Assembly (NCBI RefSeq): GCF_002095535.1
Contig: NZ_MLJI01000002.1
Span: 1,015,752-1,079,751 of the forward strand
DNA length: 64,000 nucleotides
Direction of reading: 5' to 3'
Source: Pantoea cypripedii
GTDB lineage: Bacteria; Pseudomonadota; Gammaproteobacteria; Enterobacterales; Enterobacteriaceae
Positions 1-64,000 of this stretch are shown piece by piece. Numbering within the stretch: the first letter of the stretch is position 1; each line of letters opens with the position of its first letter. Below the pieces are notes generated by a model. That model ran no database searches, was not told where the DNA came from, and was given only the letters and a program-made list of their open reading frames with translations. Both the position numbers and the translations under genes were made by a program.

Positions 1-9
1 TTTTTTAAA

Positions 10-219
10 ATGCTTAACATTTTGGATGATGCGGAATATTACCATGCTCATATCGAAGGTTTTGCAATGCTTCAGATTTTTCCTTATCAACCAGTCATTC
101 AAAATGATGCGTTGAACAAAACTTTTCTTCTGTTTTCCAGGTTCAACACAACGGATTTAAGAGTGAAGTCATCATATAATGAACTTGAAGAGCAGGTGTA
201 CTCTAAGCTTAAAGATTAA
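10..219 (+). CDS. Hypothetical protein, 3' part of a gene that may begin before the window
   Basis: An open frame of 69 codons from the first ATG. The three codons before that ATG up to the window edge are also open, so the gene may start upstream. The DNA is AT-rich like the next gene. The product is small, with no recognisable motif, signal peptide or membrane segment. The stop lies 17 bp before the next start, so the two are probably co-transcribed. Because the downstream product resembles an AbiEii-type nucleotidyltransferase, this could be the end of its partner (AbiEi-like antitoxin or another small protein), but nothing in the visible residues proves that. Confidence 0.5.
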   Translation: MLNILDDAEYYHAHIEGFAMLQIFPYQPVIQNDALNKTFLLFSRFNTTDLRVKSSYNELEEQVYSKLKD

Positions 220-236
220 CAAAAAAGGAATTTAGT

Positions 237-1010
237 ATGGAAGGTGAAGCTTTTTTAACAGAGTATATGCATCAATATGCTGATGATTATATTCTCATCG
301 GTGGTAATGCATGCGCATTAAACTTTGAAAGTGTTGGTGCTGACTTCAGAGCGACTGTTGATCTAGATATAGTTCTTATTACTGAAAGTACCAATGACCA
401 ATTTTACGAGCATTTATGGAATTACATTTTCGAACATGGTTATGAGGGGAAAGTGTACAGGGGAAGCAATGCAGGAGGTTCAGCCTATCGTTTCATCCTA
501 CCTGAAGAAAATCGTGTTCCAAATGTGCCTGCACAAATAGAGCTTTTTTCCAGGAAACCGGATTACTTCAATGAAGTCTTTGCCAAAAGGTCCCACATTA
601 CCCCGATCAAAACAGGCCAGGGGATCTCAAATTTTTCTGCCATTTTACTTGATGACGATGTGTATGAATTTATAAAGTCGTCAAGAACTTCATTGAAAGG
701 GATTTCAACAGTAAATCTTGAGTGCCTTTTCGGACTTAAGTCAGTTGCATGGCACAGCAATCAAGCCCTCTTTGATGAAAAGAAAATCAACGACAAGAAT
801 ACAATACTTAAGCATCCACAAGACATGATTAGTATTGTTAGTGTGATTGAAGACCCTGAAATTACTTTATTTCCAGCTCAGATATTTGACAGTTTGCAGC
901 ATTCAAGAGAGCGCCTCTTAAGTCAGGATGTTCGCGCAGAATTACAAGCAACACCGCCCAGCATCGATATTACGATTGAGTACATAGATACTTTCGTCGC
1001 CAGAAAATAA
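237..1010 (+). CDS. Nucleotidyltransferase-fold protein, AbiEii/toxin-like
   Basis: 257 residues, preceded by a good ribosome site (AAAAAAGGAA, 5 bp before ATG). Near the N-terminus it has GGNACAL at about residues 22-28, followed by RATVDLDIVL at about 38-47. This G-G-x-A then T-x-D-L-D arrangement is the active-site signature of minimal nucleotidyltransferases such as AbiEii/DUF1814 proteins, with the two Asp as predicted metal ligands. AbiEii proteins are toxin components of type IV toxin-antitoxin and phage-defence loci. The remainder shows no extra domain I can name. No downstream partner is present; the only candidate partner is the upstream fragment cut by the window edge. The fold assignment is moderately sure; a toxin role is inference. 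Confidence 0.6.
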   Translation: MEGEAFLTEYMHQYADDYILIGGNACALNFESVGADFRATVDLDIVLITESTNDQFYEHLWNYIFEHGYEGKVYRGSNAGGSAYRFILPEENRVPNVPAQIELFSRKPDYFNEVFAKRSHITPIKTGQGISNFSAILLDDDVYEFIKSSRTSLKGISTVNLECLFGLKSVAWHSNQALFDEKKINDKNTILKHPQDMISIVSVIEDPEITLFPAQIFDSLQHSRERLLSQDVRAELQATPPSIDITIEYIDTFVARK

Positions 1011-1604
1011 GTCTTACCTGCTCCGAATAAATTGCATACAGCAATGTTAAGTAGTGAAATACTTAACGCGCTTTTGTAAAGGTTCACTTCTGGCACTGGA
1101 CAGACGTTGATGAGGATGCCCTCTCTGACTTTCTGGCGTAGCAGGATCACCAGCCCGTTTCGCGGGGCAGGTGGTTGACATACGAATGTAAACGCAACAT
1201 TCTGTGCGCTGGTTATCTGCCGGGGCCTATCATGTGGATTATTCGCACAGGTGGAATATTACGGTGTAGGTAATGGGCATAGCCACTTGAGTTTCCAGAA
1301 TGGCAAGGAAACTAAACGCGGGACAGTAAAAAGGTCGCTGATGCGACCTTAAGATAAAAAACATTGGATTGAGCACAGATATACGCGAGCCTGTAAATAA
1401 TTCTGTGTAACTCCTTCCTGTTAAAGATGATCGCTCAGGCGGTTACCGAACTCGATAATAAAACGGTTGTGTCTGGTAAGCTGGTAATGACTGCCTGTTC
1501 AGAGATGGAGACGCGATGCCTTCATCCCTTTACAGCAAACCGTAACAAATGCGTGCAGCCATTGACCTGGGCGGTATTCATGCCGCCCCCTGCCTTCTAT
1601 CACG
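1011..1604. other. Intergenic stretch without a convincing gene
   Basis: About 590 bp. A short open frame at 1067-1138 ending in VDEDALSDFLA and an open frame at 1427-1612 have no ribosome site or recognisable product; the first could be the decayed end of a gene. A perfect 8-bp hairpin (AAGGTCGC, 4-nt loop) lies at 1331-1350 but has no proper T-run, so it is only a weak terminator candidate for either direction. Confidence 0.5.
1331..1350. terminator. Possible weak terminator hairpin
   Basis: Perfect inverted repeat AAGGTCGC / GCGACCTT with a TGAT loop. It sits beyond the 3' end of the MHS transporter gene (minus strand) and beyond the nucleotidyltransferase gene (plus strand). There is no clear T-tract on either strand, so termination is uncertain. 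Confidence 0.35.
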
Positions 1605-2954
1605 CTATTTAGCATCGTCGATCAATGAGAGATCGCGGCCACGGGTTTCCGGGGTAAAGAAGGTGGTAATAAAGCCCACCAGTGACATGCCCCCGACATA
1701 ACAGGCGACAGACCACCAGGCGTTGCCGGTGTAATACAACAGGATTGATCCCACCATCGGGGCAATCCCCCCGGAAATAATCGCGCTGAACTCGCGGGCT
1801 ACCGCCACGCCCAGATAGCGATTCTGGCTGCCAAACATCTCCGGTAACAGCGAGACCTGGGGGCCGAGCATACTGGGAATGCCGATACCAATGCCGATAG
1901 CGATGACCGCGACGCTGAGCGTGACATCGCCGGTCGAAAGACCGAACCAGGCAGGGAAGGCAAACAGGATCATGCCGAGGCAGGCATAGCGTGATAGCGG
2001 AACGCGGCCATATTTGTCCGACAGCCAGCCAAAGAAGGGGACGCAGACTAAGCCAATAAGACAACCCAGCACAATTGCCAGCGAGCCAAGTGCCGCGCTC
2101 ATTCCTTTCACCGAGGTGATATAGCTCAGCGTCAGGGTGTAATAGATGTAGGAGTTACCGTTCTCCGCAATACGCAAGCCAATCCCGCGCAGCAAAGAAG
2201 GTTTGGAGGTTCTCAGCAATTGTTTCACCGGATGCTCAACGGTGATGTCTCTGGCCTCCAGCTTCACGAACGTCGGGCTTTCCTGCAATCGATAACGGAT
2301 AAACAACGCCACGATCAGCAGGACAACTGAAGCGAGAAAAGGAATACGCCAGGCACCGCCAAGCAAAACGCTATGGTCCAGCGTTCCCAGCCAGACGTAA
2401 GCGCCTGATGCCAGCAGCAGGCCGCCAGGAATGCCGATAAAGGGAAGTGACGCATAGTATCCGCGTTTTTCAGGCGGCGCATACTCCGTCATCAGAATGG
2501 CCACCCCGGCCTGTTCTGCGCCTGCTCCCAGACCCTGTAACAACCGCAGCAGGATCAGCAAAGCCGGTGCCAGCATACCAACCTGCGCGCTGGTGGGTAA
2601 CAGCCCCATCAGCGTCGATGAGGCTCCCATCAATGAAATGGTGGCGATCAGCACAAACTTTCGCCCCAGCCGATCGCCTAACAGGCCAAAAAAGATGGCA
2701 CCCAGCGGCCTGACAACAAAACCAATGGCCAGCGTGGCGAAGCTGGCAATCAGACCAGCGGCGGGACCCAGTGCTGGGAAAAAAAGCTGACCGAATATCA
2801 GCGCGGATGCCATGCCATACAGCGCGTAATCATAATATTCGATAATGGTGCCGATGACGCTGGCCTGACTTGCCCGCCTCAGGTTTTCCTTTGAAATATT
2901 CCTGTCCACTGCATTTACGGCGGCTGGCGATTCTATTGATGAAATTTCAGTCAT
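1605..2954 (-). CDS. MFS transporter, metabolite:H+ symporter (MHS/ShiA-like) family
   Basis: 449 residues with about 12 predicted membrane segments, the usual size for the family. The N-terminal IIEYYDYALYG segment and the GDRLGRKFVL loop between TM2 and TM3 are hallmarks of the MHS branch (ShiA, ProP, KgtP relatives), which import organic acids, shikimate, betaine or related solutes with protons across the inner membrane. The gene lies downstream of and in the same direction as the SorC regulator and apionate operon, but a 308-bp gap with an inverted repeat separates them, so it probably has its own promoter. The substrate cannot be read from the sequence; a second sugar-acid importer for the neighbouring pathway is possible. 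Confidence 0.85.
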   Translation of the reverse strand: MTEISSIESPAAVNAVDRNISKENLRRASQASVIGTIIEYYDYALYGMASALIFGQLFFPALGPAAGLIASFATLAIGFVVRPLGAIFFGLLGDRLGRKFVLIATISLMGASSTLMGLLPTSAQVGMLAPALLILLRLLQGLGAGAEQAGVAILMTEYAPPEKRGYYASLPFIGIPGGLLLASGAYVWLGTLDHSVLLGGAWRIPFLASVVLLIVALFIRYRLQESPTFVKLEARDITVEHPVKQLLRTSKPSLLRGIGLRIAENGNSYIYYTLTLSYITSVKGMSAALGSLAIVLGCLIGLVCVPFFGWLSDKYGRVPLSRYACLGMILFAFPAWFGLSTGDVTLSVAVIAIGIGIGIPSMLGPQVSLLPEMFGSQNRYLGVAVAREFSAIISGGIAPMVGSILLYYTGNAWWSVACYVGGMSLVGFITTFFTPETRGRDLSLIDDAK

Positions 2955-3262
2955 AGGAACCTCAGGTCAACGAAAAGGGGATGTTCAAAAGATTAATAAA
3001 CGATCTTTTGTTTGATGCTTTTTATCTCATTTAGTCGAAGGTATTTCAGGGTTTTCCAGTAAAACCCAGTTTGTCGACATAAATGCTGAGATAATCAGGC
3101 TACCATCCATCCCGGGTGGTTGATGAGATGTTGATCATGTGTTTATTAAGTGTTCATAAGTTTATTTTGGAGGGATTGCCTTGTTGAAAGGTTACGAATC
3201 ATATAGCAGGGCAAATATGGAGGGGCATAGGTCAATTGCCCCCTGAAGGAGATGTGAGGAGA
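2955..3262. other. Intergenic region with candidate operator
   Basis: 308 bp between the regulator gene stop and the MHS transporter start. It contains the inverted repeat GGGTTTT (3049-3055) / AAAACCC (3061-3067) with a 5-bp spacer, a plausible operator or small hairpin in the transporter's upstream region. No ORF or RNA gene seen. Confidence 0.4.
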
Positions 3263-4231
3263 TTACTTTTTCGACAGGCTGAGGATAGTGCGGATGTTTT
3301 GTGCCGTGGTGGCAATGATATCAATGGCACCGGTACGCAGCGCACCGAGAATCGCCATCGCTTTGGTGTTCTCCGAGGCTACGGCAATCACGCAGGGGAT
3401 CTTGCGCAATTCATCAATGCTCAGTCCAATCACACGATCGTTCATCACGGTGTCGACATGCTCCCCCTGCGCATTGAAGAAATCATACCCGGCGATGTCT
3501 CCGGTAACGCCCTGATTCACGCTGGCGTCGATAATTTCATGCGGGGTGAACCAGCCCAGCTTCACCATATAGCTGTTTTCATTCATATCACCGATGCCCA
3601 CCAGGGCGATATCGGCTTTGCGCGCGCGATCCAGCGTTTCTTTGATGGTGCCGTTCTGCATAAATGCTTCTTTTAACGCGCGGTTTTCCACGTAGGCCGG
3701 GGCATACAGGGATTCACTGGTACCACCAAACTTCTTCGCCAGACGACGGCTGATATGGTCAGCATTGATGGCATCACCGGGGCGGTGCGTCCCGCCGATG
3801 CCGCAAATGAAGTGGCAATTACGCATCGGTACCTGACCGGGATGATCGGCGACCGCCGCTACGTTGCTTCCCTGGCCGACAGCGACCACGGTGTTATCTT
3901 TCAGTGATTGAGCCAGATGGGAGGAAACCAGTGCGGCGACCTGGCGACGTTGTTCTTCCGCATCCTGGAGATCCAGCGCGATCAGCGCCCGTTGCAACTG
4001 CGGAAAACGCTCCAGCAGTTGTTGCTCCAGACGGGTACTGAATACCGGGTGGTAGCGCACGTTGATCTCGACGATACCTTCTTCGCGTGCCCGCTTCAGC
4101 AGACGGCCAACTTTAATACGTGAAATACCAAACTTACGCGCAATCTCTTCCTGGGTAATTTCATCCTGATAATAGGCAACGGCAATTTCCGTCAGCAGCT
4201 CGGCATCCTGAGATAGCGTGTTTTTATTCAT
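3263..4231 (-). CDS. SorC/DeoR-type sugar-sensing transcriptional regulator (EryD-like)
   Basis: 322 residues, typical for the SorC family. The N-terminal helix-turn-helix spans about residues 24-50 (DEITQEEIARKFGISRIKV), followed by the C-terminal sugar-phosphate-binding domain related to phosphosugar isomerases (VVAVGQGSNVAAV, ALVGIGDMNENS, GVTGDIAGYDFF). Such proteins bind DNA as tetramers and respond to a phosphorylated pathway intermediate; EryD of erythritol catabolism is a known relative. It is the last gene on the minus strand after apnO, 121 bp away, and is the natural candidate regulator of the apionate operon and derI, probably sensing a tetrulose phosphate. The effector is inferred. 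Confidence 0.85.
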   Translation of the reverse strand: MNKNTLSQDAELLTEIAVAYYQDEITQEEIARKFGISRIKVGRLLKRAREEGIVEINVRYHPVFSTRLEQQLLERFPQLQRALIALDLQDAEEQRRQVAALVSSHLAQSLKDNTVVAVGQGSNVAAVADHPGQVPMRNCHFICGIGGTHRPGDAINADHISRRLAKKFGGTSESLYAPAYVENRALKEAFMQNGTIKETLDRARKADIALVGIGDMNENSYMVKLGWFTPHEIIDASVNQGVTGDIAGYDFFNAQGEHVDTVMNDRVIGLSIDELRKIPCVIAVASENTKAMAILGALRTGAIDIIATTAQNIRTILSLSKK

Positions 4232-4300
4232 TGGTTAACCTGCCTGGCAGCGAGATGTCTGGGTGAGTCGATATGCAATAGGGAGGAGTTATATCACTGA

Positions 4301-4339
4301 TACGGCTCGCTTTGCCAGACAGCGGCATCGCAAGCCGTA
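4301..4339 (-). terminator. Hairpin between apnO and the regulator gene
   Basis: On the minus strand TACGGCT and AGCCGTA (plus an inner GC pair, one mismatch and an inner TGCC/GGCA stem) form a long hairpin in the 121-bp gap downstream of apnO. There is no U-run, so it may be an mRNA processing or attenuation element rather than a full terminator; it could lower regulator expression relative to the catabolic genes. Confidence 0.35.
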
Positions 4340-4352
4340 ATCATCATCACGG

Positions 4353-5210
4353 TTAACGGCGGATTGCGTCAATTTTCAGCATGCGGGCGATAACGATATC
4401 CAGTTCTTTCTGGTCAAAGATTTGTTTCCAGTCTGGTTTGACGATTTTCTCACGGCCATATTCCATGGCGATCATGCAGGCATCGGAGAAGGGGTTGGTG
4501 GCACGGAACGCCACCGCCAGCGCGATCTGAATATGACCATACAACATCGCTTTCGCCGCTTCTTCCGGGACGCCGCTGTGTTTGACGGTTTCGTCCAGCG
4601 CTTCTTTCATAAAGGCACCGACCATGCAGGCCACGGTTTCCACCAGCGTCGGCTCCAGATAGGCCAACTGGGTCACGGTCACCCAGTGGACCTGCTCAAC
4701 CGGGCCGTACATCACGCTGATGACTTTACTCAGCTCCGCTTTCTGTTCATCGCTGCCGGTTTCATAGGACGCAGCAACGTGCTGAACGGCGGCCACGCCA
4801 CCAAAGGCATCGGCATGTTCTTCTTTGGTATAACGCGCCAGAAACACTGAAGGGTGGCAGGGGTGCGCCACGGCATATTCGATGCCATCACGGTGAGCAA
4901 TCAGGTTGGCATAGGCTGCGGCCGGATCGAGGGTCAGCAGCACGGCACCTTTCTTCATCTGCGGCACCACACCTTCAGAGACTTTACCCAGTACGATATC
5001 CGGCACCGCCAGAATCACCACGTCACTGAGCGGCACAACCGACGCTGCATCCGACAGCTCACGTCCCTGGGCAGTCACCTGCTCCTGGGCTTTCGGTGAA
5101 TTTTCGCAATAAAACACCTGATAATCGCTTTTCTGGAAATTGGCAGAAATACGCATGCCCATTTTGCCGCCTGCGCCAATCACGGTGATAGTCTTCAGTG
5201 TATTGCTCAT
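4353..5210 (-). CDS. apnO: D-apionate oxidoisomerase
   Basis: 285 residues. The N-terminal Rossmann fold has VIGAGGKMGMRIS (about residues 10-22), and the C-terminal all-helical part resembles the 6-phosphogluconate dehydrogenase / ketol-acid reductoisomerase type. ApnO oxidises and rearranges D-apionate to 3-oxo-isoapionate using NAD+. The assignment rests on the fold, the length and above all the company: OiaX-, LerI-, LerK- and DerI-like genes, the exact set for the decarboxylating D-apionate route. The oiaX gene lies 5 bp upstream, in the same operon. Databases often name this family 'phosphogluconate dehydrogenase C-terminal domain protein'. The family is confident; the exact substrate is an inference from context. 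Confidence 0.75.
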   Translation of the reverse strand: MSNTLKTITVIGAGGKMGMRISANFQKSDYQVFYCENSPKAQEQVTAQGRELSDAASVVPLSDVVILAVPDIVLGKVSEGVVPQMKKGAVLLTLDPAAAYANLIAHRDGIEYAVAHPCHPSVFLARYTKEEHADAFGGVAAVQHVAASYETGSDEQKAELSKVISVMYGPVEQVHWVTVTQLAYLEPTLVETVACMVGAFMKEALDETVKHSGVPEEAAKAMLYGHIQIALAVAFRATNPFSDACMIAMEYGREKIVKPDWKQIFDQKELDIVIARMLKIDAIRR

Positions 5211-5215
5211 GGTTA

Positions 5216-6025
5216 TTACTCCTGATCTTGTTTACTACGTAAGAATTCCACGGTGCGGCGCGTCCATTCGGCTTCGCGCTCGCAGGTCAGGCTGGCGTCG
5301 TCCTGCCACGGCAGCCAGTGTTCAACGATCTGATTGATACCTTTTTCCGCCGGACGCACGCTGGCGATCATGCGGTCGTAATCGAGCAGGCCTTCCCCCA
5401 TCGGGCAACCAGCAAAGGTAAACCCAACCCAGCCATCACGGCGGGTAAAGGCGAAATCTTTGATATGCAGATTGCCAACGCGGGCAGCGGTATTGGCAAT
5501 CACCTGCTCAGGCAGTTCCAGCCCGGCCACGCAGTTAGCGGGATCGAGACACACCCCGAGCCATGGCGAGAGGAATTTGTTGATCACCGACATCATGGCG
5601 GCGCTGTTGACCTGCTCATAGGTCTCCAGACACAACCGTACCTGCTGGCGGGCAAAGTCCGGCAGCACGGCGGCGATCAGTTCAGCGGCCTCTTCCAGCG
5701 AGGGGCGATGATCGGCGGTGTAGAACATGGAGCGCACCACGCGCGCATCAAGGATTGCGGCCATGTGTAGATAACGGCGCAGATGGGCGGTGCCCAGGCC
5801 ACGGGTGCCGAGTTCCAGGGTAATCCCCAGCGCATCGGCCTGCTGACGCAGTGCCTGCAACTGTTCGTCTGACCAGCTTTCAATCGCCGGATAATCGCAA
5901 ATCTGGAACACCGAAACATCCAGCTCCGCAGTCTGCTCAAGCATCTGGCTGAGCGTCAGTGGATGCGGGACTTTCGCTGACATACGCCAGAAAAACGCAT
6001 AGGTACTGAGTCCGATACGGCTCAT
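5216..6025 (-). CDS. oiaX: 3-oxo-isoapionate decarboxylase (xylose-isomerase-like TIM barrel)
   Basis: 269 residues of the sugar phosphate isomerase/epimerase TIM-barrel superfamily. Predicted metal ligands typical of this fold are visible: the Glu in LCLETYEQ, the Asp in CLDPANC, the His in NLHIKDF and the Glu in IVEHW. In the known apionate pathway OiaX decarboxylates 3-oxo-isoapionate to L-erythrulose. The start codon overlaps the lerI stop by one base (TAATG), indicating translational coupling, and apnO follows 5 bp downstream. On sequence alone it could be any xylose-isomerase-like epimerase; the neighbours make OiaX the best call. Confidence 0.72.
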   Translation of the reverse strand: MSRIGLSTYAFFWRMSAKVPHPLTLSQMLEQTAELDVSVFQICDYPAIESWSDEQLQALRQQADALGITLELGTRGLGTAHLRRYLHMAAILDARVVRSMFYTADHRPSLEEAAELIAAVLPDFARQQVRLCLETYEQVNSAAMMSVINKFLSPWLGVCLDPANCVAGLELPEQVIANTAARVGNLHIKDFAFTRRDGWVGFTFAGCPMGEGLLDYDRMIASVRPAEKGINQIVEHWLPWQDDASLTCEREAEWTRRTVEFLRSKQDQE

Positions 6026-6801
6026 TAACGGATCTCCTTTAAAAGCACACTGGCTTCATCAACAATCTGCGCCAGCGCGTTCGGGTCATGGGCGAAACGG
6101 CCGAGGAACAGCCCATCGACGCTGCCTCCCAGACGCTGGATCAGCCCCGGCCCGGCGCTGCCGCCGTAAATCACCTGTAAGGTAATACCGGGTGGGGTGG
6201 GTAACTGACGCAGGCCAGCGCACACCGTCCGGATGTAGTCATCCGGCGCGGGCTGCGGAGCGCCAATTGCCCATTGTGGTTCGTAAGCAAACAGCAGGCT
6301 GCCGCGCAGGCCCTGTTGTTCCGCTTCTGCCAGCGCTTCGGCCAGCTGTTGTGCACAGAGTGCAATCGCCTGTTCGGGGCTACCCTCATGTTCTTCGCCA
6401 ATGCACAGCACCGGCGTCAGGCCATGACGTAATGACATCGCCACCTTGGCGGCGATTTGGCTTTTATCTTCATGAAAATGCCGACGACGTTCAGCGTGGC
6501 CGATTTCCGCCAGTGAGCAGCGCAGCTCCTGCAACATGCTGGCGCTCACTTCGCCGGTCCAGGCGCCGTTTTCCGCCTGACAGACGTCCTGGCCGCCGAA
6601 ACGCACCGGCGTATCGGCAAAGATCTCCGCGACCGCCGGGATAGCCGGGTAAGCAGGTAATACAAATAACCCGATCTCACCGCTCTGAATCGCCGGATGG
6701 CGCTGTGCCAGCCCGGCGGCATCACGACACCATGCCAGCGTCTGCTGATAGCCAAAGTACATTTTAAGGCTGACGCCGAGCCAGACTTTCGGTTGCGCCA
6801 T
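6025..6801 (-). CDS. lerI: L-erythrulose-1-phosphate isomerase (triosephosphate isomerase paralogue)
   Basis: 258 residues with the complete triosephosphate isomerase catalytic set: Lys13 (VSLKMYFGY), His102 (EIGHAERRRHFHE) and Glu174 (FAYEPQWAIG), plus the phosphate-gripping loop YGGSAGPG near the C-terminus. Such TIM paralogues in tetritol and apionate clusters (LerI/EryH) convert L-erythrulose 1-phosphate to D-erythrulose 4-phosphate. Divergence from housekeeping TpiA (ERRRHFHE in place of ERR.yf.E) and the operon position support this. It starts 3 bp after the lerK stop. Confidence 0.8.
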   Translation of the reverse strand: MAQPKVWLGVSLKMYFGYQQTLAWCRDAAGLAQRHPAIQSGEIGLFVLPAYPAIPAVAEIFADTPVRFGGQDVCQAENGAWTGEVSASMLQELRCSLAEIGHAERRRHFHEDKSQIAAKVAMSLRHGLTPVLCIGEEHEGSPEQAIALCAQQLAEALAEAEQQGLRGSLLFAYEPQWAIGAPQPAPDDYIRTVCAGLRQLPTPPGITLQVIYGGSAGPGLIQRLGGSVDGLFLGRFAHDPNALAQIVDEASVLLKEIR

Positions 6802-6804
6802 GCT

Positions 6805-8553
6805 TCAGGCTCCCTGCTCGGTCGTCGTGGCCGGTTCTTTCAGCAGGCCACCGACGATATTCACCACCATCGCCAGCGAAATCGCTCCGGCATCCGGTGT
6901 ACCCAGGCTCTTTTCCGCCAGTGGACGTGCGCGGCCCATTTTGGGTAACAGCTGTGCGGTGGCCTGTGCCGCCTGATCGGCAACCTGCGCCGCCTCCAGC
7001 CAGGCATCCGTCAGCGTCTTGCCTTTGGCGACGGCGGCATTCAGGCTATCGCTGAACGGCACCAGTACATCCACCATGGTTTTGTCACCGGGGCGGGCTT
7101 TGCCAAAATGCATAATGCCTTCTTTGGCGTGCAACACCCCGTTGGCGACGCGCTGTGCATCGGGTGCCTGCTGATCGCCAAGCGCAGTACCAAGCGCCGT
7201 CAACGCCACGCCCCACAAGGCTCCGGAGGTTCCACCGGCTTTATCTGCCCAGGCATCCGCAGCACGACACAACAGGCTTCCTGCACCGGCACCGCGTGCC
7301 GCGACATCACGGGCTTTTGCCACCGCACCGAGGGAACCACGCTCCATCCCGATACCGTGATCGCCATCGCCCGCAACGGCATCTATATCTCCCAGTTTTT
7401 CTGCATTGCGTTGCAGCATGGCGGCGACCGCCTCAAGCATGTGCAGCACGCGCTGCGCACTTTCCTGCGATTCCGTACTGGCCTCGGGCAGGGGTTCTTC
7501 TGCGCTTTCCACACATTCGGCGGCGCTAAGTGGTTCGGCGGCGATCACGCTGCCTTTGCGGTAGGCGGGGGTATTGGCCGGGGCGCGCCAGAAGGTTTCC
7601 AGCTCATCATCCAGCCACATCAGAGTGAGGGAAGCACCGGCCATATTGAAGCTGGTGACGAACTCGCCGACATCCGGTTCCACCACCTGCAATTGTGCTT
7701 CTGCCAGCAATTGCGAGACGCGGCGATACACCACAAACAGTTCTTCATATTTGACTGAGCCGAGACCGTTCAGGATTACCGCGACACGTTGTCCAGCCGG
7801 GCTTCCGATGTCTGGCGGCAGTTCACCCAGCAACCGATCGACAAAGATCTCCGCCAGCACATCAGCACGCGGAACATCGTCTTCTTTGATGCCGGGTTCA
7901 CCGTGGATACCCATACCCAGCGCCATGCGTCCTTTTTCCACTTCAAACAGCGGATGCGTTGCCCCTGGCAGGCTACAGCCGGAAAACGCCACGCCAAAGG
8001 AGCGGGTACGTTCGTTAGCGTGTTGCGCCAGTTTCAGCACCGCTGCGAGGTCATAACCCGCTTCAGCTGCGGCGCAGGCTGCTTTAAATACCGTGAGATC
8101 ACCGGCCACGCCGCGGCGTTTCTCGCGCTCGCTGACGCTGGCACTGGAGATATCATCGGTCACCGCCAGCACTTCGCAGGCAATGCCCTCAGCGCGCAGA
8201 CGTTCATAGGCCTGGCCGAAATGCAGCACGTCACCGGCATAGTTGCCGAACATCAGCAACACGCCTGCGCCATTATGAGCGGCGCGCGCCACGTTATAGA
8301 TTTGCTGCGCAGAAGGGGAGGCGAACAGATTTCCCATCGCGGCCCCGTGTGCCAGACCCTGTCCAACCAGACCGGCGAAGGCCGGATAGTGACCGGAGCC
8401 ACCGCCCACCACAACGGCGACGGTATCCGGCTGGCTGCGTGTGCTGCGCACCACACCGCCGGGTACCTGACGAACTTTGTCGGCGTTAGCAGCGACAAAT
8501 CCTTCAATCAGTTCAGCGGCAAAGGCTGAAGGTTGGTTAAACAGGTACGTCAT
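6805..8553 (-). CDS. lerK: L-erythrulose kinase (DhaK-DhaL fusion, ATP-dependent)
   Basis: 582 residues, the length of single-chain dihydroxyacetone kinases. The DhaK domain (about 1-330) has the substrate motif GGGSGHYPAF at 50-59 and MGIHGEPG at about 214-221, whose His217 matches the residue that forms a hemiaminal with the ketose. After a Glu/Ser-rich linker at about 340-365, the DhaL nucleotide domain carries GDGDHGIGM around 396-404 with the Mg-binding Asp residues. In this context it should phosphorylate L-erythrulose made by OiaX, giving L-erythrulose 1-phosphate. The gene lies 2 bp after the MFS importer and 3 bp before lerI. Dihydroxyacetone activity cannot be excluded. Confidence 0.8.
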   Translation of the reverse strand: MTYLFNQPSAFAAELIEGFVAANADKVRQVPGGVVRSTRSQPDTVAVVVGGGSGHYPAFAGLVGQGLAHGAAMGNLFASPSAQQIYNVARAAHNGAGVLLMFGNYAGDVLHFGQAYERLRAEGIACEVLAVTDDISSASVSEREKRRGVAGDLTVFKAACAAAEAGYDLAAVLKLAQHANERTRSFGVAFSGCSLPGATHPLFEVEKGRMALGMGIHGEPGIKEDDVPRADVLAEIFVDRLLGELPPDIGSPAGQRVAVILNGLGSVKYEELFVVYRRVSQLLAEAQLQVVEPDVGEFVTSFNMAGASLTLMWLDDELETFWRAPANTPAYRKGSVIAAEPLSAAECVESAEEPLPEASTESQESAQRVLHMLEAVAAMLQRNAEKLGDIDAVAGDGDHGIGMERGSLGAVAKARDVAARGAGAGSLLCRAADAWADKAGGTSGALWGVALTALGTALGDQQAPDAQRVANGVLHAKEGIMHFGKARPGDKTMVDVLVPFSDSLNAAVAKGKTLTDAWLEAAQVADQAAQATAQLLPKMGRARPLAEKSLGTPDAGAISLAMVVNIVGGLLKEPATTTEQGA

Positions 8554-8555
8554 TA

Positions 8556-9896
8556 TTATTGCTCCTGTGCGAGAGAAGTTGGCTGATGCAGGGGTTGCGC
8601 GCGGTGGCGATTGAGCAGCAGCATCAAAATGGCGGACAGCAGCATGAATCCACCTACCACAAACATCGGCAGGGCATAGCTGCTGGTGGCGTCATGCAAC
8701 GCACCGGTGATATAGCCCGCTGAAAAACCGGCGACATTGCCCAGGGTATTGATCAGGGCGATGGCCGCGGCGGCAGAAGCGCCGGTCAGGAACTGAGTCG
8801 GTAAGGTCCAGAAATTCGGTAAGGCAGCAAAAATCGAGCTGGCCGTAATCGCAATCACCAGAATGGTGGCCAGCGGTGAATCCATATACAGCGCCATCGG
8901 AACGCTGACGCCACCCGCAAGCGCGGGAATGGCGATGTGCCAGGTTTTGCAGCCGCGTCGGGTGGCATCTTTTGACCAGAAGAACATCACGACAGCGGCG
9001 ATCAGATACGGCACGCCGGTGATCAGCCCTTTCTGCATCACGTTAAAGGTGGTGCCGAACTGTTGCTGGAAGCCCGAGATGATGGTGGGCAGGAAGAACG
9101 CCAGCGCGTACAGACCATAAATAAAGCCGAAGTAAATCAGGCACAGCATCCAGACGCGGCCATTGCCCATCACCGAACGTACGCTGTGATGTGCCTGGTG
9201 CTGTTTCGTCTGATGCTCTTTTTCCAGCTCGCTGGTCAGCCAGTTCTTTTCTTCCTCGTTTAGCCATTTGGCCTGACGCGGGGCATCCACCAGCCAGAAC
9301 AGGGCCGCGATACCGATCAGGATCGCCGGGAGCGACACGCCCATAAACATCACGCGCCAGCCATCGAGGCCGAACAGGCCGTGCTGCTCAATCAGCCCTG
9401 CGGCCAGCGGTGCGCCAAACACTACGGTGAGCGGCTGTGCCAGATAAAACAGCGACAGGATTTTACTGCGATGGCGGGCGGGCACCCACATGCTGAGATA
9501 CAAAATCGCACCCGGGAAGAAGCCTGCTTCGGCAATCCCCAGCAGCAGGCGCAGGGTATACAGGCCTTGCACGCTACTCACCCAGGTGAACAGCAATGAC
9601 ACGATCCCCCAGCTGATCATGATACGTGCCAGCCAGCGACGTGCGCCGAACCGATGCAGCGCCAGGTTGCTTGGCACTTCCAGCAGGATGTAGCCGATAA
9701 AGAACACCCCGGAAGCGAGACCAAATTGTAGCGCGGTGATGCCCAGGTCCTGGGTCATGCCATTCGGACCGGCAAAGGAGATCGCGGTGCGATCGAGGAA
9801 GTTAATAAAGAACATCAGGGCAACGAAGGGGACCAGTCGCCAGGATATTTTGCGGATAGTGGATTGTTCCACCGCCGCCAGATTCTGCTGACTCAT
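8556..9896 (-). CDS. MFS transporter, anion:cation symporter family, probable D-apionate importer
   Basis: 446 residues from the ATG at 9896, chosen because GGAGGTGCGTT precedes it; an upstream in-frame extension to 9971 lacks a ribosome site. About 12 membrane segments. The N-terminal FINFLDRTAISFAGP is characteristic of the ACS/phthalate-permease branch (ExuT, GudP, YjjL relatives) that brings in sugar acids with protons. It is the first gene of the apionate operon, with lerK 2 bp downstream. Import of the acid D-apionate fits because no apiose dehydrogenase or apionolactonase gene is present here. The substrate is an inference. Confidence 0.82.
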   Translation of the reverse strand: MSQQNLAAVEQSTIRKISWRLVPFVALMFFINFLDRTAISFAGPNGMTQDLGITALQFGLASGVFFIGYILLEVPSNLALHRFGARRWLARIMISWGIVSLLFTWVSSVQGLYTLRLLLGIAEAGFFPGAILYLSMWVPARHRSKILSLFYLAQPLTVVFGAPLAAGLIEQHGLFGLDGWRVMFMGVSLPAILIGIAALFWLVDAPRQAKWLNEEEKNWLTSELEKEHQTKQHQAHHSVRSVMGNGRVWMLCLIYFGFIYGLYALAFFLPTIISGFQQQFGTTFNVMQKGLITGVPYLIAAVVMFFWSKDATRRGCKTWHIAIPALAGGVSVPMALYMDSPLATILVIAITASSIFAALPNFWTLPTQFLTGASAAAAIALINTLGNVAGFSAGYITGALHDATSSYALPMFVVGGFMLLSAILMLLLNRHRAQPLHQPTSLAQEQ

Positions 9897-10334
9897 AACG
9901 CACCTCCATGACGTGCGTGGTTGATCTTGATAAGCGGTGTTGGCCAGACGCAAACGGCGTGGTGGCTGCAAGTGAACGGTGAAATACAGGGCTGATTACA
10001 CATGTTCGAGTCCTTCAGGGGTCTTCTTGTGCTTTGGTATCTGTAGCGAACAAATGAACATTACACGTATAAATGAGCACCTCTCAAGCGCCATTTCCGA
10101 AAAATGTGAGACGGCTCATATGTTAGGGAATTGATCAATATTTCGGACTTCAGGCCTTATTGTGGCCGGATTCCCTGCTGTAAAGGCTTCGTTATCGCAA
10201 TGTGCTCAAAAATCCCGATAAAAACAAAAGAACTTATGTTGAACATATGAACGATATTGTGGCAGGCTGTATGAGAAGAGTGGATCGCCTGTGAAGATCG
10301 CAGGCCTGAGCGCATAACCTGCTGGAGAAGATGT
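9897..10334. promoter_or_regulatory. Divergent control region of the apionate operon and derI
   Basis: 438 bp between two divergent genes of one pathway. It holds a near-consensus CRP half-palindrome, TGTGA-N6-TCATA (10105-10120), and two copies of the direct-repeat motif GAAC-N4-GAAC: GAACAAATGAAC (10048-10059) and GAACATATGAAC (10241-10252), 11 of 12 identical. The paired motif flanking the CRP-like site on both arms is what one expects of an operator for the SorC-type regulator with catabolite activation. Regulator binding is inferred. Confidence 0.45.
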
Positions 10335-10793
10335 ATGAAAACTATTGCCATTGGTGCCGATGATGCGGCCATCGATCTGAAAAACCTGATTAAACGCTAT
10401 CTGGAAGAGAAGCAATACGATGTACAGGACTACAGCAATGATGCGCAGAATGATCGTCCGATGTACCCGGATGTGGCATTTGCGCTGGCTACGGCTATCC
10501 AGCAGGGTGAGCATGATCGTGGCATTCTGCTGTGTGGGACCGGCATCGGTGTGGCGATAGTGGCAAACAAGGTCGCAGGCGTGCGCGCGGCGCAGTGCCA
10601 TGACACTTTCTCGGCAGAGCGGGCGCGTAAAAGTAACAACGCACAGATTATGACGATGGGATCGCGTGTCATTGGACCGGAGCTGGCAAAGAATATCGTC
10701 AACGCCTGGCTGGCATCAGAGTTTGAAGGGGGAGGCTCGACGGCAAAAGTCGAAAAGATCGGTTATTACGAACAGGTCTGTCAGGCGAAGTAA
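10335..10793 (+). CDS. derI: D-erythrulose-4-phosphate isomerase (RpiB family)
   Basis: 152 residues with RpiB/LacAB family features: the N-terminal IGADDAAIDLK, the CGTGIG loop at 67-72 with catalytic Cys67, and the late GSRVIG motif. A ribosome site (GGAGAAGATGT) precedes the ATG. RpiB paralogues in erythritol, threitol and apionate clusters (EryI/DerI) convert D-erythrulose 4-phosphate to D-erythrose 4-phosphate, which enters the pentose phosphate pathway. It is transcribed away from the importer-lerK-lerI-oiaX-apnO operon and shares its control region. A simple ribose-5-phosphate isomerase role is the alternative. Confidence 0.8.
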   Translation: MKTIAIGADDAAIDLKNLIKRYLEEKQYDVQDYSNDAQNDRPMYPDVAFALATAIQQGEHDRGILLCGTGIGVAIVANKVAGVRAAQCHDTFSAERARKSNNAQIMTMGSRVIGPELAKNIVNAWLASEFEGGGSTAKVEKIGYYEQVCQAK

Positions 10794-10824
10794 CTGAGTG
10801 ACGTTTGTACCTCTGGAGAATCCT

Positions 10825-10953
10825 GTGTCATCACGCCGGGAACGGGCCAATGCCATTCGCGCGCTCAGTATGGATGCAGTACAGAAAGCCAAATCGGGAC
10901 ACCCGGCTGCCCCGATCGGTGCTGGCCTGATAAAAAATGGAGCATCACGATGA
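10825..10953 (+). pseudogene. 5' remnant of a transketolase gene
   Basis: A GTG-initiated frame of 42 codons with a CTGGAGAA ribosome-like site. Its first ~32 codons read like the N-terminus of transketolase: [20 protein letters not shown] then P-A-A-P-I-G, where intact enzymes have SGHPGAPMG. Similarity ends abruptly at about 10920 and the frame stops inside the following hairpin. At least 95% of the gene is missing. Erythrose 4-phosphate, the product of DerI, is a transketolase substrate, so a second transketolase may once have belonged to this cluster and been deleted. Confidence 0.75.
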
Positions 10954-10962
10954 TGCTCCATT
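10932..10962 (-). terminator. Rho-independent terminator of the porin gene
   Basis: Perfect 12-bp inverted repeat AATGGAGCATCA / TGATGCTCCATT with a 3-nt loop, followed on the minus strand by TTTTTT. It lies 27 bp beyond the porin stop. On the plus strand it may also end derI transcription, where the following bases are T/A-rich. It overlaps the end of the transketolase remnant. Confidence 0.8.
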
Positions 10963-10988
10963 ATTATCAGTTAACGACAGAACCGTTA

Positions 10989-12134
10989 TCAGAAGTCGTA
11001 GAATAACGTAATCCAGGTTGCGTCAGCTTCATTATCTGAAGTGCTGGCAATGGTGCGTTCTACGTACAGAGATAAACCGTGGCCGAAGTTACTGCCCACA
11101 CCTAAATAAGTGTGGTTAGCATGATACTCTTCATCACCTTTAAGGCGCAGTGAGTCGGCAGCAATATAAGGCTGTACCGATTTAAACCAAGGGGCATCGA
11201 TATTGAAAGTGTAACCGACGAAACTTTCCAGACCATATCCGCTACCGGCGAAATAGTGATCGACGGTTGAATAACGCGTGCTCGGCACAAAGTCTTTGTA
11301 GTAACTTGCGGTTCCCACAATATACCAGTTGCCTGGCTGCCACGTCAGGGCAGTACCCGAAAGCTGCTGATGGTATTTCTTCTCGTTATAATCATTATCA
11401 CGCATGGTGGCATTCGTGATGCTATACGCCGCACTCAGGGTCAGCGATTTAGTCAGATTATAATCGAAGCCTAAACCCTGGCCGCTATTACGACGATAGA
11501 AAAGGCCATCCCCGGCATTCAGGTTATCTTCTGGTAACAGGTAATTGGCATAAACCGTCAGATCACCAAAAGTATTTTTATACTTGATGCTATTCTTGGC
11601 TCTGTTTGCGCCGTCGTAGTTGCCGTTGATACCAATCCCGGTACCACCTGCGTGACCATCGTTGTCCCAGACGTCACTTTTCATACCCACAACTTCGTAA
11701 TAGATGCCGTACTGATGGCCGTAGGTCAGGGTACCGTAACGGTCATCTTTGATGCCCGCGTACAGTTTCCTCTGCGTATCACGCTGTTTACCTTCAGGAT
11801 AGTGGCTATCCCATCCGGCAGCTTTAGCCAGATCGACACCCACTTCATACATGGCAATGACCGATGTATGCTGGCTGAGTGCGTAATCGCCACTAAAGCG
11901 GAAACGGGTGCCACCATCATGACCATTTTTATAATAACCCGGCTCCGGACCATTATTAAAAATGAATTCAGGGCGAATACTGCCGCCAAATTGCAGACTC
12001 AGCGGCGCTAACAGCGCATTGCTGTCCTTGTTCTTTTCAAGGATGGTTATTTCAGCGTGTGCTGAATTGGCTACGGCCAGCAACGTGGCTGTGGTGAGAC
12101 ATAGTGATGTGGTGAGTTTTTTCATAGTATCCAT
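10989..12134 (-). CDS. Outer-membrane porin (general Gram-negative porin fold)
   Basis: 381 codons. The likely start is this ATG or the one four codons later (12125), which begins a textbook signal peptide (MKKLTTSLCL... ending SAHA, cleavage before EITILEK). The mature protein has alternating beta-strand patterns, FGGSIRPEF, a periplasmic-turn-rich body and a C-terminal Phe (ITLFYDF), the assembly signal for BAM. It is not closely OmpC/OmpF-like; it resembles substrate-selective or oligogalacturonate-type porins of plant-associated enterobacteria. Its position beside the apionate cluster suggests uptake of plant cell-wall sugars or sugar acids, but that is inference. Confidence 0.8.
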   Translation of the reverse strand: MDTMKKLTTSLCLTTATLLAVANSAHAEITILEKNKDSNALLAPLSLQFGGSIRPEFIFNNGPEPGYYKNGHDGGTRFRFSGDYALSQHTSVIAMYEVGVDLAKAAGWDSHYPEGKQRDTQRKLYAGIKDDRYGTLTYGHQYGIYYEVVGMKSDVWDNDGHAGGTGIGINGNYDGANRAKNSIKYKNTFGDLTVYANYLLPEDNLNAGDGLFYRRNSGQGLGFDYNLTKSLTLSAAYSITNATMRDNDYNEKKYHQQLSGTALTWQPGNWYIVGTASYYKDFVPSTRYSTVDHYFAGSGYGLESFVGYTFNIDAPWFKSVQPYIAADSLRLKGDEEYHANHTYLGVGSNFGHGLSLYVERTIASTSDNEADATWITLFYDF

Positions 12135-12806
12135 TTCTTATTATGATAACGCTTAGAAAAAGCGGGCTGAAATTTTTACCATGATTGAAATGTATTGAAT
12201 ATATAAAATTCTTATATCATTCGACAGTGATAAGAATAGTTCTCAGGAAGGACATGACCCAGAAGATAATATGTGAACAAAATGACGAGGTATCGAACTT
12301 GTTCAGGTTGAATTACATACAGTGGGGTTATTTATTAATCTAAATTACCAATTTATGCGAAAAGACGCTTTAGGCTCGATATCATAAGACTTCCTGCGTC
12401 TGGCTGTCATTTTTCTATGTTATGCGGGTAATTTTATGAATAAAAACTGGTCAATTAGTGGTTGAAAAAATGTTAATTAAATAGAATGAAATCTGTATAG
12501 ATTTCACTTAATGTCGATAAAGAATTTATCATAATGATAAGCGTCTCATAATGCCGTCAATCACAATCAGGTGTGATTGGATTAACGAATGTCAGATAAA
12601 TAACCCATGAAAAACAATGGCTAACATTTCCTGCGGGTTCTTCATGTAAATTTAGATATTGATAAATCTCAATATGACGATTAGGATGCTTTCCACACCA
12701 GACACATGATTGCTCTGGAGCAGCGGATGATCACCCTGGTATGTCATTCAACCTGTTCTGATTTTAATCGTTTATTCATATTCAATAATATAGATATATA
12801 GGTATC
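12135..12806. other. Long AT-rich intergenic region
   Basis: About 670 bp between divergent porin and ene-reductase genes with no supportable ORF. It holds the 8-bp inverted repeat CAATCACA (12558-12565) / TGTGATTG (12572-12579) with a 6-bp spacer. The rest is AT-rich and probably carries the promoters of both genes. Confidence 0.5.
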
Positions 12807-13934
12807 ATGATGGATAACAACGCTCTCTTCACCACCACCCATCTGGGTCCGTTCACCCTGAAAAACCGTATTGCATTGCCGCCTCTGACCCGCTCACGTA
12901 GCTCACAGCCGGGAAATATTCCGAATGAATTAATGGCGGAATACTACAGCCAGCGCAGTAGTGCGGGTTATATGGTCACTGAGGGCACGCAGATAGAGCC
13001 GCGTGGACAGGGTTATGCATGGACTCCGGGAATCCACAGTGCTGAGCAGGTTGCAGGCTGGCGCAAAGTCACCCGCGCGGTTCATGACCGTGGCGGCATC
13101 ATTTTTGCCCAGCTGTGGCATGTAGGCCGGGTTTCGCATACGTCATTGCAGCCGGGAGAAGCCGCGCCCGTGGCTCCTTCCGCCATCCCTGCGGGTGATA
13201 ACGTTAAAGTCTTTATCGAGACAGGACCCGGCGCAGGTATGTTGGCTCCGGCCTCTGTGCCGCGCGCGCTTGAAACCAGCGAAGTGAAGGACATTGTGAA
13301 GATGTACGCCAAAGCTGCGCAGAATGCGCTGGATGCCGGTTTTGACGGCGTCGAGATTCACTGTGCTAACGGTTATCTGGTCAATCAGTTCATGTCCATC
13401 CACAGCAATCAGCGTGAAGACGAATATGGCGGCTCGCTGCAAAATCGTCTGCGTTTTCTGCGTGAGGTAGTGCAGGCGGTTGCCGATGTCGCCGGGAAAG
13501 ATCGCGTCGGTGTGCGTTTTTCGCCGCTGTTTAACGACACAAAAGAAGAGCGTGTCTATCTGGGGCTGGTCGAGGATAACCCGCACGAAACCTATACTGA
13601 AGCAGTTAAAATCCTGCAGGAAATTGGCATCGCTTATCTTTCGCTCGCTGAAGCCGACTGGGATAACGCACCAGAGTTGCCAGTCGCGTTTTACCAGCAA
13701 GTCCGCGATATCTTTGGTGGCACCATTATGTATGCGGGGCGTTATACCAAAGAGCGCGCAGAGCGCATCCTTAACGCTGGATGGGGCGATATCTTTGGCT
13801 TTGGCCGTCCCTTCATTGCCAACCCTGATTTACCGGCGCGTTTAGCCAATGGCTGGCCGCTGAACGCTGTCGATGCTGCCACTATGTACGGTGGTACAGC
13901 GAAGGGTTATACCGACTATCCGCAGTACGAGTGA
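12807..13934 (+). CDS. Alkene (ene) reductase of the old yellow enzyme family, NemA-like
   Basis: 375 residues, close to NemA (365). FMN-binding TIM barrel with PPLTRSRS near residue 26, the substrate-activating His/Asn pair in EIHCANGYL (about 185-193), and YAGRYT and GFGRPFIANPDLP at the C-terminal phosphate-binding end. These soluble NADPH enzymes reduce activated C=C bonds, N-ethylmaleimide, nitroesters and similar electrophiles. Two ATGs in a row open the frame, with AGGT a few bases upstream. It is monocistronic, with a strong terminator after it. The divergent long upstream region may bind a NemR-type repressor, but no such gene is nearby. Confidence 0.88.
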   Translation: MMDNNALFTTTHLGPFTLKNRIALPPLTRSRSSQPGNIPNELMAEYYSQRSSAGYMVTEGTQIEPRGQGYAWTPGIHSAEQVAGWRKVTRAVHDRGGIIFAQLWHVGRVSHTSLQPGEAAPVAPSAIPAGDNVKVFIETGPGAGMLAPASVPRALETSEVKDIVKMYAKAAQNALDAGFDGVEIHCANGYLVNQFMSIHSNQREDEYGGSLQNRLRFLREVVQAVADVAGKDRVGVRFSPLFNDTKEERVYLGLVEDNPHETYTEAVKILQEIGIAYLSLAEADWDNAPELPVAFYQQVRDIFGGTIMYAGRYTKERAERILNAGWGDIFGFGRPFIANPDLPARLANGWPLNAVDAATMYGGTAKGYTDYPQYE

Positions 13935-13950
13935 TCTGCTGCTGATTCTG

Positions 13951-13984
13951 CCCCGCCATTCCTAAGGATGGCGGGGTTTTTATT
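13951..13984 (+). terminator. Rho-independent terminator of the ene-reductase gene
   Basis: CCCCGCCAT and ATGGCGGGG form a strong GC-rich stem with an 8-nt loop, immediately followed by TTTTTATT; it begins 16 bp after the stop codon. Confidence 0.9.
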
Positions 13985-14002
13985 GTGATATCCTGCGATA
14001 AA

Positions 14003-14056
14003 AATAACTCCAATAACCCTAAAAGTGTTGTTGTGTGGAGTTATTGGAGTTATTAT
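14003..14056 (+). promoter_or_regulatory. hicAB promoter with a 15-bp inverted-repeat operator
   Basis: AATAACTCCAATAAC (14003-14017) is repeated in perfect inverted orientation as GTTATTGGAGTTATT (14040-14054), with 22 bp between. TTGTTG (14028-14033) and TATTAT (14051-14056) are separated by 17 bp and look like -35 and -10 elements, so the right arm covers the -10 region. HicB antitoxins with a C-terminal ribbon-helix-helix domain bind such repeats and repress their own operon. Confidence 0.65.
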
Positions 14057-14086
14057 TTTTTTATCAGAAAACAACAGGACCGAGGG

Positions 14087-14265
14087 ATGGACAGCAGGAA
14101 GTTAATTGCAGAAATCAAGGCTGATGGCTGGATTCTGATAAGGGTAAACGGTAGTCATCACCATTTTACCCACCCGACAAAACCGGGTCTGGTAACAATA
14201 CCGCACCCCAAAAAGATTTACCGGTTGGTACGGTAAAAAGCATCAGGAAACAAGCAGGGATCTAA
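14087..14265 (+). pseudogene. hicA: HicA mRNA-interferase toxin, frameshifted
   Basis: From the ATG at 14087 the frame reads MDSRKLIAEIKADGWILIR, then NGSHHHFTHP containing the catalytic His of the HicA double-stranded-RNA-binding fold. After HPKK the visible frame gives IYRLVR and stops at 14236. One added base in the AAAAAGATT run (about 14209-14216) restores KDLPVGTVKSIRKQAGI, the canonical HicA C-terminus, ending at 14265 and giving 59 residues, the normal family length. As written, the last beta strand and helix are lost, so the toxin is probably inactive. The gene lies directly ahead of hicB. A sequencing error in the A-run is the alternative. Confidence 0.85.
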
Positions 14266-14291
14266 CCCCGCTTACTCGAAGAGGCTTAATT

Positions 14292-14702
14292 ATGTTTTAT
14301 CCCATTGCGATCGAGGCTGGCGACGACAAACACGCATATGGCGTGACAGTGCCCGATTTACCGGGTTGCTTTTCCGCGGGTGATACCCTGGATGAAGCGA
14401 TAGCAAATGCAAAAGAAGCGATAACCGGGCATATCGAGTTATTGGTTGAGTTGGGGAAGGATATTCCCTCAGTGTCTAGTGTCGGCTCACTTGCTGGTAA
14501 TCCTGATTATGCAGGTTACACATGGGCTGTCGTTGACGTGGATGTCACCCGTTTGCTGGGTGGCTCTGAGAAAATCAATGTTACGTTGCCCAAATCACTG
14601 ATAGACCGGATTGATCGTTGTGTTGCTACGCACCCGGAGTTTAAAAGTCGTTCGGGCTTTCTGGCTCAGGCAGCTCTTGAGCATATCACCTCATCACACT
14701 AA
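14292..14702 (+). CDS. hicB: HicB antitoxin
   Basis: 136 residues. The N-terminal HicB fold (partially degraded RNase H-like) shows YGVTVPDLPGCFSAGDTLDEAIANAKEAI at about 17-45. The C-terminal ribbon-helix-helix domain (INVTLPKSLIDRIDRCV ... RSGFLAQAALEHI) binds DNA. It neutralises HicA by direct binding and represses the operon. The start has a GAAGAGGCTTAATT leader. It appears intact, in contrast to the neighbouring hicA, the arrangement expected when the toxin has been lost first. Confidence 0.92.
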   Translation: MFYPIAIEAGDDKHAYGVTVPDLPGCFSAGDTLDEAIANAKEAITGHIELLVELGKDIPSVSSVGSLAGNPDYAGYTWAVVDVDVTRLLGGSEKINVTLPKSLIDRIDRCVATHPEFKSRSGFLAQAALEHITSSH

Positions 14703-14707
14703 TGCTG

Positions 14708-14742
14708 AAAATGCTCCCCTAAAAGAGGGGGGGGCATTTTAC
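14708..14742 (+). terminator. Probable terminator after hicB
   Basis: AAAATGC...CCCCT and AGGGG...GCATTTT form a hairpin with an AAAA loop 6 bp after the hicB stop; the downstream arm ends in TTTT. A G-run of eight makes the stem slightly irregular. Confidence 0.55.
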
Positions 14743-14782
14743 CATCGCTGCTTCAGGGCTGAAGAAGTGCATCCCCCATCGG

Positions 14783-14806
14783 GATATTGTAATATCGTGA
14801 TATATC
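14783..14806 (+). promoter_or_regulatory. Candidate ArsR-family operator
   Basis: Two AT-rich palindromes, GATATT-GT-AATATC (14783-14796) and GATATATC (14799-14806), lie with centres 13 bp apart, 29 bp ahead of the arsR-type start. Such short 12-2-12-like dyads overlapping the promoter are the usual autoregulatory sites of ArsR proteins. Confidence 0.45.
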
Positions 14807-14834
14807 GACGTGATAAGAGAACGAGTGCCGGGTA

Positions 14835-15143
14835 ATGTCTGAAATCAAATTAAATGATGTGCTAAAAGCGCTGAGCAATCCGGTTCGGATGGAAATCCTG
14901 CAGTGGCTCAAAGAGCCCAAAAAGCATTTTGATCAGCCCTATGCGGATGCCGATGAGGTTGGCGTGTGTGTCAGCATCATTCAGGAGAAGGTAGGATTGT
15001 CGCAGTCCACGGTGTCACTTTATCTTGCAGCCCTGCAACGTGCACAGCTGGTGACTTCTCGTCGCATCGGCCCATGGACCTATTACAAACGTGATGAAGA
15101 GAAGATTGCCGAGTTTTTCCGTTTACTGGAAAAGCAGGTCTGA
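14835..15143 (+). CDS. ArsR-family transcriptional regulator
   Basis: 102 residues, typical of the family. The winged helix-turn-helix includes LKALSNPVRMEILQWL (about 9-24) and the recognition helix VGLSQSTVSLYLAALQRAQLV (about 53-73). A single Cys (GVCVSII) is present, but the classical CxCxxC metal site is absent, so it may sense something other than arsenic or cadmium. Two palindromes just upstream suggest autoregulation. A GNAT acetyltransferase follows 292 bp later on the same strand and may or may not be a target. Confidence 0.85.
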   Translation: MSEIKLNDVLKALSNPVRMEILQWLKEPKKHFDQPYADADEVGVCVSIIQEKVGLSQSTVSLYLAALQRAQLVTSRRIGPWTYYKRDEEKIAEFFRLLEKQV

Positions 15144-15435
15144 CCGGGGAGTCAGACGTCACTTTCTTACCTTTGAGCTTTTTTCATCAATTGTCGCGCC
15201 TCAATGATTTGCAGCAGGGGCGAACTGAATTTTCTATCATCCCACTTAACATTCATCACTCTCCCGACAACAGGATTTGTTCTTTCATCCAGCTATGGTT
15301 GGCGGTATTGACTCTGGACGGACTGATGGCAAGCTCATTGGCGGCTGAGATCACACTGCAAACAATGCAGTACGTTCATTATTTTTCCGCTGTAGAATAG
15401 CCGCCCATTTGTTCCTGTTCAAACCCGGAGGAGTT

Positions 15436-15933
15436 ATGTCACGGTGGGAATTCCGCCAGGCCACGATGGCCGATCTTGACCATTGCCACGAAATTGAAGC
15501 TGCGGCGTATCCCGCAGATGAAGCTGCCACACGCGAAAAAATTGCCATCCGTATCCGTGATTACCCGGAGGGATTTCGCTGTCTGGTCGTGGAGGGCTCC
15601 CTGATCGGGTTTATCAATTGCGGTTGTGCCTGGGAGGTTGAGATGTCAGCAGAGGAGTTCAAACAGCTGATTGGTCACGATCCACAGGCCCCGAATGTGG
15701 TCATCATGTCGGTGGTGATTCATCCTGATTATCAGGGGCAGGGCTGGTCGTCAGTGATGATGAAGGAGTTCGTTGCTCTGATGGCCGCGACGGGGAAAGA
15801 AACCATTCACCTGATGTGCAAGCAGGGCTATCTCGGCCTGTATGAAAAAGCCGGATACCGCTTTACCCGCCAGTCTGAATCCACACATGGTGGTGAGGAA
15901 TGGTACGAGATGATCATGGACCTCAGGTCTTAA
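15436..15933 (+). CDS. GNAT-family N-acetyltransferase
   Basis: 165 residues from the ATG at 15436, chosen for the strong GGAGGAG site just upstream; an upstream ATG at 15409 lacks one. The fold shows the acetyl-CoA loop VVIHPDYQGQGWSSVMMKEF at about 102-121 (Q-x-x-G/W variant of the usual RxxGxG/A) and the late YLGLYEKAGYRF (motif B). It resembles arylalkylamine (serotonin) N-acetyltransferase-like bacterial proteins. The acceptor amine is unknown. The gene is convergent with aegA. Confidence 0.82.
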   Translation: MSRWEFRQATMADLDHCHEIEAAAYPADEAATREKIAIRIRDYPEGFRCLVVEGSLIGFINCGCAWEVEMSAEEFKQLIGHDPQAPNVVIMSVVIHPDYQGQGWSSVMMKEFVALMAATGKETIHLMCKQGYLGLYEKAGYRFTRQSESTHGGEEWYEMIMDLRS

Positions 15934-15940
15934 AAACACT

Positions 15941-15972
15941 GCCACTGCGGATGAAATAAGCCCCGCAGTGGC
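15941..15972. terminator. Convergent terminator-like hairpin between the GNAT gene and aegA
   Basis: GCCACTGCGG (15941-15950) pairs perfectly with CCGCAGTGGC (15963-15972). On the minus strand TTTTT occurs 5 nt after the stem, so it probably ends aegA transcription. Confidence 0.6.
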
Positions 15973-15982
15973 GAGCAGGGCG

Positions 15983-17950
15983 TTAATGTTTGATCCCCAG
16001 CCAGTCCATCATACCTTGTGCCGCATGGCGGCCTTCCGCCATTGCCGTCACCACCAGATCGGCCCCACGCACCGCATCACCCCCGGCGAAGATCTTCGGA
16101 TTGCTGGTCTGATATCGATACGCGCTGTTGACGCTGGCAGCGATACGCCCCCGGTTATCCAGGCGCACATTCTGGCCTGCCAGCCATGGCATGGCATGCG
16201 GATTGAAACCAAACGCCATAATCACGATATCAGCAGGCATCACAAACTCACTGCCTTCAATCGGTACTGGCCGACGGCGTCCCGTTGCATCCGGTTCGCC
16301 GGGTTGTGTACGCAGCAGACGAATGCCACACACCTTGCCGCTGTCGTCCAGTTCCAGCTGTACTGGCTGCACATTAAATTCAAACGCTGCACCCTCGTCG
16401 CGCGCGTTTTTCACCTCTTTGCGTGAGCCGGGCATATTGGCCTCATCACGCCGATAGGCGCAGGTAACTTTGCTGGCTCCGTGGCGCAACGCCGTGCGCA
16501 CGCAGTCCATCGCGGTATCGCCACCGCCCAGTACCACGATATTCAGACCTGCGGTATTGATAAACGGTTGTTCTGCACTCTCCGGCAGGCCCATCAACTG
16601 CCGGGTATTGGCAATCAGAAACGGCAGCGCTTCACAGACACCGGGCGCATCCTCGTTGGGCAGGTCGGCCTTCATCGAGCGATAAGTCCCGACACCAAGA
16701 AATACCGCGTCATAGTCGTTAAGCACTTTATCCAGCGCGATATCTTTGCCAATTTCGCAGTTCAGCTCAAAACGGATGCCCATCGCACTGAAGATCTCAC
16801 GACGTCGCGCCAGCAGCGATTTATCCAGCTTGAAGGAGGGAATACCAAAGGTGAGCAGACCGCCGATTTCCGGGTGGCGATCATAAACCGTCGCGCTGAC
16901 GCCATTGCGTGCCAGCACATCGGCGCAGGCCAGCCCGGCAGGTCCGGCACCGATAATGGCAATGCGTTTCTTCACTGGCTGCACTGCGCTGAGATCGGGC
17001 CGCCAGCCCTGCGCCAGCGCCTGGTCAGAAATATAACGTTCAATATTGCCAATGGTTACCGCGCCATAATCGTCGCGCACCGTGCAGGCACCTTCACATA
17101 GCCGATCCTGCGGGCAAACGCGGCCAGTGATCTCCGGCAGGCAGTTGGTCTGATGAGAAAGCTCCACGGCGGCAGCAATGTTGCCTTCTCTCACCTGCGT
17201 TACCCATTGCGGGATATGGTTATGCAGCGGGCAGGTCCATTCACAGATGCTATGTTCGCCGCAGGTCAGGCAGCGTTGCGCTTCACGCAGTGCCTGGTCG
17301 GCACGAAAGGGCAGATAGATTTCGTCAAAGCCGGCTTTGCGTGCGGCCAGCGGCAGTTTATCCGGTTCACCACGCGGTGGGGTTTTACGCATATGCTGCA
17401 CTTTATGATCGTCAGGCACCGGCGTTGCCGCTGCGACTTTATGCCACGGCTGCGCTTCCTGGCAGGCCGTGTGCAGGCGGCGCGCTTGCACCAGGTTTGT
17501 CAGTGCCGCGTCATTCACCAGGCGCAGTGCATCTGCCGGGCAATGTTGCGCACAGGCCGGGCCGTCCGGGCGCTCAAGGCAGAGATCGCATTTGTGCGCA
17601 GTGGCTTTCACCTGTCCTCCCTCCAGCGGGGTGACCAGTACCTGCATGGTGCCGAAAGGGCAGGCAATGGCACAGGATTTACAGCCAATGCACCTTTGCT
17701 GATCAACCTGCACCGAATCACCCATGCGGCTGATGGCACCCATCGGGCAACTGCGAGCGCAGGGGGCATCTTCACAGTGATGACAGGTGATGGCATTGCG
17801 CTGCTGCTGATGTTTAATCACCGTAATGCGCGGATGAAACTGCTCGGGGCTTAGCACGTGTTGCTCATCGTTATGCGCCATCACGCAGGCGACTTCACAG
17901 GCACGACATCCTATACATTGCTGGCTGTTCGCCACAATAAAACGGTTCAT
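15983..17950 (-). CDS. aegA: AegA-type Fe-S/flavin oxidoreductase
   Basis: 655 residues, near E. coli AegA (659). The N-terminal ~190 residues are a polyferredoxin with four CxxCxxC-type clusters (CIGCRACEVAC at 12-22, CHHCEDAPC, CIGCKSCAIAC, CDLC). The rest is a GltD-like NADPH:acceptor module with CLTCGEHSICEWTCPL, FAD motif IAIIGAGPAGLACA, NADPH motif VVLGGGDTAMD and a closing FAGGDAVRGADLV. In E. coli AegA and its paralogue YgfT take part in formate-linked anaerobic uric acid breakdown. No xanthine or urate genes are adjacent here, so the substrate link is by family only. The gene is monocistronic. Confidence 0.85.
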   Translation of the reverse strand: MNRFIVANSQQCIGCRACEVACVMAHNDEQHVLSPEQFHPRITVIKHQQQRNAITCHHCEDAPCARSCPMGAISRMGDSVQVDQQRCIGCKSCAIACPFGTMQVLVTPLEGGQVKATAHKCDLCLERPDGPACAQHCPADALRLVNDAALTNLVQARRLHTACQEAQPWHKVAAATPVPDDHKVQHMRKTPPRGEPDKLPLAARKAGFDEIYLPFRADQALREAQRCLTCGEHSICEWTCPLHNHIPQWVTQVREGNIAAAVELSHQTNCLPEITGRVCPQDRLCEGACTVRDDYGAVTIGNIERYISDQALAQGWRPDLSAVQPVKKRIAIIGAGPAGLACADVLARNGVSATVYDRHPEIGGLLTFGIPSFKLDKSLLARRREIFSAMGIRFELNCEIGKDIALDKVLNDYDAVFLGVGTYRSMKADLPNEDAPGVCEALPFLIANTRQLMGLPESAEQPFINTAGLNIVVLGGGDTAMDCVRTALRHGASKVTCAYRRDEANMPGSRKEVKNARDEGAAFEFNVQPVQLELDDSGKVCGIRLLRTQPGEPDATGRRRPVPIEGSEFVMPADIVIMAFGFNPHAMPWLAGQNVRLDNRGRIAASVNSAYRYQTSNPKIFAGGDAVRGADLVVTAMAEGRHAAQGMMDWLGIKH

Positions 17951-18079
17951 GACAACCTTCTTGCTGGCTTAAGAAACCATGGGTTTTATGTGGCTATTAA
18001 ATTTACCGGGTGCACCTGAGTCAGGCAATGTTCATTTGCCCAAATCAGGTGAACTTACCGCAGTGAGGCAGGGAGGTGT

Positions 18080-18721
18080 TCAACTTTGCCAGCGCGACTG
18101 GCGGATCACGTTGCAGAAATTCATCGGCGTAAATCCCGCGTCCTTGTCTTTCAGCACATCTGCCTTGACGTTACCAAAGGTAGTTGCGGGTTTGTGTTTA
18201 ATGCCATCGTAGAAGGCCTGGATAATATCCTCCTTAAAATCAGGCGTGCGAGGATGCTGCATAACCACCGCTTCCCGATCAGCATCGCTAAAGGTTTCAT
18301 AGCCCATTCCCAGCACATCCATTTCCACACCTGCGGTAACAAGGGCGATTTCTGGTGCCATAAACTCAGGAATCCCCGGCGTGGTATGCAGGGCGATGGC
18401 GGTCCACACTTTGTCGATGTCTTGCTGTTTCACGCCGTAACTGCGCATAAATTCACGCGCCGCATTGGCTCCATCGACTTCAAAACGCTTATCGCAGCTG
18501 CAATGTTCATGAGTCAGTCCGATGTCATGGAACATACACCCCACATACAGCAATTCATGATCGACTTTGATATCCCGCTGCCTGCCCGCCAGTGCTGCCC
18601 AGTAAAAAACCCGACTGGAGTGGTTGAACAGCAGGTCCGATTCTGTGTCACGAATAAAGGTGGTGGTATCACGGGCCATTTGCGTATCGGGAATGCGGAT
18701 CCCCTGAAGAGTGAAGTTCAT
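18080..18721 (-). CDS. HD-domain metal-dependent hydrolase
   Basis: 213 residues with a standard HD superfamily set of metal ligands: His in FNHSSRVFYW (about residue 34), the His-Asp pair in GCMFHDIGLTH (about 64-65) and His in ALHTTPGIP. The arrangement resembles cyanamide hydratase-like and YedJ-like small HD proteins. The substrate is unknown. It is transcribed divergently from the GlxA-type regulator over a 115-bp region rich in ATGTC repeats, so that regulator is its likely controller. Confidence 0.8.
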   Translation of the reverse strand: MNFTLQGIRIPDTQMARDTTTFIRDTESDLLFNHSSRVFYWAALAGRQRDIKVDHELLYVGCMFHDIGLTHEHCSCDKRFEVDGANAAREFMRSYGVKQQDIDKVWTAIALHTTPGIPEFMAPEIALVTAGVEMDVLGMGYETFSDADREAVVMQHPRTPDFKEDIIQAFYDGIKHKPATTFGNVKADVLKDKDAGFTPMNFCNVIRQSRWQS

Positions 18722-18738
18722 GTTATTTCTCCGGTTGA

Positions 18739-18815
18739 ATGTCTGTCGCTCATTCTAAAAGAGAAGCGGAATGTCTATAATAGTATTAGTTGGGCAATAT
18801 CGGACATACAGACAT
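18739..18815. promoter_or_regulatory. Repeated ATGTC motifs between the HD hydrolase and GlxA-type regulator genes
   Basis: ATGTCTGT (18739-18746) and its exact inverse ACAGACAT (18808-18815) flank a further ATGTCTAT (18771-18778); the right arm is immediately preceded by GGACAT, giving four ATGTC half-sites in about 77 bp. This is a plausible operator for the adjacent AraC-type protein. Confidence 0.5.
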
Positions 18816-18836
18816 AAACCGTCATGAGGAAAGAGG

Positions 18837-19799
18837 ATGCTGCATCACGTCGTGATCCTGGCAGTGCCAGGCGTACAATTGCTCGATGTTGCCGGGCCGC
18901 TGGATGTTTTTGCGGAAGCCAATCGTATCCTGCGCCGTGAGGTGTATAAAACCAGCGTCATGTCACTGGCCGGGGATAGCGTTCAGTCTTCTTCCGGCGT
19001 CAGGATTGCAACGGATAGTGCGCTGGCCACGTTTGCCACGCCAGCGGGATTAACCTTTCTGGTGGCGGGTGCGCCCGATATTCACGATCAGGTATTGGAT
19101 GAGGGACAGATTGCCGCCATAACCCAGCTGTGTCGTCAGAGTCACCGTTATGGCTCGGTTTGCACTGGTGCGCTGTTGCTGGCGCAAACCGGTTTGCTGG
19201 ATGCACGGCAGGTCACCACGCACTGGTCGGTGGCGAAAGAGTTGTCACGACGTTATCCCGCGACCCGGGTTGATGCCGATGCCCTCTATATCGCCGACGG
19301 CCCGGTGCGTACCGCGGCAGGGGTGACATCGGGCATGGATTTGGCGCTGCGTTTTGTCGAGGAAGATGTCGGGCGGGAAGTTGCGCAGGATGTGGCAGCC
19401 AACCTGGTGATGTTTTTTCGCCGACCCGCAGGTCAGGGCCATTTTATCCGTAAACAACAGACATCCCTCGCTGGCCGTTCGGCGTTACAGGATTTACAGC
19501 GCTGGGCGTTGACCCATCTTGATGAAGTCAAAAATGCGGCGCATCTGGCGCAGCACCTCAATCTGAGTCCCCGCCATGTGAATCGCCTGTTTAATCAGGA
19601 GATGGGCCTGGGAACCGCAGAATGGCTGGAGGGGGCGAGGATTACCCGCGCCCAGGAACTTCTTTGTGCCGAGACCCCGATGAAATCCATCGCTTCCTTG
19701 TGCGGCTACAGCAGCAGTGATGTGATGCGCAGAGCCTTTATCAAGGTGACCGGTCTGACACCCACGGTCTATCGGAAGATCTACGGTGCGAAAAAATAA
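18837..19799 (+). CDS. GlxA-family transcriptional regulator (DJ-1/PfpI + AraC HTH)
   Basis: 320 residues. The N-terminal DJ-1/PfpI-type domain (about 1-190) contains the nucleophile-elbow segment GSVCTGALLLA with Cys at about 104. The C-terminal AraC double helix-turn-helix (about 215-315) includes HLAQHLNLSPRHVNRLF and IASLCGYSSSDVMRRAF. GlxA-type regulators control small-metabolite catabolism and probably sense a ligand in the DJ-1 domain. It is divergent from the HD hydrolase gene. Confidence 0.88.
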   Translation: MLHHVVILAVPGVQLLDVAGPLDVFAEANRILRREVYKTSVMSLAGDSVQSSSGVRIATDSALATFATPAGLTFLVAGAPDIHDQVLDEGQIAAITQLCRQSHRYGSVCTGALLLAQTGLLDARQVTTHWSVAKELSRRYPATRVDADALYIADGPVRTAAGVTSGMDLALRFVEEDVGREVAQDVAANLVMFFRRPAGQGHFIRKQQTSLAGRSALQDLQRWALTHLDEVKNAAHLAQHLNLSPRHVNRLFNQEMGLGTAEWLEGARITRAQELLCAETPMKSIASLCGYSSSDVMRRAFIKVTGLTPTVYRKIYGAKK

Positions 19800-19801
19800 G
19801 G

Positions 19802-21796
19802 TCAGGCTGCTCTGCGGCCCCGCAGCATAATAATCACCAGATAGATCCCCCCAGTCAGGGATGCAATCGCCCCGGTAGCGATTTCCCTGGGAAACAGCAT
19901 CCATCGACCCATCCAGTCGGCAGCCAGCATCAGCAATGCGCCAAAAGAGGCGGAGGTGAGAAGAAAGGGCAGCGGTTTATCCGCTCCCTGCATTCTGGCC
20001 ATATGCGGCGCAACCAGACCGATAAAGGATAAAGGCCCGACGATCATCGTCGCCATGGCAGTGGCAGACGCGCTGAGCAGCCATAACACCAGGCGTGCAA
20101 AGCGAATGTTGATGCCCAGCCCGTAAGCAACCTGAGCGCCCAACGGCAATATCACCAGCCAGCGTTGAATCAGCGGCAGGATGGCAACCAGAGCGATAGC
20201 CGAGAGGAGCACAATTTCAGCCTGATGCGGTCTGACGCTATAAGTGGAACCGATCAACAGACTAAACAACTGCATGACGCGCAGGTCACCACTCGCCATC
20301 ACTACGGTTGATACCGCTTGCAGGATAAGCGTCAGTGATACCCCTGCCAGTAGCAGCGTCTCCGGGGCATAGTGGGAACGGCGGCCGAGCAGCAGCAACA
20401 GCAGTAACACCGCGCCGCAACCCAGGGCACAGCCCATCACGATATTGCCGGTATTGGCTGGCGAGAGAAAAAGGGTGGCAGTGATCCCCAGCGCGCCACC
20501 GGCGGTGATCCCCAGCAGGTCCGGGCTGGCCATGGTGTTTCCTGACAGGTTCTGGATGATGCCACCGGCAATCGCCAGCAATACCCCGACGGAAATGGCG
20601 GCGGTGAGCTGTATCAGGCGCAGCGAGACCCGTGGGGCGGAATGCCAGGGAAATTCAAGTTGCCAGCCATGTAACCCTTTCCCCAGCACCAGGAAGACCA
20701 GGCTCAGCACCAGCAGGCATACCAGATTAGACGTCAGCAGCGCCCAGCGGGACTTTTTCTTCTCTGCGGGCACCGTCATGGCGGGGAGCACACGGGTTTC
20801 ACGCGGCATCACAGACGTTTTAGCGCGTGACAGATAACCCAGTATCACTGGCGCGCCAAGTAAAGTCGTGACCGCACCCACCGGGATCATCAGCCCCCAC
20901 AGCCCGGACAGGCGACGTGCCAGTTCATCGGCCAGCCACAGAAGGACCATGCCAAGTACTGATGCCCACAACAGGCGATCCCGTAATCGACGGGCACCGG
21001 CAAGACGCGCCAGATGCGGTGCGCCGAGACCGACAAAACCGATGATGCCCACAGAGCTGACAATCAGCGCAGTGATCAGCAACACCGCACCCATGGTCGC
21101 CGCCAGCAGCCATGGAACAGAAATGCCCAGGTTCTTTGCCTGAACGTCTCCGGTTCCATAGATGCCCATTGGCCGGGCAAACAGCAGACAAAACCCAATA
21201 CAAGGCAGCAGATGCAGGAAAAGTTGCGTGGTACTGCGCCAGTCATACTGTGCCAGAGAGCCACCCCCCCATAGCGCCATAAAACTTAATTGCCGGAAGT
21301 ACAGAATCGCCAGTATGACCCCGACTGCGCTGCAACACAGGTTCAGTATCATTCCCGCCAGAATCAGGGAGACCCCCGAGGTGCGCTGACGCAAAGCAAT
21401 CAGCATGACAAAACACAGCGCCAGCCCGCCCCCGACAAAAGCAACCCATTCTCTTCCGGCGATGAAGAGTACCGGGAAGAATACCGTCACCAACGATAGA
21501 ACCAGATAAGACCCTGAGGCGATGCCCAGCGTCATGGGTTCCGCGAGCGGATTACGCAACATCTGCTGGCTGACCACGCCGGAAAAAGCCAGCCCGGCCC
21601 CGCAGATCCCGGCCATCGCCAGGCGTGGCAGATCGTTATAAAGAAAAATAAGCACCCCGATGCTATCGGGCCTGGGGGTTACAAGGGCGGCGTACCATAA
21701 CGATAACGGCAGATAGTGGGATACTCTGAGCCAGAAAAGCACAGCGGCCAGCGCGCAGACCATAAAGATGATGAAAATAGCGACAGGGCGCTTCAT
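19802..21796 (-). CDS. Fe3+-siderophore ABC transporter permease, FhuB-like double-length
   Basis: 664 residues from the ATG at 21796, chosen because it overlaps the binding-protein stop as ATGA; an in-frame ATG at 21814 is less likely. Two tandem FecCD-type permease halves, each with about 10 membrane segments and a coupling motif (LGLGAPHLARLAG in the first, FIGLVAPHMARMQG in the second), a fusion typical of FhuB for hydroxamate siderophores. It forms an operon with the receptor and binding protein upstream. No FhuC-type ATPase gene follows: the next gene, 2 bp on, is convergent. The system must borrow an ATPase from elsewhere. Confidence 0.88.
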   Translation of the reverse strand: MKRPVAIFIIFMVCALAAVLFWLRVSHYLPLSLWYAALVTPRPDSIGVLIFLYNDLPRLAMAGICGAGLAFSGVVSQQMLRNPLAEPMTLGIASGSYLVLSLVTVFFPVLFIAGREWVAFVGGGLALCFVMLIALRQRTSGVSLILAGMILNLCCSAVGVILAILYFRQLSFMALWGGGSLAQYDWRSTTQLFLHLLPCIGFCLLFARPMGIYGTGDVQAKNLGISVPWLLAATMGAVLLITALIVSSVGIIGFVGLGAPHLARLAGARRLRDRLLWASVLGMVLLWLADELARRLSGLWGLMIPVGAVTTLLGAPVILGYLSRAKTSVMPRETRVLPAMTVPAEKKKSRWALLTSNLVCLLVLSLVFLVLGKGLHGWQLEFPWHSAPRVSLRLIQLTAAISVGVLLAIAGGIIQNLSGNTMASPDLLGITAGGALGITATLFLSPANTGNIVMGCALGCGAVLLLLLLLGRRSHYAPETLLLAGVSLTLILQAVSTVVMASGDLRVMQLFSLLIGSTYSVRPHQAEIVLLSAIALVAILPLIQRWLVILPLGAQVAYGLGINIRFARLVLWLLSASATAMATMIVGPLSFIGLVAPHMARMQGADKPLPFLLTSASFGALLMLAADWMGRWMLFPREIATGAIASLTGGIYLVIIMLRGRRAA

Positions 21797-22749
21797 GAAT
21801 TTACCCAGGAGCATGGTGGCCCGGCATGGCTGCTGGCCGCCGAGGTAATGGCGCAGGCCAGTGCGTCAGTGAACGCTATCGCCGAAATCACGCCGCCATT
21901 GGCCGGTGTGGGTGGAATAAAAAGATGGTGGCCGGGCTGCCGAAAAGGCAGCGCCTGCCATACCGGGTTGTGCTGCAACATCAGCCTGACGCTGATGGGC
22001 ATCGGCGAAAAAGCGATCAACAAAGCTTCAGGTTCAGCGTAAAGCGCATCATAGCCGGTGGTGGCGAAACCAGAGACGGCGGTGGGGGCATGGCAGGCGT
22101 TAGTCACCCCAAGCCGGGCAAGCAAATCACCGTACAGACTTCCGGCACCCGCCAGGCGGACGAAGGCTTCATCAATAAACTGCACAATGAACACTTTTCG
22201 CTGTGCCGCCCCCGGCAGCATCGCGAGGCGTTTGCGCGCGGTTGCGAACAGGTGCTGCGCCCTGAAAATCACCGCCTGTGCAATTGCCACCCGGTTGAAA
22301 AAATGACCCAGAGTCATCAATGCCGCACTGGCTTGATCAAAGGCGTATCGTCCATAGGAGTCGGCTTCACCCACGGTAAGAATCGGCGCGATGCGCTGCA
22401 ACAGCGGAGCGATGACGGCATGAGCAGGCGTGATAATGATCAGTTCCGGGCGTAACAACGTCAGCAGTTCCAGATTGGGTTGATAAATCAACCCAACGTC
22501 TGCCACCGCCGCAGGTAATGTCACGGCGTGAAAAGTCTGTCGGAATCCATCGGGATTGGCGACCGCAACAGGGGTGATCCCTAACAGCAGCAGGGATTCT
22601 GTCAGCATCCAGTCGAGAACGATAATTCGCTTCCCGCTGGGTGGCACCTCAGCAGCACGTCCCTGTGCCAGCGTGAATTGCAGCCCGAGCAAGGCAGACA
22701 GCCGCAGAAAATGACGTCGGCTGACTGATGCGCATCCGGAACTTACCAT
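21793..22749 (-). CDS. Siderophore periplasmic binding protein, FhuD-like, Tat-exported
   Basis: 318 residues from the ATG at 22749, which overlaps the receptor stop (ATGGTAA); a longer frame to 22797 runs inside the receptor gene. A twin-arginine signal is clear: SRRHFLRLSALLGL. The mature part matches the FhuD/FecB class III binding-protein fold (IIVLDWMLTESLLLLGITPVAV, NLELLTLLRPELII, ISAIAFTDAL near the end). It delivers a ferric siderophore from receptor to permease. The permease start overlaps its stop by 4 bp, so translation of all three genes is coupled. Confidence 0.87.
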   Translation of the reverse strand: MVSSGCASVSRRHFLRLSALLGLQFTLAQGRAAEVPPSGKRIIVLDWMLTESLLLLGITPVAVANPDGFRQTFHAVTLPAAVADVGLIYQPNLELLTLLRPELIIITPAHAVIAPLLQRIAPILTVGEADSYGRYAFDQASAALMTLGHFFNRVAIAQAVIFRAQHLFATARKRLAMLPGAAQRKVFIVQFIDEAFVRLAGAGSLYGDLLARLGVTNACHAPTAVSGFATTGYDALYAEPEALLIAFSPMPISVRLMLQHNPVWQALPFRQPGHHLFIPPTPANGGVISAIAFTDALACAITSAASSHAGPPCSWVNS

Positions 22750-24917
22750 TGGTATTTGATACCCGCCAGGACCATGCGGCCCGCACCCCAGTAGCAATAA
22801 GACTGACCGGTACAGCTGGCAATATAGTGTCGGTCAAACAGATTGCTGGCGTTCAGTGACGCCATCCACCCTTCCAGCGAAGAACTGAGCTGGCCCAAAT
22901 CATAACGTAGCGCGGTGTCCACTAAGGTTGCAGAGGAGGTTTTGAAGGTGTTGTTAGTGTCACCGTAAGAACCACCGATATAACGTACACCAGCCCCGAA
23001 CTGCCAGCCCGCCAGTGCGCCGGAATACTGGGTGTAATCCGCCCACAGCGAGCCGGTATTACGCGGAATCCCCACCGGGGCTTTACCTTGTGCGGTGTTG
23101 CTGTTTGTATTGGTGATGTCGGTGTAGGTATAGCTACCGATTAACTGTAAGTGGTCTGTCAGGCTGGCGTGTGCCTCGGCTTCGACTCCCCGGGATCTGA
23201 CTTCACCGGTCAGTACGCTAAAACCTGAGTGTTCGGGATCGCTGGTCTGGACATCGGTTTTATTTATCTGGAACAAAGAAAGCGTAATGAAGCTGTTGCT
23301 GTGCTTCGGCTGGAACTTAACACCTGCCTCATATTGTTCGCCTTTCGACGGTGTAAACGCCTTACCTTCATAATCCGTTCCCAGCTGTGGCTGGAAAGAC
23401 TGTGAGTAGCTGATGTAAGGGGCGATACCATTAGCGAACTGATAAACCGCACCGGTACGCCAGGTAAACGCACGGGCCGACTGATACTGTGTCTCCTGCG
23501 TTTTAAAGGAATGCGTACTGTTATTGGTCCAGTCTTCCCTCATGCCCAATAAAAACGACCAGTTACCGACATCAATCTGGTCCTGTCCGTAAGCACCGAG
23601 CTGCTCCAGCGTCGCCTCTGTGGAGGTGGCGTACATGAAATTTGGGCCAGGGATAGTCTGCCCATATTGCGGGTTACTGATGCTCAGCGACGGTGCGGCT
23701 GCGCTGTAAAACCAGTGGCTGAAGCGGATGTGCTGATAATCAACGCCAAACGTTGCCTTGTGAGACACCGCACCGGTGGTGAATGTTGCCAGTGCCTGAT
23801 TATCGAGCGTATGCGCGTCAACATCGCCATAGTTGAGATAGGCGGTGCGATTCAGGGTTTTGCCATCAGCATTAAATCCGTCATTCCCGACATACTGTAA
23901 TTTCTGGCTGTTGCGCAGGAAGCGATAGCTTTGTTTCACTGACCAGACATCATTAAATCGGTGAGTTAACTCTTCACCAATCGCACCTTGCGTCTTGCGG
24001 AAGCTGTCGAAGCTGGGATCGCCAGGGTTCAGGCTGCGTGGCACCTTGATGTTCCCATTGATGGGGACAGAATTATAATATCCGGCATCCGGGTCTGTCT
24101 GATAATTACCGTACAGCGTGAAATGCGTGTCGTCGTTTATTTGCCAGGCGAGGCTGGGCGCGATGGAAAAGCGACGTTCCTTAACAAAATCAGTCTGGCT
24201 ACTGGTATTAAAGCCGTCTGCTGCGATGCGGTAGAGCACAGTCTGGTCATTATTCAGCGCGCCACCCACATCAACAAAACCCTGAGCTCGGCCATAACTG
24301 CCCGTTTGTACGCCTGCCTCATTCAGCTGATTTTTCTGCGGCAACTTGCTGACCATATTCACCACGCCGCCCGGTGATCCCTGCCCATAAAGGACGGAAG
24401 CCGGACCGTGTAATACTTCGATACGCTCAAACATATAGGGATCGAAGCTGGTCACGTTATAGCCGAAGCCACCGGACGGGCCGGGGGTATACAGGCCATT
24501 CCAGAGTTCGTCGATTAAAAAACCTCTGCCATAGAGATATTCCAGTGAATCCGTATTCGCCCCGCGCTGTTCCGACGCGATACCGGAGGTGTAACGCAGC
24601 GCCTGGGCCACACTCTGGACATTCTGAATAGACATCTGATCCCGTGTGACGACAGAGATGGCCTGGGGCGTTTTAATCAATGGCGTGTCAGTTTTGGTTC
24701 CGGCCGAGCTTTGATGAGCAACATAACCGTACACCGGCCCGTTACCGGTTTCTTTATAGTCCTGTGCATTGACCTCCATGACGTTTTGATCCGCCTGGGT
24801 GGTTTGTTGCTGCGTAGCGTGAGCCACCACCGGAAGTAATAAAGTGATTAACAGTGGATATTTCCCTGATGCAGGTGAAATGACGCAGGTAGCCCCATAA
24901 ATTTCCGAAGATTTCAT
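22743..24917 (-). CDS. TonB-dependent siderophore receptor, FhuA-like
   Basis: 724 residues. N-terminal signal with a hydrophobic stretch ending in AHA; then a plug domain with TPQAISVVTRDQM, QNVQSVAQALRYTSGI, FERIEVLHGPASVLYGQGSPGGVVNMVSK; then a 22-strand barrel. The C-terminus ends in Trp (GIKYQW) instead of the common Phe, still aromatic as BAM requires. The plug sequence is typical of hydroxamate receptors (FhuA, FoxA). A Fur-like box lies about 55 bp upstream, consistent with iron control. The exact siderophore is not readable. Confidence 0.9.
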   Translation of the reverse strand: MKSSEIYGATCVISPASGKYPLLITLLLPVVAHATQQQTTQADQNVMEVNAQDYKETGNGPVYGYVAHQSSAGTKTDTPLIKTPQAISVVTRDQMSIQNVQSVAQALRYTSGIASEQRGANTDSLEYLYGRGFLIDELWNGLYTPGPSGGFGYNVTSFDPYMFERIEVLHGPASVLYGQGSPGGVVNMVSKLPQKNQLNEAGVQTGSYGRAQGFVDVGGALNNDQTVLYRIAADGFNTSSQTDFVKERRFSIAPSLAWQINDDTHFTLYGNYQTDPDAGYYNSVPINGNIKVPRSLNPGDPSFDSFRKTQGAIGEELTHRFNDVWSVKQSYRFLRNSQKLQYVGNDGFNADGKTLNRTAYLNYGDVDAHTLDNQALATFTTGAVSHKATFGVDYQHIRFSHWFYSAAAPSLSISNPQYGQTIPGPNFMYATSTEATLEQLGAYGQDQIDVGNWSFLLGMREDWTNNSTHSFKTQETQYQSARAFTWRTGAVYQFANGIAPYISYSQSFQPQLGTDYEGKAFTPSKGEQYEAGVKFQPKHSNSFITLSLFQINKTDVQTSDPEHSGFSVLTGEVRSRGVEAEAHASLTDHLQLIGSYTYTDITNTNSNTAQGKAPVGIPRNTGSLWADYTQYSGALAGWQFGAGVRYIGGSYGDTNNTFKTSSATLVDTALRYDLGQLSSSLEGWMASLNASNLFDRHYIASCTGQSYCYWGAGRMVLAGIKYQW

Positions 24918-24972
24918 TTCATCAATTCCGATTCAAATGAAGATGTCGCTATGTTTTTTTGCGTATGCAAAC

Positions 24973-24991
24973 AAGAATGAAAATCATTTTT
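24973..24991 (-). promoter_or_regulatory. Fur-box-like site upstream of the siderophore receptor
   Basis: AATGAAAATCATT (24976-24988) matches 12 of 13 central bases of the Fur consensus AATGATAATCATT; flanking TTTTATTTTCATA could form a second overlapping unit. It lies between the divergent receptor and AraC regulator genes and could control both. Confidence 0.65.
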
Positions 24992-25058
24992 ATTTTCATA
25001 TTTAATCATATCAGATGGGCTGCTAGGGTGTATTGCCAATAAGTTTTGCAAAACAGAC

Positions 25059-25880
25059 ATGTTTTGGCGGAATTTGCCGTCAATAAGCGGAGATAGTGTG
25101 GAAGAGACATGGCATTACTTTTCGCAGGGACAATATCAGCAGCAGTCTCGTCCGGTGATCGCTAATACCTATGAATACCGGAACGGCGATCGGCAGGCGT
25201 GGCATTCTCACGAGCAATTACAGTTTATTTTCACCACCCGTGGCGTACTCAGCGTGATCACCAGCCAGGGCTCCTGGACGCTGGGACCGAATCGCGGATT
25301 ATTATTGTTACCCCGTACTGGTCATGAACTGTATGCATCCGGTGAAGCCCTGATGCACAGTATTTATATTGAACCCGATGTATGGCGTCATGAAAGAAAA
25401 GAATGCTGTGTTTTGCTGGTTTCTTCCCTGCTGCGTGAACTGGTGCTGGAAATGGTGAAAGAGCGCCGACAGGAAACTTATATTCTCTCCGAAATGATTG
25501 TGCCGTTGTTGCTAAGAGGATTACACGAGGCACAGGAACTGCAGCAGGGGTGTTTGCCTCTTCCCGAAGATCGACGACTCCAGAAAATCTGTAAGGCGCT
25601 GATGCTGGCACCGTCAAATAATGAATCACTGGAAATATGGGGTGATCGCATCGGCACCAGCGACAGAACGCTGAGTCGGCTGTTTATCAAACAGACCGGT
25701 TATACCTTTGGCCAATGGCGACAACAGTTACGGCTGGTGGAATCGATGACCCGGCTGGCGCAGGGGATGTCGGTTGCCACCATAGCGACGGAACTCGGCT
25801 ATCGAAGTTCCAGCTCTTTCATCACCATGTTCAGAAAGGCGATGGGGGAAACACCGCAAAATTACTTCAAAAAGGGATAA
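25059..25880 (+). CDS. AraC-family transcriptional regulator
   Basis: 273 residues as the longest frame. An alternative GTG start at 25098 has a clearer ribosome site (GCGGAGATA) and would give 260 residues. The N-terminal cupin part (AWHSHEQLQFIFTTRGVLSV, about 46-66) binds the effector; the C-terminal double helix-turn-helix includes WGDRIGTSDRTLSRLF and IATELGYRSSSSFITMF. It is divergent from the siderophore operon and probably activates it, perhaps sensing the ferric siderophore as YbtA/AlcR-type regulators do, though those have a different N-terminal domain. Confidence 0.85.
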   Translation: MFWRNLPSISGDSVEETWHYFSQGQYQQQSRPVIANTYEYRNGDRQAWHSHEQLQFIFTTRGVLSVITSQGSWTLGPNRGLLLLPRTGHELYASGEALMHSIYIEPDVWRHERKECCVLLVSSLLRELVLEMVKERRQETYILSEMIVPLLLRGLHEAQELQQGCLPLPEDRRLQKICKALMLAPSNNESLEIWGDRIGTSDRTLSRLFIKQTGYTFGQWRQQLRLVESMTRLAQGMSVATIATELGYRSSSSFITMFRKAMGETPQNYFKKG

Positions 25881-25892
25881 TCAGGGAAAATA

Positions 25893-25914
25893 CGGGCGAG
25901 GATCTCCTCGCCCG
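25893..25914. terminator. Convergent hairpin terminator between AraC regulator and porin genes
   Basis: A perfect 9-bp stem CGGGCGAGG / CCTCGCCCG with an ATCT loop sits in the 41-bp gap between two convergent genes. No long T-tract; termination in both directions is plausible. Confidence 0.6.
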
Positions 25915-25921
25915 GTAACAA

Positions 25922-27055
25922 TCAGAACTGGTAAACCATGCCGACTGCCACAACATCACTGGTGCTGATGCCAGCAGATTGAGAGAACTCACTGCTATCC
26001 ATCAGGTTGATCTGGTAGTCGACATACGCATTCATGTTTTTATTGAAGTTGTAGGTCGCACCGATATCAACAAATTTCACCAGATCCTGGTTGCCATAGG
26101 TATTGCCATCAGCGGAGGCACCCAGATGTTTGCCGCGAGTCTGGTTATAACCAATGAACGGTACTAAACCGAAATCAAAGGTATAGCCAGCATAGGCTTC
26201 AAACAGGTCTGACTGGTTCGCATAACCATAAGCGCTGTCGTCAGAAGAAGCAGAACCAAAGCGAGAGGCGTTATAGGCGCGTGCATACATCACGGCCAGA
26301 TAAACATTGTTGGCATCGTATTTAATCGCGCCAGTATAGGCTTCCGCTTTTGAACCATGGCCCATGATGCCGCTGGTCAGGCTGTTCTGCTCGTTGGTAC
26401 GGTCGCCGCTCATGAATGCGCCAGCAATGCTGAAGCCTGCGCCTATGTCATACGATGCTGACATACCAAAGGTATCGCCATTCTGGCGCAGCACATCACG
26501 CACGCCCGGCTCACCGCCGCCATCGTTTTTACCCTGATACTGCAGGGCAAAATGCAGGCCATCTACGAGGCCAAAGAAATTATCATTACGGTAAGTCGCC
26601 AGACCATTACCACGGTGGAACAGGAACTGGTCTGAGTTATAGGTCAGGCCATCAAACTCAGGCTGCATATCGGTATAACTGAACGCGTCATACATGATGC
26701 CGGAATTACGACCGTAATCGAACGAACCATAATTACCGTATTTCAGACCTGCGTAACCAATACGGGTATACATTTGATTGGTCTGATTTTCAGTCTGATT
26801 CAGGTTCCATTGCGCCTGCCATTGGCCATAGCCGGTGAGCTGGTCGCTAATCTGCGTTTCGCCACGGAACCCGAAACGCATATAGGATTGGTCACCATTT
26901 ACGCTTTTATCATTACTGATATAGTTCTCACCAACCACCATGCCGTTGATGTCTAATTTGTTACCATCTTTGTTATATACTTCAGCAGAATGTGCTGCGC
27001 TTGCAACAATAAACCCTGCGATAGCTAAAGAAAGCTTTCTAATAGGCGTTTTCAT
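25922..27055 (-). CDS. OmpC/OmpF-type trimeric porin
   Basis: 377 residues from the ATG at 27055, which has GAGGAATAAA just upstream; the frame extends to 27076 without a ribosome site. Signal peptide MKTPIRKLSLAI...SAAHS, mature AEVYNKDGNKLDINGMV. Family landmarks are QISDQLTGYGQWQAQ, IGYAGLKYGNYGSFDYGRN, FFGLVDGLHFALQYQGKN and the terminal VGMVYQF. Usual OmpC reads GNKLDLYGKV; here INGMVVGENY departs from it, and the L3 constriction segment (DMQPEFDGLTYNSDQFLFHRG) is also unusual, so pore selectivity may differ from housekeeping OmpC. Confidence 0.88.
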   Translation of the reverse strand: MKTPIRKLSLAIAGFIVASAAHSAEVYNKDGNKLDINGMVVGENYISNDKSVNGDQSYMRFGFRGETQISDQLTGYGQWQAQWNLNQTENQTNQMYTRIGYAGLKYGNYGSFDYGRNSGIMYDAFSYTDMQPEFDGLTYNSDQFLFHRGNGLATYRNDNFFGLVDGLHFALQYQGKNDGGGEPGVRDVLRQNGDTFGMSASYDIGAGFSIAGAFMSGDRTNEQNSLTSGIMGHGSKAEAYTGAIKYDANNVYLAVMYARAYNASRFGSASSDDSAYGYANQSDLFEAYAGYTFDFGLVPFIGYNQTRGKHLGASADGNTYGNQDLVKFVDIGATYNFNKNMNAYVDYQINLMDSSEFSQSAGISTSDVVAVGMVYQF

Positions 27056-27320
27056 TTTATTCCTCGTATAAACCACTGCTTGTTTTTGTATGGGCGCGGG
27101 AAAAGTTCCCCGGCGATAAATTTTCTAACATTGAAAGCATTTTTAGTAAATCTGCTAATGCAAATAAGGCACAATCGGGTAAATGATAAAATTAATACTG
27201 AGAAATGCCTAAAAGAGCACAATTTCATAAATAGTTCGCCTGCTAACTTATGGTATTTGATAACGCAGGCTTACAAAATGCTATTCAAAACTTTACAAAA
27301 GTTAAATATAGAAAAAACTT

Positions 27321-28040
27321 ATGAACTGGATCTTAACCGGTGTTGAAGCCGGAACGGGAAAAGAGGTTGCCAGGCAGATGCTCCGCAAAGGGCATCATGT
27401 TACGGCTATTGTCAAAAATTATTTAAATGTTACAGACTTAACCTCTTTATACCCTGATAATTTCATAGCTGAGGAAATGAGTAGTTATGAAAATTCAAAT
27501 ATAATCAGTTGCTTAAAGGTTGTTTTTGGGCGCGAGTCTGAAGTGGACGGGGTGATATTATGCGATAGTCATAATTTAGCTCAGTCGGCCGAAGAAATGA
27601 CTTCTCTGGATGTTAATTCCGCACTTATTTCAGGAATCAATGAGCCTATCCTGTTGGTTCGTGCATTAATCCCATTTTTCAGAAAACGAAAAAAAGGGCA
27701 GATCATTTTAATTTCAGCACCAATTGATAAAAAAATGCCGGGTAGTGTTGCGATTAGTTATGCAATCAAAAAAGGATTGAGAGCATTTATTGATTCAATA
27801 ACGGATGAAATTTCCGCTTATGGCATCAGGACGCAGGTTATTAATGTCAGATCTGACGATGAATTATCCAGTTTTGAACTCGTTCGTCCGACGAGTACAA
27901 TTCCTTTGAGTGACAATTGCAAACCGGACGGTCTGATGAGTAAAACTGTGGCAGAGGATGATTCCCGCAGACTACTCACTCAGAAAATTAGCGATGGGAT
28001 TAAACAGAAATATATGACTGAGAGATATTCATTGCGCTGA
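27321..28040 (+). CDS. Short-chain dehydrogenase/reductase-like protein
   Basis: 239 residues. Retains the SDR cofactor motif as TGVEAGTGKEVA (residues 6-17), an ILISAPID strand with the expected Ser, and Tyr-Lys as SYAIKKGLRAF (YxxxK), so it may be active. The substrate region is divergent, and the canonical NNAG is replaced by LCDSHN. The DNA is clearly more AT-rich than its neighbours and codon use differs, suggesting recent acquisition. It stands alone between a divergent porin gene and the convergent RND operon, without a strong ribosome site (only AAAAAACTT before ATG). Confidence 0.6.
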   Translation: MNWILTGVEAGTGKEVARQMLRKGHHVTAIVKNYLNVTDLTSLYPDNFIAEEMSSYENSNIISCLKVVFGRESEVDGVILCDSHNLAQSAEEMTSLDVNSALISGINEPILLVRALIPFFRKRKKGQIILISAPIDKKMPGSVAISYAIKKGLRAFIDSITDEISAYGIRTQVINVRSDDELSSFELVRPTSTIPLSDNCKPDGLMSKTVAEDDSRRLLTQKISDGIKQKYMTERYSLR

Positions 28041-28167
28041 TGCTGTGCCCGTAGTTGAGTAAAATAAAATCTCACCCTCGTCTGTGGTTCTTTTACCTTC
28101 CGCTCTGCCAGATATCTCACTTTTCTTTCCTGTGTCTATAACGTAATCAATCGGTCATCGTACGGAT

Positions 28168-28199
28168 AAAAAAAACCAGCCGGTAAAACCGGCTGGTTT
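28168..28199 (-). terminator. Rho-independent terminator of the RND efflux operon
   Basis: Perfect 12-bp stem AAACCAGCCGGT / ACCGGCTGGTTT with a 3-nt loop, followed on the minus strand by seven T residues; 27 bp past the pump gene stop. Confidence 0.9.
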
Positions 28200-28225
28200 G
28201 ATGATGCTAGCGGGTGACAAGCAGG

Positions 28226-31200
28226 CTAGTGGGCGATGTATTCGTCCTCATCATCGTCCTCATCATCGTCCTCATCATGCGCCTTACCACCAAAGCGGTT
28301 GCGCACCACGACGAAGAACACCGGAACGAAGTAGATTGCCAGCAGCGTCGCCGCCACCATGCCACCGATCACCCCGGTGCCCACCGCGTTCTGCGCGCCG
28401 GAACCGGCACCCGAACTCAGTGCCAGTGGCAGTACGCCGAGGATAAACGCCAGTGACGTCATCAGGATTGGACGCAGACGCATACGGGCGGCCTCCAGGG
28501 TGGCTTCCACCACGCCTTTACCTTCTATCTCAATCTGGTCTTTGGCGAATTCCACAATCAGGATGGCGTTCTTCGCTGACAGACCTATGGTCGTCAGCAG
28601 GCCAACCACAAAGTAGACGTCGTTATTCAGACCACGCAGCATGGTGGCAACCAGCGCGCCAAACACGCCAAGCGGCACCACCAGCATCACCGAGAACGGG
28701 ATCGACCAGCTTTCATACAATGCGGCCAGGCACAGGAACACCACGATCAGCGAGATAGCATACAGCGCCGGGGCCTGCTGGCCGCTCATCCGTTCCTGGT
28801 ACGACATCCCGGTCCAGTCATAGCCGATGCCTGGTGGCAGCTGCTTCGCCAGCTGTTCCATCAGCGCCATCGCCTCACCGGAGCTTTTACCCGGTGACGG
28901 CTGGCCGAGAATTTCGACCGACGACAGGCCGTTGTAGCGTTCCAGACGCGGTGAACCAAACACCCATTCTGCGCTGGCAAAGCTGGCGAAAGGCACCATT
29001 TTGCCGTTGCTGGCGCGCACGTACCAGTTGTTCAGGTCCTTCGGCATCATGCGGTAAGGCGCATCACTCATCACGTAAACGCGCTTCACCCTGCCCTGGT
29101 CAATGAAGTCGTTGACATAGCTGCCGCCCCAGGCGCTGCTCAGGGTGGTGTTGATGTCGGTGAGATCCACGCCCAGCGCGGTGGCTTTTTCCTGATCGAT
29201 ATTGACCTTATATTGCGGGCTGTCTTCCATGCCGTTCGGACGCACCGCCGTCAGCACGTCAGGGTGTTGACGCGCCAGTTCCAGCAGTTTGTTACGCGCG
29301 GCTGTCAGCTGCTCATGGCCGAGGCCGCCCTGATCGATCAGCTCAAAGTCGAAGCCAGTGGCGTTACCCAGCGCAATGATGGGCGGCAGGTTAAAAGCCA
29401 CCACGTTACCGTCCATGATTTTACTGAACGATTTCATCGCACGGCTGACGATACCATCAACCGAGTTCTCGCTACCGTCACGTTCTGACCAGTCTTTCAG
29501 GCCGACAAACAGGATGCCCACGTTCTGACCGCGTCCGGCAAAGCCGAAGCCGTTGATTGACAGCACGTTCTCAACGTTCTTTTTCTCGTTGGTCAGATAG
29601 TAATCGCTCACCTGGTCCAGCACGGCCTGGGTGCGTTCCTGGGTTGCGCCAGCTGGCAGGATCGCCTGCGTGGCCAGCACGCCCTGGTCTTCCGACGGCA
29701 GGAACGAGGTGGGCAGACGCATAAACAGCACCGCCATACCCGCCACCAGCACGCCGTAAATCAGCAGAAAGCGACCGCTGCGATTCAGCATGCGCGCCAC
29801 GGAATTGGTGTAGTGATGGGCGCTCTGATCGAACTTGCGGTTAAACCAGCCGAACAGGCCACGATGCTGACCGTGGGTACCCGGTTTTACCGGTTTCAGG
29901 ATGGTCACGCACAGGGCTGGCGTCAGGATCAGCGCCACCAGCACGGACAACGCCATCGCCGACACGATGGTAATGGAGAACTGACGATAGATAACGCCGG
30001 TACTGCCACCGAAGAAGGCCATTGGCACAAATACCGCCGACAGCACCAGCGCGATGCCGACCAGCGCACCCTGGATCTGCCCCATCGATTTTCGTGTAGC
30101 GGCTTTCGGTTTTAGCCCTTCCTCGGCCATCACACGTTCGACGTTCTCCACCACCACGATGGCATCATCCACCAGCAGGCCTATCGCCAGCACCATGCCG
30201 AACATGGTCAGGGTGTTGATCGAGTAACCAAAGGCGCTAAGGATGCCAAAGGTGCCGAGCAGCACCACCGGCACCGCAATGGTCGGGATCAGCGTGGCGC
30301 GGAAGCTCTGCAGGAACATGTACATCACCAGGAACACCAGCACGATCGCTTCAAACAGCGTTTTCACCACTTCGTGGATCGAGATGCTGATAAACGGCGT
30401 GGTGTCGTAGGGATAAACCACCTTCAGGCCCGGCGGGAAAAAGGGCTTCAGATCATTGATTTTGGCGCGGATGGCATTGGCGGTATCCAGCGCGTTAGCG
30501 CCCGCAGCCAGCTGAATGCCGAGTGCGGAAGCCGGTTTGCCGTTAATTTTCACCACAAAGTTGTAGTTCTCACCGCCACGCTGAATGCGGGCCACGTCAT
30601 GCAGGCGCACCTGTGAGCCGTCGCTGTTCACCTTCAGCAGAATGTTGCCGAACTGTTCCGGTGAGGTGAGGCGCGTTTGAGCAATGATCGAGGCGTTAAG
30701 CTGCTGACCCTTCACCGGTGGCGCACCGCCGAGCTGGCCAGCGGCGATCTGCGCATTCTGGGATCTGATCATGCTCATGACATCGACCGGGGTCAGCTGG
30801 TAGTTATCCAGCTTGTTGGGGTCGAGCCAGATACGCATCGCGTACTGGGAACCGAACAGGGTGGTGTCGCCGACGCCGTTGATACGGCTGAGAGGGTCCT
30901 GCAGATGGGAGGCCACATAGTCCGCGATATCTTCCATGCTCATGTGGCCGGATTCATCGACGAAGCCCGGCACCAGGAAGAACACGCTGGAGGATTTACG
31001 CACCGAGATGCCCTGCTGCTGAACTTCCTGCGGCAGACGTGGGGTGGCGAGCTGCAGCTTGTTCTGCACCTGCACCTGGGCGATATCCGGGTCCGTGCCG
31101 TTCTCAAACGACAGCGTGAGCTGCAGCGTGCCGGAGGAGTCGCTGTTGGAGGACATGTACATCAGGCCGTCCAGGCCACTCATGTTCTGTTCGATCACCT

Positions 31201-31387
31201 GCGCCACGGTATTCTGCAGCGTGGTGGCGTCAGCGCCGGGGTAGGTGGCGCGGATCTGCACCGAGGTGGGGGCGACGTCAGGGTACTGTGCCACCGGCAA
31301 TTTGAGGATCGAAATCCCCCCGGCCAGCATGACGATAATCGCCAGCACCCAGGCAAAAATGGGCCGGTCAATAAAGAATCTGGACAT
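28226..31387 (-). CDS. RND multidrug efflux pump inner-membrane subunit, AcrB-type
   Basis: 1053 residues, the AcrB size. Begins [14 protein letters not shown]; contains the proton-relay aspartates in [16 protein letters not shown] (TM4), the VDDAIV and GIGA/FGGST regions and 12 membrane helices with two large periplasmic loops. It exports drugs, dyes and bile-salt-like compounds as a trimer with the adjacent AcrA-type adaptor and a TolC channel encoded elsewhere. Its ATG shares one base with the adaptor's TGA stop (TGATG). The cytoplasmic tail is odd: instead of the His-rich AcrB end it has DEDD repeated three times, encoded by three perfect 12-bp DNA repeats. Confidence 0.92.
28243..28278 (-). 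repeat. Three tandem 12-bp repeats in the 3' end of the RND pump gene
   Basis: CGTCCTCATCAT occurs three times without a gap. In the coding strand each unit specifies four acidic residues (Asp-Glu-Asp-Asp), giving a polyacidic C-terminal tail. The unit length is a multiple of three, so copy-number change would not break the frame. Confidence 0.85.
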
Positions 31388-32559
31388 CAGTCAGCGGTTC
31401 CTGTGGACGAAGAGGAGGAAGCGTTTGCAGCAACAGGTTTAACGGTCATGCCTGGTTGAGCCCGCTGGATACCGGACACAATCACGCGCTCCCCGGCCTG
31501 CAGGCCACCATTCACACGCCATTTATCGCCTTCCGCCTGCGAGACGCTGATGGTGCGCACTTCCACTTTGTTATCACTACCGACCACCAGCGTGGTGGCT
31601 TCACCGCGCGGGGTACGCGTAACGGCCTGCTGCGGGATCAGCAAGGCCTGGGGATCGGTGCCTTCATCCAGACGTGCGCGGACGAACATGCCGGGCAGCA
31701 GGGTATGATCCGGGTTGGGCACAATCGCACGCAGGGTGATGGAGCCGGTGGTCTGATCGACGGTGACGTCAGAAAAAGCCAGCGTCCCGGTGCGGGGGTA
31801 GACGGCACCGTCACCCATAATCACGCTGACGACCGCTTTGCCCGCGTTCTGACGCAGCTTGCCGGAGGCCAGTTCCTGTTGCAGGCGCAGGAAATCGCCG
31901 CTCGACTGCGTCACATCGACATACATCGGATCAAGCTGCTGAACGGTTGCCAGCGCATCGGACTGGGCATTCTGCACCAGCGCCCCTTCGGTCACTGACG
32001 AGCGTCCAATACGTCCGCTGATCGGCGACGTGATGGTGCTCCACGCCAGATTGATACGGGCGGTTTCCTGTGCGGCACTGGCGGCTTCCACTGCTGCGCG
32101 CGTCTGGGCGGCGGTCGCTTCAGCCTGATCAAAATCCTGACGGCTGATGTAATTAGTTCCGGTCAGTGAGCGGTAGCGGTTGAGCGTCACCTGAGCAATA
32201 CGCGCATTGGCTTCGGCCTGTGATACGGCGGCTTTGGCATTGTTAAAGCTGGCACGAAACGGTGCGGGGTCGATTTGATACAGCGTCTGACCCGCCACCA
32301 CATCGCTGCCTTCGGTGAAGGCACGTTTCAAAATGATGCCAGAAACCTGCGGACGAACTTCGGCCACGCGGAACGCCGAAGTACGCCCTGGTAATTCAGT
32401 TGACACGGCTAAAGACTGGGTATTGAGCGTGAGGACCTGCACTTCTGGCGCTTCCTGCGCCTGAGCAGTTTTCCCTGAGGAGTCATCACATCCTGTTAAA
32501 CTTAAAATGGTGAAAGCGCATAGCAAAGCCAGAGGCTTAAGTGCCACGTTATTGGGCAT
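31387..32559 (-). CDS. RND efflux periplasmic adaptor (membrane fusion protein), AcrA-type lipoprotein
   Basis: 390 residues. Lipoprotein signal ending LTGCDD (Cys at about 24), then barrel-sandwich/lipoyl parts ([24 protein letters not shown] and [18 protein letters not shown]) around an alpha-helical hairpin (about 95-170), and the C-terminal membrane-proximal domain. It links the inner-membrane pump to TolC. GGGAGACTATAACA gives a good ribosome site. It lies 36 bp downstream of a co-oriented MarA/RamA-like gene and overlaps the pump gene by one base. Confidence 0.92.
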
Positions 32560-32595
32560 TGTTATAGTCTCCCGGAAACCGGCAATGACGTTGAA

Positions 32596-32946
32596 TTAAA
32601 CCTGGAAATTTAAGTTATGTGTTTTCATGCGACGATAAGTCGCAGGCGGCACATTATATTTCCGGGCGAAAGAGCGGGTGAAAGACTGCTGAGAGTCGTA
32701 ACCATACTTAACGGAAATTTCGATGACGGCTTCATTGCTATCAATGAGATCATGTGCGGCAAGTTCCAGCTTCTTGTCACGAATATAATTGCCAAGGCTG
32801 ATATTCATGATGCGATGGAACATGCGCTGAAGATGCCACTTTGAATAACCAGAACGTTGTGCAACATCCTCAATTTTGAGTGGGCTGCGAATGTTTTCAT
32901 CTATCCATGTCAATAGCTCACAGATAATGGTTTCATGTCGGTCCAT
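32596..32946 (-). CDS. Small AraC-family activator, MarA/SoxS/RamA-like
   Basis: 116 residues from the ATG at 32946 (frame open to 33024, but family proteins begin here: MDRHETIICELLTWIDENI). It consists of only the two helix-turn-helix units: IEDVAQRSGYSKWHLQRMFHR (about 27-47) and VIEISVKYGYDSQQSFTRSFARKYNVPPATYRR. SGYSKWHLQRMF is nearly the RamA/MarA/SoxS recognition segment. Such stand-alone activators switch on acrAB, tolC and stress genes and are controlled by their own level. It sits directly ahead of an AcrAB-type operon on the same strand, so it may be co-transcribed with or act on it. Confidence 0.87.
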   Translation of the reverse strand: MDRHETIICELLTWIDENIRSPLKIEDVAQRSGYSKWHLQRMFHRIMNISLGNYIRDKKLELAAHDLIDSNEAVIEISVKYGYDSQQSFTRSFARKYNVPPATYRRMKTHNLNFQV

Positions 32947-33096
32947 TCTTACACCTGTACAATCGAATAATGATGAGAGATGAAGAAAGACGAAATAAAA
33001 ACAAGCATTTATGCAGCGGAACACACAAAATTATGCGCAGAAACGATAATGGTTTCTGAAAGTGGGCTTGCCAATGTCTATTTCGTCTTCGCGGGA

Positions 33097-33351
33097 TTAT
33101 TTATAAATCTCAGCCACGCCATACAGTTTGTTTACTCCACCTGCTGAGATTACTTTCATTGCGGTTGCACCTTTGGCCTGGGCTTTATCAGACAGCATGT
33201 CAGTCAGTCCATCGAGCGAATAAGCACCTTCGGCAGAAACCACGCCAAATTTCTGTTTGCCAGAGATATCGGATGAAATTTCAGCAGCGAGCGCGCTGGT
33301 AGCAGTCAATAAGCTCGCAAGAGCAATGACAGAGACAGTTAAAATCTTCAT
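33097..33351 (-). CDS. DUF1471 periplasmic stress protein, BhsA/McbA-like
   Basis: 84 residues with a Sec signal (MKILTVSVIALASLLTATSA, cleavage after ALA) and the DUF1471 core (KFGVVSAEGAYSLDGLTDMLSDKA, GATAMKVISAGGVNKLYGVAEIYK). Family members (YhcN, BhsA, McbA) are small periplasmic proteins induced by acid, peroxide, copper or biofilm signals; their molecular role is not settled. GAGGTTTAC gives a good ribosome site. Monocistronic. Confidence 0.88.
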   Translation of the reverse strand: MKILTVSVIALASLLTATSALAAEISSDISGKQKFGVVSAEGAYSLDGLTDMLSDKAQAKGATAMKVISAGGVNKLYGVAEIYK

Positions 33352-33665
33352 GTAAACCTCAATTCAAATCCGTTAATGGAGGGAATAGCCTAACGACAAG
33401 GTAATAGTATCATTGCGAGATACATTTAATTAGAGGGGATTACCGATAAGCGTTATGAGTGATACTCATCAATTTTGACCCGAATCGTTAACAATTCGCA
33501 AAGGTACCGTTTACTATTTGACCTGAATCACATAATTTTCGGGTAATCGGATAAGACATGTGAGTATTTCACATATATCAAAGTCCGGGCGAATAGAAAA
33601 GGGGAGAGATAGCCGGAATATGTATTGCGGGGAGGTGGCAGAGCACTTCCCCGGCATGATGGCGA
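33352..33665. other. Intergenic region
   Basis: 314 bp with no convincing ORF. A palindrome ATGAGT-GAT-ACTCAT (33455-33469) may be a regulator site for the DUF1471 gene; otherwise AT-rich promoter DNA. Confidence 0.4.
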
Positions 33666-34721
33666 CTACGCTTTCAGCGAGGCAATATCGATGACGAAAC
33701 GATATTTCACATCGCTTTTCAGCATACGTTTCCAGGCATCATTGATGTCCTGCATGTTGATCATTTCAACATCGGAAGTGATGCCATGCTCACCACAGAA
33801 ATCCATCATTTCCTGGGTTTCAGCAATGCCACCGATCACTGAACCGGCGACAGATTTACGGCCCAGTACCAGCGGTGCACTGTTCAGTACCGGGTCCAGG
33901 TCACCGAGATAACCGACCAGCACCAGCGTACCGTTCAGCGCCAGGGTTGGGATATAAGGCTTCAGATCATGGACGTAGGGAACGGTGTCGATAATCAGAT
34001 CAAACTGGTTATAGACCGCCTTCATCTGCGCTTCGTCGGTGGAAATGACGATATGTTCTGCACCGAGGCGACGGGCATCTTCCGATTTATTCGGTGAACG
34101 GCTGAATAGTGTGACATCCGCACCCAGCGCTTTAGCCAGCTTCAGCGCCATATGGCCGAGACCGCCAAGACCTACCACCGCAACTTTGCTGCCCGGACCC
34201 ACATTCCAGTGACGCAGCGGAGACCAGGTGGTGATACCGGCACACAACAGCGGGGCGGCGCTTTTTAAATCCAGGCCATCCGGCACTTTGACCACGAATT
34301 TCTCGGTGACGACGATTTTGTCAGAATAACCACCGTAGGTCGGCATCTGGTCATGACGATCAACGTCGTTATAGGTGAGGGTGTTGCCCTCTTCACAATA
34401 CTGCTCCAGACCCTGCTCACACGCGCTGCAATGCTGACAGGAATCCACCATGCAACCGACACCAACATGATCGCCAACGTTGAATTTGGTGACGGCTTTG
34501 CCAACGTGCGTGACACGGCCAATAATTTCGTGCCCGGGCACCATCGGATATTTTGCACCGCCCCAGTCGTTATAGGCGTTGTGGATATCGGAGTGGCAAA
34601 CACCGCTGTAGAGAATCTCGATCACCACATCATTGTCACGCGGATCGCGACGCACGAAATTATGTGGCACTAAGTCTTCTTTGGCGGCAAAGGCTGCATA
34701 GCCTTTCACGTTTAAGGTCAT
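33666..34721 (-). CDS. Zinc-dependent NADP alcohol dehydrogenase / aldehyde reductase, YahK-like
   Basis: 351 residues from the ATG at 34721 with CAGGAGACAGAGA upstream; the frame extends to 34835 without support. Medium-chain dehydrogenase: catalytic zinc site GVCHSDIH (Cys about 42) and GHEIIGRV; structural zinc site CMVDSCQHCSACEQGLEQYC; cofactor motif VVGLGGLGHMALKLAKALG; late SVIGGIAETQEMMDFC typical of YahK/CAD-like enzymes. These reduce a broad set of aldehydes to alcohols with NADPH. Monocistronic. Confidence 0.9.
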   Translation of the reverse strand: MTLNVKGYAAFAAKEDLVPHNFVRRDPRDNDVVIEILYSGVCHSDIHNAYNDWGGAKYPMVPGHEIIGRVTHVGKAVTKFNVGDHVGVGCMVDSCQHCSACEQGLEQYCEEGNTLTYNDVDRHDQMPTYGGYSDKIVVTEKFVVKVPDGLDLKSAAPLLCAGITTWSPLRHWNVGPGSKVAVVGLGGLGHMALKLAKALGADVTLFSRSPNKSEDARRLGAEHIVISTDEAQMKAVYNQFDLIIDTVPYVHDLKPYIPTLALNGTLVLVGYLGDLDPVLNSAPLVLGRKSVAGSVIGGIAETQEMMDFCGEHGITSDVEMINMQDINDAWKRMLKSDVKYRFVIDIASLKA

Positions 34722-34915
34722 TCTCTGTCTCCTGGGATAAAACCATGCGGTAAAGAACCATAAGGTAAATAGCAGATTACGCCAGACAAAATTACCTTTA
34801 TGGGGATGAATGGCCTTATGAATATAGCTCATCACTAATGACGCAAAATGCTAATCTGCAATAAATTATTTTCTGCACTGTCTTTTATGATTCTCCTCTG
34901 GAATTCTGTATTCGG

Positions 34916-36211
34916 ATGCTATTTATGAATGCTGACAGAATGAGCAAATTATTAGATGTCAGAAAAAATGAGTTCAGAATACTCGCCTGGGCCATGTTGT
35001 ATGTCTTCTCGCTTTTTCTGGCGTATTATCTGTTGCGCCCGGTTCGCGATGAGTTAGGTGTGGCGGGTGGAGTCAATAATCTCCCCTGGCTATTCAGTGG
35101 CACGCTGATTGCTATGTTAATTCTGACGCCGATATTTTCATTTTTAGTTAAAAGATTTTCCCGCATCACAGTAATTAAATTGAGTTATCATTTTTTTGCT
35201 GCGCATCTGCTGATGTTCTTTATTTTGTTGTTGCCTGCATTCAGTGAATACCGTATCTGGACGGGCAGAATTTTCTTTATCTGGGTATCGGTGTTTAACC
35301 TGTTTGTGGTATCGATTTTCTGGTCACTGATTGTTGATGTTTTCAGCCCGGAGCAGGGGTTGAGATTATTTGGCATCCTATCTGCCGGGGCTACCCTGGG
35401 GGCGATGGTCGGGTCCCTGGTGACGCTGATGTTAGTGGAAGTCATCGATCAGCGCGGATTGATTCTTCTGGCATTCCTGATGCTGGAGCTAAGCTTGCTG
35501 TCGGCACATCGCGCTGTCAGCCATGCCGAAAATATCAAACAACAGCAGGACGAGAGCCATGCATCTGAACGCCCGGTGGGTGGTTCGGTCTTTGCCGGTA
35601 TCACCCACACCCTGCGCTCGCCTTACCTGTCAGGTATTGCCGTTTTTATGATTCTGTACAGCCTGACATCGACTTTTCTTTATCTGGAACAGGCGAGGAT
35701 AGCCGCCAACGCTTTTTCAGACAGAGCCGCGCGCACGCAATTTTTCGCCACCATCGATTTGTGGGTCAATATATTTACCCTCATCTCTCAGCTGATGTTA
35801 ACGTCCAGAACCCTGAAAGGGTTAGGCGTATCATTTACCCTGGCAATTTTACCGCTGGTGACGCTGGCAGGCTTTTCATTATTACTGGCGTTTCCCTCGC
35901 TGATTATTTTTGTGGTGTTCCAGGTGGTGCGCAGAATCAGCAACTTTTCATTCGCCCGTCCTGGCAGAGAAATTTTATTTACCCGGGTGAATAAAGAGGA
36001 ACGCTACAAGTCGAAAAATTTCATCGATACGGTGGTTTATCGACTGGGTGACCAGCTGGGAAGCTGGAGTTATGCCGGATTATTAAATTTCTCAGGCAGC
36101 GCCGGTGTGCTGGCTTATATCGCCATCCCTCTTTCACTCATCTGGCTGGCTCTCTCTCTGTGGCTGGGCAGCAAATCTCCTTTCATTCCTCTCAAATCAG
36201 GAGGTGACTAA
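34916..36211 (+). CDS. MFS-like membrane transporter related to ATP/ADP (NTT) carriers
   Basis: 431 residues with about 11-12 membrane segments. The opening segment EFRILAWAMLYVFSLFLAYYLLRPVRDELG is characteristic of the Npt1/NTT-related family (TLC ATP:ADP antiporter superfamily), whose distant free-living members have unknown substrates. RPVRDELG after TM1 is well conserved. The stop codon shares a base with the start of the next gene (TAATG), so the two proteins are probably made together. Nothing in the sequence shows that nucleotides are the substrate. Confidence 0.7.
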   Translation: MLFMNADRMSKLLDVRKNEFRILAWAMLYVFSLFLAYYLLRPVRDELGVAGGVNNLPWLFSGTLIAMLILTPIFSFLVKRFSRITVIKLSYHFFAAHLLMFFILLLPAFSEYRIWTGRIFFIWVSVFNLFVVSIFWSLIVDVFSPEQGLRLFGILSAGATLGAMVGSLVTLMLVEVIDQRGLILLAFLMLELSLLSAHRAVSHAENIKQQQDESHASERPVGGSVFAGITHTLRSPYLSGIAVFMILYSLTSTFLYLEQARIAANAFSDRAARTQFFATIDLWVNIFTLISQLMLTSRTLKGLGVSFTLAILPLVTLAGFSLLLAFPSLIIFVVFQVVRRISNFSFARPGREILFTRVNKEERYKSKNFIDTVVYRLGDQLGSWSYAGLLNFSGSAGVLAYIAIPLSLIWLALSLWLGSKSPFIPLKSGGD

Positions 36212-36939
36212 TGTCTTTTTCCAGACGTCAACTTATCAAATTAGCCGCAATCACCGGAGCCATCGGATTAACCGGCGGCACGATGCAACTCGCCAGAGCT
36301 GAAGGCACCGGCACGGGACGGACGCTGAAAATCGGTGTCATCGGTGCCGGCTGGCTGGGCGGTACGGTGGCGAAACTGTGGGTAAAAGCCGGGCATCAGG
36401 TGATGTTTTCCACCCGTCATCTTGATGAACTGCGACGCGAGATCGCCCCGCTGGGTGCCAATGCCCGTGCCGGTACGCCAGCCGAAGCCGCAGCGTTTGG
36501 TGACATCCTGCTGTTTGCTGTGCCTTACGATGCGCTACCGCAACTGGGCCAGCAGCTCGCGCCATTGATGAAAGGAAAGATTGTGATTGATGCCTGCAAT
36601 CCTCCGGGCTCGCAAATGAGCGAGGATGGCGTCGCTGAGACCAGCCAGAGATTATTGCCCGGTACGCGCTATGTCCGCGCCTTCAGCGCCGTTGATGCCA
36701 CGGCAATTGAGGCCTCTGCCAGTGCCAGCCAGAGCAATAAACTGGGGGTGCCGATGGCCAGTGACGACGCAGCGGCATTAACTGTCGTGGCGAAGTTAGT
36801 GGAGGATGTCGGTTCTGTCCCGGTGATCACCGGAAATCTGGCATCGGCGCGAAGCTTTCAGCGCGGGGGGCCGGGTTTCCGTGCCAACACCAACGCTGCG
36901 GCGTTACGTAACATTCTCGGCTTACCGGCAGCGGGTTGA
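36211..36939 (+). CDS. Tat-exported NADP-binding oxidoreductase, F420-reductase-like fold
   Basis: 242 residues. Starts with a twin-arginine signal (SFSRRQLIKLAAITGAIGL, cleavage after ARA), then a Rossmann nucleotide site IGVIGAGWLGGTVAKLW (about 44-60) and STRHLDEL after beta 2, matching the NADPH-dependent F420 reductase / NADP-oxidoreductase family. Most relatives are cytoplasmic; export with a bound cofactor is unusual. Coupled to the preceding transporter gene by a one-base stop/start overlap. The substrate is unknown; enterobacteria do not generally make F420, so another acceptor is likely. Confidence 0.75.
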   Translation: MSFSRRQLIKLAAITGAIGLTGGTMQLARAEGTGTGRTLKIGVIGAGWLGGTVAKLWVKAGHQVMFSTRHLDELRREIAPLGANARAGTPAEAAAFGDILLFAVPYDALPQLGQQLAPLMKGKIVIDACNPPGSQMSEDGVAETSQRLLPGTRYVRAFSAVDATAIEASASASQSNKLGVPMASDDAAALTVVAKLVEDVGSVPVITGNLASARSFQRGGPGFRANTNAAALRNILGLPAAG

Positions 36940-36951
36940 GCACCGGTTGAA

Positions 36952-36975
36952 CGCGCATCAGGTGTCTGATGCGCG
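36952..36975. terminator. Convergent hairpin terminator
   Basis: CGCGCATCA (36952-36960) and TGATGCGCG (36967-36975) form a perfect 9-bp stem with a 6-nt loop between the convergent oxidoreductase and SDR genes. No T-tract of note. Confidence 0.55.
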
Positions 36976-36988
36976 ATCAATCCCACCA

Positions 36989-37819
36989 CTACTGCGGTTT
37001 TAACTCACCGTATTTTACCGATGCGGTGACACCGCCATCGATTAACACATCGCTGCCGCTCATATAAGCGCCGTTAGGACCAAACATAAACTCGGCCAGC
37101 GCACCGATTTCATCCGGTGTGCCGCCACGTCCTGCCGGTGATTTGCCTAACATATTGCGGTAGTAATCACCGCGTTCCGCGCTATTCAGCTCGTCGTAGG
37201 CCAGTGGGGTGAAAATAATGCCTGCGCTGATGCAATTAATACGCGCACCGCGTTTCCCCCATTTCACCGCTTCAGACATCACTCGCAACGCATTGCCGCG
37301 TTTTGAGATCTGATAGGCATACAGGCTGTCATCAATCGCTTTGACCCACGGAAGTTCCAGCAGTTCTTCAGGAGGCAGTGTGGCCAGTTGATCGGCGGTT
37401 GCCTGTGAAATCGCGTCACAATCCAGGCGATGGCTGGACTGCGATCCCAGCACCACGCAAGATCCACCCGCCGCAATCACTTTGCCAAACTCTTCAAATA
37501 CTACGGCGCTGCCGTACAAATCGACATGCAGCAGATCCTGTGCTTTCGCCTGCGAGGGGGAGAGTCCCGCCGTCAGGATTACGCCTTTGATATCACCCAG
37601 GGCTGTGGAAGCCGCGACTAATTGCTGGATTGATTCTCGCGACCTGACATCGACCTGGGCGGACTCTACCTCAAACCCGGCTCTTTTCAGGATGTCTTCG
37701 ACCGCTTTGGCATTATCCAGATGGATATCGGCCAGCAGAATTTTTTTACCCACGCTGACGCGGCGCGCGATAGCCTGCGCAATGGAACCGCTGCCGATAA
37801 CGACAATAACCTCTGTCAT
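36989..37819 (-). CDS. SDR-family oxidoreductase
   Basis: 276 residues from the ATG at 37819 with GAGGTCAGTT upstream; a start at 37831 is possible. Cofactor motif VVIGSGSIAQAIARR (about 5-19; G-S-G-S-I in place of TGxxxGIG), SQSS catalytic Ser region, YAYQISKRGNALRV with Tyr and Lys, and the C-terminal YMSGSDVLIDGG typical of classical SDRs. An insertion of about 25 residues lies between the Ser and Tyr. It follows the NmrA-like gene 14 bp downstream, so the two form an operon. Substrate unknown. Confidence 0.82.
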   Translation of the reverse strand: MTEVIVVIGSGSIAQAIARRVSVGKKILLADIHLDNAKAVEDILKRAGFEVESAQVDVRSRESIQQLVAASTALGDIKGVILTAGLSPSQAKAQDLLHVDLYGSAVVFEEFGKVIAAGGSCVVLGSQSSHRLDCDAISQATADQLATLPPEELLELPWVKAIDDSLYAYQISKRGNALRVMSEAVKWGKRGARINCISAGIIFTPLAYDELNSAERGDYYRNMLGKSPAGRGGTPDEIGALAEFMFGPNGAYMSGSDVLIDGGVTASVKYGELKPQ

Positions 37820-37833
37820 AACTGACCTCATAT

Positions 37834-38598
37834 TTAACGTGTAATACGGGTGGGGGCGGCTGCATGCATGGCTGAAACCACCCTTTCTGGTTCTTCATTC
37901 ATGGGCATGTTATCCCGGTCATGAATCGCATCGACGCCATCGCCATCCTGATCGACACTGCGGAAAAACGAGACGAAATCCTCCGTTGCCGGACCTGTTT
38001 CGGCCACCAGTTCGAAGGTCTTATTCCATGCATCCGGCAAGCTGATGCTGTTAACCAGCACCTGGGCAATCTGGTGACGGGAAATAACACCGTCTTTCGG
38101 GCTGCCATCACGTCGGTTATCCCCCTGGAGGGCGACCAGTTTCAGCTGATTCGCGGCGTTGTAATCGAACCAGCCGGGGCGCACGATGGTGTAGCGACAG
38201 CTACTGGCCCGCACCAGCCGTTCTGCCCGGCGTTTCCAGTCGTGCATGGTGCTTCTTACCGTGACACCAATCGCCGTCATCAGCGCGATGTGCACCGGAC
38301 GTCCGCCCAGGGCCTGAATAACATTTCTGACCCCACCGTAATCGACCTGCTCAAAACCCTGTTGCTCATAGCCATGGGTACCATGAGTAAAAATGATAGC
38401 GTCCACGTCTTTTACTGCCAGGTACAGCGAGTTGATATCAGTCAGGTCGCCTGTCACCTGTTCAATATCAGCAGGGAATTTACGGATATCCGCGTTTTTA
38501 CGTGTCAGCACTCGGGCCCTGTGTCCGTTATTCAGTGCTTCACTGACGACATGACGGCCAACGGAACCCGTTGCACCAATGATAAGTACCAGACTCAT
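37834..38598 (-). CDS. NAD(P)H-binding atypical SDR (NmrA/YwnB-like)
   Basis: 254 residues from the ATG at 38598, preceded by GAGGAACCTTT; the frame extends to 38634. The N-terminus LVLIIGATGSVGRHVVSEAL is the atypical SDR nucleotide motif; RARVLTRKN follows beta 2. The catalytic YxxxK is replaced by the atypical-SDR layout, so it may be a redox sensor or a flavin/ubiquinone-type reductase. First gene of a two-gene operon with the next SDR. Confidence 0.78.
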   Translation of the reverse strand: MSLVLIIGATGSVGRHVVSEALNNGHRARVLTRKNADIRKFPADIEQVTGDLTDINSLYLAVKDVDAIIFTHGTHGYEQQGFEQVDYGGVRNVIQALGGRPVHIALMTAIGVTVRSTMHDWKRRAERLVRASSCRYTIVRPGWFDYNAANQLKLVALQGDNRRDGSPKDGVISRHQIAQVLVNSISLPDAWNKTFELVAETGPATEDFVSFFRSVDQDGDGVDAIHDRDNMPMNEEPERVVSAMHAAAPTRITR

Positions 38599-38795
38599 AA
38601 AGGTTCCTCGTTTATATATTAAGAGCCATGTCATTAAGCTGGATTAAATATTTACGCTTAAATTTCAGATGTGATTAATTAATGGCAAGAGGCCAATAAC
38701 TAATAAAGTAATATTGTTTTTTTCGAATGAGGTTAATATAGCGGCTAATGAACAAAATTACTTTACATGTAATCCGCAAAACTCTATGAATTTTG

Positions 38796-38825
38796 CTCAT
38801 GAATGCCAGTATTGGCATTCATGAG
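38796..38825 (-). terminator. Strong hairpin downstream of the MFS exporter gene
   Basis: CTCATGAATGCCA (38796-38808) and TGGCATTCATGAG (38813-38825) form a perfect 13-bp stem with a GTAT loop, 25 bp after the transporter stop. It is followed on the minus strand by CAAAATTC and not by a U-run, so it may be a terminator without tract or an mRNA stabiliser. Confidence 0.5.
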
Positions 38826-38849
38826 TCCTGTCTGACGACAATAATGATG

Positions 38850-40256
38850 TTAATCAGGCTTTTTTGTCCGCCCCATCACCGTTAATACCAGCAGCAAAGA
38901 GAAAGCGATCAGCACCGCACCGGCGGTGAATGCCTTACCGGTCTGATGTATTAATAAGGGGACCGCAGCCAGATTCTCGCCACCTGCTTCCGCAGCAGCC
39001 ACCAACACGCTAAGACCCAGTGCTCCGCCGATTTGATGGGCAACATTCACGATGCCGGATGCCGCACCTGCATCCTTTGGTGCGACGCCATTAATACCGG
39101 ATGTGGTCAATGGACCCATGGCTCCGCCAATACCGATGCCGATGAGGATTGTGGGTAGCAACAGACCGCGAATAAAGGTCGAAGACGCATCCAGACGGCT
39201 AAGCATCAACATACCGATCAGGGCAAACAGCAAACTCAGAATTAATATGCGGCGGCTTCCCATGCGTTGAACCAGTTTAGGTACATTCAGCGCCACAACG
39301 AAATTGGTCAGCATTGCAGGCAAGAAAGCCAACCCTGCCTGAATGGGAGAATAATGTAAGACGCCCTGCATAAATTGCGTGCTGTAGAAAAAAAAGCCCA
39401 TGGCAGCACCGATATAAAGCAGACGTGCGGCATACGCGCCCGAACGTTCGGCACTTTTGAACAGATGCAGTGGCATTACCGGCTCATCAACTTTGCGCTC
39501 AATCAGGATGAACAAAACAAGTAATAAACTGCCCATCAGAAAAGAAAGCTGGGTAACTAAAGAACCCCAGCCCAGCGTACCGGAGGAGACGGTGCCATAA
39601 ACAATCCCGGTCATGCCCAGAGACGATAAGATGGATCCGGGGATATCCGCCTTGCCACTTTGTTTATCGGTTTCCTCGATATAGCGGGAAGCGGCGAAAA
39701 TCAAGACGATGCCAATCGGGACATTAACCATAAACCCCGCTCTCCAGGATACCAGTTCGGCTAAGACTCCCCCGATAACCAGACCCACGCTGGCGGATAA
39801 CCCTCCGGCGGCTGCATAGAGTGAAATCGCACGGGTTCTGGCTGGACCTGCCGGAAAGGTGATTTGCAGAATGGCTAAGGTTGAGGGGGCGAGGATTGCC
39901 GCGCCAACCCCCTGAATTGCGCGGGCGATAACCAGAAATGCAGCGTCAGGAGCGAGGCTGATCGCCAGCGAAGCCAGAGTAAAAATGGTTAACCCGATAT
40001 TCAGCATTCTTTTGCGGCCAAAGAGATCGCCTGCTTTCGCGCTAAGCAACAGCAAACCGCCAAACGTCAGTGCATAAGCGCTGGAAATCCAGGACAGACC
40101 TGCAAGACTGAAAGAAAGCTCCTGATGGATTTTTGGGAGTCCGGTTATTACCACCGAGTTATCAATAACTATCATCATATAACTGATGAGGATCAGGCTT
40201 AAAATGATAGTGGGGTGCTTTTCATGATGGCGAACAAGTGTTTGCTGAGCGGGCAT
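38850..40256 (-). CDS. MFS drug/solute exporter, DHA2 (EmrB/QacA) 14-TM family
   Basis: 468 residues from the ATG at 40256; the frame runs to 40358 without a ribosome site. About 14 membrane helices. Motif A GDLFGRKRMLNIG, motif D1-like IVIDNSVVITGLPKI in TM1 and motif C ASVGLVIGGVLAELVSWR in TM5 identify the proton-driven DHA2 antiporters. It is divergent from a LysR gene across a region with a long palindrome; that regulator probably controls it. Substrate unknown. Confidence 0.87.
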   Translation of the reverse strand: MPAQQTLVRHHEKHPTIILSLILISYMMIVIDNSVVITGLPKIHQELSFSLAGLSWISSAYALTFGGLLLLSAKAGDLFGRKRMLNIGLTIFTLASLAISLAPDAAFLVIARAIQGVGAAILAPSTLAILQITFPAGPARTRAISLYAAAGGLSASVGLVIGGVLAELVSWRAGFMVNVPIGIVLIFAASRYIEETDKQSGKADIPGSILSSLGMTGIVYGTVSSGTLGWGSLVTQLSFLMGSLLLVLFILIERKVDEPVMPLHLFKSAERSGAYAARLLYIGAAMGFFFYSTQFMQGVLHYSPIQAGLAFLPAMLTNFVVALNVPKLVQRMGSRRILILSLLFALIGMLMLSRLDASSTFIRGLLLPTILIGIGIGGAMGPLTTSGINGVAPKDAGAASGIVNVAHQIGGALGLSVLVAAAEAGGENLAAVPLLIHQTGKAFTAGAVLIAFSLLLVLTVMGRTKKPD

Positions 40257-40406
40257 TATTAATTCTCGTTTCCGAATCGCTGAGGGATTGAGAAAATTAT
40301 ACGGATTTACCCCCGCAGAAATTAGTCCGATAATTATGCATTCCCTTATAACCCACATTCATAAATGACGTTGCGGCTTTTTATTAATCACTGCCAGTGA
40401 ACGCTT

Positions 40407-40435
40407 ATGAATCTGATTCATAGGCCCTATGAATC
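40407..40435. promoter_or_regulatory. Palindromic LysR-type operator candidate
   Basis: GATTCATAGG, one base, then its exact inverse CCTATGAATC form a 21-bp perfect palindrome (40415-40435). It overlaps a second palindrome ATGAATC-T-GATTCAT (40407-40421). Three ATGAATC half-sites are therefore stacked about 60-85 bp before the LysR start, in the shared region with the MFS exporter. Confidence 0.6.
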
Positions 40436-40492
40436 ACTTCAACCAGTGATGATGTCATCATAGCGATATCTAAAATTCCATGATTTGAAAAC

Positions 40493-41392
40493 ATGTTTAA
40501 AGATGATTTGGCTGACCTCAGTGTGTTTGCACTGATAGCCGATGAGCAAAACTTTTCCAAAGCGGCGATCAAACTGGGTCTGTCGCAATCAGCCTTAAGT
40601 TATACCCTCAACAGATTAGAAGGGCGTTTAGGGGTTAAACTGCTCAACCGTACCACCCGAAGCGTCTCACCGACCCAGGCAGGAGAGAAGCTGCTTAGCA
40701 CCTTAAGACCGGCATTAAATGCAATCGCCGATGAACTGATTTCGCTGGATCAGCTACGTGAACGACCTTCAGGGTTAATTAGAATCACGGCACCCAAATA
40801 CCCGACGGAAAAGTATGTACTGCCGGTGGTGAGCGCTATGCTGCAAAACCACCCTGAAGTTTCGTTTGAAATTGATATCAATGCCTCCCTGAAGAACATT
40901 ATTGATGAGCGGTTCGACGCGGGCATTGCCTTACGTGAGCAGGTTGAAAAGGATATGGTGGCGATTCCGTTAGGGGGTGACCTGCGTATGGCTATTGTGG
41001 CGACGCCTGATTACTTTATCGACAAACAAATCCCCCGTGAGCCCGGTGACTTAAAAGATCACCGGTGCCTGGCCTATCGCCGCGACTCAACCGGGCGCAT
41101 TTATGGTTGGGAGTTTGAAAAGCAGGATAGTAAATATAAACACCGGATTGACGGGAATTTCACCGTTAATGATATCGACATCATGCTGAAGGCGGTGGGA
41201 TCAGGAAAGTGGATTTGTTGTATTCCTGAGCATTATGTTATCGACGAAATCAACGCAGGAAAGTACGTTCGGGTACTTGAAGACTGGTGCCCAAACTTCC
41301 CAGGTTATACGCTCTACTATTCAGGGCGGAAAGAATTAACTCTCGGATTCAGGTTGTTTATTGACATGATGAAAGAGGCTTGTCAGAGCTAA
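40493..41392 (+). CDS. LysR-family transcriptional regulator
   Basis: 299 residues. N-terminal winged helix: FALIADEQNFSKAAIKLGLSQSALSYTLNRLEGRLGVKLLNRTTRSVSPTQAG in shortened form (about 12-65), followed by the periplasmic-binding-protein-like effector domain (about 90-295). The YTLNRLE/RTTRSV segment groups it with the DsdC/YafC-like CrgA branch, which often represses or activates a divergent transporter. Here that is the DHA2 exporter. Confidence 0.9.
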   Translation: MFKDDLADLSVFALIADEQNFSKAAIKLGLSQSALSYTLNRLEGRLGVKLLNRTTRSVSPTQAGEKLLSTLRPALNAIADELISLDQLRERPSGLIRITAPKYPTEKYVLPVVSAMLQNHPEVSFEIDINASLKNIIDERFDAGIALREQVEKDMVAIPLGGDLRMAIVATPDYFIDKQIPREPGDLKDHRCLAYRRDSTGRIYGWEFEKQDSKYKHRIDGNFTVNDIDIMLKAVGSGKWICCIPEHYVIDEINAGKYVRVLEDWCPNFPGYTLYYSGRKELTLGFRLFIDMMKEACQS

Positions 41393-41577
41393 TCGCTCAA
41401 AATGATATGCACCATGATGTTGCGAGAAAACACGTTAGCAGTGCAGTGTGATCAGAGAATTGTGTGAGAATGCCCTTTATTGAATCTCTTTCTCAACGGG
41501 TATTAAGCCTGCCTTAAAACCCGGTGAGAATGGCATAAATATTGCTGTTTAAAAGAGTTCATGAAAAGGGCAGTGAT

Positions 41578-42549
41578 ATGATAAAGCAGCGTCTGGAAGA
41601 AAATCATTGGCGAGTAGATACGAAAGATTTCCCGGCAGAGAGAAAAAGTGATGTCTGGAAGATGGCAATGCAGAAAATATTTCTTGCGGCGCAATATTCA
41701 GAAGAGAAAAGTCTCAGCGGAGAGATTACCTACTTTAAAAGCCATATGGGGGTTGATTTTGTTAATCTGGCAGGATCGCCGCAAACATTGACGGGTAACT
41801 ATCCCTCTGCATCTGAAAGCCTTTGGCTCGCCATTTTGATTAAGGGTGAATCTCTTCTGGAGATTAATCGTGATCACCTCGATTTCAGTATAGGCAGTAT
41901 ACTGTATGGATCATGCAGTAATATTGACCATATTTGCCTGGAAATGGGAACAGATTTTAAAATTCTGACTATTGAGATCCCCAATACCGCTTTTTATAAG
42001 CGTCTGGTGAATCCGTTATCAATCAGAGCAGGGGTACTGCGATCAGAAAATGGTGTCAGCAGATTGCTTTACGCGTTTCTGGAGGCGGTGAGTAATGAAA
42101 TGGAACATCTGACACCTTCCTCCTTCCGCTCACTGGATAGCGCGTTGACTGAGCTGTTTCTTACCAGCCTGGCAGAACATATCTCGTTAAATAATTTCAG
42201 TAACTATGCAAACGCGCATGCATTTCAACGTCTTTGTGATTCTATCGAGCAACATATCAGCGATGAAAGCTTAAGCCTGGGGAAACTTGGCCTGCTTAAT
42301 AATGTTTCAGAACGCTATATTCAGAAAATTTTTCAGGAGGCGGGCCTTAAATTCAGCAACTATGTCAGGGAAAGACGAATCGATCTTTGTAAAAGGGACT
42401 TAGCGAATCCTAACTATAGAGGGCTATCAATATCAGAGATTTGCTTTCGCTGGGGATTTAGCGATATCGCTTATTTTAGTCGCGTTTTTAGTCAGAAAAT
42501 TGGCGTTTCCCCTCGGGTGTACCGGGAACAAGCCAGGAAAATTGATTGA
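41578..42549 (+). CDS. AraC-family transcriptional regulator
   Basis: 323 residues from the ATG at 41578, preceded by AAAAGGGCAGTGAT; an earlier ATG at 41542 is less likely. The N-terminal ~210 residues form an AraC_binding_2/FeaR-type effector domain. The C-terminal HTH pair includes LGKLGLLNNVSERYIQKIF and ISEICFRWGFSDIAYFSRVF with the final FSQKIGVSPRVYRE. It is convergent with the last gene of the RutA-like operon and is the only regulator bordering that block, so it is the candidate activator. Confidence 0.87.
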   Translation: MIKQRLEENHWRVDTKDFPAERKSDVWKMAMQKIFLAAQYSEEKSLSGEITYFKSHMGVDFVNLAGSPQTLTGNYPSASESLWLAILIKGESLLEINRDHLDFSIGSILYGSCSNIDHICLEMGTDFKILTIEIPNTAFYKRLVNPLSIRAGVLRSENGVSRLLYAFLEAVSNEMEHLTPSSFRSLDSALTELFLTSLAEHISLNNFSNYANAHAFQRLCDSIEQHISDESLSLGKLGLLNNVSERYIQKIFQEAGLKFSNYVRERRIDLCKRDLANPNYRGLSISEICFRWGFSDIAYFSRVFSQKIGVSPRVYREQARKID

Positions 42550-42570
42550 CGCCTGCGAATGACAGGCGTC
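42548..42570. terminator. Hairpin between AraC regulator and flavin reductase genes
   Basis: GACGCCTG / CAGGCGTC, a perfect 8-bp stem with a 7-nt loop, sits at the junction of two convergent genes; no T-tract. Confidence 0.45.
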
Positions 42571-42581
42571 GCAGATAGCGG

Positions 42582-43103
42582 TTAAATAAATCTTCCCTGA
42601 TGATAAATCATAGGAGAAACGTCAGGGTAGGACACCAGAGATAATGGTTCACCGATAATAATATTATGGTCACCTCCCTCAATACTTTGGTGAACTTTAC
42701 ATTCAATATGGGCAATACATCCGTCGATCAACGGGAGTCCGTACCTGCTCATAGTATGAGGTATTTGGCTAAACTTTCCTTTATCCCGTGACCCACATTG
42801 AAAGGCGACAGATTGCTGTGGCTGGGAAAGGATATTTACGGCAAATACCCCTTGTGTCAGCAGGCTACTAAGGGTGTTGCTACGCTTGTCCAGACTCACG
42901 AGTAATAACATCGGGTTGAGGGAAAGCGAGCAAAAGGCACTGACGGTGGTCCCGGTTGGCATACCTTGTGAATCAAGCGTTGTGATGACGGTGACACCAC
43001 TGGCAAATTGCGCCATACCCGCACGCCACTGTTGCGGTGAGATATCAGGGCTGGTATCCGCGATACCCGGCGTTGCCATGGCGAGCTGTGAATCTGGGCT
43101 CAT
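42582..43103 (-). CDS. Flavin reductase (RutF/HpaC-like)
   Basis: 173 residues. Flavin-reductase-like split-barrel: QWRAGMAQFASGVTVITTLD, GTTVSAFCSLSLNPMLLLVSLDKRSNTLS, FAVNILSQPQQ, and late GDHNIIIGEPLS (His of the NAD site). Such enzymes use NADH to make reduced FMN for a two-component monooxygenase; the partner here is the RutA-like protein two genes upstream. The usual Asp-His-His variation is present. It follows the M20 gene by 30 bp as the last gene of the operon. Confidence 0.87.
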   Translation of the reverse strand: MSPDSQLAMATPGIADTSPDISPQQWRAGMAQFASGVTVITTLDSQGMPTGTTVSAFCSLSLNPMLLLVSLDKRSNTLSSLLTQGVFAVNILSQPQQSVAFQCGSRDKGKFSQIPHTMSRYGLPLIDGCIAHIECKVHQSIEGGDHNIIIGEPLSLVSYPDVSPMIYHQGRFI

Positions 43104-43133
43104 ATAATTACCTGAAATAATTGATTGAAAATA

Positions 43134-44450
43134 TTAGGCTCGTCCGCAGATGGCCAGCATAGACAGTGCGTAAATCAAGGTGCATTGGCGCAAATCCTCT
43201 GGCGTGGGTGACTGCCGAGGGAAGCCAAATGTCACTGCTGGAATGTCATTCATATTGAAGACGTTATGATCCCGCCACATGCTTGAATAAACAGAATGTG
43301 CCAGCTTGAGCGGTTGACCCTGAACCTGTTGAACGGACGCGCCAAGCGCATGAACAAGCGGATAAACCTGCTCATCAGCACAAAAGCCATGCCTTACCAC
43401 ACTGGGATATAAGGAAAAACGTCCGGGCGAGCGCTCAAGTAAAAGCGCCTTCAGGGATCTTTCAATCACACTGGCTTTAACACCAGGAGGCAGTACGACA
43501 TCCAGATAAATATGGCAGATCTCAGTCCCTGCACCGAAAGTATGAGGCACGCCCCCCCGGATAGAATCAATCTGCGCTTTACCCACTGAAACACCCCCAG
43601 GCGTTTCTACGCGGAAGTCGCGCTCATAAGCCTGACACCATTCATGCAATGCTTCGGTGAGTATACCGATACGGTGCAGTGGATTTGGATGGGTACTGGA
43701 TTCACCCTCATGGAAAAGGGCTGGAGTAAAAACACCTTCGCCATAAAGGGTGATTCGGAATAATGCATAGCCGCTGGCTTGCCAGGTCACGCCAAAATCT
43801 GTGCCTTCTGCCACCACGGCATAATCCGGGCAAACACCACCATGATTAAACAAAAAATGTGTGCCTAACTCTTTACCCAGAAATTCAATCCCAGAACATG
43901 ATTCGACAGGTTCAGGGCCAATTTCGCCAGGTGAGGCCGTCAGATACACTTTGCCAGCGAGTTTTATCCCGGCTTTTTTCAGGGCCTTCGCGGCCATCAA
44001 AAAACAACTCATCGGGCCGCGGTCATTGGTTAATGCGTAGCCATGAAAATGACCGTCCTCAAGCCAGCATTGTTGCCACTCCGGCTGTGCCAGTGTTTCC
44101 GCTGTGAACTTGTCATTATCCAGCAGGTTGTCATACAGCGGGCTCTCTGTATCCAGATGCGCGTTGAACAGCAGATTAGCCCCTGCGCCATCACCGCCAT
44201 ATTCGGCCACAATATTAGGTCTGGCGGGATCCAGCGCGATTTTTCGCGCAGAAAACCCCTGCTCAAGACACCACTGATAGACGAAATTTGCCGCTTCAAG
44301 TTCGTGGCCCGAACGGCTTGGTATATTACTTAATGTTAAAGCAAGGTCGGTTAATTCCTGTGAATCAATGGCCTGCTGAATGGCTAATAATTCTTCTTCA
44401 CTGGTTTTATGAACCTCAGAATAATTCTGTTTTAGAATATCCTCAATCAT
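43134..44450 (-). CDS. M20-family metallohydrolase (peptidase/deacylase)
   Basis: 438 residues. M20 landmarks: SNIPSRSGHE near the N-terminus, zinc ligand region FNAHLDTESP (HxD, about residues 95-104), YALTNDRGPMSCFL (Asp ligand), and the dimerisation domain after about 210. The usual Glu-Glu pair (DEE) reads PGEIGPEP: one Glu is replaced by Gly unless the alignment shifts, so the mechanism may be altered or a different Glu is the base. Relatives hydrolyse N-acyl, N-carbamoyl or small-peptide bonds. The start overlaps the isochorismatase-family stop by 4 bp (ATGA). Confidence 0.82.
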   Translation of the reverse strand: MIEDILKQNYSEVHKTSEEELLAIQQAIDSQELTDLALTLSNIPSRSGHELEAANFVYQWCLEQGFSARKIALDPARPNIVAEYGGDGAGANLLFNAHLDTESPLYDNLLDNDKFTAETLAQPEWQQCWLEDGHFHGYALTNDRGPMSCFLMAAKALKKAGIKLAGKVYLTASPGEIGPEPVESCSGIEFLGKELGTHFLFNHGGVCPDYAVVAEGTDFGVTWQASGYALFRITLYGEGVFTPALFHEGESSTHPNPLHRIGILTEALHEWCQAYERDFRVETPGGVSVGKAQIDSIRGGVPHTFGAGTEICHIYLDVVLPPGVKASVIERSLKALLLERSPGRFSLYPSVVRHGFCADEQVYPLVHALGASVQQVQGQPLKLAHSVYSSMWRDHNVFNMNDIPAVTFGFPRQSPTPEDLRQCTLIYALSMLAICGRA

Positions 44451-45097
44451 CGCAGCCTCCGCGTCCCCAGAAGATGAAATGCGTCAATCGTTTCATCTGT
44501 TGCGACATTTATCGCAAAACTTTCCTCAAGAATTTCCAGGCTGACGTCATGAAAATCCTGCCGATAGGCGGCACATGCATCACCGATGATAAATACTGAA
44601 AAATCCCGGTGGTAGGCATCCCGAATGGTGGAGTCAACGCAGCATTCGGTGGTTAATCCACAAACTAACAGGGTGTCAATATTCTGTTTCTTTAATCTCT
44701 CAGCGAAGTCAGTTTCATAAAATGCACTGTACTTAGGTTTGTGAATAATATGGTCCCCCTGCTGAGGCAGGATTTCATAAAACTCTGACCCTTTGCTGTT
44801 ATCACGGCAGATTGCATAGAGCTCATCCGGATCAAAACCTTTGCGCAACATAAAGTTCTTCCAGGCTTCAGAATCCGTATCCGGATGTGTTTTAAGGCCG
44901 ATAAAATAAACCTGGATATTATTATCTCTTGCAGAGGAATATAAACGCTTCATATTGATAATGGCGGCGTTTACACTCGCCATATTCATATTGTATTTTG
45001 CACACTGGCCGTCCTCACTGGCAAAGTCAAACTGTAAATCCACAATGCATAGGGCGCTGCGTTCCGGGTCCAACCAGTCTTTTAGTTGTTCACTCAT
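44447..45097 (-). CDS. Isochorismatase-family cysteine hydrolase (RutB-like)
   Basis: 216 residues with the family triad: Asp20 (CIVDLQFDF), Lys120 (IIHKPKYSAFY) and Cys153 (GLTTECCVDST), including the cis-peptide region before the nucleophile. The closest well-known relative by layout is RutB, which cleaves ureidoacrylate peracid after RutA opens uracil; N-carbamoylsarcosine amidase and maleamate amidase are others. It overlaps the RutA-like gene upstream and the M20 gene downstream by 4 bp each, so the three are tightly coupled and act in sequence. Confidence 0.85.
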   Translation of the reverse strand: MSEQLKDWLDPERSALCIVDLQFDFASEDGQCAKYNMNMASVNAAIINMKRLYSSARDNNIQVYFIGLKTHPDTDSEAWKNFMLRKGFDPDELYAICRDNSKGSEFYEILPQQGDHIIHKPKYSAFYETDFAERLKKQNIDTLLVCGLTTECCVDSTIRDAYHRDFSVFIIGDACAAYRQDFHDVSLEILEESFAINVATDETIDAFHLLGTRRLR

Positions 45098-46176
45098 AAC
45101 GTTCCTTTAGGTAATGCAAGTGATGCTTTCAGAGGCTGATAAATATCACGACCAAATCGGGTAAGACCTTCGACATAATCCGGGAAAATCAGCATCACAC
45201 CATCGAGATCACAATCCCGAATAAGCGACTCGATTTGTTGCTGGCAGGTTTGCGCACTGCCAATTGCGGTATGGCTCATAAAGGCATTGCTGGCGCGTTC
45301 AAACATACTTTTTGCACTTTCAATATCCACGCCAAAGCTGCGCATCATGCCCTCAACAGCACCTATATCGAGTCCGTCGCGATAATATTGCGCCAGGGAT
45401 TGTGCCTCTTCATCGGTATCCGCGATGATCACGGTACACATGCAAAAAACTTTAATTTCGCTTTTATTCTGCAAGGCTATCTGGCGTGCCATCTGACTCA
45501 GTTTTTTTGTTTCAGACTCATCTTTACCACCAATAAAACAAGCATCAGCATTTTTTACCGTAAACGTCATTCCCTTCTCTGATTGGCCCGCACAGATTAA
45601 ATAGGGCCGTGGGGAAGAAACGGGTTTTGGATTAGAAACACAGGATTCAAGCTGGAAATATCGTCCCTCCATCGTCACCTCAGGTTCCGACCACAACCGT
45701 TTAATCGCCGTGGTCCATTCCTGTGTCATATCATAACGGTCATCGTGTGAGAGCGATGCATCCCAGGCTCCCATCTGCTTAAATTCGTCTTTGAATGAAC
45801 CTGAAACAATATTCAACCCTGCGCGACCTTTACTGATTTGATCGAGGGTGCTGATCATCTTCGCAGTCACTGCGGGATTGTGTAATCCCGCATGCATGGT
45901 GGCGATTAGCTTCGCATGCGAGGTACATTCGGCCAGACCCGCCATCATGGTGACTGATTCAAGGGATGTGCCCCAGTGATCCGTTTCACCGCCAAAACCC
46001 CGCCATTTGCCCATCGACATAATGAAGTCCAGCCCAATCTGGTCGGCAATGATCGCGGCCTGGCGGTTCTGTTCGTAGGATGCCGTCAATGGAGGGGTGT
46101 TTTTTGAAATGATCCATCCACCATTAGCAATCGGCAAAAAAACACCGAATTCAATTTTCTTCTCTGAATGTGACAT
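45094..46176 (-). CDS. RutA-like flavin-dependent monooxygenase (bacterial luciferase-like)
   Basis: 360 residues, the RutA length. Strong RutA-type signatures: FGVFLPIANGGWIISKN at the start, MGKWRGFGGETDHWGTSLES (RutA has LRGFGG), GRAGLNIVSGSFKDEF, LICAGQSEKGMTF, and a final GVMLIFPDYVEGLTRFG. Members use FMNH2 from a separate reductase and form flavin-N5-oxide or peroxide to open a C-N bond or oxidise heteroaromatic and sulfone compounds. No RutC, RutD, RutE or RutG gene accompanies it, so uracil is unlikely to be the substrate. First enzyme of the operon after the MFS gene (36-bp gap). Confidence 0.85.
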   Translation of the reverse strand: MSHSEKKIEFGVFLPIANGGWIISKNTPPLTASYEQNRQAAIIADQIGLDFIMSMGKWRGFGGETDHWGTSLESVTMMAGLAECTSHAKLIATMHAGLHNPAVTAKMISTLDQISKGRAGLNIVSGSFKDEFKQMGAWDASLSHDDRYDMTQEWTTAIKRLWSEPEVTMEGRYFQLESCVSNPKPVSSPRPYLICAGQSEKGMTFTVKNADACFIGGKDESETKKLSQMARQIALQNKSEIKVFCMCTVIIADTDEEAQSLAQYYRDGLDIGAVEGMMRSFGVDIESAKSMFERASNAFMSHTAIGSAQTCQQQIESLIRDCDLDGVMLIFPDYVEGLTRFGRDIYQPLKASLALPKGTL

Positions 46177-46212
46177 GTGATCTCCTGCATATTGTTTGGT
46201 TATAAAAAATGA

Positions 46213-47472
46213 TTATTGGGAAGCCAGTTTTTTATGCTCTTGCTTAATCCGTGTCGGTCTTCTCATCGGAATGGTCAGCAGGAAAATGGCAAAGGGAACC
46301 GCGGTATAAATTAAAAATGCAGTGGAGAAACTGCCTTCAGCATCCTTAATCATACCCGCGACCAGAGGGCCAAAACATGCCACTGTAGAAATCAGGTTCA
46401 TCACTGAAAATAATTCCAGATAAGGCTGACGTCCAAAATATTCAGTTAGCAATACGCTACTGGATAGAAATGTCATGCCATACCCGACACCGATGCCGAT
46501 GGTGAATAATGTGAGCATAAACAATGAACTGGAGTAACTTATTGCAATCATGCCTAAAATAATGAAGAACAGGCTGATGAGGAGCATTTTTTTGGCCTGA
46601 ATAAATTCGCCAAGAATACCGCCACCCACACGCGAGAATGCATTAATGAAAGCCTGGGTACTGAGAAGGCTGCCAGCAAGTGTCGCTGAAAATCCCTGCT
46701 CAGTGATATGCGCAACGGCGAAGCTATTGACGGTGATGCCACAAAGCAGGAATGAGGTGTAGGCAGCGGCGATAACATAGAACTGCCATGTTTTAAATGC
46801 TTCTTTCGCTGACCAGGCACCGCGAGAGTTTGCCGCATCATCTGCGTGATGGCCCTGAGTACGTTGGTTGATGCGTTCACTGTGTGCCTGCTCAGCTGCA
46901 TTTTCCTTAATCATGACAATAGCAATGACCAGCATAACAACCATGGCGATGCCACTGACTGCCCAGTGCATGCGCCAGCTATGCCATACGCTGACGGAGA
47001 GGAAGTAAAGCAGGGGGCCGACAACGCCACCAAGGCCGCCAATAAAGAAATAGATGCCAAAGATCAGTGTTTGTCGTTCGAACAGTCGGCTCAAAATGTA
47101 AGTGCCAGGTACCGTCGCGACAAAACTGAATCCAACGCCTAATAATACCGTTCCCAGGAAATAGATATTTAAAGTGTGAAGAGAATACAGGCAGCTAAAA
47201 CCTGCGGCCAGGATAATGCATCCTAATACTAACGTCGCCCTTACACCAAAGCGACGAATAATCATCGCGGGTAAGTAACTGGAAAGACCACAGGCTAGCC
47301 CGAGTAAAGTAAACCCTAAGCCTGCGCTTGCCCAACTCCAGTTAAACTCCTGCACCATGGCAGGAAGGACAACCCCTAACGATGTGAATGTTGATGCTGT
47401 AATAATAAAAAACAGTAAGCTGAAAATAACGAGCATTGACCAACAATAGACCTTGCCGATGTCATCATTCAT
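46213..47472 (-). CDS. MFS transporter, probable substrate importer of the RutA-like operon
   Basis: 419 residues with 12 predicted helices. The N-terminus FITASTFTSLGVVLPAMVQEFNWSWASAGLGFTLLGLACGL and RRFGVRATLVLG loop fit the monocarboxylate/oxalate-formate-like (MCT/OFA-type) branch of the MFS. It lies between the Tsx-like channel and the RutA-like enzyme in one operon. Substrate inferred to be the ring compound or a product. Confidence 0.85.
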   Translation of the reverse strand: MNDDIGKVYCWSMLVIFSLLFFIITASTFTSLGVVLPAMVQEFNWSWASAGLGFTLLGLACGLSSYLPAMIIRRFGVRATLVLGCIILAAGFSCLYSLHTLNIYFLGTVLLGVGFSFVATVPGTYILSRLFERQTLIFGIYFFIGGLGGVVGPLLYFLSVSVWHSWRMHWAVSGIAMVVMLVIAIVMIKENAAEQAHSERINQRTQGHHADDAANSRGAWSAKEAFKTWQFYVIAAAYTSFLLCGITVNSFAVAHITEQGFSATLAGSLLSTQAFINAFSRVGGGILGEFIQAKKMLLISLFFIILGMIAISYSSSLFMLTLFTIGIGVGYGMTFLSSSVLLTEYFGRQPYLELFSVMNLISTVACFGPLVAGMIKDAEGSFSTAFLIYTAVPFAIFLLTIPMRRPTRIKQEHKKLASQ

Positions 47473-47509
47473 TGGTTTGTTCCTTTTGAATGTTACCTGT
47501 CGATAATGG

Positions 47510-48331
47510 TTAGTGTGCGAAATAGGAGAAGCTATAACGAATCATCAAACCATAACTAAACTGATTCGTTCTGTAGTAAGGCGTATCTTCTATTTTATAT
47601 TTGTTCTTAATGGGTTCAATCACTGCACCGACCCATAAATGGCCAGGCTGGTATCCTAATGCCTGACCAAGGTCGTAATGTATTTCAGGTTTGAAATCGA
47701 GCATCACTGGATTATCACCCTGACCGAACGTCATATCGAACGTCCCCACTACACGGAAATCACCGATTGATGTTGTGAACGGATATCCGTAATCAATATG
47801 CAGACGGCGATCATCCCAGCCTTTGTGCGGATTATGTTCGAAATAATAAATGGTACGTAACCAGGAAAAACCTGGAATCTGCCAGTCAAGCGCAATGCCA
47901 GGGAAGTAACTGTTGCTATATCCCTTAGTGCGTGAAACCCAGAGCGCGGCTGAGGCATCTTTAAAAATGCCCCAGGAGATGTCCTTATTAAGATTCTTTG
48001 CCAGACTCAGTCTTGGAACCGCTTTGTAATAATAGGTGCTGGTATCCCCAACATAATCGCCTTGCAGTGAACGCTGCCATATTCCATAGACATACATGTC
48101 ACCAATACTGTAGTCACCCCATGCTTCAACAACGGGGGAGACCGTTTTATAAGGGTCGACTTTATTACCACTGAAGGCGTAAAGGGAGGTGTCCAGAGAT
48201 TGGAAATTAACAAAAGGTTTTGCCTGTGCATAAGACATCGTCAAACATGTCGCCACACATAAAAACAATAACTTATACTGTATCTTCAAAATATTAATTC
48301 CTGTTATCTGTGAATTGAAATCTTCTTGCAA
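47510..48331 (-). CDS. Tsx/OmpK-like nucleoside-specific outer-membrane channel
   Basis: 273 codons; the actual start could be a later in-frame codon, because the hydrophobic signal (KLLFLCVATCLTMSYAQA) begins at about residue 19. The mature protein shows a 12-strand barrel pattern: FVNFQSLDTSLYAFSGN, WGDYSIGDMYVYGIWQ, WGIFKDASAALWVSRTKGYSNSYF, and ends YGLMIRYSFSYFAH. The Channel_Tsx family takes up nucleosides and related small ring compounds. Its place at the head of an operon with a RutA-like enzyme supports a heterocyclic substrate. Confidence 0.78.
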   Translation of the reverse strand: MQEDFNSQITGINILKIQYKLLFLCVATCLTMSYAQAKPFVNFQSLDTSLYAFSGNKVDPYKTVSPVVEAWGDYSIGDMYVYGIWQRSLQGDYVGDTSTYYYKAVPRLSLAKNLNKDISWGIFKDASAALWVSRTKGYSNSYFPGIALDWQIPGFSWLRTIYYFEHNPHKGWDDRRLHIDYGYPFTTSIGDFRVVGTFDMTFGQGDNPVMLDFKPEIHYDLGQALGYQPGHLWVGAVIEPIKNKYKIEDTPYYRTNQFSYGLMIRYSFSYFAH

Positions 48332-48660
48332 AGGGAATCACGGTTAACTAACTAACAATGTTTTAATTTTCACTCTGCCTGTTTTTTGTTCTTCATTAAT
48401 GCTCTTCTCACAGCCCGGCTATGGCTAACCGAAGATAAAAGTCTTCCGGATTAACCTGTGGCCGAGTATAGGGCAGGAGTTGAAAATAAAGTTGGAAAAT
48501 CACGCACGAAATCTTGACTGTACTTGTGCCGCGAAGGTTGTTAGTTTGCTCAGAAATATGTCGCAGATGCTGTTGTTCGTAGCAGAGGGATATGATTATA
48601 TAACGAATGTCAGGTACCGATTATCATATCAATCTCTTATTGATGAATGTGGCCAATATT
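48332..48660. promoter_or_regulatory. Divergent promoter region between the RutA-like operon and the ABC importer
   Basis: About 330 bp separating the Tsx-like gene and the ABC permease, both part of what looks like one uptake/catabolic unit. A TTG-initiated frame at 48480-48683 exists but its product matches nothing and overlaps the permease start; I do not count it. No clear operator was found. Confidence 0.4.
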
Positions 48661-49689
48661 ATGCCGAAGTCCATGGTATTTAGATTCAGATCTTGCTTTA
48701 ATCTGTGTGTAAAATATCTTTTCCTTATGCTTGTTGTCACTGCATTCATCTTTTTTTTCCTCAGACTGGCACCACTTGACCCAACGGGTTTGCTAATGTC
48801 ACCCATGTCTACACCGGCTGACATTTTGCACATAAAACATCGGTTAGGTCTTGATCTGCCGATTTGGAAACAATATCTCTATTGGGTTGACGCATTGTTG
48901 CATGGCAACGCAGGGATGTCTTATGTCAGCGGCGAACAGGTCACTGCGTTGATTTTACACGCTGTGCCAGTGACATTCACTTTGATCACTATCACATTGA
49001 TTGTTAGCGTTGCTCTGGCATTTTTTTTTGCCATTCTGGCATTTTATTATCGCGGAAATCGGCTGTCAGAGTGGGTCGATCATTTAAATAATTTGTTTCT
49101 TTGCATTCCTGATTTCCTTTGGTCAATCCTATTGGTGTTCATTTTTGGCATCAGTTTTCATCTGCTCCCGACATTTGGCTTAATTGATCCTGCAACTGAC
49201 TTAACATTGAATGATAAACACGGGCTTTTCGTTGCAATAATCCTTGGTGGACCATCGGCATGGTTAAGCCTGGCTGCGCATTTATTGTTGCCTGCAATGG
49301 CATTGATTATGGGTATTACACCACTTCAGATGAAAAATCTGTTTAACCAGTTAACACGTATTTATCAAAGGGACTTCATTTATTATGCACAGCTGCGTGG
49401 GCAGACAGCGTTTCAGTTGTTGATAAGCCAGGCCATTCCCAACACCCTGGCGGGCGCTTTGTCTTTGTTATCCAATCAGGCGAGTATGCTCGTGGGAGGA
49501 ACGTTACTGGTGGAGACATTATTTGGCCTCCCAGGCTTGGGAATGCTGATGATTAAGGCGTTAGGTAATCAGGATCTGCCGCTGATTGAGGGCATTGCAT
49601 TATGCTACATATTATTAGTGATATCGATCCAGCTCATTACCGGCACATGCATGTACCTGGTCGATCCGCGCCGCAGGGGAAATGTATAA
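48661..49689 (+). CDS. Peptide/nickel-type ABC transporter permease (DppB-like)
   Basis: 342 residues from the ATG at 48661; starts at 48607 or 48673 are also possible, none with a strong ribosome site. Six membrane segments. The family features are LRLAPLDPTGLLM after TM1, HRLGLDLPIWKQYLYWVDALLHGNAGMSYVSGEQV, and the coupling loop FIYYAQLRGQTAFQLLISQAIPNTL (EAA-type with ARLRG variant). The C-terminus ends YLVDPRRRGNV, typical of DppB. Its stop shares a base with the next start (TAATG). Confidence 0.85.
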   Translation: MPKSMVFRFRSCFNLCVKYLFLMLVVTAFIFFFLRLAPLDPTGLLMSPMSTPADILHIKHRLGLDLPIWKQYLYWVDALLHGNAGMSYVSGEQVTALILHAVPVTFTLITITLIVSVALAFFFAILAFYYRGNRLSEWVDHLNNLFLCIPDFLWSILLVFIFGISFHLLPTFGLIDPATDLTLNDKHGLFVAIILGGPSAWLSLAAHLLLPAMALIMGITPLQMKNLFNQLTRIYQRDFIYYAQLRGQTAFQLLISQAIPNTLAGALSLLSNQASMLVGGTLLVETLFGLPGLGMLMIKALGNQDLPLIEGIALCYILLVISIQLITGTCMYLVDPRRRGNV

Positions 49690-50546
49690 TGTTCAAAAGC
49701 AAATCCCCCGTAACTGCCTCTGCGCCAAACTGGCGTCTGCGTTGTTCGCTGCTGGCGGGTTCTTTCATTTTATTGTTGGGATTCCTTGCGCCAATATTGA
49801 TTCAGCAGGACCCAAATACACAAAATCTGAACGCGGTGTTACTTCCCCCTGTCTGGCAAACGGGTGGCAGCTTTCAATACCCGCTAGGCACCACCGCGTT
49901 GGGTGAAAATATCCTTGCCCAATTAATCTATGGAACACGAACTGCAATCCTGATTGCTTTGGGAGCGGCCAGTGGCTGCGCGGTGATGGGCATCGGATTA
50001 GGCATTGTGGCGGGCTACATGGGAGGATTGATTGAAAAGGGAATTCTGCTGCTGGTGGAGTTTTGGATGACGTTTCCGGCGGTGATTTTGGCACTTCTTC
50101 TGGTTGTCACTTTCTCTCCGGGTCTGCTCAGTGTTGTCATAGCGATCGTGCTGGTGGACTGGACCCGTTTTTGCCGTGTTATCCATGCCGAAGTCTCAGA
50201 ATTGAAATCCAGAGAGTTTATCTATGTGGCGAAGTTAATGGGAGCTTCGCAACTCAGCATAATCCTTCGTGATATTATACCCTCGTTAATTCCAGGCATT
50301 ATTATGTTATTTAGTACGGAGATGGCCATATCCGTATTAATTGAAAGCACACTCTCTTTCGTTGGCGTTTCAGTTGACCCTGCGCAACCCTCCTGGGGGG
50401 CGATGATTGCGCATGGGATGGATTATGCATATGCCAGTCCCTGGCTGCTATTACAACCTGCACTCTGCATTGTATTTTTTGTACTTATTTGTATGACCTT
50501 CAATGATGGGATGACCAGAAATGTTATCCCGCATAAGGAACAATAA
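49689..50546 (+). CDS. Peptide/nickel-type ABC transporter permease (DppC-like)
   Basis: 285 residues from the ATG at 49689, coupled to the preceding stop. N-terminal TM then QDPNTQNLNAVLLPP...YPLGTTALGENILAQLIYGTRTAILIALGAA, the classical DppC opening. The coupling loop REFIYVAKLMGASQLSIILRDIIPSLIP is clear, and the end FNDGMTRNVIPHKEQ corresponds to the usual GDxLRDxLDP end. Partner of the DppB-like subunit in the inner-membrane pore. Confidence 0.88.
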   Translation: MFKSKSPVTASAPNWRLRCSLLAGSFILLLGFLAPILIQQDPNTQNLNAVLLPPVWQTGGSFQYPLGTTALGENILAQLIYGTRTAILIALGAASGCAVMGIGLGIVAGYMGGLIEKGILLLVEFWMTFPAVILALLLVVTFSPGLLSVVIAIVLVDWTRFCRVIHAEVSELKSREFIYVAKLMGASQLSIILRDIIPSLIPGIIMLFSTEMAISVLIESTLSFVGVSVDPAQPSWGAMIAHGMDYAYASPWLLLQPALCIVFFVLICMTFNDGMTRNVIPHKEQ

Positions 50547-52357
50547 TGAACACTGCGACTGTGGGTCTGGTAAATATTAAGCCAATTGCCCTGCATGTGA
50601 ATGACCTGAATGTTGCCCTGCAACGAAATGGTCAGCGGTTGCAGGCACTCCATAATATTAACTTCAAGCTGCATCAGGGAGAAATTCTCGGCCTGGTCGG
50701 AGAATCAGGTGCGGGCAAGAGTTTGTTATTGAAAACACTGGTCAATCAGCTTCCACCCGGTTTTGTGGGCAATCAGGATGCGATACGATTCTTCCCTGAC
50801 GACGTGCCCGCAGGTAATCGTCTGAAATTAGGCAGTGAGGTGACCTTCATTCCTCAGGATCCAATGAATGCTTTAAATCCGATACATACCGTTATGCGCC
50901 ATTTTCACGAGCAATTGAGTTTACTCCGGCTCCCGGCGGTTGCAATTCGTGAGAAAGCCATTGATATACTGAGCGCGGTTAACTTATCGCACCCCGAGGA
51001 GTTATTATCCTGCTATCCCCATCAGTTATCCGGGGGAATGGCGCAGCGTATTCTGATTGCTTTAGCATTCGTCACTGAGCCCAGATTGGTTATTTGTGAT
51101 GAAATAATGACAGCTCTGGATGTTATCAACCAGCAGCATGTGATTACGATGATTGCAAAAATGCAGGCGCGCTATGGCACCAGCATTTTATTCGTCACGC
51201 ATGATCTGGCCTTCGCTACCCAGCATTGCCATCAATTAATGGTTATGTATGCGGGCGAGATTATCGAAACTGGCACAGCCAGCGATGTAATGAATCATCC
51301 CGCCCATCCTTATACTCGCGCACTGATAAAGGCCAGACCTTCACTGAATCCGGACTGGCAATATATTGCTGGCATCCCCGGAAACATGCCAACCCTTGAA
51401 GCACTAAACGCTGAGTCTCTGTGTCGATTTGCCCCACGCTGTGACTGCCAGCAACCCCGTTGTCTCACACAGCCATTGCCACGGAATAAAGAGATAAAAT
51501 GTCACTTTAGTGCCCAATTGCCTGTTGTCGCTGCTGCTGTCGATGCCGCTCCCCAATTATCACCGCATCAATTCTCCGGGCATTCAATCCCTTTTTTGCG
51601 CGTGGAAGGAATGGGTAAAGAATATGTCGAGCGGAAAGGGTGGCGTAATGTCATAAAGCCGGTACTTTCCGATGTTAATTTTACTGTTTCGCCTGGTGAG
51701 TTTATTGGTTTACTCGGTGAAAGCGGCAGTGGTAAATCAACCCTGGCGCGTTTGATGATGGGGTTGGAATCACCGACTCAGGGGCGGATTTTGCTCAATG
51801 GCAAGGTTCTGCCAAAAACCGGGCGCAGTATGTCGGACAGTATCCAGCTGATTTTCCAAAATAACGCCCAGGCACTGAATCCCCATCGTAATGTGGCTAA
51901 TATTTTGACGCAGGGAATGGAAAACAAACCCTTTCTGCGCAGTGAACGTAAACAACGAGCTGAAGAGTTAGCTGATCTGGTTGGATTATCACACAAGTTG
52001 CTGGATAAATATCCCCAGCAGCTTTCTGGTGGACAACGTCAGCGGGTAAATATTGGGCGTGCGCTTTGCACGATGCCACAATTGCTGATTGCCGATGAAA
52101 TTGTTTCCGGGCTGGATGTTTCTATTCAGGCGCGAATTCTTAATTTACTTCTGGCGTTGCGTAAGAAACAAAAGTTCGCCTTATTATTGATTTCACATGA
52201 TCTTAATGTTGTAAATTATTTATGTAGTAAAGTGATTGTGCTGCATAAAGGGTTTATCGCGGAGCAGGGTAACACAAAGCAGGTACTGCATGAGCCAGAA
52301 AGCCTGTTAACCCAGGAGCTGATTAAGAACAGTCATACCGGGAGTACGATGGCATGA
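50546..52357 (+). CDS. ABC transporter ATPase, two fused domains (DppD-DppF-like)
   Basis: 603 residues with two complete nucleotide-binding domains. First: Walker A GESGAGKS (about 52-59), signature LSGGMAQR, Walker B LVICDEIM, and the oligopeptide-type C-terminal Fe-S-like cysteine cluster region CRFAPRCDCQQPRC. Second: Walker A GESGSGKS (about 390), signature LSGGQRQR, Walker B LLIADEIV. Fusions of this kind (YejF/GsiA-type) serve peptide, glutathione and small-peptide importers. Starts on the preceding stop (TAATG). Confidence 0.92.
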   Translation: MNTATVGLVNIKPIALHVNDLNVALQRNGQRLQALHNINFKLHQGEILGLVGESGAGKSLLLKTLVNQLPPGFVGNQDAIRFFPDDVPAGNRLKLGSEVTFIPQDPMNALNPIHTVMRHFHEQLSLLRLPAVAIREKAIDILSAVNLSHPEELLSCYPHQLSGGMAQRILIALAFVTEPRLVICDEIMTALDVINQQHVITMIAKMQARYGTSILFVTHDLAFATQHCHQLMVMYAGEIIETGTASDVMNHPAHPYTRALIKARPSLNPDWQYIAGIPGNMPTLEALNAESLCRFAPRCDCQQPRCLTQPLPRNKEIKCHFSAQLPVVAAAVDAAPQLSPHQFSGHSIPFLRVEGMGKEYVERKGWRNVIKPVLSDVNFTVSPGEFIGLLGESGSGKSTLARLMMGLESPTQGRILLNGKVLPKTGRSMSDSIQLIFQNNAQALNPHRNVANILTQGMENKPFLRSERKQRAEELADLVGLSHKLLDKYPQQLSGGQRQRVNIGRALCTMPQLLIADEIVSGLDVSIQARILNLLLALRKKQKFALLLISHDLNVVNYLCSKVIVLHKGFIAEQGNTKQVLHEPESLLTQELIKNSHTGSTMA

Positions 52358-53886
52358 TTTCCTTATCCCGTCGTCGTTTTATGATGCTCAGTGCGCTAAG
52401 TTTTGCCGATCCTTTCAGGATGTTGTCTGCTTCTGCTTTATCGGTAAAAGACACGCTAACGATCGCCTATCCAACCGATATTGTTAGTTGGGAGCCAAAT
52501 CAAACGAACCCTCTCCAGTCGGCAATTTTGAAGTGTGTTTATGACCAACCGTTAAACATTTCATCAGAACTGGCGTTGTCACCGGGCATCGTTAAAAGCT
52601 ATGCCTGGCTTGATGATAACAATCAAATTCTGCAACTGGTGTTTCAGGAAGGGGTGGTGTTTCATAACGGTCAACCTCTGACCTCAGAAGATTTTCATTT
52701 TTCATTTTTTGAACGCTTGAAAAAGTTTCCCGATTCGCTGCTCGCGGGGATCTGGGGCGGTATCATGCGGATTGAGACGCCAACACCGTATTCCGCAATT
52801 GTTTACTTCTCCTGGCCGATGGCGACTGCGCCTGCGATGATGGCTGATATTCCGGCTTACCTGCTGCCTAAACGCTATTATCAGGCGGTCGGGGAAAATG
52901 GTTTTCGCGCACATCCGGTGGGTTCTGGCCCTTATAAAGTGACGACAAGACAGCCGGGTATGCATATTATCCTGGACGCTTACGAGAACTATTGGCAATC
53001 CCCCCCGGCGTTTAAACGCGTCATCTTTCTGATTGCCCCGGATAAAATGACCCGGCTGGCCATGCTTGAGACGGGTGAAGCGGATTTAAGTCTTAACTTT
53101 TCAACCTGGGAAGCGGATAAAATCGCGAAGCTGAATAATCTCAAGGCAAATTATCAACCCACTTCAGGGATAATGTTATTGCAGATGGTTAATCAGGGGG
53201 CGATGCAGGATAAGCGAGTCCGACTGGCATTACACCATGCTATTGATAAGCCATTAATTTCAAAAGCGCTTTTTCAGGGCAAGGCGCTACCCATTGCTAC
53301 GCCAGCAGGTAAGGGTATGGCGGGATATGACCCTGAGTTTAATTTCCCTTACGATCCTGAGCTGGCGATAAAGCTACTGGCGGAAGCCGGGTATCACAGC
53401 AAACGGCCGCTGTTATTAAATTTCTATACCACAAAAGGTGCGCTTGCTAACGACCTGGAGATTGCTAAAGCGATTTCTCAGCAATGGGATCATATCGGCA
53501 TCAGAACGCAATTGGTTATTTTGACGCCAGCGATGATTGCGGATTATCAAAATCAGAAAAAATTCGATGGCCCTTTATTGCAGGGCTGGAATCCCGTAGC
53601 GGGGGACCCCGCAACCTATTCAGGACTTCTGCTCAATCAAAATGTCAGTATGGGTTTGTGGAAGAGTGATGATCTGATTCAACCCCTGGCAGCATTAGAT
53701 AAAATGACAAATTATGCGCAACGCATCGATGCATATAAAAAATTTGATCGCTGGCAGGTTGAACAGGGATATTCGATACCGTTATTGCAGAATATATCCG
53801 TACTGGTCGCAAAAAATGACCTGTTTATTCCTCCTAATCCAGGGGGCATTCTTGCGCCTTATCACATACGTAAGGCGGGGATTTAA
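52354..53886 (+). CDS. ABC transporter periplasmic solute-binding protein, family 5
   Basis: 510 residues. The N-terminus SLSRRRFMMLSALSF has a twin-arginine-like signal. Family 5 landmarks: LTIAYPTDIVSWEPNQTNPLQ, SPGIVKSYAWLDDNNQILQLVFQEGVVFHNGQPLTSEDF, HPVGSGPYKVT, RLALHHAIDKPLISKALFQGKALPIATPAGKGMAGYDP. Family 5 proteins bind peptides, nickel, glutathione or other amide-rich ligands. Its start overlaps the ATPase stop (ATGA), so the four importer genes form a compact operon. Confidence 0.9.
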   Translation: MISLSRRRFMMLSALSFADPFRMLSASALSVKDTLTIAYPTDIVSWEPNQTNPLQSAILKCVYDQPLNISSELALSPGIVKSYAWLDDNNQILQLVFQEGVVFHNGQPLTSEDFHFSFFERLKKFPDSLLAGIWGGIMRIETPTPYSAIVYFSWPMATAPAMMADIPAYLLPKRYYQAVGENGFRAHPVGSGPYKVTTRQPGMHIILDAYENYWQSPPAFKRVIFLIAPDKMTRLAMLETGEADLSLNFSTWEADKIAKLNNLKANYQPTSGIMLLQMVNQGAMQDKRVRLALHHAIDKPLISKALFQGKALPIATPAGKGMAGYDPEFNFPYDPELAIKLLAEAGYHSKRPLLLNFYTTKGALANDLEIAKAISQQWDHIGIRTQLVILTPAMIADYQNQKKFDGPLLQGWNPVAGDPATYSGLLLNQNVSMGLWKSDDLIQPLAALDKMTNYAQRIDAYKKFDRWQVEQGYSIPLLQNISVLVAKNDLFIPPNPGGILAPYHIRKAGI

Positions 53887-53898
53887 CAGAGAACTGGC

Positions 53899-53932
53899 AA
53901 AAAAGCCCCTGAGCGGGTTTCAGCTCAGGGGC
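53899..53932 (-). terminator. Terminator of the molybdo-oxidoreductase operon (and convergent ABC operon)
   Basis: Perfect 10-bp stem GCCCCTGAGC / GCTCAGGGGC with an 8-nt loop, followed on the minus strand by TTTTTT. It lies between the binding-protein stop and the cytochrome stop and probably works mainly for the minus strand. Confidence 0.85.
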
Positions 53933-53939
53933 CTGATGT

Positions 53940-55244
53940 TTACTTATCTCTTTGCTGCTTGACCTGATCAGCGGTGACTTCACCTTGTTTACCACCAAAG
54001 TGACCAATGACGAAGTTGGCAACCGACGCCACTTCTGCGTCGGAATATTTATTGCCAAAGTCTGGCATAAATACCTGCTGATCACCGACTTTCATATGCG
54101 CGCCTTTTAGAATCACCTGCACCAGGCTGCGGCCCTTTGGATCGTTGACGGTGGTGCTGCCCGCCAGAGAAGCATGCTGGTTCACTTTGCCTGGGCCATT
54201 CCACTGGTGACATCCACTACAGTCACCGGCAAACAGTTGTCTGCCCGCGCTATCGTTTTGATCACCCGGTAACAACGCCGAGGAGTTCATCGCACCCGCA
54301 GGCTGAAGATTGACTTTGATACCGTCGCCATTGTCTGTGGACTGGGTGTGTTGCAGATACTTCACCAATGCCCGGTTATCTTCCGGTGTCAGATATTGCA
54401 GACTGTTCTCGATCACTTCCGCCATCGGGCCCGCAGCGCTGCTGCGGCCAGGGGCGTGGCCTTGCGACAGATATTGAGAAATCTGCTCGGGACTCCATTC
54501 ACCCAGACCGATGTCAGGATTGGACGAGATATTGGGGGCAAACCAACCCTGAATCTCGGCACCTGCATACTCATGGCCCTGGTCCATGGCAAAACCGAGG
54601 TTTCTGGGGGTATGGCATTCACCACAATGGCCCAGCGCGGTTGCCAGATAGGCTCCACGATTCAGCTCAGCATCGGATGAATCGAGTGGGACAAAACGCT
54701 GATCGCGGAAGAACGCCGCATTCCAGAACTTCATCGCCCAACGCTGGTTAAACGGAAATCCAAGGTCGTTTTGCCGATTGGCCTGAGCCACAGGGGGCTG
54801 GCTCATTAGCCACGCCTTGATAGCCAGTACGTCGTCACGACTCATCGCGGTATACGAGGTATACGGCATTGCCGGATATAAGTTTCCGTGCGGACTGATC
54901 CCCTGGCGTACCGCGCTCACGAACTCGTCGTCGCTCCAGTTACCGATGCCATGCTCTTTATCAGCACTGATATTGGTGGCATAAATGGTGCCAAACGGCA
55001 TTTTGAACGCCAGCCCACCGGCTAAAGGTTCTCCGCCTTTCGTCGTATGGCAGGCGACGCAGTCAGCGGCTTTCGCCAGATACTCACCGCGTTGAACCTG
55101 CGTTTGCAGGTTGGCTGGAGCACCTGATACCGGTGCGGCCGGTTCCTCCCCGACGGGCCGAAGTGCAACATAGACCGCAAATGCTACCAGCAAAATGACA
55201 ATGGCACCGGCACTGATGCCTGCTCGTTTTAACCAGATATTCAT
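53940..55244 (-). CDS. Triheme cytochrome c subunit of a periplasmic dehydrogenase
   Basis: 434 residues with one N-terminal anchor or uncleaved signal (about residues 10-29) and three c-type heme sites: CVACH at 62-66, CGECH at 207-211 and CSGCH at 342-346. It has the size and layout of the alcohol, gluconate or aldehyde dehydrogenase cytochrome subunits that pass electrons to ubiquinone or the terminal oxidase. Its start overlaps the 2Fe-2S subunit stop by 4 bp (ATGA). Confidence 0.9.
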   Translation of the reverse strand: MNIWLKRAGISAGAIVILLVAFAVYVALRPVGEEPAAPVSGAPANLQTQVQRGEYLAKAADCVACHTTKGGEPLAGGLAFKMPFGTIYATNISADKEHGIGNWSDDEFVSAVRQGISPHGNLYPAMPYTSYTAMSRDDVLAIKAWLMSQPPVAQANRQNDLGFPFNQRWAMKFWNAAFFRDQRFVPLDSSDAELNRGAYLATALGHCGECHTPRNLGFAMDQGHEYAGAEIQGWFAPNISSNPDIGLGEWSPEQISQYLSQGHAPGRSSAAGPMAEVIENSLQYLTPEDNRALVKYLQHTQSTDNGDGIKVNLQPAGAMNSSALLPGDQNDSAGRQLFAGDCSGCHQWNGPGKVNQHASLAGSTTVNDPKGRSLVQVILKGAHMKVGDQQVFMPDFGNKYSDAEVASVANFVIGHFGGKQGEVTADQVKQQRDK

Positions 55245-55714
55245 GATTGTTCAGCCTCGCCCAGTTTCTTCGCTGCTGCGTGAATAGCCTGACGAATGCG
55301 GACGTAGGTGGCACAGCGACACACATTGCCACTCATGGCCGCGTCGATATCGGCATCGGTGGGCGTTTTCTTCTCTGTCAGCAACGCGGTGGCGCTCATG
55401 ATCTGTCCCGACTGGCAGTAACCACACTGCACCACATCCAGATCGAACCAGACATCCTGTACCACTTTGCCGACTGACGATTCATGCACGGATTCAATGG
55501 TGGTGATGTTTTTACCTGCCGCTTCGGCCATCGTTGTCTGGCATGAGCGAACCGGCTTGCCATCCATATGAACGGTACAGGCGCCGCACATGGCGACGCC
55601 GCAGCCAAACTTGGTGCCGGTCATGCCTGCTTCTTCGCGGATGTACCAGAGCAGGGGCATGTTGGGATCATCATTGAAAGTCAGGGTCTTGTTATTCAGG
55701 GTTAAAGTGATCAT
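55241..55714 (-). CDS. 2Fe-2S subunit of a xanthine-dehydrogenase-family oxidoreductase (IorA/PaoA-like)
   Basis: 157 residues. Plant-type ferredoxin cluster GTKFGCGVAMCGACTVHMDG with a fourth Cys in VRSCQTT, then the second, helical cluster CGYCQSGQIM and CRCATYVRIRQAI. All eight cysteines are present. No signal peptide; it most likely crosses the membrane bound to the Tat-exported Mo subunit. It carries electrons from the molybdenum centre to the cytochrome. Confidence 0.92.
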   Translation of the reverse strand: MITLTLNNKTLTFNDDPNMPLLWYIREEAGMTGTKFGCGVAMCGACTVHMDGKPVRSCQTTMAEAAGKNITTIESVHESSVGKVVQDVWFDLDVVQCGYCQSGQIMSATALLTEKKTPTDADIDAAMSGNVCRCATYVRIRQAIHAAAKKLGEAEQS

Positions 55715-55725
55715 GTTTGCCTCTT

Positions 55726-57921
55726 TTAAACTTCAATGGTGCTGCCAGGTTTATGCAGGGGAAGGCTCAGGTTGTCTCTTGAGCGCCCCAGTTTTGCCAG
55801 CGCATTGGCTACGGCTGGCGCAATGGGGGGAACGCCTAATTCACCGACCCCGGTGGGCGCTTCGTCAGACGGAATGATGATGACCTCAATTTCGGGCATT
55901 TCATTGATGCGCAATGGACGGTAATTGTTAAAGTTGGACTGCTCAACATGACCCTCCTTCAGGGTGATATTGCCGTACAGGGCGACACTCAGGCCGTAAC
56001 CGATGCCGCCTTCAATCTGCGCTTTGATCACATCAGGGTTGACGGCAATGCCACAATCCACCGCACACCAGACTTTGTGCACTCTGGGCTGGCCGTTTTC
56101 ACCAATGGAAACTTCAGCGATTTGTGCCACACGGGTATTAAACGCTTTCGCCACGGCGACACCACGGGCACGATTATTGCCCACCATCGCCCCCGTCCAG
56201 TTAGCGGCTTTAGCAACGGCCCGCAGGGTACCGGCTTCGCGTGGAGCATCGGTCATCAGGGCCAGCCTGCCTTCGACAGGGTCCTGGCCTAGCGCATCGA
56301 GCACTTTATCAATGAAAGCCTCAACGGCATGGCAGGTGTGGGTACTGCCGACTGAACGCAGCGAGGTGACCGGCACGTGTCCAGGCACGATATGGGCATC
56401 GCACTGGAAGTTAGCGAAGGTATAAGGGGGTTCACTGGCACCTTCGACCAGCATCGGGTCCAGGCCATTCTTGATGGCAGCATCGAACGCACTGTCTTTG
56501 AAAAATGAATGACCGGCGACGGTGTTGGTCCAGGCACTGATTTTATTGTCGTGGATGGCGGCGCGCATCTTATGTAACACCATTGGACGATACCAGCCGC
56601 CTCTGATGTCATCTTCGCGCGTCCAGACAACTTTCAGCCCTTTGCCAGGGCCAATAGCCAGGGCGGCTGCCGCCATGTCTGCGGCGAGATCGGGACCCAG
56701 CTTCGGGTTGCCAAAATCGATACGACGACCAAAGCTGCCACCGGCCAGAATCGTTTCGATTTTGACTTTTTCCGGGGGTAAGCCAAAAGCAGCGGTCAGC
56801 TGGGCCTGATCCAGTGTCTGGATTTGGCAACCATACTCCGCATAGACGCTGTCGCCATCCCAAAAAATGTAGCCGTTGAGCGGTTCCATGGGCGCATGCG
56901 CAAGATAAGGGAAGGTATATTCGGCTTCGATAATTTTGTCGGCGCTGGAGAATGCCTGCTGGGCATCGCCGGTTTTACGCGCCAGCACACCCGGCGTGGT
57001 GGCCGTGGTGCGAAATTCCTGGAAGATCTCTTCAGTATTGCGGTGCTCCGCTTTGGTATCATCCCAGCTGGCTTTCAGCAGATCGCGCCCCTTTATGGCT
57101 GCCCAGGTGCTGGTGGCGTACACAGCGACACCACTCGGCGTGGCTTTAACCTCCACCACACCAGGATATTGACGCGTCAGGGAATCATCAAAAGAGACTA
57201 ACTTGCTACCAAACAGGGGCGGGCGTTTGATGGTGACCGTCAGCATTCCCGGCTTGTTAATATCCTGGGAGTACATCGCTTTGCCGGTGACTTTATCTCT
57301 TGAGTCGATGCGATGCGGGCCTTTGACCTTACCGATATAGGTAAACTGCTCGGGCTTTTTCAGCACCAGCGAGGCGGGGTCGGGAGGCGTGAGCTGTGCA
57401 GCGATGGCAACCAGTTCACCAAACCCGGCTTTAAGGTCGGTACCCGGTAGCATCACCACACCATTCTGGATAGTGATCTCACTGGCTGGTTTGTTCCACA
57501 ATTTAGCTGCGGCAGAGACCATCAAACTGCGCGCCGCTGCACCCATGCGACGCATTTGTTCATAGGCGTTAGCGATCGAGCTGGAACCGCCAGTCCCCTG
57601 AATCCCCAGGGACAGGTTTTTATAAACCGAGGTATCGACCGGTGCGGCCACCACGCGGATTTGAGACCAGTCAGCATCCAGTTCTTCCGCTATCAGCGTT
57701 GCCATGCCAGTGTAAACGCCCTGGCCGACCTCGGTATGTTTACTCAGAACGGTGACGATGCCATCCAGGCCAATTTGCACAAACGCGTTGGCTTCAAATT
57801 CACGCTGAGGATTGACGACCGCCGCCATGGCCTTCTTTAGAGGCAAACTGGCACCGATAATTAACGCACCAGCACCGGCGATAAAACGGCGTCTGGAGAC
57901 ATCAATATTAAGCTCTTTCAT
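55726..57921 (-). CDS. Molybdopterin-binding subunit of a periplasmic aldehyde/N-heterocycle oxidoreductase (IorB-like)
   Basis: 731 residues from the ATG at 57921, with GGGAG about 11 bp upstream; a TTG at 57939 extends the frame. Twin-arginine signal DVSRRRFIAGAGALIIGAS. Mo-bis/MCD-binding features: GVYTGMATLIAEELDADWSQI, GTGGSSSIANAYEQMRRMGAAAR, FGRRIDFGNPKLG, and the catalytic Glu in GVGELGVPPIAP close to the C-terminus. It is the IorB-type fused form. Substrates in the family include aldehydes, isoquinoline and nicotinate; the present one is unknown. It is the first gene of a three-gene operon with the Fe-S and cytochrome subunits. Confidence 0.9.
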   Translation of the reverse strand: MKELNIDVSRRRFIAGAGALIIGASLPLKKAMAAVVNPQREFEANAFVQIGLDGIVTVLSKHTEVGQGVYTGMATLIAEELDADWSQIRVVAAPVDTSVYKNLSLGIQGTGGSSSIANAYEQMRRMGAAARSLMVSAAAKLWNKPASEITIQNGVVMLPGTDLKAGFGELVAIAAQLTPPDPASLVLKKPEQFTYIGKVKGPHRIDSRDKVTGKAMYSQDINKPGMLTVTIKRPPLFGSKLVSFDDSLTRQYPGVVEVKATPSGVAVYATSTWAAIKGRDLLKASWDDTKAEHRNTEEIFQEFRTTATTPGVLARKTGDAQQAFSSADKIIEAEYTFPYLAHAPMEPLNGYIFWDGDSVYAEYGCQIQTLDQAQLTAAFGLPPEKVKIETILAGGSFGRRIDFGNPKLGPDLAADMAAAALAIGPGKGLKVVWTREDDIRGGWYRPMVLHKMRAAIHDNKISAWTNTVAGHSFFKDSAFDAAIKNGLDPMLVEGASEPPYTFANFQCDAHIVPGHVPVTSLRSVGSTHTCHAVEAFIDKVLDALGQDPVEGRLALMTDAPREAGTLRAVAKAANWTGAMVGNNRARGVAVAKAFNTRVAQIAEVSIGENGQPRVHKVWCAVDCGIAVNPDVIKAQIEGGIGYGLSVALYGNITLKEGHVEQSNFNNYRPLRINEMPEIEVIIIPSDEAPTGVGELGVPPIAPAVANALAKLGRSRDNLSLPLHKPGSTIEV

Positions 57922-58359
57922 TGCACACAGGACTCCCAAATGTACTGCATCAGCGAATTAAAAAGACAATTTGCAAAATTTCAGGATGCAGCGTTTATTA
58001 ATATTGAAGTTTTAATAATGAGACAGGCACAACATCTGTACGGGTTTTGGGATTATACTTATCAGCTGATCTCACATTGTTGAGATTTGTTCATAGTGCT
58101 TATGAGTTCAGCTAACAAGTTAAAATAAATTGCTTGTTGTTCATGGTGTTGTGGGTTTGTCACGGGTTGCCGTGTGAGTTGCTTTTGCTGGGGGGATTTA
58201 TTAGCATCGGAGAAAATAAAATGACCGGCTATTTTTAGTTAAATAAGGATGCATTTTAATCTGTCCAGGCTATTGCATTATTTGTACGCTAAATTTAATC
58301 AGCGGATGAAGTCTGTTTTTGCATGATGATCAAATCCTGTTTTCTAATGTGAGAGAAAA
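57922..58359. promoter_or_regulatory. Divergent promoter region, Mo-oxidoreductase and xdhC-like genes
   Basis: About 440 bp, AT-rich, no supportable ORF. Presumably holds both promoters. Repeats such as TTCATAGTGC and TTCATGGTGT are suggestive but not a clear operator. Confidence 0.4.
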
Positions 58360-59338
58360 ATGCAGCGTCTTGATGTCGAGGTTTTAGCTCAGGCCAGAAA
58401 GTGGTTACCGACGCATACATTATGGTTATGCACGGTCATCAGTACCTATGGATCATCGCCGCGTGCGCCAGGGACCATGATGGTGATCAATGACGCGGGC
58501 CAGCATGTGGGTTCTCTGTCGGGTGGCTGTGTGGAAGAAGAATTTTTTACAGCGTATCGCTTCCGGGCAATTTCATGCTCCCAGCCAGAAGGTTATCTAT
58601 GGGGATGGGGGGCTGACACCCGACAAAGCGCTGCCATGCGGTGGAATTCTCTCGATTCTGGTAGAGCGTTTGACGCTGAGTGAAGCGACCTGTTCGTACC
58701 TTGAGCGCATGGAGGCCGCCTTACTCGGAGCGGTAACGCTGCGGAAATTTGTTCGCCTCCCGGATGCCTGTTCAGGCCTGGAGGAAACGAGTTATATCAG
58801 CAGCACCACGGTGGTCGAGCAGGGCGACAGGCTGGAACTGTGTCTTGCCGCCACACCGCAGGTGGTGATTGCGGGATTGTCCGAGGTCGCGCTGGCCTGT
58901 GCCGGTTTTTCACTGGCATTGGGTTTTCAGACAGTCGTTTGCGAAGTGCGAGCGGAGATGCTGGCAAACTACCAGCATCGTTTACCTGCGGAGATTTTGC
59001 TGAAGGAAGTCTTCCCGGCAAAGTGGCTGGAGGAAAATGCGCAACATCCGTGTCGCGCGGTGGTGGCCCTGACACATGATCCGCGTATCGATGACCTGAC
59101 GCTGATGGAGGCGGTGCAATCTCACGCGTTTTATATCGGTGCGATGGGGTCTGTGAAAAACAGCCAAAACCGGCTGGCGAGGATGAAAACCATCGGTGGA
59201 TTGAGTGACCGGGAGATTGACCGCATCCATGCGCCCATTGGGCTGCCGATCAACAGCAAAACCCCGGCAGAAATCGCGTTAGCGGTGATGGCCGATATTG
59301 TCGCCTGTAAAAACAGCGTGACATTGTCACGTCAGTGA
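58360..59338 (+). pseudogene. XdhC/PaoD-like molybdenum cofactor insertion protein, frameshifted
   Basis: The first part reads WLCTVISTYGSSPRAPGTMMV then SLSGGCVEEEFF, standard for XdhC/CoxI. At the T-run 58543-58548 the frame becomes TAYRFRA and stops at 58683. Reading one T fewer gives EEFLQRIASGQFHAP and continues without break to 59338 (KVIYGDGG, LPCGGILSILVER, then the Rossmann half with RIDDLTLMEAV, FYIGAMGSVKNSQNR, IHAPIGLPINSKTPAEIALAVMADI). Corrected length is 325 residues, as in PaoD. It should sulfurate and insert molybdenum cofactor into the adjacent enzyme. Real mutation, slippage or assembly error cannot be told apart here. Confidence 0.87.
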
Positions 59339-60247
59339 TCAGCGCGGAAAGAGCGTTGCATCAGAAAAACAGGCGATCAGATGGTCGTAAACGATGCGGG
59401 TCCGGGGAGGAACCGGGCCTGATTGTGTCCGATAGATCACCAGCTCCATCGGTGTCGGCGCTGCCTGAGATAAAACCTCAACTAACTTCCCACTCAGTAA
59501 ATGCGCTGCTGCCAGGTAGCGTGGCATCTGGGCAAATACCTTGCCCGCGAGCACCATCTCCAGCTCAGTCTCCGGGTCATCACTGATAAAAACCGGTGCA
59601 GAAGGGACAAAAATGTCACCCTGCTGAAATACCCACGGCCAGGGCTTGCCGCTTTTACGATCCATCAGCACTGACAACGGACAGCGCGCAAGGTCAGACA
59701 CGGATAGAAGGCCAGGATAGCGGCTGGCAAGTGCGGGCGTACACACGGTGACTAAAGGCACCGGGCAGACTACCTTCGCGATAAAGTTCTGATGTCTGAC
59801 CGTTCCCACCCTGATACCCATGTCAATTTGCGCGGCAATCGCATCTGTCAGCTCATCTTCCAGGTGCAGCGACAGGGTCAGGTGTGGATGAGTGGTCATC
59901 AGTTCATCCAGGAACCGGGTCAGGTATAACCTGCCAATCGCCAGAGGGGCGGTGATCACCACCCGGCCTGCCACCTCATTCACCGCTCCGGCGTTGCGCC
60001 TGGTGAAAACCCGCTCAAATTCACTCAGGGCTTTGGTGGCTTCCTGGCAGATCTCTGTGCCAAATGTCGTCAGATGCAGCTGGCGGGTGCTGCGGTGAAA
60101 CAGCGGTTCGCCAAGGATATATTCCAGTTCCTGGATGGCACGCGTCACTTTTTGCGGTGAGATCCCCAGCCGACTGGCGGCTTCGCGGAAAGAGTGCGCG
60201 TCAGCGGCGGCGACAAAAATCCTGATCATTTCAGCGCGGTTCTGCAT
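59339..60247 (-). CDS. LysR-family transcriptional regulator
   Basis: 302 residues: winged helix FVAAADAHSFREAASRLGISPQKVTRAIQELEYILGEPLFHRSTR (shown in part, about 11-55) and a substrate-binding domain. The group resembles DhcR/YhaJ-like regulators often divergent from SDR or reductase genes. Here the divergent SDR gene starts 111 bp away and is the probable target. Convergent with the xdhC-like gene (no gap). Confidence 0.9.
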   Translation of the reverse strand: MQNRAEMIRIFVAAADAHSFREAASRLGISPQKVTRAIQELEYILGEPLFHRSTRQLHLTTFGTEICQEATKALSEFERVFTRRNAGAVNEVAGRVVITAPLAIGRLYLTRFLDELMTTHPHLTLSLHLEDELTDAIAAQIDMGIRVGTVRHQNFIAKVVCPVPLVTVCTPALASRYPGLLSVSDLARCPLSVLMDRKSGKPWPWVFQQGDIFVPSAPVFISDDPETELEMVLAGKVFAQMPRYLAAAHLLSGKLVEVLSQAAPTPMELVIYRTQSGPVPPRTRIVYDHLIACFSDATLFPR

Positions 60248-60358
60248 CGGGTTTATTCCATTATTGTGAATTCTGAAATCCTAACTCTTCCATATATTGA
60301 GATAAAGCGTTGTTGCATGATCGGAGGCGTCGAATGAACTCCACAACAGGAAAACATC

Positions 60359-61102
60359 ATGAAAGCAGGTATCGAAGGTAAGGTCGTTGTGATTACAGGT
60401 GCCAGCAGTGGTCTGGGTGAAGCAACCGCACGTCATCTGGCAGCCCTGGGCGCAAAAGTGGTGCTGGGTGCACGTCGCCTGGACAAAATGACCGCGATCG
60501 TTGAAGACATCCGGGCGGATGGTGGCGAGGCCAGTGCGCTGGCGACCGATGTGACTCGCCGTGCCGATCTTGATGCCCTGGTTGCGCATGCGGTGGCTGT
60601 TTTTGGTCGCGTCGACGTGATGATCAACAATGCGGGACTGATGGCGATTTCCCCCATCAGCGAGCTGCGGGTTGAGGAGTGGGATAGCATGATTGATATC
60701 AACATCAAGGGAGTGCTGTACGGTGTGGCTGCCGCTCTGCCTTTATTCCAGGCACAGAAGTCCGGTCATTTCATCAACATCTCCTCGGTGGCCGGTATCA
60801 AAGTCTTCAGCCCTGGCGGTTCGGTGTACAGCGGGACCAAATATGCAGTCAGAGCGATTTCCGATGGTCTGCGTCATGAAGTGGGTGGGGATATTCGCAC
60901 CACCACTATTGAACCGGGTGCTGTGGATTCAGAACTGAAATACGGGACATCCCACCAGTCCAGTTCAGAAGCGGTGCTGAATTTTTATCAGCAGGCAATC
61001 CCGGCCGCTTCCGTTGCGCGCGCCATTGCTTATGCGATTGAGCAACCGGCTGATGTGGATATTAACGAGATCGTCCTGCGTCCGACGTCACAGGATTTCT
61101 GA
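60359..61102 (+). CDS. Short-chain dehydrogenase/reductase (classical SDR)
   Basis: 247 residues. Cofactor motif VVITGASSGLGEATARHL (about 9-26), GARRLDK implying NADP preference, NNAG in VDVMINNAGLMA, Ser in INISSVAGIK, and Tyr-Lys in VYSGTKYAVRAI. Ribosome site AACAGGAAAACATC. It is similar to widespread YdfG-like serine/3-hydroxy acid dehydrogenases, though the exact substrate is unknown. Followed by a strong terminator. Confidence 0.9.
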   Translation: MKAGIEGKVVVITGASSGLGEATARHLAALGAKVVLGARRLDKMTAIVEDIRADGGEASALATDVTRRADLDALVAHAVAVFGRVDVMINNAGLMAISPISELRVEEWDSMIDINIKGVLYGVAAALPLFQAQKSGHFINISSVAGIKVFSPGGSVYSGTKYAVRAISDGLRHEVGGDIRTTTIEPGAVDSELKYGTSHQSSSEAVLNFYQQAIPAASVARAIAYAIEQPADVDINEIVLRPTSQDF

Positions 61103-61111
61103 CAGGGCAGA

Positions 61112-61138
61112 ATGGGGCTGATAACAGCCCCATTTTTT
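61112..61138 (+). terminator. Rho-independent terminator after the SDR gene
   Basis: ATGGGGCTG / CAGCCCCAT, 9-bp perfect stem with an ATAA loop, followed by TTTTT on the plus strand; 9 bp after the stop codon. Confidence 0.92.
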
Positions 61139-61152
61139 ATAGGTGATAAACC

Positions 61153-62172
<1,020 letters not shown>

Positions 62173-62182
62173 TTACGACGGG

Positions 62183-63055
<873 letters not shown>

Positions 63056-63221
63056 TCAGGAAAAGCATAACGCGGATTGATTTATTCAATTATCCGTAAA
63101 ATACGCTAGGGTTAATGACTCTGACTCATAAATGGCAAAGACAAAAATTTTTTCATCCTGCGGGAATAAATCTTCTGCCCATTCGTCTTATGGGCTCAAT
63201 GTGAGCAGGGTGAGCAAAAAA

Positions 63222-64000
63222 ATGATTCCAACTCCACTTTCTACCGGCCAGAAAATACGGCGACTGTTGCTGATTGGCCTGGTTCCACTGGTTTTAATCG
63301 TGTTGTTTCTGTGGGCGGGCGGCTGGCTGACGCCACAACGTCTGACGGCCGACAAACTGGTCGCGGTGTTGCAAAAAGCGGGTGGCGACCATCCGGGCTA
63401 CCGCCGCAACCATGCTAAAGGGATCTGCGTGATCGGTAACTTTGTCTCTAACGGCAATGCCAGCGCCTTATCGCGTGCGGCGATCTTTGCGCCGGGAGAA
63501 ACGCAGGTCACCGGACGTTTCGCCATCGCTGGCGGAAACCCCGCCGCGCCGGATTATGCCGTACCGGTACGCAGCATGGCGCTTGCTTTTCAGCTGGCGG
63601 ACGGTGAGCAATGGCGCACGGGTATGAATGCCATGCCGCTGTTCCCGGTGGCGACGCCGGAAGGATTTTATGCGCTGCAAACCGCCACCTTGCCCGACCC
63701 GGCCACCGGCAAGCCTGATCCGCAAAAAGTCGGGGCATTCGTCAGTCAGCATCCTGAATTTAAGGCTTTTGCTGCCTGGGCAAAAAGCTATACCCCTTCT
63801 TCCAGCTGGGCCAGCGATCGTTTCAATAGCCTGAATGCGTTCCGTTTTATTGATAAAGCGGGTAACGCGCATCTGGTGCGCTGGAGCATGGTGCCGCAAA
63901 CGGCATATCAGCCGATCAGCGCGGCGGATAAAGAAGACAAAAATTTCCTGCAAGAGGATATAGCAAAACGCCTGGGGCAGGGACCGCTGAAATGGGATCT
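63222..64000 (+). CDS. Catalase-related peroxidase (SrpA/YwbN-like heme protein), cut by window end
   Basis: At least 259 residues from the ATG at 63222; an in-frame GTG at 63201 is possible, and the gene runs past 64000 with no stop. It starts with a membrane anchor or signal (LLLIGLVPLVLIVLFLWAGGWL). The catalase core follows: NHAKGICVIGNFVSNGNASALSRAAIFAPGETQVTGRF with the distal His in NHAKG, then GNPAAPDYAVPVRSMALAF. This matches the small catalase-related family found in the periplasm and not the large cytoplasmic KatE. It would destroy peroxides outside the inner membrane. Confidence 0.85.
   Translation, partial: MIPTPLSTGQKIRRLLLIGLVPLVLIVLFLWAGGWLTPQRLTADKLVAVLQKAGGDHPGYRRNHAKGICVIGNFVSNGNASALSRAAIFAPGETQVTGRFAIAGGNPAAPDYAVPVRSMALAFQLADGEQWRTGMNAMPLFPVATPEGFYALQTATLPDPATGKPDPQKVGAFVSQHPEFKAFAAWAKSYTPSSSWASDRFNSLNAFRFIDKAGNAHLVRWSMVPQTAYQPISAADKEDKNFLQEDIAKRLGQGPLKWD

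Follow-up and report, generated by a model that had tools for sequence, protein, structure and literature searches.

A discrete gene cassette of Pantoea cypripedii that may open aromatic-fused uracil-type rings

We identified, in a 64,000-nt stretch of Pantoea cypripedii DNA (referred to here as the window), a discrete eleven-gene cassette whose products we read, with a probability of roughly 0.4, as taking up a compound with a uracil-type ring fused to an aromatic ring, opening that ring, hydrolyzing the resulting ureido group, and removing the aromatic amine. The observed part of this reading consists of the genes, their insertion, their recurring order, and their intact catalytic residues, from which we infer every reaction and the fused-ring substrate. 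More doubtfully still, the cassette could represent an undescribed oxidative route for fused pyrimidinediones (lumazines, lumichrome-type flavin fragments, and quinazolinediones) that combines flavin-N5 oxygenolysis, ureido hydrolysis, and metal-dependent M20-fold aromatic deamination and that has spread between unrelated proteobacteria on a mobile cassette.

The insert occupies positions 41393-53898 of the window (12,506 bp). Window positions 33762-41392 and 53899-61139 match, at 93% (blastn), stretches lying only 5 nt apart in another genome of the same genus (G048, locus L109), and this empty site indicates that the intervening DNA is one discrete insertion. The GC content of the insert is 0.460, compared with 0.507 and 0.542 in the flanks, and the cassette was probably acquired laterally. 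No near-identical cassette was detected by megablast in PLSDB plasmids or E. coli genomes. A molybdenum-hydroxylase operon at 53940-57939 was set aside as a part of the pathway because it is not part of the insertion and the empty-site genome has it as well. The initial annotation had placed six open reading frames at 42582-48331, and they were found there, on the minus strand, with the domains Flavin_Reduct, Isochorismatase, Bac_luciferase, MFS_1, and Channel_Tsx; the unit is, however, larger, as it also contains an AraC-family regulator gene (41542-42549, plus strand, TTG start as listed) and a divergent four-gene ABC importer (48607-53886, plus strand), both of which had been missed. Within the block, the oxygenase gene overlaps the isochorismatase-family gene, and the latter the M20 gene, by 4 nt, and the other gaps measure 30-37 nt.

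The putative ring-opening enzyme is an FMN-dependent oxygenase of the LLM class (45094-46176, minus strand). As initially annotated, it is RutA-like only: it scores 264.7 bits against the RutA model TIGR03612 (NCBIfam; equivalog cut-off, 498.3), whereas the positive control, RutA from the true rut operon elsewhere in the same genome, scores 713.2 bits. Residues were matched with a RutA numbering offset of 19 deduced in this analysis, under which the RutA O2-pocket residues T105, N134, V136, and F224 are all kept, as T93, N122, V124, and F214; the L65 position is Met, and the W139 position is Ser. As judged by this alignment, the cassette oxygenase retains those RutA residues that position O2 in flavin-N5 chemistry, and it may share this chemistry. 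The pocket residues and the Ser are common to four RidA-linked oxygenases of other clusters, and so a fused-ring substrate is not singled out by those residues. A tree that included rutA had a very long rutA branch and returned a tool warning, and no claim is based on it. The FMNH2 would presumably be supplied by the flavin reductase (PF01613; 42582-43103, minus strand), which also falls below its equivalog cut-off (NCBIfam).

The next gene encodes an isochorismatase-family cysteine amidohydrolase (44447-45097, minus strand). Enzymes of this type use a D-K-C catalytic triad, which is present here as D20, K120, and C153 in alignment with PDB 6xix. The latter is the nearest solved relative and is labeled only as a cysteine hydrolase; biuret hydrolase and RutB rank lower. 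The protein scores 73.0 bits against the RutB model TIGR03614 (cut-off, 377.95; RutB of the same genome, 437.5) and 86.3 bits against the biuret amidohydrolase model NF050097 (cut-off, 370).

The third enzyme (438 aa; 43134-44450, minus strand) has no Pfam match at E 1e-3, and structure comparison confirmed the M20 fold that had been proposed for it. An ordinary M20 deacylase or peptidase is not favored, considering that the ArgE/DapE-type NCBIfam scores stay below cut-off (best, 49.1 versus 217.6 bits) and that, among solved structures, the single strong relative of the protein is 5-nitroanthranilate aminohydrolase, an enzyme that takes the amine off an aromatic ring. The two proteins match in fold and overall sequence (about 33% identity) and share the GEI motif and the WRD and RGG stretches. 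However, R289 of the aminohydrolase, the residue mutated in structure 5k8p, corresponds to A307 here and is replaced by A, S, D, or G in all 29 rows of an alignment that holds near-duplicates (L010, L090, and P0125) and in which the row of L039 starts short. This implies that the substrate of the M20 enzyme differs and that deamination is not certain.

The remaining genes point to transport and regulation. The annotated Tsx-like channel (47510-48331, minus strand, TTG start as listed) was borne out by PF03502 (32.5 bits, above the gathering threshold of 27.2), and a low-confidence model of it (pLDDT 66.6) best matches Tsx in the PDB (1tlw; E 7e-5; TM 0.55-0.59). The MFS carrier (46213-47472, minus strand; Pfam/NCBIfam) is a putative importer. 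The importer comprises two Opp/Nik-type permeases (48607-49689 and 49602-50546), a double-domain ATPase (50546-52357), and a family 5 substrate-binding protein, SBP5 (52354-53886), with a twin-arginine-like start (SRRRF, by eye), which is nearest to opine/peptide-type binders, not nucleobase binders. Transport by the carrier or the importer would be inward. The AraC protein best matches the FeaR model of NCBIfam (102.5 bits; cut-off, 199); homologues with 44-52% identity lie in the same place in L010, L021, L090, and L091, and these are 32-38% identical to the AraC protein of the Caulobacter L039 cluster.

Taken together, we propose that a small heterocycle would cross the outer membrane through the Tsx-like channel and enter the cell by the ABC importer and/or the MFS carrier. 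The oxygenase, fed with FMNH2 by the flavin reductase, would then use a flavin-N5 (per)oxide to cut the ring amide of an aromatic-fused uracil-type ring, such as that of lumazines, alloxazines/lumichrome, or quinazolinediones, to give an ortho-ureido aromatic acid. Hydrolysis of the ureido group by the isochorismatase-family enzyme would yield the ortho-amino acid, CO2, and NH3, and the M20 enzyme would hydrolyze off the aromatic amine to leave an ortho-hydroxy acid. On balance, the cassette in the window would provide nitrogen; the versions in Caulobacter, Kozakia, and Novosphingobium include additional enzymes that could degrade the ring left over. The original interpretation, oxidative C-N opening followed by cleavage of the linear product and amide/acyl hydrolysis, is in part supported.

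The gene arrangement recurs among 73 loci chosen by the oxygenase alone (by exact words of it, an uneven sample in which some loci are cut by contig ends), with neighbors located by tblastn within 9 kb of the oxygenase. Among them, MFS homologues were found in 50 and flavin reductase homologues in 27. Related operons are found in Acinetobacter, Paraburkholderia, and Caulobacter, where genes of the Rieske, TauD, extradiol-dioxygenase, and formamidase types frequently accompany them; most of the actinobacterial loci seen carry oxygenase and isochorismatase as a pair, and several loci have both without M20. The 16 Xenorhabdus loci contain the carrier (16/16) and the channel (15/16) but neither isochorismatase nor M20 within 9 kb (0/16), which suggests that the oxygenase can be useful alone; Erwinia psidii and Providencia loci resemble them in gene content. 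A search for M20 in a single Xenorhabdus genome gave no match, and a whole-genome isochorismatase search covered five genomes. With the M20 enzyme as query, a lum-type cluster was not detected: weak matches arose in 6 of 396 genomes of the actinobacterial phylum at 1e-15, with no isochorismatase seen by eye in about 4 kb around each. An actinobacterial binding protein had no match in the PDB. Source names on the listed relatives include pyrimidine oxygenase, peptidase M20, and formylaminopyrimidine deformylase, among others. By eye, riboflavin-like genes lie beside the oxygenase in L019 and a riboflavin-synthase-like gene beside that in L012; these were given no weight, and the reading frames at both loci and at the actinobacterial M20 loci may be wrong in places.

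The oxygenase could instead open an unfused modified pyrimidine or pyrimidine nucleoside, such as a 5-substituted uracil, with the isochorismatase-family enzyme acting like RutB and the M20 enzyme trimming an acyl or amino side group. RutA is the nearest characterized kin of the oxygenase, RutB is among the nearest of the amidohydrolase, and the cassette has a Tsx-like channel; further, related LLM proteins (39-40% identity) adjoin RidA genes in all four plasmids read and thiamin-pyrimidine genes in two. We nevertheless consider this unlikely, as a non-aromatic aminoacrylate product would not need an aromatic aminohydrolase, and the three M20-containing plasmid stretches have no annotated RutC, RutD, or RidA, nor did profile searches find any in the window cassette. 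We attach a similarly low probability to detoxification, in which the oxygenase would cleave an amide of a plant, insect, or microbial toxin, with the hydrolases that follow serving as optional salvage steps. In keeping with it, among 21 loci with at least 60% oxygenase identity, 18 have Tsx but only 3 isochorismatase and 2 M20, the oxygenase is sporadic (4 of 394 genomes of the order at E 1e-100, including the window's own), and its hosts include the insect-associated Xenorhabdus. The binding-protein-dependent importer, and the TonB receptor in 30 of the 56 loci L026-L081, some with ring-cleaving enzymes, look like nutrition, but, as the MFS protein could be an exporter, this is not decisive.

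Degradation of 5-nitroanthranilate, or of a closely similar nitro- or anthranilate-type compound, with the M20 enzyme acting first, would explain the M20 similarity, and a nitroreductase is present in the Kozakia stretch. This is very improbable: R289 is lost, a profile search found no 5-nitrosalicylate-dioxygenase-type gene among the eleven, the M20 gene comes third among the enzyme genes, and several loci have oxygenase and isochorismatase but no M20. Loss of R289 and the gene order likewise weaken the case for the 5-nitroanthranilate pathway proper. A second, diverged uracil-utilization operon, although it would share the families of the oxygenase, amidohydrolase, and flavin reductase, is mostly refuted and was rejected on the RutA and RutB cut-offs and the RutA positive control; the genome does encode RutA, B, C, D, and G proteins that pass their cut-offs, and, as the initial annotation stated, RutC, D, E, and G matches are missing among the proteins of 41393-53898 (Pfam and NCBIfam profiles).

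If true, opening of an aromatic-fused ring by this cassette would extend RutA-type flavin-N5 oxygenases to fused rings, add a candidate M20-fold aromatic aminohydrolase, an unusual enzymatic aromatic substitution, and provide a sharply bounded, testable set of genes by which vitamin-derived or plant/insect heterocycles would be turned over. In the lum lumichrome pathway of Nocardioides simplex, LumH, LumI, and LumM open the uracil ring, hydrolyze the urea, and remove the ring amine (PMC12746152). The proposed step order is the same, a parallel of chemistry only, as the main text of that paper does not state the LumI and LumM families; the cassette has an FMN oxygenase in place of the hydrolase LumH, and it lacks the P450, TPP decarboxylase, and Rieske genes that lum contains. 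The 5-nitroanthranilate pathway of Bradyrhizobium sp. JS329 (PMC10306065; aminohydrolase structures PDB 5k8m-5k8p) shares with the cassette the M20 fold and the sequence features given above but differs in R289, in its 5-nitrosalicylate dioxygenase, and in that the cassette's M20 gene stands behind oxygenase and amidohydrolase. RidA-linked clusters on plasmids of Pantoea SOD02, Rhizobium ACO-34A, Cupriavidus NH9, and Paracoccaceae La 6 encode RutA-like LLM oxygenases with 39-40% identity, that of SOD02 likewise below the RutA cut-off (272.6 bits); unlike the cassette, they carry RidA genes (4/4), an alpha/beta-hydrolase or RutD-like gene (3/4), and other ABC importers, and no isochorismatase is annotated in the stretches read. 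With RutA, RutB, and RutF of the rut operon itself, the cassette shares an LLM-class FMN oxygenase with the same O2 pocket except at L65, an isochorismatase-family amidohydrolase, and a flavin reductase, all three below equivalog cut-offs and without RutC, D, E, or G, and it adds the M20 enzyme, the Tsx-like channel, the MFS carrier, the SBP5 ABC importer, and the AraC regulator. The ring opening of the cassette is probably related to, yet different from, known uracil breakdown.

The six genes that the initial annotation had placed at 42582-48331 lie exactly there, on the minus strand, as gene calls and Pfam domains (Channel_Tsx, MFS_1, Bac_luciferase, Isochorismatase, and Flavin_Reduct) bear out, with Channel_Tsx scoring 32.5 bits against a gathering threshold of 27.2. 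Read in their own direction, they encode a Tsx-like channel, an MFS carrier, a RutA-like flavin oxygenase of the LLM class, an isochorismatase-family hydrolase, an M20-fold hydrolase (no Pfam match at E 1e-3), and a flavin reductase. The oxygenase and isochorismatase genes, and the isochorismatase and M20 genes, overlap by 4 nt, and the remaining gaps in the operon are 30-37 nt. Further, the unit proved larger than first described, with an AraC-type regulator (41542-42549, plus strand) and a divergent ABC importer (48607-53886, plus strand; two permeases, a double-domain ATPase, and a family-5 binding protein) adjoining the operon, all within one insertion. In a genome of the same genus with an empty site (G048), just 5 nt lie between the stretches that match window 33762-41392 and 53899-61139 at 93% identity, and 41393-53898 (12,506 bp) is thus extra in the window's genome. 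The insert, with a GC content of 0.460 versus 0.507 and 0.542 in the flanks, directly follows a LysR gene, and its other end lies 12 nt past the gene for the binding protein. We conclude that the cassette is a discrete insertion. Its absence from G048 could also be explained by a deletion there, but gain is likelier because a close copy occurs in 0 of the 60 other genomes of the genus; among all 61, a close M20 relative was found only in the window's own genome (all others ≤28.9 bits). A Citrobacter freundii record (name as given by the source) contains an M20 protein with 98% identity. Just outside the insertion, 53940-59338 carries, by eye, a xanthine-oxidase-like dehydrogenase (cytochrome c, 2Fe-2S, and molybdopterin subunits) together with an XdhC gene; of the 60 other genomes of the genus, only 2 have a relative of the large subunit at E 1e-150. 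Elsewhere in the window are a Dak1-Dak2 dihydroxyacetone kinase (6805-8553), a large Fe-S flavoprotein that includes a domain of the dihydropyrimidine dehydrogenase type (15983-17950), and a double FecCD permease with a TonB receptor (19802-24917).

The nearest PDB match of the oxygenase is RutA (E about 1e-56). We reject the reading of the cassette as a second rut operon, as its oxygenase and hydrolase reach only 264.7 and 73.0 bits with the RutA and RutB models, below the cut-offs, and a canonical rutABCD-rutG set, every protein of which passes its curated cut-off, lies on the largest contig of the same genome (score and cut-off: RutA, 713.2 and 498.3; RutB, 437.5 and 377.95; RutC, 254.5 and 169.1; RutD, 366.2 and 238.5; RutG, 786.4 and 758.65). 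On contig C1 of this genome (L107:3569-8047), rutABCD runs straight into rutG, leaving no room for rutE/rutF between rutD and rutG, so the RutA reductase would have to come from elsewhere. Passages of a review (PMC7662398) place Leu-65, Val-136, Phe-224, Thr-105, and Asn-134 around the O2 site of RutA and state that mutation of Thr-105, Asn-134, or Val-136 abolishes activity, T105S excepted. In our alignment, which used a numbering offset of 19 deduced from residue identities, their counterparts in the window oxygenase are Met-53, Val-124, Phe-214, Thr-93, and Asn-122, respectively. Thr-93, Asn-122, and Val-124 are invariant in the 120 homologues listed, and Phe-214 is kept in 118; this conservation supports flavin-N5-type oxygenolysis by the putative oxygenase. 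At the position of RutA Trp-139, the same homologues have Ala (82) or Ser (38), which may point to a roomier pocket. Neither feature is unique to the cassette, because four RidA-linked proteins share the invariant residues and have Ser at the Trp-139 position. These RutA-like oxygenases adjoin RidA genes (loci L097, L098, L099, and L100); L098 and L099 also contain genes for thiaminase II and for importers of the SsuB/ThiY type, as well as a deaminase-type gene, and may represent a route of thiamin-pyrimidine breakdown.

The amidohydrolase retains an intact triad, Asp-20, Lys-120, and Cys-153, which we take to be its catalytic residues. It scores highest with the biuret amidohydrolase model (86.3 bits; cut-off 370), followed by RutB, and biuret hydrolase and RutB both cleave urea-type groups. 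Its top PDB matches carry no label beyond cysteine hydrolase (6xix); a putative amidase, biuret hydrolase, and RutB rank lower. Gene order and enzyme types fit a predicted scheme in which the oxygenase probably cleaves the ring amide of a uracil-type ring, the amidohydrolase would then take off the ureido group, and the M20 enzyme would probably strip the resulting aromatic amine. A fused-ring substrate is proposed because amine removal is sensible only with the amine on an aromatic ring. The earlier interpretation is thus supported in part: oxidative ring opening followed by hydrolysis of the product is retained as a prediction, and the M20 step is corrected to putative aromatic amine removal. 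Overall, we take the cassette to encode a putative new version of RutA-type catabolism.

We scored cassette genes within 9 kb of the oxygenase (tblastn, E 1e-8) at 73 loci, some of which end at contig ends. At oxygenase identities of at least 60% (n = 21), we detected Tsx in 18, MFS in 20, isochorismatase in 3, M20 in 2, flavin reductase in 1, and ABC permeases in 2; at 52-60% (n = 40), MFS in 30, isochorismatase in 38, M20 in 28, flavin reductase in 24, and Tsx in 1; and below 52% (n = 12, all actinobacteria), isochorismatase in 9, flavin reductase in 2, and M20 in 0. All eleven cassette genes are present in Acinetobacter puyangensis. Acinetobacter baumannii plasmid p2DB053 carries the operon, regulator, and ABC permease and ATPase genes, interrupted by insertion elements, in a stretch that stops short of any binding-protein gene; at L090:2305-18214 of this plasmid, IS66 and IS3 elements and a group II intron break up the cassette, and the MFS gene is short (279 aa). 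Paraburkholderia graminis pPHS1_P has the six-gene operon and regulator. Tenebrionibacter has the channel, oxygenase, isochorismatase, regulator, and ABC importer, with no match to the MFS, M20, or flavin reductase genes within 9 kb of the oxygenase. The oxygenase itself is found at E 1e-100 or better in 4 of 394 genomes of the order, including the window's own. In an Enterobacteriaceae MAG (L019:4465-9846), it adjoins, by eye, GTP-cyclohydrolase-II-like, RibD-like, methyltransferase, BKACE-like, and GGT-like genes, which occupy the place of the channel and carrier in Xenorhabdus locus L012. M20 proteins in L101-L104 (actinobacterial-phylum genomes; 27-29% to the query) adjoin, by eye, a different LLM oxygenase and a fumarylacetoacetate-hydrolase-like gene. 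Among 56 loci (L026-L081; E 1e-15, at least 60% of the query covered), extended clusters include a TonB receptor (30), a TauD-type dioxygenase (25), a Rieske oxygenase (15), a 4,5-DOPA-type extradiol dioxygenase (15), a VOC protein (15), and a formamidase-type protein (13). Kozakia plasmid pKB16680_1 has the same gene kinds plus a PDR/VanB-type reductase, and Novosphingobium pSA1 has some of them. The binding protein of actinobacterial locus L068 is NMT1-type (Pfam), and all 12 actinobacterial loci, L068 included, have a homologue upstream of the oxygenase.

As a rule, the Xenorhabdus loci have the oxygenase without either hydrolase, a pattern that would fit a role in detoxification as well: the channel is present in 15 of 16 and the carrier in 16 of 16, and tblastn within 9 kb matched isochorismatase and M20 in 0 of 16 each. 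When five genomes were searched whole, Tenebrionibacter alone had a close relative of the isochorismatase (208.8 bits; its next match, 54.7), the best scores in Erwinia psidii, two Xenorhabdus, and Providencia being ≤47.4 bits. The fused-ring catabolic reading is weakened by this Xenorhabdus pattern and also by the transport proteins. For the family-5 binding protein, the closest matches are binders of opine and peptide type (PDB: 5u4o, 107.7 bits; agrocinopine-binding AccA, 94-96 bits), and the Tsx-like model, whose best match is Tsx with thymidine (E 7e-5), has low confidence (mean pLDDT 66.6). The interest of the cassette is moderate as it stands and would rise if a fused-ring substrate were shown.

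A word search of PMC12934955 found no related enzyme names. A chemical counterpart is lumichrome catabolism in Nocardioides simplex. Because its first step is hydrolytic, whereas the cassette has an oxygenase, and because the text of PMC12746152 does not name the protein family of LumI or LumM, the parallel is one of chemistry and not of proven homology: according to that paper and a commentary (PMC12752717), LumH, LumI, and LumM carry out the same three steps in the same order as those proposed here.
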